From Ilex aquifolium (Eukaryota > Streptophyta > Magnoliopsida > Aquifoliales > Aquifoliaceae): DNA of 64,000 nt. The stretch's first letter is position 1, and the number at the start of each line of letters is the position of its first letter. The notes below the pieces were generated by a model that ran no database searches, was not told the DNA's origin, and saw only the letters and a program-made list of their open reading frames with translations. Shown here one piece after another: positions 1-64,000 of the stretch. The stretch is from contig OX637403.1 of assembly GCA_951799425.1 (NCBI GenBank), positions 32,776,811-32,840,810 on the forward strand, read 5' to 3'. Position numbers and translations under genes: made by a program.

Positions 1-1188
1 CCTTTGGTACTGGAAAATATGGCTGCCATGTTTCACTAACATCAACAAATCCATCCATATATATGATAAATAATAATAATAATAACTATACAGTTGATGA
101 TGCACTAAATCATCTTGTGAGAAAGAGACAGAATCAACTTACAGGGGCAAGTAAAGTTAGGGACTTGACGGAGCCTGGGTGTTTTACGGCGAGTGCGAGA
201 GCCAAAATGCAGCCCAAAGAATGTGCCACGATGTGGAAGGATTTCACTTTGTATGGCTCCAGGACAGACCCTTCAATCATGTCCAAATGCTCTTTCAGGG
301 TGTAGAGTGAGTCATTAGGCTTGGGACTCCTTCCAAACCCAAGCAAATCGATCGCGAATAACCGGTAAATCGATTTGGCAGATTTTGAGAATTTCGGAAA
401 TAATGTTTCAGTCCAAAATGCAGACGATGAGATGAAACCATGAATGAACAGCACATCTTCTTGTACATTGCCTGAGGACCAAATATTAAATTCATTAATG
501 AAAACGTATCTAATTTATGTGTAGTTTTGGTACCATTACCAATTAAATTCACACACACACATACATACATTTGTAATTGAAACCTGAAATTGATGTTTTT
601 ATTACCTTTAGCTCCACCAGTTTTGACAAATAGCGTGTCTTTGCAACAAGAGGCCCAAGAGTTGCAAGTTTTACAATCACAGTCAGACCATCTTGGAATG
701 GGATGTGATCGCTGCCCACCGCCGATCTTTCCTTGTAACATTTCGACAATGGTAGAGTTGATGGTGAAAGTCGATCGGACTGTCCCTTTTTTGATCTTCT
801 CACACGATTGAATCAATGTGCTCTCCAGTTTTAGTCGCTTGAGCTCGTTAACGGTGGATTTGGAGACCTCGGACGCCAAGGATGGACGTGTGTACAAAGT
901 GTCTGAGATCTCTTCAAGTTGCAACTTATAACTAGAAGTGAGGCTGACAATCTTGGACTCTCCTTGCTCAGAGACCAAGATCTTCCCACTGCTGGTGATA
1001 GCTTCTTTCGCGGATGAGCAATAACAAGGTTTCCATTCAGCTTCAACGAAGAAATCGATTACTTTATAAGTATAGCATAGGAGGAAATCCAGGAGGTCTA
1101 GGACAGAGAAGACAATGAAGCTGACCACCTCATTAACAACTCTGCCTATCAATGTTAAAATCACTATTGTTTGGTCCATAACAGCCAT
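1..1188 (-). CDS. BDG: BODYGUARD-type alpha/beta hydrolase, 5' part only
   Basis: Partial gene leaving the window at the left edge. Exons read on the minus strand are 1188-606, 471-143 and 22-1, all with GT-AG borders and matching phase. The N-terminus has a hydrophobic stretch, then the family words EWKPCYC, EISDTLYTRPSL and TPRWSDC-like IPRWSDCDC. Exon 2 carries the hydrolase core: oxyanion-side HGFISSSAFWTETLFP, then LLGFGRSPKPNDSLYTLKEH and the nucleophile elbow AHSLGC. Exon 3 begins PYFPVPKG, as in BDG proteins. BODYGUARD proteins are epidermal extracellular hydrolases needed for cuticle formation; that role is family knowledge. The catalytic Asp and His lie beyond the edge. Start chosen at 1188 (MAVMDQ); MDQ at 1179 is possible, and an in-frame Met at 1218 adds ten unlikely residues. 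No lesion seen in the visible part. Confidence 0.88.
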
Positions 1189-3587
1189 TTCACAGAAAAA
1201 AACCACCACCAAACCCAAGCTCGTAGATTTAAGAGGAGAGAGGAGAATTGAGAGAGTGGGGTTGGAGGTGGAGGTGGAGTTGGAGATCGAGATCTACAAA
1301 GGTAGTTTTAAGGCATCCATCAGCTGATATGACTTAGAATGCCATTGATGCAGCTGATGCTACTAATTTGTTAGCAAGTTTTCAACTCCTACACAACCAT
1401 AAAAGGAAAGCAAACAGAGAGGAGAATGAGTTTTCTTTCTTTCACAATTGATGCAAAATGGGTTGTGGAAATAACGTGAGAGTGCTGCTCATAAAATTTA
1501 GTGTGTGGACTGTGGAGAGAGAGAAAGAGAGAGAGGGATGGACACGTACTAATAGGTAAGAGATAAATGAATTCATTGTTACATTAAAATCGTTTGCTGG
1601 CCAAGGGAAAAAAAGTTGGTGGTGGTTGAACCTCCAGGTGAAGAAACATTTCTCTCCCAAGAACTAAAGACCATAGCCGCAAGCTTTCTCTCCCTTGCAT
1701 CTTCCTTTGCATATTTATATTGAATTTGGGATAATTTTTTCTTCCTTTTTTTTTTTTTTTTGGGTTGAAATTATCAAAACCAAGCAATGTGCTTTCGTGC
1801 CCTTCACAAAAAAACCCTTTGTCACAATTTTCTCCTCCTTGGGGTTACAATCCTCCCCCTCCTTATTCAAGGTAGCTAAACCACAATTAATGCATGTAAA
1901 ATTTTTCAAAGGGTAGAGACCCCAAAACCTCCGGTATTTATTGCTAGTTGTCTAGGCTACATCTCACATGACTCCCATCCACCAGAGTGCCAACCCCTTC
2001 ACCACCGTCCTAAGCTCTTATAAATGTCTAGATGTGTACACTTTGTTTATGCTTACTTTTTATTGGAGTATGGAAGTGTTTTTCTTAATGTACCAAAAAA
2101 AAAGGAAGTGTTTTTCTTAGGAAAAAAAGAAGGGGGGGGCAGTCTCACTATCAACAGAAAACCCTGTTTTCTATTTAACAATATTTGATATTGATATGCA
2201 TGTTCAAATTAACGAAAGGAATGTATACGTACAAACTTATTTAAAAGCATCTTTTTGTAGGTGATGATGTCTTCATAAACTTAATATATCATTTAATGGT
2301 TTGCATGCTAATAAATTCATTTGTCTCATCGTCACCTACTTAATCTTCACACTTTAACTACAATTGCCTTCAGTTTCTTCCCATCAATGCCACATTTAAG
2401 GAGCTTAGTAGTTATTGAACCAGCAACCCCTTAATAACATCAACCATTATTATTATTATTTATTAGTTATTGTAATCCAACCCCACGAGATTTGTTAAGA
2501 AATCGCATCAACTCTCTCACGTCAAAACAAAAAAAAAAAAATTAAAAATATGAACTCTTGCGCATTCAAGGCATGAGAGGTGGTGAAAATACCTATTTTC
2601 TTCTATCATGTTTGAACCTGTTAAATGAAAGAAAAAAAAAAAAAATTCTTGTCCAACATATTGACTAATCTAAACTTCTTGTCAAATAAGTCTTCACTAC
2701 AAAATTCTCTTTCTCTCTCTCTCTCCTCTTCCTTCTCTCATACATAAATACAGACACATAAACCCCCCACAATTAATATTGCCACTACCACTGACTATAC
2801 TCCTCTCGAATACCCTACCCCAAATCTTCAATTTGTGCCACACCCCCCTCCCCCTCTGGTCGGGGGGGCTACCCTGAATCACAATTCCACCTAACAACCG
2901 AAACACAACACCTTAGGCCACAATGGCATTAACAAGTACATGATGATATCGACTTGGCGCAAAGTAAAGAGCACAAGCTTGACGAATTCAATATTCCAAC
3001 ATGGAGCATGCATGCATGCATGCATGCCACCTGTTTTACCAAAATTGTAAGTACAAAGCACATGATGGTAAAGATTGTATGCATTTATAAAGCTATTTTA
3101 CCATCATAAAAAATTGAAAAGATCACGTTATTTTTCCACACTTAATATCTAAATTATCATCATATCCTTATGCATCTCAATCTCCAAATTACATCTAAGA
3201 TCACTTTTAATTATCTATTTTCTATGTATAAATATAAATTTTTATGAAACTTTTTGTTTTACTATATTACTCTTAAAAATATATATGCATCATTATAAGT
3301 TTTAATAAAATATTCAAAATTTTTTTTTAAAAGTCTATCAATCTAATATTATTCATCTCATTTATAAAGATGTCATTATTACTACATATGTATATTTTAT
3401 TTTTTTATCAAAATGTTTAACCTTTTAATTTTTAAGATAAAAAATAATGTATACATAGTTTTACATTATTCTTCAGTCAAAATAATTTTTTCAAACTGTG
3501 TTAAGATTTTATGTGAAAATAGATCGTGGTATATTTTTAAGAAAAACTTGATTTTTTTTTTGAAATTTTAATATGTTTTATTATATA
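1189..3587. other. Intergenic, AT-rich, simple repeats only
   Basis: No gene recognised. The part next to 1188 is the presumed 5' UTR and promoter of the BODYGUARD gene and holds GA-rich purine tracts (about 1215-1300 and 1518-1540). Further along are several A or T homopolymers, a CT tract near 2705-2730, and a perfect CATG array described separately. Short frames here have low-complexity translations and no family resemblance. Confidence 0.6.
3007..3026. repeat. (CATG)5 array containing overlapping RY motifs
   Basis: Five perfect CATG units, palindromic, giving four overlapping CATGCA (RY) words. RY motifs are known binding sites of B3-domain factors such as ABI3/FUS3. Whether this array is used is unknown; it lies 1.8 kb from both flanking genes. 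Confidence 0.6.
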
Positions 3588-3722
3588 CTAGGGGTAACCT
3601 GTACCTGAAAGCACAGTACAATATGAATGGTTTTGAGAGGGATGTTGGTAGCTGTTGAATGAGTCTATTTAAGACTGTCGAATGAGTTTATTGAAGTCTA
3701 TCATGTTTTATATTATAGATTA
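3588..3722 (-). mobile_element. Helitron-like 3' end, copy 1 of a dispersed repeat
   Basis: Read on the minus strand, this block ends GGTTACCCCTAG followed by T. That fits the Helitron 3' signature CTRR before a T target, with an imperfect palindrome (GTAC...GTAC) about ten bases upstream. The adjoining 110 bp recur at 43625-43730 and 51589-51718. The other end of the element was not found and no RepHel coding is present, so this is a non-autonomous or truncated copy. Confidence 0.45.
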
Positions 3723-4139
3723 TAGTGTAATATATTAAATCTTATCTCAATTGACCTAATTAATTCTAAATACAGTAAGATTCCAATATGATTGATATAT
3801 TGACAATTATTTGTATTTTATTCAATGATTTATAAATATAATCTTAATCAAGTTAATTTTAAAAAAATTAATTTTCAAACATCACTAAAATATCACTTTC
3901 AATTACAAAATTATAGAAACAAAATTAGAACTTTAATTATTTTTTTTATCCTTTTTCTTGAAGTTAGAACAATAAATATTGGGAACATACAAAATTTTCA
4001 AAAATTGTATAATAGAGTATGAGCGATACAAAAATAAGTCTAATAAATTTGAGGTATTATTTAATTTAGGTACATATATACTAAATATTTATTTATTATT
4101 TTTTGTCTAAAAAATTATTTACGTGCAACGCACATTGTA

Positions 4140-4385
4140 CAGGATCAGCCTAAGAATATTTAAGGCCCTAGGCAAAAATTTTAAATGGGGCCCTAAATTA
4201 TTTTTTAAAATTTTTAATATTTAACTTCATATCTTTTAGTCGGTGTATTTAATGTGGAAAACAACTTGCAAAATAAACACATTATATAAATTATTATATT
4301 AAGATCAAGATTTACTCAAAAAGGGTCCTAGGCAAGTGGGGGGCCCAAGGCGACTGCCTCACTTGCCTATGGTGGAATTGACCTG
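4140..4385. mobile_element. Old hAT-like MITE remnant
   Basis: Left end CAGGATCAGCC and right end, read inverted, CAGGTCAATTCC: CAGG-type termini like those of the better preserved element at 57189-57678. The interior has the typical GGCCCTAGGCAAAAATT and, at the far end, GGGCCCAAGG words in the opposite sense. No matching 8-bp flanking duplication is visible, so the copy is old or its exact ends are off. Confidence 0.45.
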
Positions 4386-4806
4386 GATTATTTAAGGTGA
4401 GTAATTAAATTGGTAGGAGAAAAATTAATTACTATCCAGGACAAACATAAAATGAAACGATCCAGATATCAACAACACCACGATTTGATTGTAAAGAGGT
4501 CAAAAAAGGTAAAGTTTTCCTGCAGTCACGAATACAGATGATTAATACCCAACTGCGGTGTCCTCCTTACGTTTTTTTGTTTCCTACCAGCTACTCCTAA
4601 TTATCAACATCAGATTACAATAATGAAAATACGTGAAAGACCAATTCACACAAGACCTTTTCAAACACTCTACCTGCCCCAAGAGGTCACGCAAAGAGTG
4701 TTTTCACTGACGTTACTATGTTCAGTACTCAAAAAAGTGGCTTATATATATATATATATATAGTCTTTGTTACGGTTACAGCCATGGCTTCCACGACAAT
4801 TAATTA
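4386..4806 (+). promoter_or_regulatory. Promoter region of the GDSL gene with (TA)10 tract
   Basis: The 420 bp before the GDSL start codon contain a perfect (TA)10 run at 4743-4762, 45 bp from the ATG. It may supply a TATA element, although at that spacing the 5' UTR would be very short. No other motif is claimed. Confidence 0.4.
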
Positions 4807-6647
4807 ATGGAGATCCTAGTAATTTGTGGGTCTTTCTTCATGGTTCTAGCCTTGAATGTTTTGCCTTCTGTTTCTTTCACTTCCTTTGTGTTCGGAGACT
4901 CTTTGGTTGATGCTGGAAACAATCACTACTTATTCACCCTCTCCAAGGCTGACTCTCCTCCTTATGGCATCGATTTCACCACTTCTGGTGGGAAACCCAC
5001 TGGAAGATTTACCAATGGTCGTACTATTTCTGATATTGTAGGTAATATGCCAACCACGTACGTGCTTTTCATTTTCTATCTTGAGTTTGCTCACAACATT
5101 TTCTCCTTCCTTAAATAACAAGATGTCCGAGGCAGCTGCCTAATTATAGATGTACGCATGTCAGCTTTCTAACCTTCCAGTAATATGTGAAATTAGATGT
5201 TTATAAGTGTTTTAGATGATCACCTCAAGACTTTCTTCATTCTAATAACTAATGAGCTCAATATAGTACTAAGTGGGAAAAAACCAGAATTGGGACTAGC
5301 AAGAAAAGCCAACGTTCACAAAATATGCAAAGCACTGTAATTCGCCGGTATAATTAACCCAAATCAGGCCACTACATATAACTCTAGGGACCCTGGAGTG
5401 ATAAGTGAAGGAATTACGCCTTCATGACCCTAACAATTCCCACTTGATGTCATGCATTTAGATGAAGCTCTTGGAGCCAAGTCATTTCCTCCACCCTACC
5501 TGGCCCCGAATACGTCATCGGATGCAATTCTTGGCGGAATAAATTATGCATCGGGAGCTTCAGGGATTTTGGATGAAACAGGAACCCTCTTTGTATGTAT
5601 AGCTACCTCACTTTTCTTCTTTTGTTTCTTTTGAGATTTTTTAAGATTTTTGAAGATCCTTTGAGCTTCATCATTATATGTAATTCATTGAAATAATAAG
5701 GCCCGAAAATATGTAGCACAGATAGGAAGAGTACCTTTAAGAGAGCAAATCAACTATTTTGAAGAGAGTAGAGCTTACATGGTGAATGTGATGGGAGAGA
5801 AGGGCACAAAAAAGTTCTTAAGGCAGGCAATTTTCTCTCTAACAATTGGGTCAAATGATATACTGAACTATTTCCAACCTTCCATTCCATTCCTTGGCCA
5901 AGACAAAGTTCCCTCTACTATATTCCAACACTATATGATTTCCAACTTGACTACACAGCTTAAGGTAAGAGCTTCAAGTGGTTGAATTTTACCATTAATT
6001 AGTTGATATCTTAATTAAGATAATTATAGGTATTTGCTTGTATGTGTGTATTTTTGTTGTATGAAGCGACTGCATGGGTTAGGGGCTCGAAAATTCATTG
6101 TAGTTGGCGTTGGACCTCTTGGATGCATACCCTTTGTTCGTGCTCTCCACCTAGTGTCGGATGGCAAATGCTCAGGTGAGGTGAATACGTTTATCAGAGG
6201 CTACAACAGAAAACTAAATGTGGTGCTAGGTGATTTAAACCAAAAGATGGGACCAGAAGCTATATTTGTATATGCAAATTCCTATGATATTGTCATCAGG
6301 ATTATATCACAATATCGACAATATGGTGAGTTTTGTACCTAGGGGGGTAATCATTATATAAACACTGTTTTATGATGACTACTAATCATGTCAATGCAAT
6401 TTTAGGATTTGAGAACGCTGATGATCCATGTTGCGGAGGATATTTTCCACCATTTGTTTGCTACCAGGGCAATCATGCAAGTACAAGCTCTGTTTTGTGC
6501 AATGATCGGGCAAAATATGTGTTTTGGGATGCATATCATCCTACAGAAGCAACAAATCTCATCATAGCTGAAAAGTTGATTAACGGTGACAAAACTGCTA
6601 GCTCTCCTATCAATATTCGAGAGCTTTACCACTACAATCTCCAGTGA
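4807..6647 (+). CDS. GDSL-type esterase/lipase, secreted
   Basis: Five exons with GT-AG borders and consistent phase: 4807-5041, 5462-5592, 5722-5964, 6067-6325, 6406-6647, giving 369 residues, normal for plant GDSL lipases. Residues 1-24 form a hydrophobic signal peptide. Block I is [13 protein letters not shown] with nucleophile Ser32; a GRFTNGRT motif follows. Block III is IGSNDILNY (Gly165, Asn167), and block V is DAYHPTE, supplying Asp331 and His334. All four SGNH catalytic positions are therefore present. The family hydrolyses ester bonds of acyl lipids or cell-wall and cuticle esters outside the cell; the exact substrate cannot be read from sequence. The fifth exon ends with a normal stop and no lesion is visible. 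It lies between a cuticle gene and a microprotein gene, but nothing links them functionally. Confidence 0.92.
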
Positions 6648-7499
6648 GATATTTGATTGGTGTTGGGGGGGTTTGGAGGATTAATTTCGGGGGTAGACTT
6701 AGGTGTTGGTCTTGATGTGAGAGGTGCAAGGGTCGCTTGCATATGTGCCCATACCTATGCGCACAAATTATGATTATATTCTAAGTCATTTTTTTTTGCC
6801 ATGTATTAATTACGTCAACTAATCTTTTTCTTTTCTTTTCTTTTTATAAAGAAATGCATTTATAATCAGTGGCATAATCATCTACCCTAATAAAATAAAA
6901 CTATATATTTATTTTATATAGGAGAAAAATAAAAGAAAAGACGCAAAGGTGAGTCAATTATATTGGGCAAACTGTCTCTGACATAAGCATTGATCACAAT
7001 ATAAGTCAAACTCTCTCTGTGCAGCAGGGTGCCCTGCCCATCAACTTGATTTTAATTACTACTACAGTACTTAACGCGGCTTCCAGAAAAAAGAAAAGAA
7101 AAGAAAATGAATTTAACTAGTCTTTAAAGGAAGACTCAAACTCAAGATGTTCAACTATTAAAACAAAGAACCTAACTCCTTCCCATTCTTTTTGTCTGGA
7201 GTCTGGACTCTGGACTCTGGACTCATACCATGCATCAGTATGAAGTTTGAAGACACTCTTCATTTTAAAGATTGAAAAGTATGGAGTGTGTTTTTTTTTT
7301 CCTGTCTGCAACTCGTACTATTCATCAGGAATCAGACTGTTCATACCACTCCGTTTTGGATTTCATGTGAACGTATCCTTATGAGTCACGCAGCTAATTT
7401 GTTTTGTAACGCACAAATTGGGCTTAGCCCCACCAACCCACTGTAACTCAATTGGACCTTCAGGCAAAGGTTATTGGGCTGGCTGAGCCCAATCCATAG
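6648..7499. other. Intergenic spacer
   Basis: The 3' side of the GDSL gene. It holds a short GGACTCT-type tandem near 7198-7223 and A/T homopolymers. No coding family was recognised on either strand. Confidence 0.5.
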
Positions 7500-7507
7500 C
7501 CTATACT

Positions 7508-8167
7508 TAGGGGTGACAATTTTTGACACGACACGATAACTCGACACGAACACGATACGAATAAATGGGTTTGGGTTGACTATTTTTTTGTACAAACCCG
7601 TGTATGACACGACCCGTCAACACGAAGTGTTAATGGGTCGTGTTCGGGTTCAAACTGCTTAACCCAAATTGACCTGTCAACACGAAGTTTTTAACTCGAA
7701 TGAGATTGACCTGACCTTTTCGTTGCATGTATGAGTTTTCATGTTCTGATGGCTTATTTTTTCCATTACTTCTGATATTTAATTTGATTGCGCGATGTAC
7801 AATTAGTATATTTAATTAGTATTATAGAAATAAAATATTAATTATTTGTAACTGTTTATCAAATACTGACATAATTATTATATAAAAAAGATATTATTAC
7901 TTATTATTATTATTATTAAGTTAATTTTTAGTTTGTAGAAAAAGTATGAGGAGAGATTCAATTAATAAAATATTAGCGTTAAATTTTTTATTCAAAGTTT
8001 ATGTGGGTCAACACGAATAAGAACACAAACACGACACGAAAATAAATAGGTCAACTCTACACGACACAATTAGTTAAATGGGTTGGATTAGGGTTGACTA
8101 ATATTCGACACGACTAATATTCGATACGACACGAACCCGATACAACACTACTCGATTGCCACCCCTA
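7508..8167. mobile_element. hAT MITE family A, copy 1 (660 bp)
   Basis: Begins TAGGGGTGACAAT and ends, read inverted, TAGGGGTGGCAAT, Ac-like hAT termini. It is flanked by a perfect 8-bp duplication CCTATACT at 7500-7507 and 8168-8175. Both subterminal regions are packed with ACACGAC and GACACGA words in opposite senses, the layout of transposase-binding repeats, around an AT-rich core without coding capacity. A sister copy lies at 27139-27794 in the same orientation. Confidence 0.88.
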
Positions 8168-8307
8168 CCTATACTCTCTCTCTCTCGTTGAGGTATTTCA
8201 TCAAACAGAGGGATCGGGGGAACAAAAAAAGTTCCATATACCGTCAGAACTACAACCAAACTTCCTAAGAGACCTGTGAAACCTAAGAAGGAGGAGTTGA
8301 AAAAAGA

Positions 8308-10949
8308 ATGGGATACGTACTTAGGGTGAGGTTTGCGTCATTCTTTGCCGGGGCAGCGGTGGCGTCGGCGGTGGGGCTTTACATGCTTCACAAGGATTAC
8401 AAGACCGCCCATCAAGCCATCTCCCAACAGGTCTACTTCATATTGTCTTATCCGTATTTTTTGAATATTATATAGAACACTCGGTGTTTGTTTGCATCTA
8501 TTATTGATTTAATCGGTCGTTACGTCGGTCACATGATTCTTTTGGGTTGCTTTTTAATTTCGTCTCTTCTGTTTTGTGCTCTAATCTGCAATTTCATGAC
8601 TTATGATCGACTCTTTTGTCTTCAAATTTTCGATTTCATAATTTAACGCCTAGAAGTTAATGGCCGTTGATTCCTATAATAATAGGTCTGATTTCTTTGG
8701 AAACCCTAGTCGCTAGTAGTCATTCATATACTTCCAATGAAAATAGTTTTTGAGCATTTGGGAAATGTAAAGCGGTAGGGTAGTTTGCAATTGGAAATTG
8801 AATTCTCTGAATCATGCTTGACTTCTAGTTAGTCATGTGTAGGATGGTAAGGCTCATCATTACAGATTACAGAAGAATGGAAAACCATATACAAAACGTC
8901 CTGCAATGGGACCTAACCTTGATAAATTCAATTTGCTTAGATTCCAGCTCGCAGAAATTGAACAAGCTCATGAACTAAATTCTCGCCTCCTAGGCGTTTT
9001 TTCTTCAAACAACCTTGGAGAATTTTTTAGCTTCTTGTTTTTTGCTAGTACACAGGTGGTAAGTACCGTACAGAAGGTGGGCTTCATGATCTGGGGGAAC
9101 TGAAGACACTAATTGACAATAGCAAAGGCATCATCTATGAAGATAACAATTAACAGACAATCAAAGTATGTTTTATGAAGGAAGAATGACCAGACACACA
9201 GTAAAAGAGGCATTTAGAAAAGAATTCCATTTTGCATATACATGTAAAAAATTGAAGATATAAAATAAAAAGAAGAGAGAGAGAGAGAGAGAAACATATT
9301 AGAGTAGAAGTTGTGCCCGAAAAAGTGTAAGAGGATGGAGTTACGTTGGCCGATGACCTCCAACTCCACGAGTGAAATTTTATCCTCAACCTAAAATACA
9401 AAAGTATTGTCGATCCTTGTCATTATGAGTAAAACCTTAACCTTGTCTTATAACTTCAAAACTAAAGCAAGTAGAGCTAACTTTCTCAGAATGTAGAATT
9501 CAAATTAAGGGCTCGTTTGAAATGTTAATTCTAGAATGCATTCTTGCTAATTTATTTATTGTCATCTTCTTCATCCCCAACTTTCGTTACAGATGCAAGG
9601 CAGTTTAATTTGTGCTTTATTAAGAAAGCAAGTTGTAGTTGCATCTGTTTGTAACTTGTAGATGGAGTTTTTTTCCCAGCAAGATTCTATGCTATTGGGC
9701 AATGGACCCTTGTCCTTCTGTTTTTAAGTTGGGGATGGGATTTCCTCCCACAAGGGACTGTGCCAATTGATCCTGCCCTCCGCAATCTCAATGGCAACTA
9801 TCAACTTTCACAGATTCTATACTTATACATGTGAAATGGGAAAATAAAAATAGATTCTTGTTCCTAACACTCCTACAGTCCATCTTGGCTGAAAAATAGA
9901 TGATAAAGAGGATAATGTAAAATCAGTTGGCAAGAAGTCATCCCATATGGTGGTTCCAACTTTCAAGTTGCACTTTAATTGAAAAGAGACTACAAGGAGA
10001 TTACTTTGTAGTTTATTAAATATCCTGCCATAGTAATGGTGATAATTGATATGGAATAACTAGACGGATAAAGCCCCTTAATTGCTGACTTGATTAAGAT
10101 TGACAGTTTGTTATGCAATTGATGAACTGACAAATAATTTCCTTATGGATTAGGATTCCATTTAGGAGAAGGCTGTAATATGAACAGTTGATGGCTCTAA
10201 TGGCCCTTTAATAAATTATATTATGCTTTAATAAACATTGAAGTAGCAGCATGGATTTGAAAATCACCCTTTCTATCAAGTACTTGGTGTTAGGGCTGTT
10301 AATCAAGCAAAGCTTGAACATTGTTTTAGGCTCGTTTATGTGTAAATAGTCAAATGAGCCAGCTCGTTTATGTGTAAATTAGGCTTGAATTAGGCTCGAA
10401 TTCAACTTGATTATCACCCCTACTTGGTGTTGCTTTTACTGTATTTATATATGTAATATTGTTTTAGATTTTTGCCACTGAATTTTGACTGTATGATTGG
10501 GTTCGGTTGGAACTGAAGTTCCTTCAACTTATTAGGCCCTTTGTAAATCTTATGGAGTTGTACATATGGTGGCAAAAATAATAAAATTACACCACTCACT
10601 AACAGCACACTCAACTTAACTGAAAGCAGCCTTGTACAGGCATTCAATGCCAACGAGATAAAGTCAGAATCCTCAGAAAATTACTTATTTGATCTAAATT
10701 TGAGAATTGTGTAATCCAGTACAATCGGTCTTTAGTTGTTGTTTGTCAACCTGGTTATTTTTTCTTCTTGATTAATTGCCTTGATAAACTATGGTAGACA
10801 TTTCATCTGTAGATGATTGAAATTTATGAACTTGGCATCCTTCTGTATTCTAGATGAATGGGCTTTATGAATCTCTGGATGGACGCATCTCAGCACTCGA
10901 GAAATTGAGAGAAGCTGAAGTGGTGAAACATGTGGAGGCTACAGAATGA
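8308..10949 (+). CDS. Conserved 72-residue single-pass membrane microprotein
   Basis: Two exons: 8308-8430 and 10854-10949, separated by a 2.4-kb GT-AG intron in phase 0. The product has a short basic start (MGYVLRVR), a membrane segment FFAGAAVASAVGLYML at about residues 11-27, then a charged tail with a likely short coiled coil (GLYESLDGRISALEKLREAE). From memory, plants carry small proteins of this MGYVLRVR...SLDGRISALEKL pattern without an established function; I assign none. The codons are clean, the two exon ends join in frame, and the Met opening exon 2 is internal. A 132-bp MITE sits in the intron. Confidence rests on the matching phase and the family-like sequence. Confidence 0.72.
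10291..10422. mobile_element. hAT MITE family B, copy 1 (132 bp), intronic
   Basis: Starts TAGGGCTGTTAATCAAGC, ends with the inverse of TAGGGGTGATAATC, and is flanked by a perfect 8-bp duplication CTTGGTGT at 10283-10290 and 10423-10430. Inside are two GCTCGTTTATGTGTAA words. It lies in the intron of the 72-residue protein gene. A second copy of equal length and opposite orientation is at 11776-11907. Confidence 0.85.
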
Positions 10950-11767
10950 AGTTGCTAAGCCATGCTGCTAGTATGGTTAGAGTTGGTGGCTCTATGTGCT
11001 TTGTCCCCGTTTGTGATAGATGCAATTTTCATTTCTGGTGCTAGTCACAACTTTGCCGGTTTGATATGTTGTGCTCACTGAGCCTCTTCTGCGCCTTTTT
11101 TTTTTTTTCTTGGATGAGAAACAATCTTCGTAGTGATCATGTTTCTGAAATTTTATGGTGTTATGGAATGAAACCGACTGGTAAATCAAACCAGAGACAA
11201 CCAAGTCATTCCTTTGGTAGAATAGACTTTACTATAGAATTTGCATTGTTCTGTAATGTGCAATCTGCCCTTGGGTTACAGATGCTCTTTGCAACCTATT
11301 CATAAAGAAAATATTTTACGGGATTGAAATTCTCACTTTGCTGCAAGTATTGACTTTTTCAGCCGTAATAACAGAGGATTTTCAGTTCAAGGTTTTGTTT
11401 CGCTTGTTGTAGTAGTTGTTGTTCTTTCACAGTGGCGTGAAGACAGTAGAAAACACTTGTCGTGGGCTTCAGTGGGTCGATTAAGCTTACAATTGTTGTC
11501 TTGTGCCATTTTTCTCCTTTTTCCTGTTTTCTTTTATTTCTCTCTCTCTGTATAAGGGGGAATGTGTTATCCACAAGACAGACTCCACCTGGCATAGAGC
11601 ATTGTTTATGATAACGAAAGTCTTACGGCCGAGGGTGGGTTTTACATCTCGGATGGCCTGGCCTGCCTAGCTTACTACTGACTCAAGCGTGGCATCTATT
11701 CCAGCCTCACGTCCATTCTCGGATAACGGGTCCGCCAAACAGCAACCCTGGAATTCCTAATTTGCCA
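10950..11767. other. 3' region of the microprotein gene
   Basis: Mostly T-rich sequence after the 10949 stop, probably the 3' UTR and spacer. Frames on both strands are short with no recognisable product. A short GC-rich patch near 11625-11755 has no assigned function. Confidence 0.45.
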
Positions 11768-11775
11768 CTCATGGC

Positions 11776-11907
11776 TAGGGCTGTTAATCGAGCTGAATTC
11801 GAGCCTTTGTCAAGCCTAATTTACACATAAACGAGCTGGCTCGTTTAACAATTAACACATAAACGAGCCTTAAATAATGTTCAAGCTTGGCTTGATTAAC
11901 AGCCCTA
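11776..11907. mobile_element. hAT MITE family B, copy 2 (132 bp)
   Basis: Ends TAGGGCTGTTAATC in perfect inverted repeat and is flanked by the 8-bp duplication CTCATGGC at 11768-11775 and 11908-11915. Its reverse complement aligns along its full length with the copy at 10291-10422, with the same two GCTCGTTTATGTGT words, so the pair are inverted sister insertions 1.35 kb apart. Confidence 0.87.
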
Positions 11908-11915
11908 CTCATGGC

Positions 11916-12304
11916 GAGGAATCTAAGGAAATTAAACTTAAAATATGCCATAAAGACGGGGTTACTGTCGTCATTCCACAAATAAAAAAAACCATTTGTA
12001 TACTGTAAGAAAAATTTAGAGGCTAAAAATCTCCTTGTGGATATGGCTTGCGTATGGCCATAATTTTATTTTATGATACATGAAACGAAGCTGATCACCA
12101 ACCATATGTATCTTTGGGATTTTCTCGGACCGTCTTGTACTGCAAAAGTTGAATCCACAGAATATGGACTGCTATAAAGGGTAAATATAACAAAAGAAAG
12201 CTAAAACTAGATACTCTCTGTCTTCGTATGTTCCTACTCTTTCTTAAGGTAAGCATATACATCTCTGAATATTATAATTTGATAACAAGTATTGTGGTAA
12301 ATTC
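11916..12304. promoter_or_regulatory. Upstream region of D27
   Basis: About 390 bp between the family B MITE and the D27 start codon, presumably promoter and 5' UTR. It is AT-rich and no specific element is claimed. The MITE insertion therefore lies about 400 bp upstream of the D27 ATG. Confidence 0.4.
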
Positions 12305-14706
12305 ATGGTGGTTCTAAGCTTCCAAGCAGTCCACTACCCAGCTCTGAATTACTGTTGTTTACAAAGACGAAGAATTGGCGGTAACATTATCCGGTGTGGA
12401 ATTGCTGAGCCATCAGGAGAGCCGGCGCCTTTTGGGCAGAAGACAAAGTACAATGATGGGTTATTTGAGAAGGCATTCATGACTCTGTTTTCTCGTAAGA
12501 TGGAGAAATTTTCGGCTAATTCCAATAAAGCAGCTGGGGCAGAAGTCAATAAGAAGAAAGGTTTGTTTGATTACGATTATGAGAGCTTTGTGGACGTGTC
12601 AAAGAGAGTAATGCAAGGAAGGTCTCGTGTGCAGCAGCAGCAAGTGGTTCGAGAGGTGCTCTTGTCTATGCTGCCTCCTGGTGCCCCTGCTCAGGTAGAT
12701 CTTCTTCACCTCTCTCTATGTTTTTAATTTTTATTTGTTGTTAGATACTACCTTATTGTACCCTTCGTTCAAAAAAAACGAAAAAGGGAAAGACAAATTT
12801 CAATATGTTATGCTGGCTATGGGGTTCGAACCCATGCGCACTAGTGTGCAGAAGATCTTAAGTCTTCCCCCTTAACCTCTCGGGCAAACCAGCTCTTTCT
12901 TTGTGTTTCCGTTGAAACTGTTAATAGAATGTTATTTGGGTGCATTTTGGCCAATGTACCTCACATACTGCTTCTCAAATTCTGGTGCTGGGGTCTAACT
13001 TTTGCTTTCTTCATTGCCCTTAACTAACTCTGGATTAAAATATCAGGATTTAGTGAAAAATAGCCTAAAGATAAGCTTATACATTTCAATTGTTGTTGCA
13101 GTTTAGGAAGTTGTTTCCTCCCACAAAGTGGGCTGCTGAATTTAATGCTGCATTGACAGTGCCTTTCTTCCACTGGTTAGTTGGACCTTCAGAGGTACAG
13201 ATATATATCTCATGTTTAGCCCATTGTCTTCAATATATCTATGCCTTGCTATTTAGGAAGTGGGTGCAGGCAGTGTCACAAAACTTTCAGTTTGCACAGT
13301 TATACTAACTAATGTGCATCCAGTAGGTAGTGGAAGTAGAGCTAAATGGGGTGAAGCAAAGAAGTGGAGTCCACATAAAGAAATGCAGGTAAAGTTTGTT
13401 CTTGATCACTTCAAATTCAACCCAAAAATGGAATAACTGGCTTTGTGTGCACTATGATATCATTATGTGAAACAAACGGGAAACATAAACAGATGTAAGA
13501 TTTAACGATGGATATATCTATCTAATAACGTACAATACAATTTAAATCTAAAAAATAAATAAAATGATTTTTACTTTTCACAATTGAGATCTCTTTAAAT
13601 TTTATTTTAAAGTTAATTCGACGGCTATATTAACACTTCAAATTTACCACCACCCCCACCACCACCATCACCACTGTCGCCACCCCACTAACACCACCAC
13701 TACCATCGCCACCGCCACCCTACCACCACCACCACCACCACCGTCACCACCCCACCACCACCACTGCCACAACAACCACTAGTACCGCCACCGCCACCGC
13801 TATTGCTGCCACCCCACCGCCCTGTCATCACCATCACCATCCCCATTACCACCACCCCCAGCCCTAGCGCCTCCGCCACCACCACCACCATCGTCACTGT
13901 CCCACCATCACCCCAACATCCCCCCCACAACCATCACCACTACCACCATCACCACCACTGTCACCTTACCACCACCATCGCCGCCACCCTACCACCACCG
14001 TCACCGTCCCACCATCACTCCTAGCACCACCATCCCCATCGCCACCACTCCATCACAACAACCAATGCCACTACCCCACCCCCATTGCACCACCACCATA
14101 GCCACTCACGACCGATTGTTACCACTGTTGTCTACCGTCACTATCCACCATCATCGTCATCTCATTCTTATATTTATTCTCACTACCACCATCGTCCACC
14201 GTTAGCACCCACCACCACCCGTCATTGCCCACCACTGTCACCCACCCTTCACCATCACCACCACTGCCAACCACCATCAACGTAGCCCAACACCACCCAT
14301 ACCCACCACCACTACCGCTGCCAACCACTATCACCGTAGCCCAACACTACCCATACCCACCACCACTACCGCTGCCAACCACCATTACCGTCGCCCACCA
14401 CCACTCATACCTACCACCACTACCGTCATCACCCATGACTGTCACTACTACCATCGTCACCCAAAACCCACCACCACCATCATCATTGTCACCCACGACT
14501 GCCTCCATCACCACGGTCGTCACCACCCACCACAACCACCACCGTCTCCCACCACCACTACCACCGTTCACCGCCACTACAACCGGTGCTTAAATTCTTT
14601 TGTCTCTCCTCTATGTTTGTGATTTGATTTTGGGTGTGAATACAAAAATATTTATTGTTGATCACTTTTTTTATTACTCCGTATCTTCAGACACGGACAA
14701 TAACTA

Positions 14707-14763
<57 letters not shown>

Positions 14764-15356
14764 ATTGCAAACTATTATTCTTAATCTTGCATGCTACTAT
14801 TAAAAATTTGTCTTGAAGTTTTCATTCATCTGTCATCTTTTCAGCAAGCCAAAATGCTATGAGTTTTTACGATTTTTATCCTTTGAAATAATTTTCTGAC
14901 AGTGATCTAGAACTTTTGACAATTTTTTGCCAAGGTACCTAGAGAACAGTGGATGCGTAGGAATGTGTGTGAATATGTGCAAAATTCCTACTCAAGATTT
15001 TTTCACCAATGAATTTGGGCTGCCACTGACTATGATACCAAGTATGACCCCATTCTCTTCTATTATATGCCCAATTTTCACAGTTTGTGGTAAAATTGCA
15101 AGATTATGAATCATATTGCATCTTTCCCTATGCAGATTTTGAAGATATGAGTTGTGAAATGGTGTACGGCCAAGTTCCACCACCATTTGAAGAGGACCCA
15201 GTGGCTAAACAACCATGCTTTGCAGATATTTGTAAGTTTTTTGGAATTCCATAATTAAGCTATGGAGGATCTCCGGCTTTCTAACTATCTAACTCCCTGC
15301 ATGCAGGCTCCCTGGCAAATCCTAGTTCCAATGTGTGTCATAAACTACAAGCTTGA
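12305..15356 (+). CDS. D27: DWARF27 beta-carotene isomerase
   Basis: Six exons: 12305-12694, 13102-13194, 13327-13388, 14935-15041, 15136-15231, 15307-15356. All borders are GT-AG and all phases agree, giving 265 residues, the expected D27 length. Residues 1 to about 40 look like a plastid transit peptide. The body carries DYDYESFVDVSKRVMQGR, then FRKLFPPTKWAAEFNAALTV from residue 131, a cysteine-rich block GCVGMCVNMCKIPTQDFF, FEDMSCEMVYGQ and the end KQPCFADIC. D27 is an iron-containing plastid enzyme converting all-trans- to 9-cis-beta-carotene, the first committed step to strigolactones (family knowledge). D27-like paralogues exist, but the sequence reads closest to D27 itself. Intron 1 holds an antisense tRNA gene and intron 3 a long CAC-rich array; an LTR element lies 97 bp after the stop. 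Confidence 0.92.
12811..12893 (-). tRNA. tRNA-Leu(TAA)
   Basis: 83-nt class II tRNA in D27 intron 1, antisense to D27. The acceptor arm GCTGGTT pairs with AGCCAGC with one G-T wobble. The anticodon stem GAAGA/TCTTC encloses loop CTTAAGA, anticodon TAA. A long variable arm with a GCAC/GTGC stem is present, and the T arm is ATGGG TTCGAAC CCCAT. The B box GGTTCGAACCC is perfect. A T5 run follows the 3' end on the minus strand (plus-strand A-run near 12780), as expected for Pol III termination. The fold looks intact, so probably functional. Confidence 0.93.
13646..14586 (+). repeat. CAC/ACC/CCA-rich trinucleotide array in D27 intron 3
   Basis: About 940 bp built from variants of CAC, ACC, CCATCA and GCCACC, almost free of G on the plus strand. 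A longer unit of roughly 50 bp (CCCAACACCACCCATACCCA and variants) is repeated near 14285-14410. Long open frames rich in His, Pro and Thr on one strand and Gly, Val and Trp on the other are by-products of the repeat. Confidence 0.9.
14710..14761. repeat. (AT)n microsatellite, about 26 units
   Basis: Perfect dinucleotide run in D27 intron 3, 170 bp before exon 4. It is likely length-polymorphic. Confidence 0.95.
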
Positions 15357-15457
15357 GAAGATGATTCTGTTCTGCCAGATTCATGGTAGCAGCAATTAAG
15401 TGTGTGTTTTCTGCTTTGAAGTTCATTTGCCATTGCCAGAGCCATGTAGTGATGTAC

Positions 15458-15856
15458 TGTTAGGTCCCGATCAAAGCTCAGTCACAATAGCTTATGGAAA
15501 TTTGTATTCCCTTCGGGTGAGAATGTACCACAATAGTTGGAATAACTTTTTGCTGCTTTTATTCATAGTTTCTAGCTTCTTAAATAGGCTAAAGCCTAAC
15601 AAAGGGAAAGCAACAGAATGTAAAACAGACTCCTAAACTAGCTCTAACAGCTAGTTGACTGGGCAAGCTGTTTCTGACTAATTAAACAAATAATAAAAAA
15701 CAACAGAATGTAAAACAGACTCCTAAACTAGCTCTAACAGCTAGTTGACTGGGCAAATTGCATTTAGCTCCTTCAGTCCTTTAGTCCCTCTGCAATCTTC
15801 ATCCCTGATACTTGGGGTTCGGTTTTGTCCTCCTGCCCGATCTACACGGCTTATCA
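15458..15856 (-). repeat. 3' LTR of the Ty3/gypsy element
   Basis: 399-bp direct repeat of 20279-20677. It contains an internal tandem duplication of about 60 bp (AACAGAATGTAAAACAGACT...) that is also in the other LTR, so the duplication predates insertion. Confidence 0.95.
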
Positions 15857-18800
15857 ATACTTCCCCCATCAAGTGGATCCTTGTCCTCAAGGTCCACGCT
15901 TGGAAACCTTTCCAGCAGCATCTTTGTCGACTCCCATGTTGCCTCCTCGAGCGGTAGATGCTTCCATTGCACCAAACTTTCCTCAATGAGTTAGGCTCCT
16001 TATTTAATCCAGCGATTGTCTAGAATAGCCTGAGGTTCCAAAACAATTACCCCATCGTCTGTGAATGGTGGCAATTATGCATTTCATGCCTTAGCATTTC
16101 CTCCCTGACATTCATATCGCTTAAGCAACGACGCATGGAAAACTAGGTGGATGCGCGCCCCCTCCGGTAAATGTAACTTGTAGGGAACGGGGCTAATTTT
16201 TTCCAGAATTTGGTAGGGCCCATAGAAACGGCTAGCCAATTTCGGGTGGACTCGTTTGAAGGTTGTTTGCTAACGGTATGGGTGGAGCTTCAAAAGGACC
16301 ATGTCGCCAATGTTGAATGACATATCCCTCCGATTTTGATCCACCAATTGCTTCATCCGATTGACTGATTTTTCCAGATTGGCTTTGAGTTGTTGAAGCA
16401 GTTTATCTCGGGTCAAGAGGTGTTGGTTAACTTCGTGTACTGGTGATAGGCCATCGTGATATAATGGAATGGAAGGTGGGAGTCGACCATAAAGTGCCTG
16501 GAAGGGGGTCATCCCTGTGGAAATATGGTACGTTGTGTTGTACCAGTATTCAGCCCAAGGCAAGTAGCAACTCCATTTGCTCGGCCACTGGTTGACGAAG
16601 CACCGAAAGATACTGTTCGACACAACGGTTGACGACTTCTGTCTATCCGTCAGTCTACGGGTGGTAGGCAGAGCTGAGCTGTAGTTGGGTGCCTGACATC
16701 TTGAAAAATTCTTGCCAGATTTTGCTGATGAAGATCGGGTCTCGGTCGCTAACAATGGACTTGGGCATCCCGTGGAGTTTGATGATCCCTTCCACAAACT
16801 TTTCAGCCACAGTCTTAGCAGTAAAGGGATGGGTTAAAGTAAGAAAGTGAGCTAACTTACTCAACCTGTCTACGACCATCAGGATGGTATCCTTGCTATA
16901 TGAGGTTGGTAATTCCTCAATGAAGTCCATGGTGATGTCGTCCCATACTTGACATGGAATTGGCAATGGTTGTAGGAGCCCTGCTGGAGTTAAAGTTTCT
17001 GCCTTTGCCTTTTGATAAACCTCGCACCCTTTGACATATTCTTGGACAGCTTTGTGCATCGCAGGCCAATAAAATTGCTGGCCCAATTTCTTAAGTGTGC
17101 GTAACACTCCTGAGTGGCCGCCCACTTTGGTGTCATGCATTTCATGTAGCAACTTGGCCCGTAATGATGTACTGGCAGGTATGATGACCCTGCCTTTGTA
17201 GAGAAGTAGCCCATTACGCCACGCATATGGCCCTTCGGGTTGGTCCGCTGCCCCACGACCCCTTGACTGGATATATGGGTCCTCCTTTGTAGCATGTTTG
17301 ATCTCTTCCCATAAATTGATATGTGGAATAAAAATATGGTGAAGAATGGGACTACCTTGCTTTCATGAGAGAGCATCGGCTGCAGAGTTTTCACAGCCCC
17401 GCCGGTATATGATCTCGTAGTCATAGCCTAAAAGCTTGGTTACCCATTTTTGTTGCTCTGATATGGCCACTCGTTGCTCCAAAAAATACTTGAGGCTACG
17501 CTGATCGGTTTGGATATAAAATTTTCTACCTAGTAGATAAGGCTGCCATAAGCGTATTGCCTCCACGATAGCTAACATCTCCTTGGCGTATGTAGACCAA
17601 GATTTCTTGGCCACTCCAAGGGCCCGACTCATGAACGCCACTGGTTTGCCTTGTTGAGACAACACCGCACCAATTCCTTCCCCAGATGCATCTGTTTCAA
17701 TAGTAAAAAAATCGTTGAAATTTGGCATTGCCAAGGTGGGCGTGGTTGTCATGGCTTGCTTGAGAGCTAGGAAGGTCGTCTCAGCTTCATCATGCCATCT
17801 GAATTGGCCTTTCTTGAGAAGGTTGGTGAGGGCCGAGCTATAAAGCCATAATTTTGGATAAACTTCCTGTAACAGCCTGTCAATCCTAAAAATCCACGTA
17901 GCTCAGAAATGTTAGTAGGCTATGGCCATGCTACTATGGCTGCAATTTTGCTATCGTCCATCTTTACTCCTTTATTAGTAACAATGTGTCCCAAGTACTC
18001 CAATTCTTGTTGTCCAATGGCACATTTGCTAGTCTTGACAAAGAATTGGTGTTGCCGTAATATCTCCAAAGTCTGTCTGACATGCGTCAAATGCTCGTCC
18101 CAAGTGGGACTATAAACTAATATGTCATCAAAGAAAACTATTATAAATTTTCTAAGATGATGGCGGAATATGGTGTTCATGATGGCTTGAAATGTAGACG
18201 GTGCATTATAGAGGCCAAATGGCATAACCAGGTATTCATAATGTCTGTTGTGCATGCGGAATGCAGTTTTAGGATATCAGGAGGATTTACTCTCACCTGA
18301 TGATACCCGACTCTCAAATCCAACTTTGGTAAAGTAAGAAGCATCGTAGAGCTCGTCGAGCATATCATCAGCCGTGGGGATCGGAAAGTGGTCCTTGATG
18401 GTGGCAGCGTTGAGTGCGCAGTAGTTCGTGCAAAAACGCCAATTCTCATCCTTCTTCTTCACTAATAGTACCGGTGATGAGAAAGGACTAGTGCTGAGTC
18501 GAATGAGTCCGGAGTTTAGCATATCTTGGACCTGTTTTTCAATCTCCACCTTCTGATAGTATGCATATCGGTACGGTCGGACATTAATTGGCTCAGTTCT
18601 TTCCCTAATGGAAATGCAGTGATCAACCTCCCTGGTAGGTGGCAGGCTCGAAGGCTCCTTGAACACGGCAGAGAACTCCTACAATAACTTATGCATGCTA
18701 GGATGTATGTTTTCTTGTGTCTCCGTCTCGGTGGCCTATAGGTACACTACAAATATTATATGGCCTTGGCGAGCTTCTTTGGTCAGCTCCTTGAGTGACG

Positions 18801-20278
18801 CAACTTGGATAGTTTGGCCATCAACCCCTTGTAATCGTCGGGCCTGGTTCTCCCACAAAAATTCCATAGTTAACTGTTTCCAGTTGCAAACCACGAAACC
18901 TAGCATCTCGAGCCATTGGATTCCCAAAACTAGGTCCAATCCTGTAAGCGGAAAAGCATAAAGAGTTAGGAAGAAGGCAGTGCCTTGTAAGTCCACCCGT
19001 ACCTCCTCAAACCGCCCTTGGCACTTTAGTTTCTCCCCATTAGCTATACGAACAGTGAAAGCCTTGGTCGGCACTGCTTGTAATCGCAGCATGTTGGCCA
19101 CACGCTCATTAATAAAATTGTAAGTTGACCCACTGTCGATCAAGACGATGACGTCATGGGAACCGATCTTGGCAGCTACACGCATGGCCTTGGGCGCAGT
19201 CTATCCTGTTAACGCATGCAGAGTAATTTCTGGTTCGGGCAACTCTTCCTGGTCCTCCTTGGTGGGTTGCTCTTCAGTAACAGCTTCATAGATAATGTTA
19301 CCGCCGCTAGCGTGTCCTTCCAGCAGGAGTAACTGTGGCCCTTGGCATCGGTGGCCTACAGTAAAACGCTCATTACAGTGGAAACATAGGCCTTGAGCTC
19401 GCCTCCGTTGCATTTCATCCCAGGTCAGTCGTCGAACAGGAGCTGCAGAGGCAACTGGTGTTGTTTGAACTGTCGGAGGAAGAGCTAGAGGGGATCTTAC
19501 AGGTAGTGGAGGACGTACAAACCTCCTCTGTCTTGATAGTTGGTCATCCTTCATTCACGCTAGGCTTATAGCGTCCTTCAATGTTTGGGGCTTAAACATT
19601 CGAATGCCATCTGAAATTTCCGTCTTTAGGCCACCCATAAAAGTCCCAACCAGAGCCTTTTAAGTCCATCCCCGTACTCGATTGTCCAGACGTTCGAACT
19701 CTCGCTGGTAATCACGCAGAAAGCCCGTCTGCCTGATTCTTGAAAGAGCTTCATCAAAGTCTTCGCACTCTGAAGGCCCAAAGCGAGCCCAGAGTTCGTC
19801 TTCAAAATTCTCCCACAAGAGAGTGCGTCCTTCTTCTCGAAATGTTCTGCGGATCCACTGCCACCACTGGTTGGCCTCTCATTCCAAGTGGTAAGAGGCC
19901 ATGGAAACCTTCTGGGCTTCGGCAGTACCTTGGTAATCAAAAAATTGATTCACACGATTGAACCACTCCGTTGGGTCGTCTCCGGAGAACCGGGGAAACT
20001 CAAGCCTTGCCGTTTTGGAGGAGAAGGCCTGTCGTTCTCCTTCGTTTTGCCCCTTGAAATGGCTATGTCCTTCTCGGTTATGATCATCGTGGCTTAAGGA
20101 CTCTCTATTCGTGAGCAAGATATTAGAGAAGCGGTTAAGAGTTTCCTCCAAGTGATGAAGCTTGTCTGTCATGCCGAGCTCCATCCGCTGTAACCCATCC
20201 TGAACTGCACCAAGCCCTGTCTCCAAATTCTCAATTCGCTCCTTGTTGGTTCCCATTCTGGCCTGACTCTGATACCAA

Positions 20279-20677
20279 TGTTAGGTCCCGATCAAAGCTC
20301 AGTCACAATAGTTTATGGAAATTTGTATTCCCTTCGGGTGAGAATGTACCACAATAGTTGGAATAACTTTTTGCTGCTTTTTTTCAGAGTTTCTGGCTTC
20401 TTAAATAGGCTAAAGCCTAACAAAGGGAAAGCAACAGAATGTAAAACAGACTCCTAAACTAGCTCTAACAGCTAGTTGACTGGGCAAGCTGCTTCTGACT
20501 AATTAAACAAATAATGGAAAACAACAGAATGTAAAACAGACTCCTAAACTAGCTCTAACAGCTAGTTGACTAGGCAAATTGCATTTAGCTCCTTCAGTCC
20601 TTCAGTCCCCCTGCAATCTTCATCCCTGATACTTGGGGTTCGATTTTGTCCTCCTGCCCGATCTACACGGCTTATCA
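20279..20677 (-). repeat. 5' LTR of the Ty3/gypsy element
   Basis: Partner of 15458-15856, bordered inside by the primer-binding site and outside by the TGTAC duplication. It carries the same internal 60-bp tandem duplication. Confidence 0.95.
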
Positions 20678-20682
20678 TGTAC

Positions 20683-21485
20683 ATTGTGGTAACTAGTCAA
20701 TAGCTCTCAAGGATCCTGAAACGTTTGCAGACCATAAATTTGCTCTATTTAGCAAATTCTGCATCGCATAAATCTGATACAATTGCATGACAAATCTTCT
20801 AAAAAATTTTAGGATTTCTCTTATGGAAAGAATCATTATGAGATATGTAAACAATATTAATTAACAGTCGGTTGTGTTATGAACCCTTGTGTTACTGATA
20901 ATTCTGCTCTCATCATGCATCAGCATTTTCAGAAGGTTAATGTATGATATGAGTTGGCATTTGAAGACATCATAAACAATAAATTTCATACAATTTGGAG
21001 AAAAGTGGATGACATGTGTGATTTTATGTAGCAGTAACTCAATTGACTGACTATCACATCAGAAAAAAGCTTGAAAAATCATGCTTATGGGAAATTAAGG
21101 ATTGACTTTTTGAACATTCTTTCCAAAACGTAGCAATATGATTGACAGTAGAAAAAGGGTGAAATAATCAGTGGAGTGGGGTGGGGTGGGAGTGGGAGTG
21201 GGAGTGGAGTGGAACTCCGAAATTGGTTACCGGAATGACTAGTGCCGTTTCTGTTGGGAGTTTTGATTTCCAGCACAACCCAACAGAACAGTTGAAGCTT
21301 CCATTCAATTGATCCAGTCTTCTTCCTTCAGAGCCTTCTCGCATCGGACTCGCAGCTCAACCAACAAAAATAACTGGTTGAATATTATATGTAATTTGCT
21401 TCTCTCACAAGCCTCTCAGAACAAGATTACAAGAAGCGGTCTCTCTGAGTCTCAGATCTGACATCTCTCAAATCCACGCACAACC
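20683..21485. other. Displaced D27 3' flank and spacer
   Basis: Before the LTR insertion, sequence from 20683 lay about 100 bp past the D27 stop, so its first part is probably former D27 3' UTR. A GGAGT-type purine repeat lies near 21173-21212. The last 180 bp look like the old 5' UTR of the pseudogene that follows. Confidence 0.45.
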
Positions 21486-21512
21486 ATGGCTATACCTCGC
21501 CAACTTGTCTGT

Positions 21513-21543
<31 letters not shown>

Positions 21544-22770
21544 TCTCTACCCCTTCTCTTTCACCTTCGCAGAGATTCGATTCTTTGAGATCCCATCCGA
21601 CGACAGCCCCATAATCCCCTTCGACCAATTCGGATTCACACACAAAGGCTATTTGGAACTTAACGTCTCTGAGATCTCTCTCTCCAACCCTAACCCCCGT
21701 GACCTCTCCAGAGTCGGCTTCTTCCTCTGCACTAGAGATTCATGGATGCACGTGCTCGAATAAATCGAGGACTCCGAGATCACCTGCGCTCTCCTATCCG
21801 ACCTTATCAAACAAGTCTACACTTTTCAATATCTCACCGGCAGAAACAAAAGCTTCGATATGGCCTATCCGCAGACCGACGCCGATCAGTACACTCTCGT
21901 CTTTGCTAATTGCCTTCCACAACTGAAAGTCTCCATGAACGTCCGATCTTGACGGCATGTGCAATAGTAGCGATTACTTATCCGCAGGCAAAACAATACT
22001 GCCTAGGGTTTGTTTACTTTCTATTTACTCTCGTCTATTTCAGTTTAGCCGGTGTTTGGATGTACGTTTTATACAAGAAGCATTTAACTGGGTTCCAAAT
22101 TCATTTCTTCATGTTTGCGGTGGTTATCTTGAAAGCTTCGAATTTACTCTGCGAGGCCGAGGATAAATCGTATATTAAGAAAACCGGTAATGTTCACGGC
22201 TGGGATGTGTTGTTCTATATATTCAGTGTTTTCAAGGGAATTACTTTGGTCGTTCTTGAAACCGTATTTGCAGGATAAAGAGAAAGAGGTTCTGATGATT
22301 GTGATTCCCCTTCAGGTGATTGCCAATATAGCTCAAGTTGAAATTAATGAGAATGGGCCGTATTGGAAACAAGTGCTTTTGCTAGTTGATGTTGTTTGTT
22401 GCTGTGCGGTGTTGTTTCCAATTATTTGGTCAATTAGGATTTTGCGTGAGGCTGCCAAAGACTGATGGAAAAGAAGCAGTGAATTTGATGAAACTGACTA
22501 CTCTGTTCAGGCAGTATTATGTTGTGGTTATTTGCTACATTTACTTCACGCGTGTTGTGGTTTATGCGTTGGAGACAATTACCTCGTATAGGTATCTTTG
22601 GACTAGTGTGGTGGCTGGGGAGTTGGCCACACTTGCTTTCTATGTGTTTACGGGTTATAGGTTCAAGCATGAGGCTCACAATCCATATTTCACGATTGAT
22701 GATGAAGAGGAGGAAGCTACAGCTGAACAACAGAAACTGGAAGACGAGTGTAATTTGTTTTTAACCATTC
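21486..22770 (+). pseudogene. Lung seven-transmembrane receptor (CAND6/7-like) pseudogene
   Basis: Host gene decayed by several lesions. It opens with a signal peptide MAIPRQLVCLLLLLLLLIF. Scattered across all three frames are pieces recognisable as the plant lung-7TM family: FEIPSDDSPIIPFDQFGFTH, VGFFLCTRDSWMHVL, TLVFANCLPQLKVSMNVRS, GVWMYVLYKKHLTGFQIHFF, CEAEDKSYIKKTGNVHGWDV, KEVLMIVIPLQVIANIAQVE, TLFRQYYVVVICYIYFTRVV and an acidic tail. Visible damage: frame change near 21560, in-frame TAA near 21761, stop and frame change near 21950, frame change near 22010, deletion with frame change near 22250 that removes one membrane segment, and frame change near 22457. Intact relatives are membrane proteins proposed to act with G-protein signalling. 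It has no introns; I believe relatives also lack them, so retroposition is not implied. Confidence 0.85.
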
Positions 22771-25700
22771 ATGATGTAGTGATCTGGCCAGACTTCAGTC
22801 TGGGTTTTCCAGATCATTTTAACTGGTATCTTTCTATTTCTCTGACTCTCTGATTTATCTGTGCATATTGTAATTGAGCCATGAGTATAAATTTCTAATG
22901 TCTCTATGAATTACCTGGTTTTGTAAGTATGGATGCAGAATCTTTTTGCTTAACTTTTCAGGAATGGTTGTGCTTTATTTTCTCGTCAATATTGTGTATT
23001 AGGAATTTATGGTGGCTATTATTAGCATTGGGTAATATGCTAGCAAACTACATGTCAGAATAGCAGTGTGCACAAAGTATCTGAAACTTGTGTGTCAAAT
23101 TGCATTTGCATACTTATGGAACCTATTCTGACAATCCGACTGATTATTGGTTGATCTTATCAAATGATCGTACACATCTATAAATGTCACTGATGTCAAT
23201 GTCTTGTATTTCTAGGATGTTGAAAGCAGTGTGAAGCTAATGCCTAGCTACCTATTGCTTGGTGTGGTTCTATTAGTGCTCTTAATATCTTATTATGCGT
23301 ATTAGTGGGATCCCTTATATGGTTTTGGGCCTTGATCACTATTGTTGTTTTCAATTTTAGTATTATTTAGATTGCTTGATAATGGAGAGATTCAGAGCTT
23401 TCGTATTGGAAATTTTGTTTTCTTTAGAAAGGAAGGTGGTGAACAGTTTTAGCATTACCCCGAAATGCTCCATTGAACTTCTCTCTGTGCTTGTTGGTAT
23501 TGGTACATCTGCTAGTATGATTATCATGTCATGCATGGTTTGACATCTGGATCTCCTGTAATCAACTGTTTGATTGCCTCATGTTTCTGCCTCATGTGTT
23601 AGTTCCCGCCTCCAATGCTGTTGTTCCAGTAGGTAACATGGATTTGTAGTCTTTTAAAGTTCTGATGCTTCCTTAGGTTCAATGGCAATTTGATAGCATA
23701 TAGATTTAGCAAAATGGTCTGTTATGGATTGTTGGGTACTGGGAAGAGTAAGAATAATGGTATCTTGCTGAATTTAGAATCTCTCTCTCTCTCTCTCCCC
23801 TGTGTTTGTTTTCTTTTGAAGTTCTTCCATTGTCATGACAGAATGCTCTGTGGCACTAGGTCACTCCACCCCTTGAAAGCAACACCATCTGGGACAATTA
23901 ATTATTCAAAATTATCGATCTTTGTTCTTTTTGGAGAAAGCAGTGCAAAAGGGAATATAATACCAACATACTTGTCTTTGGCCTGTTAGGTTTGTAATGC
24001 TTTTCAAACAATTAGATTCTTCGCATCCACGCAAAAAAAGAACTGGTGGAGGCACAGGTTCATATCCTATTGTGTCTTTTTTTTTTTTTTTTGGGGGGGG
24101 GGTTGGGGGGGGGTGGGTGTTTGTTGGGGGGAGGGAGGAAGCATTTTAATGGACGATTTTTTTCTTAAATATGAGACTCCATTCTCTATTGAGGTTTTCC
24201 CTCTGTGGAAAAAACTAAAGTTGATGATAATCACAAGCATGAGTTTGCTATCTTTCTGTGCAGTTTTAGATAGCTGATTAATGTTGAATAGTGAATACTT
24301 TAGCAGGTCTCCAATTATTGCATATTAGAAGGGTTTTGAGCTGAATAGGTGAGAGGTGATCTCACTGCGTGCTCTTGTAGGTTACCCAGTTTATTTCTAA
24401 ACACAAAACAAGCCAGGCTTTTCCTCTGTTTTGATGGTTAAATTGATTCGTCGTTTTATGCTGGTGAAACTGTTTCTCTTTATGTCATGTCTATGATGGC
24501 AATTAGGAAATCTAAATGGTTTTGGCTGTTTTGCTTTGAACACCTTGGCTTTCAGGAGTATTAAATGGGGATCGCGTGTGTTATCAGGTGCCTGACCTCC
24601 TGTTGTATTTTCTGCATATCATGTCTTCTTGGGAGTAGCCCCTTGAGCCTCAGCACTTCTGAAAATAGAGTTAACTACTTTGATGTCTTTTGGCTTCATT
24701 TTTCTGCTTAAGAACTCATATTGATGGATTTACCCGGTCAATCTGGTTAGTCAATGGATTGCTTCTTGAAGCTACATCTTGAGTCATTTAATACTTGCAT
24801 ACTTCCCATTACATTTTGTATCCTAGGAGTAATATATGGGTAAGTATGTTAGACTTTATCTGGGTCAAGTTTGACTTTCAATTATTGAAGTTGTTACACA
24901 TATTTTCTTCTTGTGAAAGGTACATTTTCTCATTCAAGCAGCTTAGACATGCACATCATTTTTTCTGGTGATCATAACTATTCTATTAGGTGGATTCTTA
25001 GGAAATTTATGTTTAATATGTCTTCTTGCATTCTCATCTCAACTTGCAAAATTTTTTTTTAAGTGGGGCTCGTGGTTATTCAGGTGAATAACATCCTATT
25101 TTTGAGCAGAGATATCATCAGATTCAACCATTTGGTATTTTTGATGCACTATTTTAACATATGCTCTATAAGCTGTAACATTGTCATTTAATACTCAGTG
25201 GCTGCTTATGAATGTTCTGTTTGCAATGCGGCTATTATTACCTGATTTGCTCCTTATGAAGAATGTGACTGGTGGAGTGAGCTTCTCTTTTCTTTTCGTT
25301 TCTTTTTCTAATTCTTTGGTAGCTAATTGGAACGAGGGTCAAGGGGAATCGATCCCAACACATGGGTGGAGAAGTGAGCCTCTTGGAGACCAACCGAAGC
25401 CACTCAGTCAGGGCCCGTGATGGTGTATGAAGTGTGCTTTCTAAAACAACAAAGCCTTACTCAAATTACATGGAATGCCTCACAATGTCATTACACAGCA
25501 ATTGGAGTGCCATTCGTATGTTTCACTACTTGTTAATTTTCCTTAATAATGCTCTTAATTCTTGAACCATATTGCCACCAAAAAGCCTAGATATATATAT
25601 ATGGAGAGAGAGAGAGAGAGAGGGAGAGGATATATATGTCTAGTTCTCCAGTCAATTGCACATGCCAGCAATACTGCAATGACAAGGTGTTGTATGTACA

Positions 25701-26639
25701 GGTCGTTAAGTAATCACATATTCCCTTTCATAATTACCTATTACTCAATTGGGCATCTACGCGCTAAAGATTTTTAGTGTATTTCAGGAAGAGTTGCGAA
25801 AGGTAGAGCTCACACCAGCTAGCACCAACTGCCCTTTTTCACTTATTTTCTCTCAAGTTGAAGGTATGTATATACTTGTACATTCTCTCTTTTCACTATT
25901 TTGGAGATTCCCTTGAAGATATCTGTGTAACCGGTGGACTAGTTACTACAGTTACTAAATTTTGCCTTGGCACTAACCACAATTAGTGTGGCTCTGGGCA
26001 TTTGATTGCATGGTGAAATAGGAGTAACTAAATTATGAGACGAGCAAACCAATGAAGGCCTGACCTGGGGGACACTGGGAAGAACATATTACATACAGGC
26101 TGACCATCCATGTGGAGCCTGTAAAATGAATAGACCATGTTGATTAGTCTGTGAGTGTCCTTTCTCATTTTCTTTCTTTAGTCCTTCGGAGGATAGAACA
26201 TCCAAGTGGGGATATACCTAAGTAACTCAAAATAGAAATGAAAATCAAGGCGTATTTCTTGTTCTTGTCGTTAACCAAATTTACAGTTCATAGAAATGGT
26301 GCTATTGGTGAAGAATGATTGATCTGAAATTCAGAGTGGTCCCTTTATATTTTAAAGCCTTAACCTTTAGGAGGGACATAAACAGTAGTTGTAGGAAGCA
26401 GGCACTTGAGCTATATGGATCGTCTTACCCTTTTAAATCATGCCAACATATGTAACAAAACGATACAACCCACATGATGCAATATGATGTGCAAGAGATA
26501 AATAGATGTTCGAGAATGGAGAAGGTGCATGTTGCCTATCTGGCTGTAAACCAGCAATTAGAACCAATTCAGAGGTTGTACATCGGAGAAAATTTGGCAA
26601 TTTGTAAGGGAAGGTTATTTTTGCTTGTATAAATAGTTG
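22771..26639. other. Long gene-free stretch
   Basis: Mostly T-rich sequence after the receptor pseudogene. It includes a G-rich run near 24090-24130, CT and GA tracts (23781-23798, 25602-25632) and two small exon-like patches listed separately. No complete gene is supported on either strand. Confidence 0.5.
25199..25863 (+). pseudogene. Two orphan exon-like fragments of an unidentified gene
   Basis: At 25788-25863 a 76-bp block lies between a good acceptor (TGTATTTCAG) and donor (GTATGT) and reads EELRKVELTPASTNCPFSLI then FSQVE, with protein-like composition. At about 25199, after a CAG acceptor, a frame reads AAYECSVCNAAIIT, then a stop, then FAPYEECDWW, like a zinc-knuckle piece. I do not recognise the family. 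No further exons were found, so remnants of a lost gene are the best guess; chance is possible. Confidence 0.22.
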
Positions 26640-28420
26640 TCAACAACTAATTAGTAAGTATTTGACTTGTGAGTACTTGACTTGTTGACAACATGTTGTT
26701 GGATTAAAACAATTTTACAAAACAGTTTTTTAAGTGTAAAAATTAAATTTTTGGTCAATTTTGAGTCTAAATTAAAATGGGACCCGTTAGTTGTTTCGAG
26801 TAAACTTTCTTGGGTTCGTATTCTACTCTGTGAGGAGAATAATGTAGTATATTCACTTGTTCAAATCGAGTAAGAAATGAATGAGAAAATAGGCTCCAAA
26901 ATGACTCTCTTGAAATGTGAAAATAAAGGTTGTGCAATGTGGGATTTGACATCAATCCCACATTGGTTGAGGAAGAAGTTCTAGATGTGCATATATAGGA
27001 CAAATTTTGTTCAATGAGATTGGGCCCCAAGGGGTACCACAATTTTATGAGCGAAGCGAGCGCTTACATGCCTTTGGTTCTATCACACGTGCGCTGCCCG
27101 CCCACCACGACCCGACCAGGCTCGGGTGTGGGTGTGGGTAGGGGTGACAATTTTTGACACGACATGATAACTTGACACAAAACACGACACGAAATAAATG
27201 GGTTTGAGTTGATTATTTTTTAGTACAAACCCGTGTATGACACGACCCGTCAACACGAAGTGTTAATGGGTCGTGTTCAGGTTCAACTCGAATTGACCCG
27301 TCAACACAAAGTTTTTAACTCGAAGGAAATTGAACTGACCTTTTCGTTGCATGTATGAGTTTTCATGTTCTGATGACTTGTTTTTTCCATTGCTTCTGAT
27401 GTTTAATTTAGTTGCGCAATGTACGATTAGCATATTTAATTAGTATTATAGAAATAAAATATTAATTATTTGTAACTGTTTATCAAACACTGACATAATT
27501 ATTGTATAAAAAAGATATTATTACTCATTATTATTATTATTATTAAGTTAATTTTTAGTTTGTAGAAAAAGTACGAGGAGAGATTCAATTAAGTGAAAAT
27601 AAAATCTTAGCGTTAAATTTTTATTCAAAGTTTATGTGGGTCAACACGAATACGAACACGACACGAAAATAAACAGGTCAACTCGACACGACACGATTAG
27701 TTAAATGTGTTAAGTTAGGGTTGACTAATGTTCGACACGACTAATATTCGACACGACACGAACCCGACACAACACGACCCGATTGCCACCCCTAGGTGTG
27801 GGTGTGGGTGTGGTTTAGATCAAACCCTATCTTTTTTGAGAAAATTCGTTTAATTAATTGGGCGAGAATTTTTGAACCGAAATTAAATTTCGGTACCTGT
27901 TCGCACTGGTTCGGATTTTTTGTTTTCCTTCGGTCCGAAATTTGAGTTGTGTATGTTCATATGAAACAGTTACACAAGTGGTGTCTTCTGGCTGCATGTG
28001 ACTGCTGGGTTGTATCCGTTCAGATGGTGACTGTCCGGATCAGTCACCATTCTCTCTTATAAATAATTCAGTCACATAATCATTTTGCATGTAATTCATC
28101 CAATACACTCTTAGTCATTTAAGGCAGTCTCATACATCATTAAGACAATCTACATTTTGGAGAGTCCACAACACAATTTCTGATTCGCTGGACGAGTAGA
28201 TTGAAGTGCTACTTCTACTCGTGTGAAGATCATTGTATTATGGGAGACAGACGTTTGATATTTCCATAAGCACCGTGTGTGGGGGCGAAATCTGTCTTAA
28301 GGACATAGTGTCAAACACTAGTTTTGATTTACATAAAATTCAATAACAGTTCATATTTTGTAACCGAATTAGTATTTATATTAATTTGACAAATAGTTAC
28401 GTATTACAAGGTTCCGTCAA
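26640..28420 (+). mobile_element. LTR-like remnant (probable solo LTR), approximate ends
   Basis: A non-coding stretch with plant-LTR character: the word TGGGATTTGACATCAATCCC near 26940, a TATA-like CTTATAAATAATTCAG near 28055, a following leader-like segment, and a GGGGGCGAAATCTGTC end-like region near 28290. No partner LTR or gag-pol was found, and no 5-bp duplication was fixed, so ends are uncertain. A family A hAT MITE is nested inside at 27139-27794. Confidence 0.3.
27139..27794. mobile_element. hAT MITE family A, copy 2 (656 bp)
   Basis: Same termini (TAGGGGTGACAAT and inverse TAGGGGTGGCAAT) and interior as 7508-8167. A perfect 8-bp duplication GGTGTGGG lies at 27131-27138 and 27795-27802. 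The two copies are in the same orientation and clearly alignable throughout with scattered substitutions and small indels. The insertion split a (GGTGTG)n tract of an LTR-like remnant, so it is younger than that remnant. Confidence 0.88.
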
Positions 28421-28898
28421 AATCACTGTGCAAGCTGTCAAAAACTTTCTCCTTCCTCCTTATATAAATTAACTATTTCAGGCTTCAAATTCCAACACCC
28501 AAAATCAGTATGCAAGCTGCGATGAAACGAACTTGAAGAAGAGGACGGGGATGACTTCAATTTCTCTCCTCCTAGGTTTCTGTTTTTTGGTTTTGCAACT
28601 TGAGTTTTTGGTTTTCGGTGATGTCTTTGTTGATGCGATTTGGAATAATCTGATCACAAGCAAAAAATGTTGATACAATCTCGCTTTTGTGATGGAGCTT
28701 AAACAAGGAAAAAAATTGGATGAAAAAATATTAAAGAAAAGAGCTTTTGAGACAATATAGCAATTTTTTAGAAAATTTTTAATATGAAATTGAGTTTTTG
28801 TATTGTTGAGATTCATACTAGATTAAATTTTTTATTCTTTTTTTTTAATTTAAATTTAATTTTAATTTTAAAAAAACATTAGGGGAATTTAGAAGCCG
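28421..28898. other. Spacer, AT-rich
   Basis: Between the LTR-like remnant and the Mutator-like element. A 103-codon minus-strand frame here (28505-28816) has no recognisable domain, and I do not regard it as a gene. Confidence 0.4.
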
Positions 28899-29329
28899 GT
28901 ACAATTTTTTAGACTTATTTAGGCAAAAGTACAAAACAAAAACTTATTTGGGTTAAAGTGCATATTTTTTAAAAATGCCGCTATTGCCATCGGTAAACAG
29001 TAAATGTATGAAAACTCATGGTATTCCATCCGTTTTTTTTTTGCTAAAATCATGTAATGAGAGGGAAAATAGGGGGTTTAATTAATGCAAAACCGATTTT
29101 GGTCTAATGCGTCATCTTCGACTCCATTAAGGAAAAAGGCAAAAAATCAGGAAGTATAGATCACGTCCCTTGATCTTTGGCAAATTTAAAAGTCATAAAT
29201 ATTGCAAAGGTTTAGAAGACAAGAATCTCGGTGAGTCATTTATGGATTACAATTTTAATTAGATTACTTTTTACATTTTAGGTTTAAAAATTTTTAATTT
29301 TTTTTTGATGAAACTGTTTGGTATATATC

Positions 29330-29960
29330 ATTGTTGTAACTTTTTCTTGTCATTGCACGGTGCGACTGTCAAGTGTAATACTTTGATTTAATACTATAGG
29401 TCATTGGTTTATCTGTTTTGTGTCCCTATATGATGTATACCTCATTGGTGTAATGTCTTGAGTCACCCAATTTGGTGTGTATAATTGATGTAACCACGTG
29501 GTGATACTGAATAGTGTAACTCTTTCGTCTAATTATACAATTGAATGATACAATGGATTGGTTAGTGTAACTATTTTTAGAACATATGAATAACTATTTA
29601 GTGTATTATAGAGCAATTGTAACTAGTTGGTGTCTCATAATTGGTGTAACTGCCTGGTCAAACTGTCTTTAGAACATATGAATAAATTATTGGTGTATCA
29701 TAGGGCAATTGTAATTGGTTGGTATCGTATAATTTCAGTAACTGTTTAGTGTAACTTTTTTCATAACACATGAATAACTATTTGTTATATCATAAGACAA
29801 TTCTAACTGATTGATGTCTCATTATTGATGTAACTGTTTGGTCTAATTATTTTCAGAACACATGAATAAATTATTGGTGTATCATAAGACAATTGTAACT
29901 TGTAAGTGTTGTAAATAATCAGTAACTGTTTAGTGTAACTATTTTAGACCACATCAACGA
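29330..29960 (+). repeat. Degenerate tandem array of 92-102-bp units
   Basis: Units starting near 29581, 29673, 29765 and 29867 each contain AACAYATGAATAA, then a TATCATAAGACAATTGTAACT-like segment and GTGTAACT. Alternate units resemble each other more (ATAACTATTT versus ATAAATTATT), suggesting a two-unit period of about 190 bp. The array forms the left subterminal arm of the element above. Confidence 0.6.
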
Positions 29961-29976
29961 TAATCTTATGATGATG

Positions 29977-30489
29977 TTACGAATTGAGAGACAGAAAACA
30001 GTGCAACAGATTTTCAAGATCCTTTGGGGCAAAAATCTGTTTTTCTATGATCATCTCAACCATGGATGTCCTGAAATCGTTGTAAGGATCGGTCGAACGC
30101 TTCACCACAGGAAAACTATCCTTTACCTTCCCTTTTATTATTGGAATTAAACCCCTCTCAGACTCCTTCCTCGCAGCTATTCTGTCTCGATCCTTCGAAG
30201 AGTTTTCTCCAAAATGAGGCTTGTTTCGACCCAAAGAATCAGATGAATCAGAGGAGAGAGATTTTGAAGAGAAAAGCATAGTCTTGTCATCGTCTTCATC
30301 ACTGCTAAACCACCCATTATTTTTGCAGGAACCAAATTCACGAGAATCAAAGTTTTTACTCTTCAAATGGGTCTTCTTCTTCGTTGGCCTTCTTGTTCTT
30401 TTCACCTTTGGATTTGCTTCAAATTGTTTGAATTCATAGAATGAGTAATTCAAAAGAAAAACAATTACAGAAAACAGCATAAAATACAT
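29977..30489 (-). pseudogene. OVATE family protein (OFP) fragment, probably captured
   Basis: A 170-codon minus-strand frame. Its C-terminal third matches the OVATE domain: [20 protein letters not shown], then [20 protein letters not shown] and CFLSLNS, after which it stops. In intact OFPs the domain continues with the segment leading to a SEIW-type end; here that last part is missing and a stop from the surrounding sequence follows. Upstream is a basic, serine-rich region ([21 protein letters not shown]) as in OFP linkers, but the hydrophobic first 15 residues do not look native. OFPs are plant transcriptional repressors affecting organ shape. The truncated domain inside an inverted-repeat element suggests transduplication. 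Confidence 0.65.
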
Positions 30490-30786
30490 TAATACAAATG
30501 ACTAATTAATTAATCACATACTGAGAGGAAAACATTAAACACAAAATAGTTACAATATACAAAATCTACCACAATAGACATTGGCTGAAAACTTGTATAC
30601 AATAACAGTTACATTAAAAAATAACTCTGATTTTTTCAACACAGTTACACAACAGTTACTGTCTACACAAAAAATAGTTACACCTATTAAAAAACAGTTA
30701 CACCCATCAAAAAAATAGTTACACCCATCAAGCTAGAACTCCCATTCCTCCTAAAAATAAAAAACCAGTTAGGTTCCCTGCTACAT

Positions 30787-31275
30787 ATGCATATGGGTTC
30801 TTCTTCTCTTTTACTTTTCAACAATTCCCCTATAACAAACAACAAATGTCTTACTCCGCTATTAACAGATAATATGACGAAGGGTATTGAGCCCGATCCT
30901 TTGCTTGATAAATTCGAATGGCTAGTAATGGTTGCGATGATCAAATACGATGAAGAAAAGTTGCAAGAAAGTAGGGTGGAGGATCAGCAACCACTGCCTG
31001 TTACCGGCCAACCCACCACGTCCGGGGACAACGAGTCCTCTGATAAGCCTTCTGTGTCAGGTTCAGTTCTTCAATGTTCCAACAAGGGAAAGAAGCCGAT
31101 GGTATTAGACGATACAGACTTGTATTACAATCAAGATGTCCCTGATGAGTACTTCAATCAGATGTTATCTCATGTGCTTGAGCTTGACCCATCGAAGGTT
31201 GAAAGGACGATGAAAGAGAAGACATGGGTGAGACCTATTATGATGAAAAACCCAATCCTCAAGGTGCTTATTTAA
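30787..31275 (+). CDS. Hypothetical 162-codon frame inside the Mutator-like element
   Basis: Open frame with protein-like composition: a Ser/Leu-rich start, then IEPDPLLDKFEWLVMVAMIK, an acidic, proline-rich middle (VEDQQPLPVTGQPTTSG) and a charged end (DLYYNQDVPDEYFNQ, LELDPSKVERTMKEKTWVRP). The more plausible start is the internal Met of MTKGIEPDP. I do not recognise the family. It may be captured host sequence or element-encoded; the lack of an intron or repeat bias is the only support for coding. Confidence 0.3.
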   Translation: MHMGSSSLLLFNNSPITNNKCLTPLLTDNMTKGIEPDPLLDKFEWLVMVAMIKYDEEKLQESRVEDQQPLPVTGQPTTSGDNESSDKPSVSGSVLQCSNKGKKPMVLDDTDLYYNQDVPDEYFNQMLSHVLELDPSKVERTMKEKTWVRPIMMKNPILKVLI

Positions 31276-31499
31276 AATTCAAAAATTAAAAGATAACAAA
31301 TATGTAATCTTTACATATTCATTTCCTAAAATAACTGTCAATGATAGCTGCATAAATTAAGGAAGGGTGTTTAGGTAAAAAAAAATTTTAATTCATTTGA
31401 ATTTTGTACCTAAACATAAAAATTTTTATAAAAATTGTACTTAATGGAATAAACAACTTACTCATACATTTTTGCTCAAATAAGTCTAAAAAATTGTAC

Positions 31500-32204
31500 T
31501 CACACCTAAAAAACCCAAAACATTAAGGATGTCCACCTAACTAAACCCAAGCCCAAGCCCAAGCCCATGACCTGGTTTTGGCTCCCACGATTGCCCAGTG
31601 GGTCTATGATTACGACTCCCAAAACCAAAAATAGCAAACGGCGTGCAGGACAAGAAAAGGACGTTTATTGATGGAGACCGTGAAGCAAACCCCCTGTCAG
31701 AAAAGGAAAGAGACACTTGGTGGGTGCTCCTCTAATCAGACCCCTCACCCTCACCCTCACCCTCACCTTTTTTTTTTTGTGTTTTTCCCTTCACTTCAAC
31801 CACCAATTTTATGCACTCCTAGCGTTGACTGTAGACCATAGATATAAATTCAATTTAGTACCATTTAGTCATATCGGAAAAAAGGCAATACACCGAGAGA
31901 GAGAGAGAGAAAAAGAAAGGGGGGCCCAAGTCTTGGTGGGTTTGTCCGTATGTGAATCATAACGGGGGCGGGCGAGTGTTGGAAGTATAGGAAGCAAAAC
32001 ACAGTTCAAAATGGCGGCACCGTTACCCCCAAATCGAAACCCTTCTATCTATATACAAGCAGAGAGAAACAAAGGGTTAGTGTGCGTATACAACCTGTGT
32101 TGAGAGAGACTGAAGATCAGCTTGGGTTCTTTCTTAGGGTTTGTTTCAGTAGTACTGTGATTTTTGTATTTGGATTTATTGTGAAAATAGTGTTCCCACT
32201 GCGT
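31500..32204. promoter_or_regulatory. Upstream region and 5' UTR of the GRF gene
   Basis: Contains a short (CCCTCA)n tract near 31741-31769 and a GA tract at 31896-31913. The final 140 bp read in frame with the GRF start but include a hydrophobic, non-GRF stretch, so they are treated as 5' UTR. A TATA-like CTATATACAAG lies near 32046-32058. Confidence 0.45.
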
Positions 32205-32569
32205 ATGGGGAACGGTGATAGAACTGGGTTTGTGGGTAGCGGTGATGACTCACAGAAAACATCATCATTTGAATGTGATGTTGGGTTGGGTTTGAAGATG
32301 CAACCCACTGAATCTGAATCATTATCATTCTCTTGTCCTAGAAAGATGATGAGAATGCCTCATCATCCTTCTTATGAGAATAGCTCTGGGGGTTATGAAG
32401 GCGATGAAGGGGGTGGACCCTTATTTTGTAGCTTAAGCAATCCGGTGGCGTGTGTGAGCGATATCTACAATGTTGTCGGTGCTAGTTCTCTTTCTGGGGC
32501 TACAGTTTTGCCAAGGTCTTCGCACACCTTTACTGCTAATACGTCTTTCAGATCCTCAGGTCAAGCCCT

Positions 32570-32603
<34 letters not shown>

Positions 32604-34402
32604 TCAAGTCTGGTTATTGTAGTATTGATGTTCTTTGATTCAAAAAATACAGGACAAAATAGCGGTGATTGTTGGAGACTGACTGATATGTGAGAGAGAA
32701 GTTTTTTTTCTTTCTTTTTGAGGTTTTTGCTCTATGGTTGTAGGACAAGGCACGCCAGCCTCTGGAAAAGTTGCGTTAACGGTCTCTCAGTGGCAAGAGC
32801 TTGAGAGACAGATGATGATTTACAAGTACATGATGGCCTCTATCCCTATTCCTCCTGAACTTCTCTTGCCCATCACCAGAAATCCCTCACATGTTCCTTT
32901 CTCCCAATCTAACAGTAAAAACTCTCTTTGCTTTGTGGTTAATACTTTCCCTGTAGTTAAACTTAATCACCACTTCCGTTTCTATTGCTTGATAGTTGTT
33001 CCTTTCTCTCCCTATACTCTAATATACACACCATAAGTAAGCTTTGCTTTCAATAAATCTATTGTTGATCTGTTCAAACGCTAATATAAAATAGTATGTT
33101 ATGACATATAGTGTAAACTGTTAATCTCTTCCTTTTCCTTATGAGCAAAAAATGTGATTTTGGTGTTTGTAGTCTCTGGTTTGGATTTGAGGTTCTCAAG
33201 TGGCTCGGATCCAGAGCCATGGAGGTGTAGAAGGACAGATGGAAAGAAATGGCGGTGCTCGAGGGACGTGGCGCCTGAGCAGAAGTACTGTGAGCGGCAT
33301 GCCCACAAAAGCCGGCCCCGTTCAAGAAAGCCTGTGGAAATTCAATCCCACACCACCACCAACACCAAAATTGACAATCACCGCCCATTGATCCTTCCAA
33401 GTAATACTGCTACCACCCAGCCATTTCAAAAGCCTATTCCCCACTTCCCAACTTTGGGGTCTCCTACAACTACCTCACATGATCTTCCCAGGTGGGTTGG
33501 CTGCTCCAAGCTTTCTCTCTGAATCTTAGGACCAAAATGGTTATTTTACCTTGTGTGATATTGTTTTGGTAGTTGTTACATTCATTTTCTTGTTCTTATC
33601 CACAACTATGATTTAGGTCTGTCTAACCCTGTCTTTTGTTTTGTGTAAATAAATGTGGTTATTGTGTGTGTACTGAAGGGGCATTGAATGGTTCTTGAAA
33701 GGTGGCACTGGCACCATCCCTGTCTCTACTTGTGACCAACAATGGCAGCAACTGATGCAACCATCATCGGGAGTGGGATTAAAGAGAGACCACACAAACC
33801 AGATTAAAGATGTGCATGTTTTAAATCAACATTGCGAGGGACAGGAAGAACCCACGAACTTGAATCCGTACGCTGATGGTGGTAGTGGTAGTGGCCAGAG
33901 ATTGAAACATCAACTGCTCAGTGACCAGTGTGGCTCGTTACTTAACCCCAAACTTGCTAATCTCCAAGGAAATGACACAACACAAAAAACAAGGCATTTC
34001 ATTGATACATGGTCAACGGCAGAGAGTGAATGTTTCGACGAAAACAGAGGGAAGTGGTCTTTGTATTCCAGTAGGAAGCCGCCACTCTCGTCCCTTACAC
34101 TCTCAATGTCTCATGGGAATGGGACTGATGAAGATTATGAACATGGCCAAATGGGCCTGGGGATTTTGGATTCAGAAAGAGATGGTGGGATTTTGAAAAC
34201 CCAGTGGCTGAACCCTGCTTCATGGACAGGTTCACCACCTGGTGGACCATTAGGTGAAGCCTTGTGTCTTAGCATCGCCAGTACTGCAAAAGTGACTTCT
34301 AATGTGCCATCCCCTCAAGGCTATAGCAACAGCAATACCACCAGCAGCTGCAGCAAAAGCTCTTGCGAGGATGGCAGCCATGCTCATAATTTCATTGGGT
34401 GA
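32205..34402 (+). CDS. GRF: Growth-regulating factor (QLQ-WRC transcription factor)
   Basis: Four exons: 32205-32559, 32744-32914, 33173-33491, 33679-34402; GT-AG borders and phases agree, giving 522 residues. The QLQ domain (about residues 124-160) reads [20 protein letters not shown] and IPIPPELL; it binds GIF co-activators. The WRC domain (about 186-230) reads [19 protein letters not shown] then [16 protein letters not shown], with the C3H zinc ligands and nuclear signal. The C-terminal part includes [10 protein letters not shown], typical of the GRF7/GRF8-like group. GRFs drive cell proliferation in young organs. An miR396 site lies in the WRC exon. The start at 32205 (MGNGDR) is preferred over an in-frame Met at 32082. 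Intron 1 opens with a long CT run (about 32571-32602). Confidence 0.93.
33319..33339 (+). promoter_or_regulatory. miR396 target site in GRF mRNA
   Basis: Core TTCAAGAAAGCCTGTGGAA within the codons for [10 protein letters not shown] after the WRC motif, where nearly all plant GRFs carry the miR396 site. The one-base bulge usual for GRF targets (the extra C after AAAGC) is present. miR396 cleavage or repression is therefore expected. Confidence 0.88.
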
Positions 34403-35392
34403 GAGAATTGTTGCGCTCCAAGCAGATTGCATCTCCATGTTTGAACCAAGAGCTAAGCAAAAAAGTACTACAAGGTCCCATTTGTTTTTGTTCCTTTGGC
34501 TCATTGGCTACCTATAGTGCTTTCCTTTGTTATTGTTTTCCCTTCAGCTACCCTCCTGGCAGTGGTTTGTTTGTGCATATGTTTTTGATTTTGCGTATGA
34601 ATTCTGTCTTTATTTGGGGGGCTTCATCACGAACTCATGAAGAAATTAATCATATCAACAGGAACTTCTGCCTCACTGGAATCCTACTTGCATTGAATAT
34701 TACTATTGGGACTTCATTTTTGATCTGATGATGACAAAGTTGACAGAATGGGGATAGCATTTTGCGGAATTTTATTTTTCATAGTAATTATTAGAGTTCG
34801 TCCATGTGGTCCGAGTACCGCGATGGTAATAATCACTTATTTTTAGCATATAGATAATTTATTTATGATAATAATAGAATAAAATGTTGATAAACTTAAC
34901 AAATTGTGAAATAAGATACAACATGTTTAGATTTGGCCCTCTGAAAAAAATTCAAGACTAGAAAACTCCAATTTGGATGTAAATGGAATTCAGATCAGAA
35001 TGCAATGTGTTTTACTGGCTGTCCTGTCCGCCACAAAATTTTTTATCCGGTAGCATAGTCTTCCCTTCCCTCAAAAAAAGAAAAAAAAAAAAAAAAAAGG
35101 CTCTTCTTTACTGCTACTGTACCTTTCAAATTAAATTAAATTAAATTAAATTTTGAGCGGTAAAATTTCCTGTTCATCCACCACATTTGAAAATTGAATG
35201 AATAGTGTTCTACACCTACACTACATGGCTGCATTTATTAAACTCAGACTAATACAATTTCTTTCTTTCTTTTAAAGTTGTCTCCTGCATCGAAGCCTTT
35301 GTCTTCTTTCTACATACACTTCACAACACTCTCCCTCTCCCTCTCCCTCTCCCTCTCCATCTGTTTTGCTGCTCTCTTCAAATTTGCTGAAC
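34403..35392. other. GRF 3' flank and promoter of the glutaredoxin gene
   Basis: Contains a run of A at about 35080-35097, four to five ATTAA units near 35127-35152, and a pyrimidine tract of CTCCCT units (35330-35360) just before the next start codon, likely in its 5' UTR. No other gene seen. Confidence 0.5.
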
Positions 35393-36376
35393 ATGGGTTG
35401 TGTTTCATCGACTCTGCTCAACCACGACGACGATTTCAGCCAAATCGGAGGCTCAGCAGCACTGGGTCACCATATTGTCTCTCTCACCTCCACAACTTAT
35501 GGCCTCTTGACCCTCGACCCACCCTCCTCCTCTGATCATTCACCCACCACCGTCCCTCCAACTCCTCCTCCTCGATTCACCCTCGGCTCACTCTTCCCTA
35601 CCCCACTCTCCCATCCCACAACCCTGCGTTCCGAAACACCCGAGATCATCAACTCTTGGGAACTCATGGCTGGTCTTGATCCCGTCAATGACAGCTTCCG
35701 ATTCTCTCCCCTACCTTCCAAACCATTCCCATATAGAGACATCAACAAAGAAAACTCAAACCCTAATATGTCTGCCCGTACGCTAAATAAATCTAGCATT
35801 TTCAACCCATCAAACGACGACATAATTTCAACAAAATCCTGTGTTTTAAAGTATTCTCTAGATGGGTATGAAAAGCTATGTCCCCCAAATGGTGAAAACA
35901 AGGTCGTGATCTATACCACGACTTTGAGGGGAGTACGGAAGACTTTCGAGACTTGCAATGCTGTCCGAGCAGCGATTGAAGGACTTGGCGTTTCAATTTG
36001 CGAGCGAGATATTTCAATGGATAGAGGGTTTAGGGAAGAGTTGAGAGAGATAATGAAGGGGAAAGAAAACGGAGAATTGGTGCCGCCCAGAGTGTTTGTC
36101 AAAGGAAGGTATATTGGTGGAGCTGAAGAGGTTATGAGGATAGTGGAAGAGGGGGGTTTGAAAGATTTGCTAGAGGGACTGCCTAAATTGAAGGCAGGGT
36201 ATGTGTGTGAGGGTTGTGGGGGTGTGAGGTTTTTGCCTTGTTTTCAGTGTAATGGAAGTTGTAAGAGGGTGATGGTGGTGAAGGAAGAGTTGGGACAAAA
36301 GCAAGGGAGGACTGTTGTCGTGAGGTGCTCTGATTGTAATGAGAATGGCCTGGTGCTCTGCCCCATTTGTAGCTGA
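35393..36376 (+). CDS. Glutaredoxin-domain, zinc-binding, N-myristoylated protein
   Basis: Single exon, 327 residues. Start set at MGCVSS, a textbook N-myristoylation motif with a neighbouring cysteine for palmitoylation, suggesting membrane attachment; an in-frame Met nine codons upstream would hide it. An N-terminal low-complexity Ser/Pro-rich region is followed by the motif EIINSWELMAGL. The glutaredoxin fold covers about residues 165-265: VVIYTTTLRGVRKTFETCNA, in which the usual redox CxxC is replaced, then RVFVKGRYIGGAEEV with the glutathione-site pattern. The end has four CxxC pairs (CEGC, CFQC, CSDC, CPIC), probably zinc-binding. Similar plant proteins are annotated glutaredoxin family proteins without known targets. 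Catalytic activity is doubtful because of the missing CxxC; a binding or regulatory role is an inference. Confidence 0.88.
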   Translation: MGCVSSTLLNHDDDFSQIGGSAALGHHIVSLTSTTYGLLTLDPPSSSDHSPTTVPPTPPPRFTLGSLFPTPLSHPTTLRSETPEIINSWELMAGLDPVNDSFRFSPLPSKPFPYRDINKENSNPNMSARTLNKSSIFNPSNDDIISTKSCVLKYSLDGYEKLCPPNGENKVVIYTTTLRGVRKTFETCNAVRAAIEGLGVSICERDISMDRGFREELREIMKGKENGELVPPRVFVKGRYIGGAEEVMRIVEEGGLKDLLEGLPKLKAGYVCEGCGGVRFLPCFQCNGSCKRVMVVKEELGQKQGRTVVVRCSDCNENGLVLCPICS

Positions 36377-38090
36377 GATCTATCCAATTGATTACTACTT
36401 CCTTGCTCTTTGCAATGTCCAAGTTATCTGGTTGGTTTTCCAAATCCTTATTTTTGAGTATATTATACTTTGATGCAAGATTGTTGTTCTGGTGAAATGT
36501 GTGCCTCTACTTTGATTTAAGCTACTAATATAATTATTTCAGTTGAACGACAATGGTTTTGCTGGCTTAACTCTAATATCTCATAGTGACAAGGAAAACA
36601 AACTTAAACAAGAACTAGAGAACTTATTGATTGGGTAGTTGCAGTTTTTAGTATTATGTTAATACAGATGATTTATCAGAACAAGAGAAACTTACCAATT
36701 TTCTTTTACATAGGGAAGTTTTTTTTTTTCTTTTGATACAATAGTGATGGAATTTAGGTTGCATAATTTTGTTAATTGAATATAGATGCAGGTGAGATGC
36801 AAGATTCACTGGAGTGAGATTATATTGGTTGCATTAACAGAAATGGTTGCTGCTGTTATTTGTTTCAAACTCTAGGAATATGTGGAGGCTAAATAACTGA
36901 ACAATAGACGCAACTGATACCACTTTCTTAGTTAATCCTGCTTTTATCCTTCTAATTCTTCGCTGGTCTTCATGGGAGCATTTTCTTTTCCTCTTACTGT
37001 GGATATGAAGGACCTTGAGCTTGAAGATCATTGTTTTATGCATAATATGATGAGTCTCAATCAACTCATGGTTGATTTGAAGACATCTCAATGAACTCAG
37101 TTGAGTTGAATCATAGTCATCAGCGATCAAAGGTCTCGTTCAAAACTATTGACTCAAGGTGTTGAGATGCGTCGATTGTGGAAAATTATCTGGGGATATG
37201 CAGAAAGTGCTAGATAGAAGAAAAATTAATCAGTGCTAGATATTCAAGACATATCAGAGAGTGTAATAAAACAATATGAGGTGATGGGTATTGTTACGGA
37301 TAATAATGATGCAATTGAGACTTGGTTGGTTATTCAACTTACAGTAATTGGGGAATAAACCCTGTTTTCCACAAACAGAACATCTCTATCTTAGGACTAT
37401 GTTATTGGCTTTAGAGTCTCGGAATAGTGGAGCCTAAAATGATGGAACATAGACACGACACCACTACCAAGTAAATTATAGAGCTTACAAACTCCTGGAG
37501 TTTATATGACTTGGTTAATCGACTAGTACGATTAGAATATCCTATCTTTGTTGGAATGCCTTCCATTTTCATTTTTAGGTAGTCTATATGGTCACTATCG
37601 ACATTTATCTTGTCAGACATAGAATGGCAACCACTCATTTTTTGTTGATAGCGTTGTTAGGATCTGCCCTTTCCTCCTCCCAGTCCCCACCACAAACTTC
37701 AACTTTCATTTGCAAGGCTCCACAACTTGGAACCTCGAAACCCCAAAATTGTCACTTCCGACTACTCCCTTCCTTTGCAACACTCTGACTCTAGTGCCCT
37801 TGATTCGATCTTTATCGATGATGCCGGTAACATCCGATGGAGATATTGAATCTTATAATTCCTCCGCCACCGTTGGTGTAGAAACTGAAATTCGTTATTT
37901 TTTTCGCACCGAACTTGGTTTCTAGGTGCTAATCAATTTTCTAGTGCAGTGAGTAAGAATAAGCAAATCCCAAATGTTAATGTGATCTCAGTGATCAGGT
38001 TAAATTCTTTGGGTCTTCATCTCGTATTTTGTCTTTTGTATAATATTGTATATATTGTGGGTTTTTTATTTTATGTTTATGGCATGTATG
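36377..38090. other. Intergenic, no gene
   Basis: Spacer after the glutaredoxin gene. At 37624-37860 two frames read protein-like words (THFLLIALLGSALSSSQSPP; DSSALDSIFIDDAGNIRW) that shift between frames. This may be a decayed gene scrap, but I cannot name it. Confidence 0.4.
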
Positions 38091-38815
38091 TTATACAATG
38101 ACAAAATACTGTTCATTTTCACTCATTTTTCCGATAGACTCTTTATTTTCACTCAATTCTCTAATTTTAGAGGGTAAACTCTTAAAATTTAATTTCCAAT
38201 GGATTAGACTCTTTAAAATAGAGAGTTCCATTTGACTCTCTACATTTGGAGAGTCAAATTCACTATATTATATTTTTGTAGATTAGAAAAGGGTATCTTT
38301 GTCTTTTTGTCTAAGACATTCAATGTAAATGTATCTCAATTACGTTAAACTTACTTATTTCCTTCATTTGAAACTCCGAATTTCCCAAGCACAACATCAA
38401 GATATGAGTATCAAATTATTGCTTCAACTTGTTTCTCTTGTTAATTTATTGACACTATTGATTCCATTCCATATCAAGCATTATCAGTTGTTGGCCATCC
38501 CTCAACTTGTTTACTGGCATGTGTACTTATATATCTATATAATATGTATATGTATATTGATTTTAAATTAATCAATAGATTTTAAATAAGTTGGTATATA
38601 TATTTTGTGTTTGGTTTGTGTACTGTGGTTTGGAACACTAAATTTTTCAAAATGGGAGGAAAACTAAATTTATTTTCAAAAGGGACAAAATATAAAATAA
38701 TAAGAATAAAGAGTCCAATTAGAGTGGTGTTTAAAAATTAATTTTCTATTTTATCTTTTTAGAAAAGATGCTCTCTAAATTATAGAGTTTTGTTGGAGAT
38801 GCTCTTATACAATGA
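38091..38815. mobile_element. MITE-like insertion with 11-bp flanking repeat
   Basis: The 11-bp word TTATACAATGA occurs at 38091-38101 and 38805-38815. The right inner end is the inverse of GAGCATCTCCAAC, common in Tourist/Harbinger-type plant MITEs, and internal words (AGAGGGTAAACTCTT, TAGAGAGCATC inverse) recur in the element at 48782-49163. The left inner end does not match as an inverted repeat, so the structure is disturbed and the class uncertain. Confidence 0.35.
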
Positions 38816-39063
38816 TTGATTGATTTTGTTAATAAATAATTTCATGCGCCTCATTCTCTAATTTGATTATCTGATTTGTATAAAAGCTTTGTTTGATGAT
38901 CCAAAATCTTATCCTGATCCGAATTATATATAAACATATATCATATAGTTGTGTGATTATTTGTTGAAATTAAATTGAGATTAAGATGTTTGTGTTAAAT
39001 TTAGATTTATGGATTTTGGATTTGCTATTCAATTTTAAATGGATTTGAATTTATAGGTAATTA

Positions 39064-39651
39064 GGGGTTCGTTTGTTTAACAAGATAATGCTGTAAAATG
39101 TAAGAAAGAGAAAATTTAAAATTTTACATGTGTTTGTTTAGTATGAAATAGAAAATGATAGAAAAAATAATTTTTTTCTATGTTTAGATTTTCTCACATC
39201 TAACTAACTTTTATTTCTTGCAAAAAACACAAGAAAAAATAAGAAAGTTGTGTTTAATAACTTAACTTTATATTTTATCTTTATTTTTCTTAAAATATTT
39301 AATTAATTATTAATTTTAAATTTTTTTTGTACAAATTAGGCTAACCATATAATTTGGTTTAGAGATTAGGATTCTAGTCGATCCTTGTCCTTGATTTAGG
39401 TTAGAAGCAAATTTTTTTAAATTTTGAATAATAAAAAATATTTTTTTCTTCTTTAATAGAAAGATAATTTAGACAATTAAAAAAAAAATTGTAACTTTCC
39501 TTTTTTTTAAACAATAGAATATGATTGTTTTAAAAAAAATTTAAAAATTTTGCATGCTAATCAAATATATGTATGAGAATATATTTTCTTTCATTTTCTT
39601 TTCGTTTACTTTACTTTCTATTATCTTTTTTTTCCTAACCAAACGGATCTC
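39064..39651. mobile_element. AT-rich MITE-like element
   Basis: Left end GGGGTTCGTTTGTTTAA and right end, read inverted, GAGATCCGTTTGGTTAGG form an imperfect terminal inverted repeat of the common plant GGxTCGTTTG type. The 590-bp interior is very AT-rich and non-coding. No clear flanking duplication. Confidence 0.4.
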
Positions 39652-39959
39652 AGATGAAATGTGTTTGGATTTTGTTTTAATTTTTTTGACAAGCCCAATT
39701 ATTTAGCAACACTTGTGTTGTTCTGTTTTGCCAAGCCCAAGGAGAATTATGGGTTGCAGAGGCCGACTGCAAGCTTTTTATAGCTGATTTTTTGTGTTTT
39801 TTCTGTAAGCTTTTATGAAAGCCAAAAACTTGTTGTAAATTTCCACATTTAGAAATAACTAAATTTGTTTATAATGTTCAAGATTATTCCTAAAATTATA
39901 TGTTTAGTAACAAATAAAATATCTTAAACTCCATATAATTTTTTATAATATTAAATTTA

Positions 39960-40305
39960 TGTTCAAATAGTTATGAGTTCTAATCACTCATAAGTCTTGG
40001 AGGTTTTTGGAACAATGATTGAATTCATAATAATTGGTATTAGAGCAGACATAACGTCATGAGTTTGAGTCACGAAATGAGCAACTTGTTAGTTTGATTA
40101 AAATGTCTTAATATTATGAAAGGGTATAACATTATCGCGTTAAATATTGGTAGGTGAGTGGAGCAAAGTTATTGTTGGATCAGTGTCGATAAAGTGGGCC
40201 GTTGTAGATCTTGGCTCTAAGCTTGGTAGAATATATTAGGTTCAAATAGTTATGAACTTTAACCCTCCATAAGTCTTGGGACTTTTGGAACAATGGTTGG
40301 GTTCA
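39960..40305 (+). mobile_element. TRIM-like LTR relic
   Basis: A fossil with two related direct repeats of about 68 bp (39960-40027 and 40239-40305), each ending near TTCA, around a 210-bp middle. A few bases after the first repeat, TTGGTATTAGAGC (40034-40046) is one base from the initiator-tRNA-Met primer-binding consensus. It has no coding capacity. The size suits a terminal-repeat retrotransposon in miniature; the repeats have diverged considerably, so it is old. Confidence 0.42.
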
Positions 40306-40378
40306 TAACAAAATTCTACGCGTTTAAATTTATTAAAGACGGAGAGAGAAGTAAATAAGATTTGCAACTGATGATACC

Positions 40379-41170
40379 AAAAATTAGTCAAGGCTAAGCT
40401 CTACCCAGTAACAGATTGGAGGTTGACCCTCAATAAGGGCTTACGATATAATGTCAGAATTTAGGTTCTAGTCGAAATAGCTAAGGTCGGGTGAATGAGC
40501 GGACCTGTCAATCCTTAGCTTCTCGGGTGGTCATCCTAGATTAGAAATCCCAGCTCAGACACCTCAGCTCAGATATCATCACTTAGACGTCTTAGGTCAG
40601 ACTTTATAGCTCAGGCCTTTCAACTTGAGACTTCTAGTTTGGGAGGCACAAGTCGGGAGTCGTCACCAACGTGACACCCTCATGTGCACTACGACAATGA
40701 CAACTCATACCTTCTAGAGGGACACGTCATACCTGTGGAATATAGTCTCTAACGACCAAACATTTCATGACATAGGTAGTAACAATCCCAAGAGAATCAC
40801 GTTGATCATGCATGGATCGCGACAGTTACTCAAGGATCGCAATGGTTACACGAGGCTATAACATACTATAAATGGGAATCAAATCCCTCACATTGTAATA
40901 GATCAAGCAACCGTGCATTGATTCCTTGTAATTCTTTAGCCTTCTTCTCCAAAAAATAGAAAATTCTCCCAGGACCAAGAAACTCTGTTAGAGTAGACTT
41001 GCTAAACTTTTGAGTTAGTGAACCATTATAAATCTCTCATCTATTAATTTCTATTCATAGCTATCATTCCTAAATTGATTGTTCAACCACCAAGGGCTTA
41101 GAAGCTCTGACTGGATATTCCAGTGAATTCTATCAACATATCCTCAATCTATTAATCTCTACTCAACCGT
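40379..41170 (+). mobile_element. Probable solo LTR, ends approximate
   Basis: Starts TGATGATACC and contains an LTR-like promoter (ACTATAAATGGGAATCAAAT near 40870) followed by a leader-like segment (CTTGTAATTCTTTAGCC). Upstream are several CAGCTCAGA-type short repeats (about 40550-40610). No flanking duplication or second copy is visible, so the assignment is inference from character. Confidence 0.35.
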
Positions 41171-43624
41171 GCAATATGTTGGAATTTCTGTTATGGACGG
41201 GCTTCTTGTTAATCTGGACACTCCGTCCGACTGCAATTGGGTTAATAATAGACTTGGTCTGTCTCAAAAGAGAATTTATTTATGATGATACCCTGGCCTT
41301 GGCCTTGGCCTGGACGTACATTAGCCTTGTGTCTTTGTAAAATTCAATGTTGAGCATAATAATGTCTTAATCAGGGAAACAAGAAGATGGAAAAGGAGAA
41401 GGTAAAAAAGGTGGGTTTGACATTTTCATCACACAAAGGTATCTTTTTGCTTTTGGAGGTTTGATGCCCTTTTTGCCATGTTTTTCAAAGAAGGGGTATA
41501 TGCTTTCCAGTTAATCCCTTGTCCATCTCAACAATTTTTGTTGTTGTTGTTGTTGTTGTTGTTGGTACAACCCCAATATATCTTCCTCGCCTGGTCCTTG
41601 ATGCAACGTTTTGCCTTTAGATTGACTCCTCCTCTTGCCTAATAATTAATATACTTTTTTTAATATATATGTATATATGGCATATATGGTAGAAGCAATT
41701 AGACAAGTTTGATAAAACAAAAGAACACCTTCTTCTTCTTCTTTCTGATTAGTTGGAAGAGGGAGATGTTCTATTCACCTGAATGTTTGTTTTTGTTGAT
41801 AAAGATAGAAGTGAGCAGTTGTTATCGTGGGACCATTGAGACGGTTGGGTGAATTTAATTATTCCTAGGGGAATAAATTTGTTATTGTTCACAAAATAAA
41901 AAACATGGTTAATGTCTGTGTGTGTGGGGTCCGTCGGTGAATCCTACAAAGATGCTTGGTCCCATTATTGTCGTGCGTCATGTTGCAAGTGGGTCCTGTG
42001 TCCTATCCTATCCTATGGCTTGTGAGTGAGGTATCATGAACTCTCTCCACCAACTGGGTTGATTAGGTTTTGTGTATCTCTCTCTACTTAAATAACGTAG
42101 TCTAAAACGTGGTACGTACTACCTACCTAGTACCAGTAAGTGAATTACTCTTTCATAATCCACCATATACCGTATATTACTTTTTGTTCAACGACAGAAT
42201 AATGCCTCCACAACGAAAAAACGACGTTAGTGATAAGGCCTCTGGATCAGAAATGTAATGATACCAAAGGGCGACAACTTGTTCGACTATACGCTAATGG
42301 GACATGTATCAAATTGGTATTCAATGTCAAACCCAAAAAGTCAAACCTTGGAGTTTGACTATTGTATTACAAAATACTTTGGATATCGTACTATTTGGGT
42401 TCACTTATTATTTTTTGGGTTTATTTATGTCTTGTTTTGTTGGACCTTATCACTTTTTAGGTTATCTTATAATTTTTGGGTCAATGTTAAATACAATGAA
42501 ATTGTTGAGATCAATCCAAACATTTTAGTTGTAAATTAACCTCAAACACTTTGAATTTTGACCTAAAAATGTTATACAACTTTGATAATATTATCTCTGC
42601 ACTATTTTTTCAATGTGAGTTTGTGTAACTTTTGTGAGGAAAACATCCAAAAGTTTCACGTGAATTCTAGTAAATGTAAAAAATTTTATTAAAAAATTAA
42701 AATCAGTTTCTATTTCAGCTCAACTTAAATATTCGTAAAATTCAGTCGAATTTAAGTTTAAGTAAGAATTTGTACTTTATACTTGACAGTCAAATTCAGC
42801 TCAATTCGAGTCTTAATCATAATTACGTCAAATCGAGAATTGAATTTAAGTTCGACTCAATTAACACTTTTATTTTAAATCTACAAATTAATTCTTATCT
42901 ATTCATATTGACAGTGATACCATAATTTTTTTTTAATTTAATTATTATTTATTATTTTTACAATCAATTTCAATTTGACTTCAATTTTGAATACTCGTAA
43001 AATTTAAACAAAGTTAAGTTTAAACAAAAATATATACTTTATACTCTACAATCATATTCAGTTCAATTCGAATCTTAATTATAATCACTTCAAATCGATA
43101 ATCGAGTAAAGTGAAATGATTTTTGTAATTTTTGCGTGGGAAAAAAATTTGGAGGAGTAGTTTTGATTATTTAATCAATAATCTTAAAACAATTTGACCC
43201 ACAAAAAACTATTAATATATAGATATATCACAAATTATATATATATATATATTAGTTTATTATACCATTCGAATATTATATTATTTTTATTTCAATACAA
43301 AATATGACATATATTATAGTCATTCAACTTGTTTTGATGCAAAGAATCTGTATTTAAGGTTCATTTGTTTATTTGAAAATTTTAAAAATAATTCGTAATT
43401 ATATCGAATCATAATTAACGATCTAATTAATGTGTAGTACGTGTGAGAGAGAGAGAGAGTGAGAGTTATAAGAGATATCAAAGTCTTAGAATTGTGGAAG
43501 GAATAAAAGTATTGTTCAAAATATTGTGATAGAGAATTTAACTTTAGGACTATCGAATCAATAATTATCAAGCGATCTGAGCCACAACGTAAATGAGAAG
43601 TGATGGAATTTGAGGGGGAGAATT
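41171..43624. other. Intergenic, AT-rich
   Basis: No gene supported. It holds a perfect (TTG)9 run at 41538-41564 and, near 42720-43090, two loosely related blocks sharing CAGTTCAATTCGAATCTTAA-like words about 290 bp apart, possibly an old tandem duplication. A 93-codon frame at 42258 is AT-driven and unconvincing. Confidence 0.45.
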
Positions 43625-43730
43625 CAATGTAAATGGTTTTGAGAGGAATATTGATGGCTGCTGGATGAGTTTATTTGAGACTGTCAGATGAATTTATTGA
43701 AGTCTGTGATGTTTTATATTATAGATTATA
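43625..43730 (-). repeat. Copy 2 of the dispersed Helitron-like repeat
   Basis: Shares the roughly 105-bp block AAATGGTTTTGAGAGG...ATTATAGATTATA with 3588-3722 and 51589-51718, in the same orientation, but lacks the hairpin and CTAG end. It is a truncated copy. Confidence 0.5.
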
Positions 43731-44692
43731 TATATAAATATAGATAGATAGATATAAGATGACATATGTTAATAAACCTATATTTTGTTAGCGATAATCT
43801 TTGTTATTGTATTATTATTTTGTTAATTTTAAATTACACGTTTGAACTGTTTATTATACAGATTAGATATAGATATATATAGATAGATAAATAGGACGTC
43901 ATATGTTAATGAACTTATATTTTATTAGAGATAATCTTTATTATTAGAGTTTTAATAGATTTTAGATATATTTTGTTTTTATTATATATATGTATATGAC
44001 CATCCAAACCAATCTCTCTCATGATTTGAATGGAGATGAGGAGAGATAAAAGTAATGTAGTAGAGTCCAGAAGGAATGTAGATTAATTAGGATCGTCGGA
44101 TTAAAAACCTGAAAATGATCTGAGCCGCGAAAAGCTCAAGGCAAACCAATCTAACTATTTTATTTTATATATATATAAAGAGAGAGAGAGAGAGTGTGTG
44201 TGTGTGCGTGTAGGTCCCAAAAAAAACATTCAACAAATATTGTTTTTGTACCATTCTCATGTTGTATTGTGTTGGGAAATCATATATGTGAAAATCCCAC
44301 ATTGAAAAAAAGAAATATTGATAGTGTACTAATAATATACTGTAAATAAGTTTATTATAGACATAATAGCTAGGACACACAGAAATTCAATAGTATCCAA
44401 ATTACTTGGATAATTAGAATTGGTGAATTATTTTATTTTTATATATTAATTTTTTTTGCCTTTCAAATAGGGTTGAGTTTCATGTATTAATTTGAAAATA
44501 TTATTTGAACCCCTTATTTGTTGACTTAACGCATTATAACCATTAATTTGATAGTCCCAATTAATATTGACAGTGATTCATTAGAACAATCTATTAAATA
44601 ATCCAAGTAGAATTGCTCCTCAAATTATATATATATAGATGTAACATTTTGGTGTGTGGGTGTAGTGTAGGTATGATATATGCCGAAGCATG

Positions 44693-44737
<45 letters not shown>

Positions 44738-45735
44738 TTTTGCAAAGTAGTAAATAATATTGATTAAAATAAATATCAAGTATAGCAATTTATAATTATT
44801 GGGACCTAAATGAGATGTGCAAACTAAAACAATCTTATAGTATTTGAATAATGCTAATGAGATCTAAAAATTTGATTTTATTTTTTAACGTAGAATTGCT
44901 TCAAAATTTGTGGTTGTGGCCGATCATCTCTCATCATTTTCAATTTCTGCCATGTGATATCTCATTAGCATATCTAAATTATTAGAAATCGATACATTGA
45001 ATATTCATAAGATTTGATATTTCATGTCTAAACACATTATAGTGTTTCAAATCTCAAATAATGAATTACAAAAATTGTAGTTAGTTAGAATAATATTCTA
45101 CTATTTAACTATATCAAGTATTTAATTATTAAATCAATAAATGAGGTAGGTGTGTGAATGATATTATTCTTGTTTGACTATTTTAAAAAGGTGGTTGACT
45201 TTGTTATATCTTTATTGATACTGATGTTGGGTGGAACCCAGCATCTCTTCAATACGCTGTACAATAGTTAGCCGTGGACATGACCACTTACCTATGATGG
45301 CCAAGCCAATTATATTATATTATATTAGATAAAATGATATAGCTTTGAAACAACAGAATGGCTATTTCTCGCTGCAAAGTTGAATGGGATGTGTAAATAT
45401 CTAACTTTGTCAAGCTTTTTAGCATACTGATAACGAATTCCGGCAAGATCGCAGCCTTAAGAGAATTATTATACATACGTAAAAAAGCATATATATACCA
45501 GCCAGATCATCCAAAACATGTTGTATCCGGAGATAGTAATGGTGAAATTAATGGAAGACATAATTAATAAGGAAGGATATCATGGTTAATGATGACATAT
45601 CTGATCAGATATACCTTCCATATTAATTTGTACACTACCATGTGTGTCAATGACATTATTGAACTTCAGTTGCTAAAAAAAAAAAAGACAACGATCTGTA
45701 GCTACTAGTAGTATCATATTGATACTTTAGGGTAC
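43731..45735. other. Intergenic, very AT-rich
   Basis: Includes an imperfect direct repeat of about 135-bp period (CATATGTTAATRAAC...GATAATCTTT near 43760 and 43895), GATA tracts, a GA-GT microsatellite at 44178-44210 and an (AT)n run at 44695-44730. It is the presumed 3' flank of the NAC gene. No coding family seen. Confidence 0.5.
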
Positions 45736-47322
45736 TTACTTTTTTGCCGACAAGTGGCTCAAGGGGTCAGAAGATGATGATGATGATCGAGCGAAGCTCC
45801 ACAGATCATCTATGTCACTGCTGCTATAGACTTGAGAGACTTGTTGTGGTGTGCTGAAACGTAGATCATGCGGTGATTGTGCTTCATGATGTAGAGGAAG
45901 ACACAAGGCCTCGTCGTTGGGGTGACCAGTACCACCATAGAAGGAGAAGGGCATGAGATGCTTGGATGTCTCCTCTTGGCGGCCACTGAACTGCGAAGAA
46001 GCCACGAGATGATCAAGTACAACCCAGTTACAAAACCCATCATCTTTTGGACCATCAACCACCATGTCCATTTTGTTGCAAGCATTATGTCCTTGCTTAT
46101 TAGTGCAGGAGGAGGGTGATTCAGTTTCTTCCATCGTCATATTATAATCGATCGGCTGCCCACAAAGTTCAAAACTGCAATCCTGATGGAAGCTGGTTAA
46201 GCTGCTGTTATTATTAATATTGTTGGGATTGGGAAGTGACTTAATGGTCGTCAGACTCTCTAGTCTTGGAAGATGGAGAAATCTAGCTTGAACTGATCCG
46301 TCGCTGATAGCTGTGTTGATTGGGTTGACAAAGTCCATGATCTTGTTCTCGCTGACTGTCTCATGTTCTTTTGCGCCAGAGCCAGACCTTCCCATGTACT
46401 GAAATATCTCATCTATAATAAAGCCATCGTTGCTCGGGTACTTATGCATCTGCGTCCTTGAATCCCTATCGAAGGCGGCGGATGAGCTTTGGGGGGGAGT
46501 GGGACCCTCTAAGGATCTGTGATAGTTTTTCTTTTTGAAAACACGGCAGACAACCCAGCCATCTTCTGGCGTGGAGGTGGAGGTGGAGCTGCAGGAGTAC
46601 TCCCCCAACACATTAGGAACCTAAATTTATATGCCATTAATCGCATCCATCCATCAGTATCAAACTATGATCAGTAACTTGATACAAAAAAGCAGCACTA
46701 AATTTACGACAGAAAGAATAGTAAGAGTCAGTACAGGAGGATAGAAAAGAGAGAGGAGTATATATATATGGCTCTGGCTTACACTGGCTTCATGAGTGTT
46801 GTTATCGTCTAGCCTATACTCATGCATGATCCAATCGGACTTGAGGCCATGAGGTGCCCTTCCTTTGTAGAATACAAGAGTTTTCCTCATTCCGATTCGT
46901 CTAAGGTTGCTGTATATGACCTTATCGCGACCTGTGGCCTTCCAGAATCCAGCGGCAGTCGCACGATTTGTTCGAGTCCCTGTCGGGTATTTCTTGTCTT
47001 TGTGACTGAAGAAATACCAATCATTTTGTGGTGTTGATCCTATTTTGCACTTCTCTAAAAAAACCATGAAAGACAAAGTAAGCATACTACTTAAAGCTAC
47101 ATTATCTGTCAAACTATAGAAGGAATACAAGACTTTACCTTGAATATCCCATGGTTCGAGCTTATTCAGATCGACATCGCGAATCACGTTGAGATCTATC
47201 TTCTGAAAAGTCACTTTCTTCCTCAAGTAGTAGTGAAGAAGCTCCTCTTCTGTCGGGTGGAATCTAAAACCTGGAGGAACCTGAGACTGACCATTTACAG
47301 ATAGATTCATATCTTCTGACAT
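45736..47322 (-). CDS. NAC transcription factor, NST/SND1 secondary-wall clade
   Basis: Three exons on the minus strand: 47322-47139, 47054-46783, 46620-45736, with GT-AG borders and agreeing phase; 446 residues. The NAC domain (about residues 12-188) shows subdomain [21 protein letters not shown], then [75 protein letters not shown] and [14 protein letters not shown]. The short N-terminal [10 protein letters not shown] and these words match Arabidopsis NST1/NST2/SND1 better than other NACs. The C-terminus is a Ser-rich activation-type tail ending in a DDLWSF motif, as in this clade. These factors switch on cellulose, xylan and lignin programmes in fibres (family knowledge). Start chosen at MSEDMNL; 47391 and 47310 are alternatives. 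The promoter is duplicated around an LTR fragment. Confidence 0.92.
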
Positions 47323-47403
47323 TGGGCAGTAGAAATCAAGAGTCAAGTGAAGTGCCTGTTTCTTCGTTGCATTGTCCTCAAATCTTCCCACAAACTAAAC
47401 TCG

Positions 47404-47731
47404 GATTGGTCCAATTTTAAGAATACAGGATATGAACAACTAAGAGAGCAGCAGCCGGGGTGGACAAAGATGGGAGTGAGGATTAAAACAAGAGAGATGC
47501 TGTGCGTAAAAAGGCCAGGAGACATGATTATTTATAGAGTAATGCTGTTATTTAAATCTAAAAATTTGATATAATTTTTAATTTAATTATATATGTTTTT
47601 TTTATAATCATGGAATTAACAAGAAGTTGTATGATCGGTAGGATTTAAAGGGTTCATATGTGCATTGGAATTTTTGACATCATGGCCATTATTGTACTTG
47701 ACAGGGGGGTCTAGGCTTCCAGAAGAACAAA
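47404..47731 (-). repeat. Proximal copy of duplicated NAC promoter segment
   Basis: 328-bp direct repeat of 48350-48677, offset 946 bp, with about three differences by eye. It starts 82 bp upstream of the NAC start codon and includes the likely TATA box. The exact junctions are GATTGGTCC on one side and AAGAACAAA on the other. Confidence 0.93.
47529..47537 (-). promoter_or_regulatory. Likely TATA box of the NAC gene
   Basis: CTATAAATA on the minus strand, about 207 bp upstream of the chosen start codon, leaving a plausible 5' UTR of about 180 nt. The same element recurs at 48475-48483 in the distal copy. Confidence 0.5.
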
Positions 47732-47784
47732 AAATTAGTATAAAATTAGTACAATAATGGCCATGATGTTAGACGGCGCCAAAC

Positions 47785-48349
47785 TGATGATGCAAAAAAT
47801 TAGTTTGCACACCACAGTCAAGTAATAGTATAAAATGCAGTAAAATAAGTAGGAGAAAGACAAGAACAACACAAGGATTATAGTGGTTCGGTCAACAAGA
47901 CCTACGTCCACTTTCAATGGCTAAGTTCGCCGGAAAGTTTATTAACTCAGGTGTGTAAGGAGATCCGGGAATTACAAGAGAGAGATAAGCTTTGGGTTTT
48001 CGTGAGATGCCCCCCAAGTGTTGGGGGAGCTTACAATTTATAGTGGCATGTGCAGTAATTGAGTAGGTAGTCCGACAGTCATAACGGACTTGGGATAACT
48101 CAATAGTATTTAAATAGCTTGATGACCTCTCCTCTCCTTGGCGACCTGTCCTCTCCTTGGCGACCTCTCCTCTCCTCAATGGGCAAAGAAGTTATGATGC
48201 TCTCCAAGTGGTGTGGGTGAGGCTCCGGAATGCTCCTTTGTGACATAGTCTTTCAATGGGTTTGACTGGTTGGACCTCATTGGGTATGTTGGATCTTCTC
48301 TAAGCTTGGACTTTACCCAAGGATTGAGCCATTTGGGCCTGGCCCATCA
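47785..48349 (-). mobile_element. LTR fragment with primer-site-like border, upstream of the NAC gene
   Basis: A fossil LTR of about 565 bp that begins TGATGGGCC and ends ATCATCA in minus-strand sense. It is followed after three bases by TGGCGCCGTC (47781-47772), which resembles the tRNA-Asp-type primer site of some plant Ty3/gypsy elements. A TATA-like ACTATAAATTG lies near 48047-48037. No gag-pol and no second LTR are present. Three 20-bp CCTCTCCTTGGCGA-type units are tandem at about 48124-48176. It is oriented in the same direction as the NAC gene. Confidence 0.6.
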
Positions 48350-48677
48350 GATTGGTCCAATTTTAAGAATACAGGATATAAACAACTAAGAGAGCAGCAG
48401 CCGGGGTGGACAAAGATGGGAGTGAGGATAAAAACAAGAGAGATGCTGTGCGTAAAAAGGCCAGGAGACATGATTATTTATAGAGTAATGCTGTTATTTA
48501 AATCTAAAAATTTGATATAATTTTTAATTTAATTATATATGTTTTTTTTATAATCATGGAATTAACAAGAAGTTGTATGATCGGTAGGATTTAAAGGGTT
48601 CATATGTGCATTGGAATTTTTGACATCATGGCCATTATTGTACTTCACAGGGGGGTCTAGGCTTCCAGAAGAACAAA
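48350..48677 (-). repeat. Distal copy of duplicated NAC promoter segment
   Basis: Partner of 47404-47731 with about 99% identity by eye. Beyond it, sequence continues as single-copy upstream DNA, so either copy could be ancestral. It carries a second TATA-like box. Confidence 0.93.
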
Positions 48678-48781
48678 CCACCTCAACCTAGCTAGCGACA
48701 GAAACGGTAGAGAAGTATGTGGTAGGTACCACAAAGAGTTAACCACAAAGAGTTAGAATAGTGTGGGTCCCAAAGGCCTTA

Positions 48782-49163
48782 GAGTATCTCCCATAGGTTC
48801 TATAATTCTATCCATTTTTTATTACAAGGAATCAATTTTTAAATTTTTTTTTCTGATAGACATTTTATTTAGACTCACTAAAATAAAGAGATCAATTTGA
48901 TTATCTACGGTTTGAGAGTTAAACTCACTCTCTATTTTATTTTTATTTTCATCCAAGACATTTAAGATAAATGTATTTCATTTAAAATAATATAGAAAAA
49001 ATATGAGATAAGCCAAATTTATTGACAAAAAAGACAACATAAAATGATAGAATAGAGAATCATATTGAAATAGTGTGTAAAAATTAATTATCTATTGTAA
49101 CCTTTTAATAAAGATGCTCTCTATTTTAAAGAGAATATTGTGAGAATATTGTTGGAAATGTTA
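48782..49163. mobile_element. Tourist/Harbinger-like MITE remnant
   Basis: TTA flanks both sides (48779-48781 and 49164-49166). The left end GAGTATCTCC and right end, read inverted, TAACATTTCC form a weak inverted repeat of the GAGCATCTCC type. The interior shares GAGAGTTAAACTC and AAAGATGCTCTCTA-like words with 38102-38804. It is old and diverged. Confidence 0.45.
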
Positions 49164-49166
49164 TTA

Positions 49167-51588
49167 CAGTCAAGTCAAGATATTCTCCTATCCTTCTCTC
49201 TTATGACTAAATGGCGGGTACGCTTGCGTCTAAAACTATGACTCTGGACCTTAAAATCTGTAAGAAAAGCACCCCTGAAACCACCACTATCATCAAGGAA
49301 TCTCTCTCTCTCTCTCTTTGAATTTACTTGTGCAACCACCTCCAACGAGAAGGGGGCAAGAGGGAGATGATGGGGTCGGAGACATTGCGCTTTCATTGGG
49401 AGGAAATGGCATGATGAGTTTAACAGAGACTTGTGGAGTTTTTGTATCTGCCTACTTCCAATTACTTTTGCTCACGACCATTGTACCCCCAACTATAGCC
49501 CACCAATCATGGCTCCTTGACATGGTATAAAACTTAATTCTCGATCTATATGGTGATATCTCTGAATCAAATAGTACTACAAAAGACTACAAGTTACTCA
49601 CTCTAACAATATATAATTACCGGTAACAAACAATTTCTACGTAGAAACCTAGATAGAAATATTATTGTCATTTCTATTTAAATTGGGATAGGAGGAACCT
49701 TTAAAGGGTGTTATGTTTGGGTACACATACATCCTCTGCACTAGGATTGAACTTTGACTGGTTTATGTTAATACTTGCTAGCTAGTGTCTAATTCTGGTG
49801 GTTGGGGCTATTTTCACCTTCCCAATATCTATTCTTACCCTATTTAATTTTTTATTATTAAACTACTAAGTTCATTCCTTTTATACACACCCTATTAATG
49901 ACTAAGTCCACCCCATGCTATATACACCCATTTAATAAGTAAATCTATCTTATATCTTCTCACAATTAGAGTTTCATTTATTTTTCTATTTCATACACTC
50001 ACAAAAACACTTTTTTAATATGAATTTTTCTAATGAGATACAAATTAGTATTATTTATCGATTTAGTTATATGTTTGATTTTATGTGTGGTGTGGTGTGG
50101 ATTTTTATTATTTTTATTGTGTTTTGGTATATCTGTCAAGTTTAATAATTTTAGATTTAGGGTTTATTTGTGTGTGTATTCAAATTGTTTTTAAAAAGGG
50201 GCAATAAAGATTATTTCAATAGAAAACTTGTTTCGTTTGATAAGCTTATGTCGTTTGTGAATTATCCTTTGTGATATAGCCTTTGTAAATTAGAAAGCTT
50301 GTTTCATTTTTTATTTTTCTGGCGACAAATTTCTTCTTTTGTTTTTTGATTTTGTCCTTTCTTATTTTCTTTTGGGTTTTGATAAATTTTTCTCTTATTT
50401 TCTTTTTTATTTTATTTTCTTACTTATTAAAAGAGCGTATATAGGATGAGGTTAACTTAGTTACTAATATGATGTATATAAAAATAATGAACTTAATAGT
50501 TTGATAATAAAAAATTAAATAAAATGGGAATGAATATTTTTAAGGTGGGAATAGCATCACCCAATCCTGGTTTCACGTGGGTTGGTATACTCTTATTCAT
50601 GTAGTTATAAATTAAAGCATATTGGTTGTGTTTTTCAGTTGAGTAATACTATTTGAATCTAAAAATTTGACATAATTTACTAACATAATGATGTGGTTTC
50701 AGTAAAATTATTGAGTTAGTATCAAGTTCTAATGTTTGATTGGTCCCACAGTCAATCTAAAGATTATAGTGAATTAGGTCAGTAAACCATTTTTTTAACT
50801 CCTGCACTCACTAACGACAAACATTCCTGCCTATATATATATATACCATGTACTTTAGCCCACTGCCAACATGTTAGTGCTTATTATTGTTCTCTCTCTC
50901 TCATATTCAACTATAACAATATCATAACATTTATTCCGTTATGAGATCACTCTGTCTCAACTCTAATCATGACCGTTATTCTTCAAAATTCTACTCTTAA
51001 TGATGATTGTAGCCCACAATTGACGAGGCAACCACTTTTCTTACTAACCAGCACTGAATTACACTGATCATCTCCACATGATCCCCTCTCTTGTTGTTGC
51101 CTTGAGTTAGTTTATTGTGTATGTATTCTGTGCTTACCATTAATTGTTTATTCAAACACCTACAACGACCATGCCTCCGTATTCACCGTGGTCATGACGT
51201 GTTGTGACGACTTAATCATCATGTACACCATAGATAGAGATAGAAACAGAGAGAGAGAGAGAGAGTATGTACCATAATTCATACTGTTAATGTATGATGG
51301 CGATATTAGAAGTTTGCATGAGAAGCAATTAAACTTGGGAGGCAATGCTATTTATTCTCAACCTGAAGTCGTCGTCTCCTCACGTAATATTGGTTGCTCA
51401 ATATGCATGCAACCATACTTGATTGATGCCACCACCTAGATATTAATATTATAGTCGAGGTCCGCATTATTGGCCTGAATATTTCTGACCATCAAACTAA
51501 AAAAAAAAGTTAGGTTGCTGATGTTTGACATATTATCCACCAAACAATACAATTTTAAAATGGTTAGAATTTGGGTTTATATATATAA
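49167..51588. other. Intergenic, no gene
   Basis: AT-rich with CT/GA microsatellites (49302-49318, 51248-51266). The TAATACTATTTGAATCTAAA word near 50644 resembles one in the duplicated NAC promoter and may mark a small dispersed repeat. A 70-codon frame at 49318 has no recognisable domain. Confidence 0.45.
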
Positions 51589-51718
51589 GGGGTAATTCGT
51601 GCATAAAGCACGGTGCAATATAAATAGTTTTTAAAGGGATGTTGGTGGCCGTTAGATGAGTCTATTTGAGACCCTTGGATGAGTTTATTGAAGTCTGCTC
51701 TGTTTTATATTATAGATG
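51589..51718 (-). mobile_element. Helitron-like 3' end, copy 3 of the dispersed repeat
   Basis: Same block as 3588-3722, with a clearer hairpin: CGTGC-ATAAA-GCACG at 51598-51612. In minus sense it is followed after about nine bases by CCCCTTA. The hairpin-then-CTRR-like end supports a Helitron terminus; the CTRR itself is degraded here. Confidence 0.45.
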
Positions 51719-52104
51719 TTTGATTTAAACTTTACCTAAAAGACTAAACCTAAATTTAAATTAATTTATTCCAAACTTTTTGTATTAAGCGATTTTTTCT
51801 TTCCAACCCATCAAAGTGGGTTGGCTTTTTAACTCTCTCTCTCTCTCTCATATTTGAACCTGAATAATTTCTTAGATCTGATTGATTAATTGTTGAGCTT
51901 ATTTACACCGCATCAAAAAGTGGTATCCTTATATCAAAAGTGGGCTACTTGTAACTGTGAATGAAAATTAAAGGTCGTTGTTATATACACTCATGCACAC
52001 ACACACACAAGTTCCGATTTCTATATTCTATGATGTTGGACCTCGGAAAATAATCTCAAATATGTTTACCCTTATCAGGGAATGGAATGAACATTTATTG
52101 CTTC

Positions 52105-52149
<45 letters not shown>

Positions 52150-55100
52150 ATTAAATTGGTATCTAATTAGGATTTGAGTACAATAGGAGCAGCTAAAGCA
52201 AACACCGCGCAGCACCCATCAACAAACAGGCAACAGCAAAGGAGAAACACCATATCCATATGTGGTAAACCTTTGACCATCGCTTATACAATACAGCCCA
52301 CATAAAACATATGTTGAGCCTGCTTGTTGAAGCATTCAACTGTATGTAATTCATACAGAAACCCATTAATTAGTATGAACCCGTGGTGAATGCATATATG
52401 CTGCTGATATTTTGCTTCAAGTCTGGAGAGCAATCCCATCAAACTATCAGGCTTCATTAAAGTTGTTAACCTTTTGACAACGTAAGTAAATTTTCTTGAT
52501 GTTTCTTTTCAATTAATAGATGTAAGGTTTGTGCTAGAAGAATCTTAAAAAAGCAGCTTTAGCTTTAGAGAAAAGTGTTCCTCATGGTGCAATTATTAAT
52601 GAATCATGATTTATTAACTGTTGATGATAATATATCTCCGGGGGCCATTCATATATGAAACGGGAGAAGACGCATCCATCGGTTGGTAGATGCTGCCTAG
52701 CTAACGTACAGGACAAGGACAGACAGGGTAAAGAAAGGAGCTATTAAATCACGTGGTTGACTTGCCCTCTATGTAGTTTGTCAAACACCATGCATTATAC
52801 CTCTCCAAAATGAATTTAGCAACTCTTTTTTCGTTTTTATATTTTTTCCCTAAAAATTCACATACCCCTTTCCCCGGACACCCTCCTCCCCCTCCCCCCC
52901 ACCCACACACACAAATAAAAGAAGGAAAGGCTGATTGTGTTCTGGTTTTATGGCTTGGGAAAATTAGCAGTTTGAATTAAACTAGGAAAGTAGTAGTACG
53001 CACCAACCATATTTGATTCAGATATAGGAATTAGAAAGCATGTCCAATAAACGGTTGAATTGAGAGATAGATCCACTCTCTTGGAGATGGAGAAAAAAAG
53101 AGCATTCAGAGGTGAACACATTCGAGGTGAAATCATTTTGTTTCTTGAACATTTTAGATCATGTTCATAACTCTTTCAGTGATATTGATTCCATTGAAGG
53201 ACAAGGCAGCAGTTGATCCCGTTTGGTTCAAGAACTTTGGTCGGAATTTTAATTCTTAGAAGTTGGTGAATATATATTAATGTGGATCGATCAATTGAAG
53301 ACCAAAACAAAGGAGTTTGTTCGTGTGAATTTCGTGTCCTATCCTATATATGAAGAAGAAACTAAATAATTGAGTTAACATATTCAAAATATCTCTCTCT
53401 TTCTTTGAAAAGTTAAGAGTCCAATTTGAAGATGTAGTAGATGTAACCTTGAGGAGAAGACAAATAACAAATGCTCATTACTTTTTGTTCTTTCAGTTTT
53501 AGGTATCATCTTTTCTTATTTCTAATAAGTTCCGTAAGTTCATGTTTTGTGAATATCAACAGCAAAAATGCAAATTGCTCAACATCAATCGATCATCTCA
53601 TACATACAAGGCAGTAATATGATGTAGAGGCGCTTAGATTAATGTAAGCAGCTTCAACTCGTTAATTGAAATAAACTTAGTGGATGGTAGCTTCAAAATT
53701 ACACAGATTAGATTACGGAATTAAGAGAAGATGTAGTTGGAGATTGTGATCTGTCTGTTGATACTACTGACATTCCAAACTTCCTAAGACCTGCTTCTGC
53801 TACAAGACAAGTCTTCTTTCTTGTTGGACATTTGCGTTGTTGCGTACATTGAATGTTATGTATCACTATCACCAAATGGCATCAACAGAATGCCCATCTT
53901 CCTTGACTTGCTAATTAAAGATCGAACAGGTCTTTCATGATTTCATTGATCATTTGAATCACTTTAGGAACAGTAGCCACCTCGGCGTGGCCCTCGTGAG
54001 ACTTTATTTTTTATTTTTCTTGAACGGATTGCTTTGCTTTGTGAACAATAAAACTTGATGATTCCACACGAAGAAAATGGAAAACATTTTGGACAATTTG
54101 TATGAGCTGGTTGAGCATGAAAGGCATGTTGGCACGTTTTGAACGCACCAAATATATTCTAGAAAAAGGAAGTGGCCAATATACATACACACTATAGATA
54201 CAAGCTTGATCTCCTCAATCAATTACAAGGAAGAATCATTTTGCGGGCCAACCTCGTGACTCACGAGAGAAAAATACTTGAGGGTGCTAGGTGTATGAGT
54301 TCTGTGTGTGTGAACGATAGAAAAATGCACAAGACAAATGGTTCACCAAACTGAAAAGTTTGGCTAGTCCACTGTAATAGAAATTTTTGCTCCTCTGATT
54401 TTGTATTTCTTAAAGAAAAAGAAGAAGGTTACATTTGACGTAATCAATTGCACATGCCTTGGTCAGGTAATGGTCTTGCTTATTTATACTTGAGGGTGGT
54501 GTAGTCCTCACAACAAATGATGGTGTGATCCTCTCAAGTTGTTAAAATATTTAAGAAAATATTTAGCCGTTGGATTGGAGGCTCTCTCCCCTAAGCGTGA
54601 CGTGACCTTCTAGAAACAATGACGCTGCATTCCTAAACTAGTATCTTCTTGCTTAAGATAAGACTTGATAGTGTAATTCCCCTTCTATCCCTCTTCCGGA
54701 TATTTCCGAGCTGCTTTGCGTTTTGGCTGACCTTGATCCTTATAGTTATAGATCAGGTCGGCTAGGCTTCAATCAGGTTAGCCACGCTTATAGCTTTCTG
54801 ACTTGTTAGAGGTATGAACTCCCTATTTCCTTTTGGTATCATCAGTGAGTATGTGCCGAATTTTGGGAGGATCATCCCTTTGTATTCATGAAAATCACCT
54901 AGCTAGGAAAGTTATTTAATCCTAATGTATTTTCTTAACCTTCCACGACTCTCATATAATGGTGGGAAGAGTCCACAATCCACATTGTAATCAAGAGATG
55001 AAAAGGAATTTTAAATGATAGAGAGAGGCTGTTATTAATTCTTCTACCTCCCACTAAATCAATCTGCAAAATTAGATCTAGATACAACATTCTATAATTG

Positions 55101-56868
55101 CATCACTTGGTTCGTGGTTTAGGTTTTCTCATTCACATCGGGTCCTTGTATAAACGATTGATTCATATTGGTGGATACTTCGGTAAACACCAACTGATTG
55201 AGGAAAAAAGAAGAAGAAAGTTCAAGATTAAGCATGTTTATTATCCAAAACTATGAAAATTAAGGAATACTCAGTGAATTGACATCTAACATTATCAAGC
55301 TTGCTAAGAAGGTGCCACGTAACAGAAGTCCAAGCGAGGTGAGAGATAGTTAGTTACAGTCATGCTTAAACAAAGGGAAGTTATATACTGGGAATTACTA
55401 TTGGGTGACCGTCAATGAAAGCACAATCGTCGAAAAAGATGGCTATAAAAAGAAGGAGACATGTTTTCAAATACCCACAAATCTAGGCAACATTAAAAGT
55501 AGTGTTAGAATAGATTTTAGACTTTAGATTATAATCAAGATTGATCATTCAGTCTCTTTTGTAACAGAAGTCCCTTCATTGAATTAATAAAGGAATTTGT
55601 TTTTATTTAGTTGTGTGTTTTTACTTTATCTTTGCTCAAAAATATTTCAGTGTTTTCATCCAAGGAAGTTTGGAAATAAGGCAGTGAACCCCTTCCAAGC
55701 AATTGTCTGATAAGTGTCTATCGATTGGGAGACCTCTGTCTATCCCAACATATTTGAACCAACACAAGTTTAAAGTATAGTACACCATATACCATGACAT
55801 TGACACATCATTATGTCATTTTTATATGGACTCTATCTCTTGATATATCATTTTGTCAACAAATTATTTCAATTTTTTATGTCACAAATAATATTACTTG
55901 TGATGATAATATATATATAAAATAGTGTTAAAGCGGAAAAATTCGAATTCCCTTTAAAACTCTAGCAAGCCATTCTTCTTGGAGGAAGCATTTCTAGTGA
56001 TCTGAAAAGGCCACGGATGAAGCTCCATTTCCACATTTGGCCACAGTCCTCATCTCACGCTGCGTCGATCAATTCTTCGGTTCTAGTCCCTTCTGACAAG
56101 ATATTCAACAGCTGTTCCGGGCTGATGGCCAGCTTCACCTTCCAAATCCCCTTTGTTGTTCTACATACCCATAGAATACTTGTGTACGATCTCTTCAGCT
56201 CTTCATGACTATCAAAAGACATCCATCCTATTCCTATAAGGCGCAGCAAGGGATATGATTTGAGGCACACTGTTTGATCTTAGACGGCCGGCTTGAGCAA
56301 TTTGGCCAACCACCACCTATGTTGTTGAATGAGAGGAGGTAGTATATGTCTCGCCTGCAAATAACACGTCGTGGCAAGGAATTGGTTTCCATTGCCAGAA
56401 GGTTCATGGCTTCGAAGAATGGCTTGGCCTGGGATTTGGTCGATGTTGGGATTCTTTGCAGCCAAAAAACATAGAAGAAAAGAAAAGAAGTCTGACCACT
56501 ATAACATGCTTTGTATATGGTAAAGTGGTCATGAAGTAGCCCAGGCCCATGTAGCCTCATTCACCTTTTACTTTCTCTTTATCATACATTATACATAGTT
56601 GGTCGACTCTGGGATCAACTAAAGTCAAGGCGGTTCCGATCACCTAGGCTACAATTGAGGCTTTCACACAAGATCATTCGGAGCATTTCACCATAAATCC
56701 TAGCACTACTACGGAGGCATGATACCGTTGGTGGCTCTGGGGTTCTTTTCGTCCGTCTGAATGACTGATTGGCCCTCAACGTTGTTTTGAGGCAGGATTT
56801 TATTTTATTTTATTTTTTGGTCAGAGAGGCGGGATTTTATTAGTTATGCTGAAAACAAATAACACCAA
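51719..56868. other. Long gene-poor stretch
   Basis: Holds an (AT)n microsatellite at 52108-52145, a C-rich tract near 52868-52915, LTR-like non-coding segments (about 54480-54850, and 55440-55750 with a GGCTATAAAAAG box and AATAAAGG signal) and an unrecognised protein-like patch on the minus strand at 56055-56460 (words RLIGIGWMSFDSHEEL, KGIWKVKLAISPEQLL) split between frames. No complete gene is supported. Confidence 0.4.
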
Positions 56869-56883
56869 GTGAGGTTTGGTTTT

Positions 56884-57077
56884 TTTTTTTTTTTGGTCAG
56901 ACCATCCGGTGTCCAGAAGTCACATTGGGCTCCGACTAATCCGGATTCGAGCCGAGTAGGACCACAAGGGCGGCAAAACTCTCCCTACTGAACGCAGCTG
57001 CGTTCCCAAGTCTCAAACCGAGGACCTTGGTTAAGCTAGAACAGTCTCTCACCAACTGATCTACGCGCTCGGTGGTT
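56884..57077 (-). mobile_element. tRNA-derived SINE
   Basis: On the minus strand it begins AACCACCGAGCGCGTAGATC, includes a Pol III A-box-like TAGATCAGTTGGTGAG and a B-box-like GGTTTGAGACT, and ends in a run of A (plus-strand T run 56880-56894). It is flanked by a 15-bp duplication GTGAGGTTTGGTTTT at 56869-56883 and 57078-57092. About 195 bp, with no LINE-like coding. It resembles the Au-type SINEs of plants; the family name is from memory. Confidence 0.85.
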
Positions 57078-57188
57078 GTGAGGTTTGGTTTTACATAACA
57101 CATAAACCTCGACTCTAGATCAGATGGATCAAATGTTAATATCAGATTTCCTCGTATCATGAATATATTGTATTCCACGAAGTGCTTG

Positions 57189-57678
57189 CAGGGCCAGCTC
57201 AACTTCATTGAAAAAAAAACATGGGCTTTAGGCCCCAAATTTTTAGGTACATTATTAACCCATAAAAAAATTAATTTTTTTAAATTTTAAACCCTAAAAA
57301 AATCCCCCAAATATTTAGTACAATAAACATTTTTATTGTAATAATTTGGGTCCATGATTCAATTCATAACATTAGAAATCTAAAAATCATAAGTTGAAAA
57401 AATAAAAAGTACTCAAAAGTCAACTCATATTTACTCCTTCTCTCTCTGTGTGTAAAAATTAGTACAAAACATTAAAAAAAAGTTAAAATTAAACTCTTTC
57501 GGATAAAAAACATAAACAAAAATTAAAATATTTTTTTCAGTAACACTAGCACGTCATTCTTAGGTATCTCTCATATAATAAATTGAAGTTTTCGCTTTAA
57601 AAGTTTTTTCTCATATAATAAATTTTTTTCAGTTAAAAATTTTCGCTTTAGGCCTCCAATTACCTAAAGCCACCCCTG
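57189..57678. mobile_element. hAT non-autonomous element (490 bp)
   Basis: The left end CAGGGCCAGCTC and right end, read inverted, CAGGGGTGGCTTTAGG are hAT-type termini. A perfect 8-bp duplication AGTGCTTG lies at 57181-57188 and 57679-57686. The interior is AT-rich with a GGGCTTTAGGCCCCAAA word near one end and GGAGGCCTAAAGCGAAAA, inverted, near the other. No transposase. Confidence 0.87.
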
Positions 57679-57686
57679 AGTGCTTG

Positions 57687-58432
57687 CATAGCAAGTGAAT
57701 GTACAAAATGGTTGGTAAATTGCCATAGAAGAGCAGAGCAGAGCAGAGCTAACAGCGATGACACTGATATGGTTGCCTTGATCGACCCCCCTCTCAAAAC
57801 ATTCCACATTTTAACAGTTGTTCAGCCAATCAATAAGACTACAAACACCAGTTGCACTATTGGTACAGCTCTGTTAGCTGATCATCATCAACACCTCTCT
57901 TTGTGAACACAAAAGGGTCTGGGTCATGTAATACCAATTACCTTTCTACTGTTCAGTCCCGTATGCAAAATACCGCCAAGCTTCATGTTTGCTGTTTCAA
58001 CCTACTTGATTTTCGCAGTACGGTAATTGCAAGTTAACTGGAGCACTATATATGACTCCACATATCAAATCAACCGTGTCATCAAGGCTCTACACATTAT
58101 AAAGATAGTTTGATAGCTTTCAAAGTTTGGAGAACTTAAGGAGTGCTTAATATCGGCCACATACAGCAGTTCACATAAACAGGAAATCCTACATAAATTT
58201 TTGAAGGCCTCAAAGTTCCATCAACAAAGCTAGAATAAACACAAGATGACCCCCAAGGACAGCAAAGATCCCAGTCAAAGAAGCTAAAGGACAAAAGCAT
58301 ATAAGACAGACAAACTATTGTAAAAACATCTTTACATTGGTGTGCAGATATTCCAGGGTTAAAACCAAAGGTAGTACTTAAATTAGCCTGGGAAGTAGTG
58401 CTTAAATTAGTTTGGGACCAGCAAAAACCTGT
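57687..58432. other. 3' flank of the CID gene
   Basis: Spacer and probable 3' UTR of the minus-strand CID gene. A short AGAGC tandem lies at 57729-57747. No other feature seen. Confidence 0.5.
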
Positions 58433-61400
58433 TCAACGTAGGGGCAGACGAGGAGCTCGTGGCCGAACAGGCGTCTTTGATGGGCTTACCCTGATCATAA
58501 ATGACATCACAAGAGATCGAAAATCAGTGCAGGTGAAAAATAACAAGTCTTTCTGAAAAAACAACAATGCAAAACGAAATTAACTGAAGCAACATGCAAT
58601 CTGACCTTATCGGCAATGAACCCAAAACCACACCACTACAGTTGAGAGCAGCAATTGCACTTTCAGCCTGCAGGAGGCAAAATTACATGAGAGATACATT
58701 CGTGTACATTGCAGCAATCAACCTAAAGGTCGTGTGTCCAAAGTCATTGTCTATGTTCACCTACAACCCCAATAATTCGAGTTAGTACCGGCTGTCATAT
58801 AATTCTTTTCTCAACTTCAATATTGTTGCTGATTGTGTCTAAGCATTGCTCCTTAATAAAGATGTATAGGTGCACAAATTTGTCAGAAACAATTCCCCTA
58901 GTACAGTTTGTCGTAGTTCAACCGCTTAATAGAGACAATAGTTACCTTCATTCTCAATAGAAAGGCAGACAGAGTCATTGGAAAAACACAACATCTGTGC
59001 TGTCAGCATTCTACTTCCATAGAAATCATCAAGTGTATAGGAAATTAAATCGGTAACAGCACACTCATCTCTTTATAGACACAACCTACCCAATTTATGA
59101 ACAGAAATATAATTAGTGGGTTAAAACTGGGCACACTATTTTCTTCTCAGACTCATAACCTGTGCTAAACTTAGCTAGTCGAGACTCTATGTCTAACAAG
59201 AACCAAAATCAAGTACCACAATAAGTTTAATAACAAGTCTTAACCCAAGGAACTGTGGGACTTGTTCAGCAAGCTTAGCCACCATGACCTTAACATGTGC
59301 TATGTGTTGGGAGAGCCTCAAAAGTGTACAGATTACACCATCAAATTTTGATTGGCATTATAATAAAAAATTCTCCAACTGTTCTTTCATATCCAAGGTT
59401 TCTTGACATGTGCATAAATTAATCATCTCATTAAGTTAGATAACCTGATCCATTTTGTTCTTCCTTGATCTGCAATTCCTAACGTTGATTAAATATATTT
59501 CAACTAATTAGCAACATGCTTCACTTTTAGCACACCTTGCGCCTTTAACTACACTAATATTGCTGCTCCTCGAACACAACCCAATAATCTAAGTCTGTTT
59601 CTTTCATTGTATCTTCAACTAATGCTCTCTCCAATCTTACTAATGTGTCAAATCCTAATTTTAAAAATTCCTGTCATCTCACATAGCCAGCTAACCATCA
59701 TCTCACATTCAGTGAACATCTTTTCGAGTGACCTATCGGCTATCGTTCTACATAACAAACACAGCCTCAAACCCCACACCGAAAGATGAAAACCAAAATA
59801 AACAAAAAAAAGAATTTTCAGTGCCAATTCCCTAATACCGTTAGGAACGGAACATTGGATCATATATTTACTTCTAATTCCACATTCCCACCCATCCTTT
59901 TCCTTCTTTTTTGGGATTTTGGAGATATGTTTTCTAAAATGCATTTTCTTATGGATTATTAAAGCAGACCACTTTGGCACACCACTATCTATATAAGCAT
60001 GATGACCCTCACTATCTATGGTGGTTGAAAATGGTTAGCACATTCTATATGACAAATCTTCCAAATTAAGTTCAGCTTCTCTGGTTTGGTACTTTGTATT
60101 TCCTTTTCACTTTGATTTGAAAAAGTGGGGCAACTCTTCATATCGAACTTTCAATAAAATCCCACTTTTTGTCAAAGAGAATTCAAGATGCTTCAGTGAA
60201 GAAAGGCAAATGACAAGCATGCCTCTAGAAGAGAAAAAGTGGAGAGCAAGAAAGAGAAAGAAGATATTTAGGCAACTATGTTTAGGTGAAGGAAAAGCTT
60301 TAACTCACCAGTTATATCTCCGAATTAAGTCATCAACCCCACCAATAGCCCTGCCACCTCTAACACCCAACCATTGTTAACCATATCACCCCGCTATCAA
60401 GCAGAACTTTGCCACTACCCAGTACCACCACTTCAATAAGCCCCAACTGTAAATGCACTATTTGAATATTGAATATGCATTGCAAGTGCCCAAGAAACAG
60501 GCAAAACTGACCGTGACATTCGTTAAATTAGATCCAGTGGAAAGGATGTAGCAGTGACCTATAAGCTTTTCATAATCCAAGAAGTTACTGTAAATGGAAG
60601 TCCAACTGTGAACAGTAATAAGATATGGTAGTGATGAGAACATTTACATTGCTTGAACATGGTCCCCCAACTTGGTAACCACACAAATAACTTTTTTATT
60701 GCGAAACAAATCTTCTCAAGCCTAGCTAATCATGCTGCTAATTGACTAAAGGAGAGTTTTGGACATTCCATGTCAATCCAACTCCTCCATTGTTTTATCA
60801 AAACATCAAAAAACCAATGGGAATAAAAAAGAGAGATTAAAGGGAAATAAAAGCTAAACGAAAACCAAAAAAGTTCGGATATATGCTGCCACCAAAAACA
60901 GCTTGAAGATGACTTAGATAAATAACAATGTTCAATTAAACAATGCCACAATGAAAATCAAGTTATTGGGAAAATCACTGCCCAAAATTTCAGCAAGAAA
61001 GAATCCTACTTAACAGTTTACAAAAGGTAGTGGGTGGAGTGGTTTGCAGAGGTTTATGCCCATTAAGAAATATTATCAATTGCAAGTTTTCTCAAAAAGC
61101 AACAAAACACTGCTCACAAGCTAAAACATTTACCAACTATAATATTGTTCTTAAAAAGCTTCTCACAACAAGGGTTTCATTGAGAAAGAGAGGTTTTAGC
61201 AATAATAATTTAGACACTCCACATCAGTGGAATAGAGAAACACCAAGAAAGAGAGATCAGACTAAGACTACCTATCATACATTGGTAGAGAAATAAGAAG
61301 CCATTTGTCAAAAACGATAAACTTCATCATTTTAGTTAGCCTTAAGACAGTAAGATATATCCATTTTAAAACTATCAGATTCCCATCAAATGTTCAACTT

Positions 61401-63760
61401 CACCTAGATCAATCACTCCAAATCTAAGCAGATACTTTTGCCTGCCCCAACCCCCCAAAAAAGTCACCCTCCTCTTCCTCGGGTTTCATAACCTTCCAAC
61501 TTGTGCTACTCATAGAAAGCTCTCAGATCCCAGCAAGCATTCTAATGAATACGTCAATTCTGTAACTTTGCTTTCTCTCCTGATCCTGCCCGAAGTTTGC
61601 CTCAAGAAAATAAAGTCCAAATAAACTGAATCATATTGTCCTCAATGTATGCCATGACTTAAAGCCTCAAGCAATAAGGTCAGATTGCTAATTCAAAAAT
61701 TCTCACTAAACCCAGTAACTTGACGCCCCTTTTTACCTCACCTACTCTTTTTCAGACATCCCCTAAGCTCACAATGAATGAGGGGTATCATTATAGGAAT
61801 AAAACAGAGAACACATATTGAAAAATAAATAAGTCAACAATCATTATACAAGGAAAAGATTAACTACCATTACAAATTCCACAAAGGCAATACGAGTAGA
61901 ATGGTGATAGTCTCCAAGCAGCCTCAAGCGATAAACCTACATCAGTCATACTGCCATCACAAATCCTTCTTTCGATAAATACATTTGACTTGTTAATAAA
62001 CAAACTTTTCAAAGCATAATGACAAACCTCTCCGCAAACTGACTCAAAAAAAAGTTTCACATCTGCTTGCGAAACCTGCACAAAATATAAAGTACAATGT
62101 TATTTGAACCCTTTTTAGCCCTTTTTGTTTTGTTATTGCTTTTTTTTAGGGTGGGTGGGTGCGCGGGGGAGGGCAAAGGACATTGGGTTGGTCTCCATTC
62201 CACTCCTAGATCGCAGTCAGTGACAAATAAAAAACACTAAGAGTACCTTCTTGTCAATATTTGTACAGTAAATAGTTCTTGCACACATCTCACGTTCATC
62301 TTCACTCTGAAAACCAGAGTAACAATTAATCACCGGGTTAATAAGGAGTATGACATCAAACACGGAGATAAAAATAGTGTTCCATAAGTTTAACGAAATT
62401 TTGATCATAATAGTAAAGATTTCTCACCCTAGGCAAAAATGTCGGGTTAACTGGTGCTATTGCTGTCTTAGAAGGCAGCACCCTCACAGGGTAGTAACCA
62501 AGCATGGTCCCTGCTAGACTTAAAGCAGCTTGTGCACCTTCTGCAAAACACACAAAAATCTGCTAAAACCTTGCATGATATAACCAACAAATAAAACTCA
62601 ACATACAGAACCAACAACTCAAGTAAGTGATCCTCAACATTACCCTCATCGGTAAACTCAACAAAAGCAAAACGAAGGACAGAATTAGGGTCTCCACAAA
62701 CACGGCAGTCAATAACCTTCACCACAAGAAAGGTAAAATGCTCAGCAACATAGTTTCAACTGGAAAATTAAATGTATTCAGCTGAACAACAAGAAGCACC
62801 AGTACCTGCCCACAACTGAGAAACAGGGCTGCAAGCTGCTCTTCTGTGATCTATGTCCAAAAAACAAGCAACACAATTAGTCAAAGTAGTTGGTGCAGCA
62901 GAGAAGCACCAAGGAGATTTCAAAAACTAAAACAAGATGCAATTATTTACCTGATGATCAATGTCAGACACATACACAGTCCTCCGAATTACATCTTCCC
63001 TCTGGGCCATACTTGTTCGGTTGTTCATACCTCGTTTCCCCGGACTATAGTTATTCCTCCTCTGAGAATAATTCAAATGTTAACAAAACAACCATTAACA
63101 ATAAAATTGTTAAAAAAAAATTATGCCTCAACTGTAATATTAACAGGACCATAAGGCATAAGAAATAATAATAGTAATAATAATAATAATAATAGTGAGA
63201 TCGGTACATACCCATCGGGCTGTGTAACTATTAGCATTTCCATTTGTGGTGATAAAAGGCATGGCAGAATTGTTCGTAAAATATCCGTCATTGATTCCAT
63301 TGTTAGCCAGTGAAGGAGGCACAAATTCTGCAGCCATGGGGTTCAACTTGGAGAACATTTCCTCCAATTCCCTCATCTCCCTCTTAAAGCTGCTCTCGCC
63401 AACATCACCAGTGCTCTGAAAATTCCCACCATTGGATCGATGATCAGTCGAAACCGGTGCACAAGCGATCTTCTTCTGCACATGATCATATTCGAGTCCA
63501 TCGTGAAGCTGAGCGTTGTGGTTGGTGCTAACGTGCGCCTTCGGAGGAGGCGCGTGAAAAGGATGGACCTTCACATGGAGATTGTGGAGGTGGGGTTGAA
63601 AATTGGGGATGCTGTTGCTGTTATCGTGGTTGAAGCTGGGGTGGTCAACCATGGGAGTAGTCCTTACATGATTGTGGTGGTGATTGTTGTTCTTTGGTTG
63701 ATCCTGATCGTTGCAGTGGACATTGGATTCGTGGGAAGAAGCACTCTCAACAACCGCCAT
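58433..63760 (-). CDS. PAM2 and two-RRM RNA-binding protein (CID8-13 group, CID9/CID10-like)
   Basis: Ten exons on the minus strand: 63760-63212, 63061-62951, 62850-62806, 62716-62644, 62540-62428, 62306-62247, 62075-62028, 61936-61868, 58667-58606, 58490-58433. All have GT-AG borders and agreeing phase; 395 residues. Exon 1 encodes a His/Asn-rich region and the PAM2 motif SKLNPMAAEFVPPS, which binds the MLLE domain of poly(A)-binding protein. A basic patch RRNNYSPGKRGMNNR follows. RRM1 has RNP2 RTVYVSDI and RNP1 LRFAFVEF; RRM2 has RTIYCTNI and TRIAFVEF. The end SPSKTPVRPRAPR is characteristic of the group. These proteins act in mRNA translation or stability. Start set at MAVVES; an in-frame Met at 63820 is less likely. 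At 62540 the acceptor giving DEEGAQAAL was chosen. Intron 8 is 3.2 kb and no gene was found in it. Confidence 0.95.
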
Positions 63761-63931
63761 GAAAAGTGATGTTGGCGAACCCACCCACCCCTCAGCTTTG
63801 ACTGCAATAAGTTCACACACACACTAGATAGATCCATCGATTAATCAGTGCCATCAGCCAAAGAGGCAAAGACTAGTAAGAACCCTAAAAAAAAATAATA
63901 AAATAAAGCCAGATACCATGAATGTGTGTGT

Positions 63932-63962
63932 GATGGGATGGGATGGGATGGGATGGGATGGG
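63932..63962. repeat. (GATGG)6 pentanucleotide repeat
   Basis: Perfect pentanucleotide run 170 bp upstream of the CID start codon, within the likely 5' UTR or promoter. It is likely length-variable. Confidence 0.9.
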
Positions 63963-64000
63963 AGTAAAAAGCAACTAAATACATAAATTGATCTGGATGA

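Follow-up and report, generated by a model that had tools for sequence, protein, structure and literature searches.

In patch-mediated tandem duplication, fill-in between nicks on opposite strands yields a direct duplication of the target (Vaughn and Bennetzen 2014 and Schiml 2016, as presented in PMC7971508 and PMC5730883), and in Arabidopsis the capture of T-DNA by polymerase theta leaves templated filler at the 3' end and a clean join at the 5' end (PMC10923293). Ty1 cDNA captured at yeast breaks can hold LTR ends together with bases present only in the cDNA (PMC10802722), and grape VvmybA1 carries a 408-bp promoter repeat at a transcription-factor gene, for which an origin from adjacent nicks has also been proposed (PMC7464560). 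A solo LTR, finally, is one LTR without internal genes. In a 64,000-nt stretch of Ilex aquifolium DNA (the window), the promoter of a NAC-domain gene resembles each of these systems and departs from each. The direct duplication has a similar size to the grape repeat but, at 328 bp, is long for the patch-mediated class, and an LTR with filler separates its copies. What was captured is a retrotransposon LTR rather than T-DNA, and it is accompanied by a long target duplication, with a role for polymerase theta that is here putative. Whereas the yeast breaks were induced, this is one natural plant locus with both filler and duplication. The grape repeat, as described in PMC7464560, is tandem, has no insert, occurs in two to five copies and has demonstrated effects on expression and colour. 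Unlike a solo LTR, the insert has no flanking short duplication and keeps bases that resemble a primer-binding site (PBS). Each step has precedent; combined in one scar at the NAC gene are an LTR with PBS, a clean U3 joint, a theta-type joint on the PBS side and a long target duplication, a combination that we did not find at any one natural plant locus among the papers listed by searches of the open-licence PMC literature.

The locus comprises the following features:

45736-47322, minus strand: NAC-domain gene, three exons, 446 aa
47404-47731, minus strand: repeat copy 1, which takes in the TATA box (47529-47536), sequence upstream of it and a portion of the presumed NAC 5' leader
47732-47769, no strand: filler, 38 nt, of LTR pieces and an inverted target piece
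47770-47772, no strand: three bases, either more element PBS bases or bases added at the join
47773-47781, minus strand: PBS-like TGGCGCCGT, 3 nt (47782-47784) past the LTR end
47785-48349, minus strand: complete-looking LTR, 565 bp, TGATG...CATCA, with 19-bp U3 repeats at 48124-48176, TATAAA at base 308 and AATAAA at base 407
48350-48677, minus strand: repeat copy 2, beginning exactly at the LTR U3 end, with a second TATA box (48475-48482)

The NAC gene starts with an ATG at 47322 and has exons at 47322-47139, 47054-46783 and 46620-45736; the splice sites were picked by hand, and the reading frame stays open for 446 codons. The protein has a full-length NAM domain (PF02365, 122/122 positions, E 2e-44) and matches four distinct NAC sequences in the PDB. 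Its start presumably resembles those of NST/SND1 proteins, and from this resemblance and the NAM domain we consider the gene a probable secondary-wall regulator.

The two direct copies, spaced 946 bp apart, differ at three positions (47434 G/A, 47484 T/A and 47700 G/C) and are 99.1% identical, well above chance (E 9e-166 in a self-BLAST of the window). Copy 1 is preceded by CTCG, the right-hand ends of both copies diverge past GAACAAA, and the first base of copy 2 is the next base past the terminal CA of the LTR (48349/48350). The repeat surrounds the joint as a direct target repeat of the patch-mediated kind, and the minus-strand TATA box TATAAATA that starts at 47529 recurs at 48475. The Jukes-Cantor (JC) distance between the copies is 0.0092 (3/328 differences), which, with assumed substitution rates of 1.3e-8, 7e-9 and 2.5e-9 and copies taken as identical at birth, would date the duplication to about 0.35, 0.66 or 1.8 million years, respectively, within a range of about 0.07 to 5.3 million years when Poisson limits on three differences are applied. 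A 29-nt stretch at 50650-50678 is 93% identical to 47549-47577 within the duplicated promoter, and from this likeness a portion of the 328-bp repeat may derive from an older dispersed repeat.

The interval separating the copies is 618 bp long (47732-48349). Read on the minus strand, the insert starts with TGATGGGCC, continues through the 19-bp repeats, TATAAA and AATAAA to GCATCATCA at base 565, and is followed by GTT, TGGCGCCGT, CTA and the filler; TGATG and CATCA form a 5-bp terminal inverted repeat, and the element PBS-like portion covers about 9-11 bases past the LTR end. The insert is most simply read as one whole LTR with the first PBS bases, lying on the same strand as the NAC gene. As the LTR boundaries were drawn from a single copy, a 583-bp LTR (47767-48349) that ends in TCTAACA, with TG...CA only and without a PBS, could also be proposed. 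A preliminary description of this DNA had reported a TATA-containing segment of 328 bp repeated at 946 bp with about 99% identity, a second TATA box, and an LTR fragment plus filler pointing the same way as the gene. The repeat and its second TATA box agree with the present analysis, as does the LTR direction, to which the order of TATAAA, AATAAA and PBS attests; an LTR and filler do lie within the 618 bp, but the "fragment" is an apparently complete 565-bp LTR with PBS bases. Such a structure points either to an intermediate of reverse transcription or to an element that broke within its PBS, and not to a random LTR piece.

The nine letters of TGGCGCCGT occur once in the window with both strands counted, against about 0.1 expected. 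We take them to fit tRNA-Asp, which would presumably give T rather than the C found at the tenth PBS base; beyond the same nine letters, the sequence of the Arachis element Athena continues as we take tRNA-Asp to read. In Athena, a non-autonomous LTR element, the nine letters lie in conserved sequence that bears no PBS label in the description in PMC5904367, and this was the one plant LTR element noted among the open-licence papers listed for PBS letters, which were judged in part by title. The search of the window for a second LTR copy returned only short matches, and the exact LTR pattern had no match in viral contigs or in genome contigs, nor had the PBS pattern in viral contigs, misses that mean little in collections that are viral and prokaryotic for the LTR pattern and viral for the PBS pattern. 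The one tRNA detected by a scan of the window (Rfam gathering threshold, ARAGORN) is a tRNA-Leu at 12811-12893, unrelated to the PBS. A 21/23 match at 40366-40388 was set aside, with no evident LTR context around it.

A canonical insertion would be flanked by a 4-6 bp target duplication. At the NAC gene, GATTG stands on the U3 side, and PBS and filler stand on the other, so that neither a flanking duplication nor a solo LTR set directly within one is present; the second LTR and internal region of a canonical insertion are likewise absent from the window. The window holds its own positive control for normal insertion, in the form of a Ty3/gypsy-like element with TGTAC on both sides:

15458-20677, minus strand: Ty3/gypsy-like element with 399-bp LTRs (11 differences), a TGGTATCAGAG PBS and flanking TGTAC

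Pfam domains in this element are a protease, RNase H and an integrase zinc finger. Other repeats in the window are a direct repeat whose copies, about 670 bp long, are 90% identical (7508-8167 and 27139-27794), a tandem array of 92-bp / 184-bp units (29562-29954), and a dispersed short family, 81-86% alike, at 3577-3724, 43625-43730 and 51576-51717, perhaps a SINE or MITE. Distal upstream of the NAC gene lies an inverted repeat with 144-nt arms that are 78% complementary (49799-49942 and 50420-50563), perhaps an old foldback element. On the plus strand are a WRC-domain exon (33160-33348), which we take to be growth-regulating-factor-like (the subgroup being our assumption), and a glutaredoxin-domain gene (35276-36376).

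The filler joins the PBS side of the insert to copy 1. Exact matches trace its pieces to the LTR, at 47793-47804 (12 nt, of which CAAA is common with the target end) and 47826-47836 (11 nt), and to the target, as an inverted piece of 22 nt whose source is 47677-47698 or the copy at 48623-48644; a 10-nt stretch also recurs within the filler. We compared 47732-47766 (35 nt, with four flanking bases per side) on both strands with the 100 nt beside each joined end, using 3000 dinucleotide shuffles and 3000 window pieces of similar G+C as controls. This revealed that exact matches cover 35 of the 35 bases at lengths of 8 and 9 nt and 34 at 10 and 11 nt, coverage that none of the shuffles and none of the window pieces reached at any length from 8 to 11. 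The complete coverage at 9 nt (0/3000 shuffles) is templating from near ends as expected of polymerase theta. The AT-rich start of the filler (47732-47749, 18 nt, the last bases being part of the 22-nt piece) is weaker than the whole: its coverage of 18/18 was reached at 8 nt by 25/3000 shuffles and 2/3000 pieces and at 9 nt by 2/3000 shuffles and 0/3000 pieces, and its coverage of 15/18 was reached at 10 nt by 10/3000 shuffles and 0/3000 pieces and at 11 nt by 0/3000 of either. At the putative template switches within the filler we read overlaps of 3-5 nt (CAAA and TAGT among them), without a control of their own, and none is evident at the joint of filler and PBS. The theta footprint reported for T-DNA capture in Arabidopsis consists of repeated copying from both ends, with the 3' end richer in filler and cleaner 5' joins (PMC10923293), and from the letters of this joint we infer that polymerase theta is the likely maker of the filler. 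We stop at likely because in yeast short inverted fillers have been put down to fold-back with other polymerases and NHEJ (PMC11724301).

The reading that fits best, to which we give a probability of about one half, is a single break-repair event in which LTR and PBS cDNA was captured, its U3 end joined cleanly and its PBS end by theta-type joining, with fill-in at staggered nicks. The ancestral promoter would have been nicked on both strands at points about 328 bp from each other, and fill-in of the overhangs would have turned the 328-bp segment into two copies. Captured between them would be a retrotransposon cDNA of one complete LTR and the first PBS bases, whose U3 (5') end would have been joined straight to one target end, and whose PBS (3') end would have been joined to the other following several rounds of microhomology-primed copying in the style of polymerase theta, so that LTR pieces together with inverted target pieces would remain as filler. 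The gene-adjacent core promoter would have stayed in place and all sequence further upstream would have shifted by 946 bp. That copy 2 starts at the base past the terminal CA of the LTR argues for a single event. A break followed by patch synthesis and filler capture had been put forward in the preliminary description; it remains the best fit and gains support from a filler made of pieces from both joined ends.

The exact U3 start, with TGATGG at 48349 as the apparent first U3 bases of the single LTR copy, and the end in the PBS give the insert the shape of plus-strand strong-stop DNA (U3-R-U5-PBS), an identity that we infer from that shape. It is weakened by the C at PBS base 10, which is unexpected at an end copied from a tRNA that we presume to be tRNA-Asp. 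The PBS reading further expects family LTRs with a CATCA end followed by GTTTGGCGCCGT. A second point weakens the strong-stop identity, as the truncated retrotransposon insertions reported for Arabidopsis ddm1 lines in PMC10462705 all kept two LTRs. At yeast breaks, cDNA capture is concentrated at the 3' LTR, a hotspot that is inflated because inserts compatible with either LTR were counted as right-LTR inserts, and cDNA-only nucleotides occur in 40/56 such inserts (PMC10802722). Duplications at breaks in rice and mouse cells have been ascribed to fill-in between opposite-strand nicks (PMC7971508, PMC5730883), and fill-in of 3' overhangs by polymerase alpha-primase is an alternative source (PMC8355091). 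Of short insertions in rice, 70% are tandem duplications; by 200 bp the share is down to about 5%, and beyond that length it is flat, which places 328 bp in the tail (PMC7971508).

Alt-EJ factors including polymerase theta are reported at the PBS during second-strand transfer (as reviewed in PMC12786077, PMC12426944 and PMC10671454), and the integrase-free route outlined in PMC12786077 relies on recombination of the Rad52 type rather than on end joining. A more specific proposal, which we hold tentatively and with considerable doubt, is that the scar is a misdirected second-strand transfer, in which single-stranded plus-strand strong-stop cDNA was joined to the broken promoter much as T-DNA is.

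Unequal joining between an empty chromosome and a filled one, which we regard as unlikely, would likewise account for the exact U3 joint, the complete LTR and the filler, and would do so without a 328-nt stagger. A full element would first have inserted normally, with GATTG as target, into one of two homologues or sisters; an empty chromosome, broken so that it ended at 47731, would then have joined or template-switched into the element PBS and copied the LTR and the 328 bp beyond, such that the duplication length is the distance from break to insertion site and the three mismatches could be allelic. Two events are required here, one of them a break that happened to fall no more than about 12 nt from the LTR end. 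Ranked just behind this reading as unlikely is half-site integration: integrase would have linked the U3 end to a single target strand, the other end would have failed to join, and end joining of a broken or incomplete cDNA would have closed the gap 328 bp away. The exact CA-to-target joint at 48349/48350 is what strand transfer produces, but a blunt end-join yields the same letters, and a cDNA end in the PBS needs a separate reason.

Neither a pair of unrelated events nor an artefact fits as well as these two. Solo LTRs and tandem duplications are both common, and TG...CA holds also for 47767-48349, so a solo LTR of 583 bp ending at 47767 might have met an independent 328-bp tandem duplication by chance; we find this hard to credit, as the duplication boundary matches the LTR end to the base, a short target duplication is absent, the filler is copied from both joined ends and PBS-like bases stand at the expected place. 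An assembly artefact or haplotype mixture is the least probable source, being hard to square with three sites that differ between the copies and with a filler of pieces from both joined ends, which assemblers do not make.

The preliminary description also credited the gene with two core promoters and an LTR promoter. As sequence, two TATA boxes and the TATAAA are present; as function the triple-promoter claim is weak, given the upstream ATGs and AATAAA in the longer leaders. If transcription is assumed to start about 31 nt below each TATA box, the predicted leader has 1 upstream ATG when it starts in copy 1, 9 when it starts in the LTR and 15 when it starts in copy 2; the leaders from the LTR and copy 2 also include AATAAA, so these two may yield little NAC protein. 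Since the gene keeps its proximal core promoter and leader, NAC expression may be little changed, and the likeliest effect would be the displacement of distal elements by 946 bp. With the SMRE, M46RE and TERE patterns as commonly given, neither copy holds an SNBE, SMRE, M46RE or TERE site, a weak test at about 0.5 or less expected per motif. One LTR site, at 48062, fits both SMRE and M46RE (0.8 and 0.5 expected), and 48678-50677 contains one SNBE (4.7 expected), two SMRE and two M46RE. The SND1-bound TACNTTNNNNATGA is absent from 47323-50700 with up to one mismatch allowed; this pattern and that of SNBE were checked against PMC3756741. SND1 and its poplar relatives are reported to be able to activate their own promoters, with SNBE copy number of importance (PMC3756741), and an effect on self-activation was proposed for the grape repeat (PMC7464560); self-activation of the grape type has no support here because the motif and TACNTTNNNNATGA searches were empty in the copies.

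For the NAC gene, a probable secondary-wall regulator, the scar amounts to a promoter-structure allele, and a promoter repeat of similar size alters VvmybA1 expression in grape (PMC7464560). If the pattern recurs, inserts of LTR and PBS without short duplications would be countable genome-wide, and a role of alt-EJ in plant retrotransposon cycles would be testable from sequence. If misdirected second-strand transfer is true, plant LTR retrotransposons would be able to seed single promoter-bearing LTRs, and to duplicate promoters, by a route that needs no integrase.
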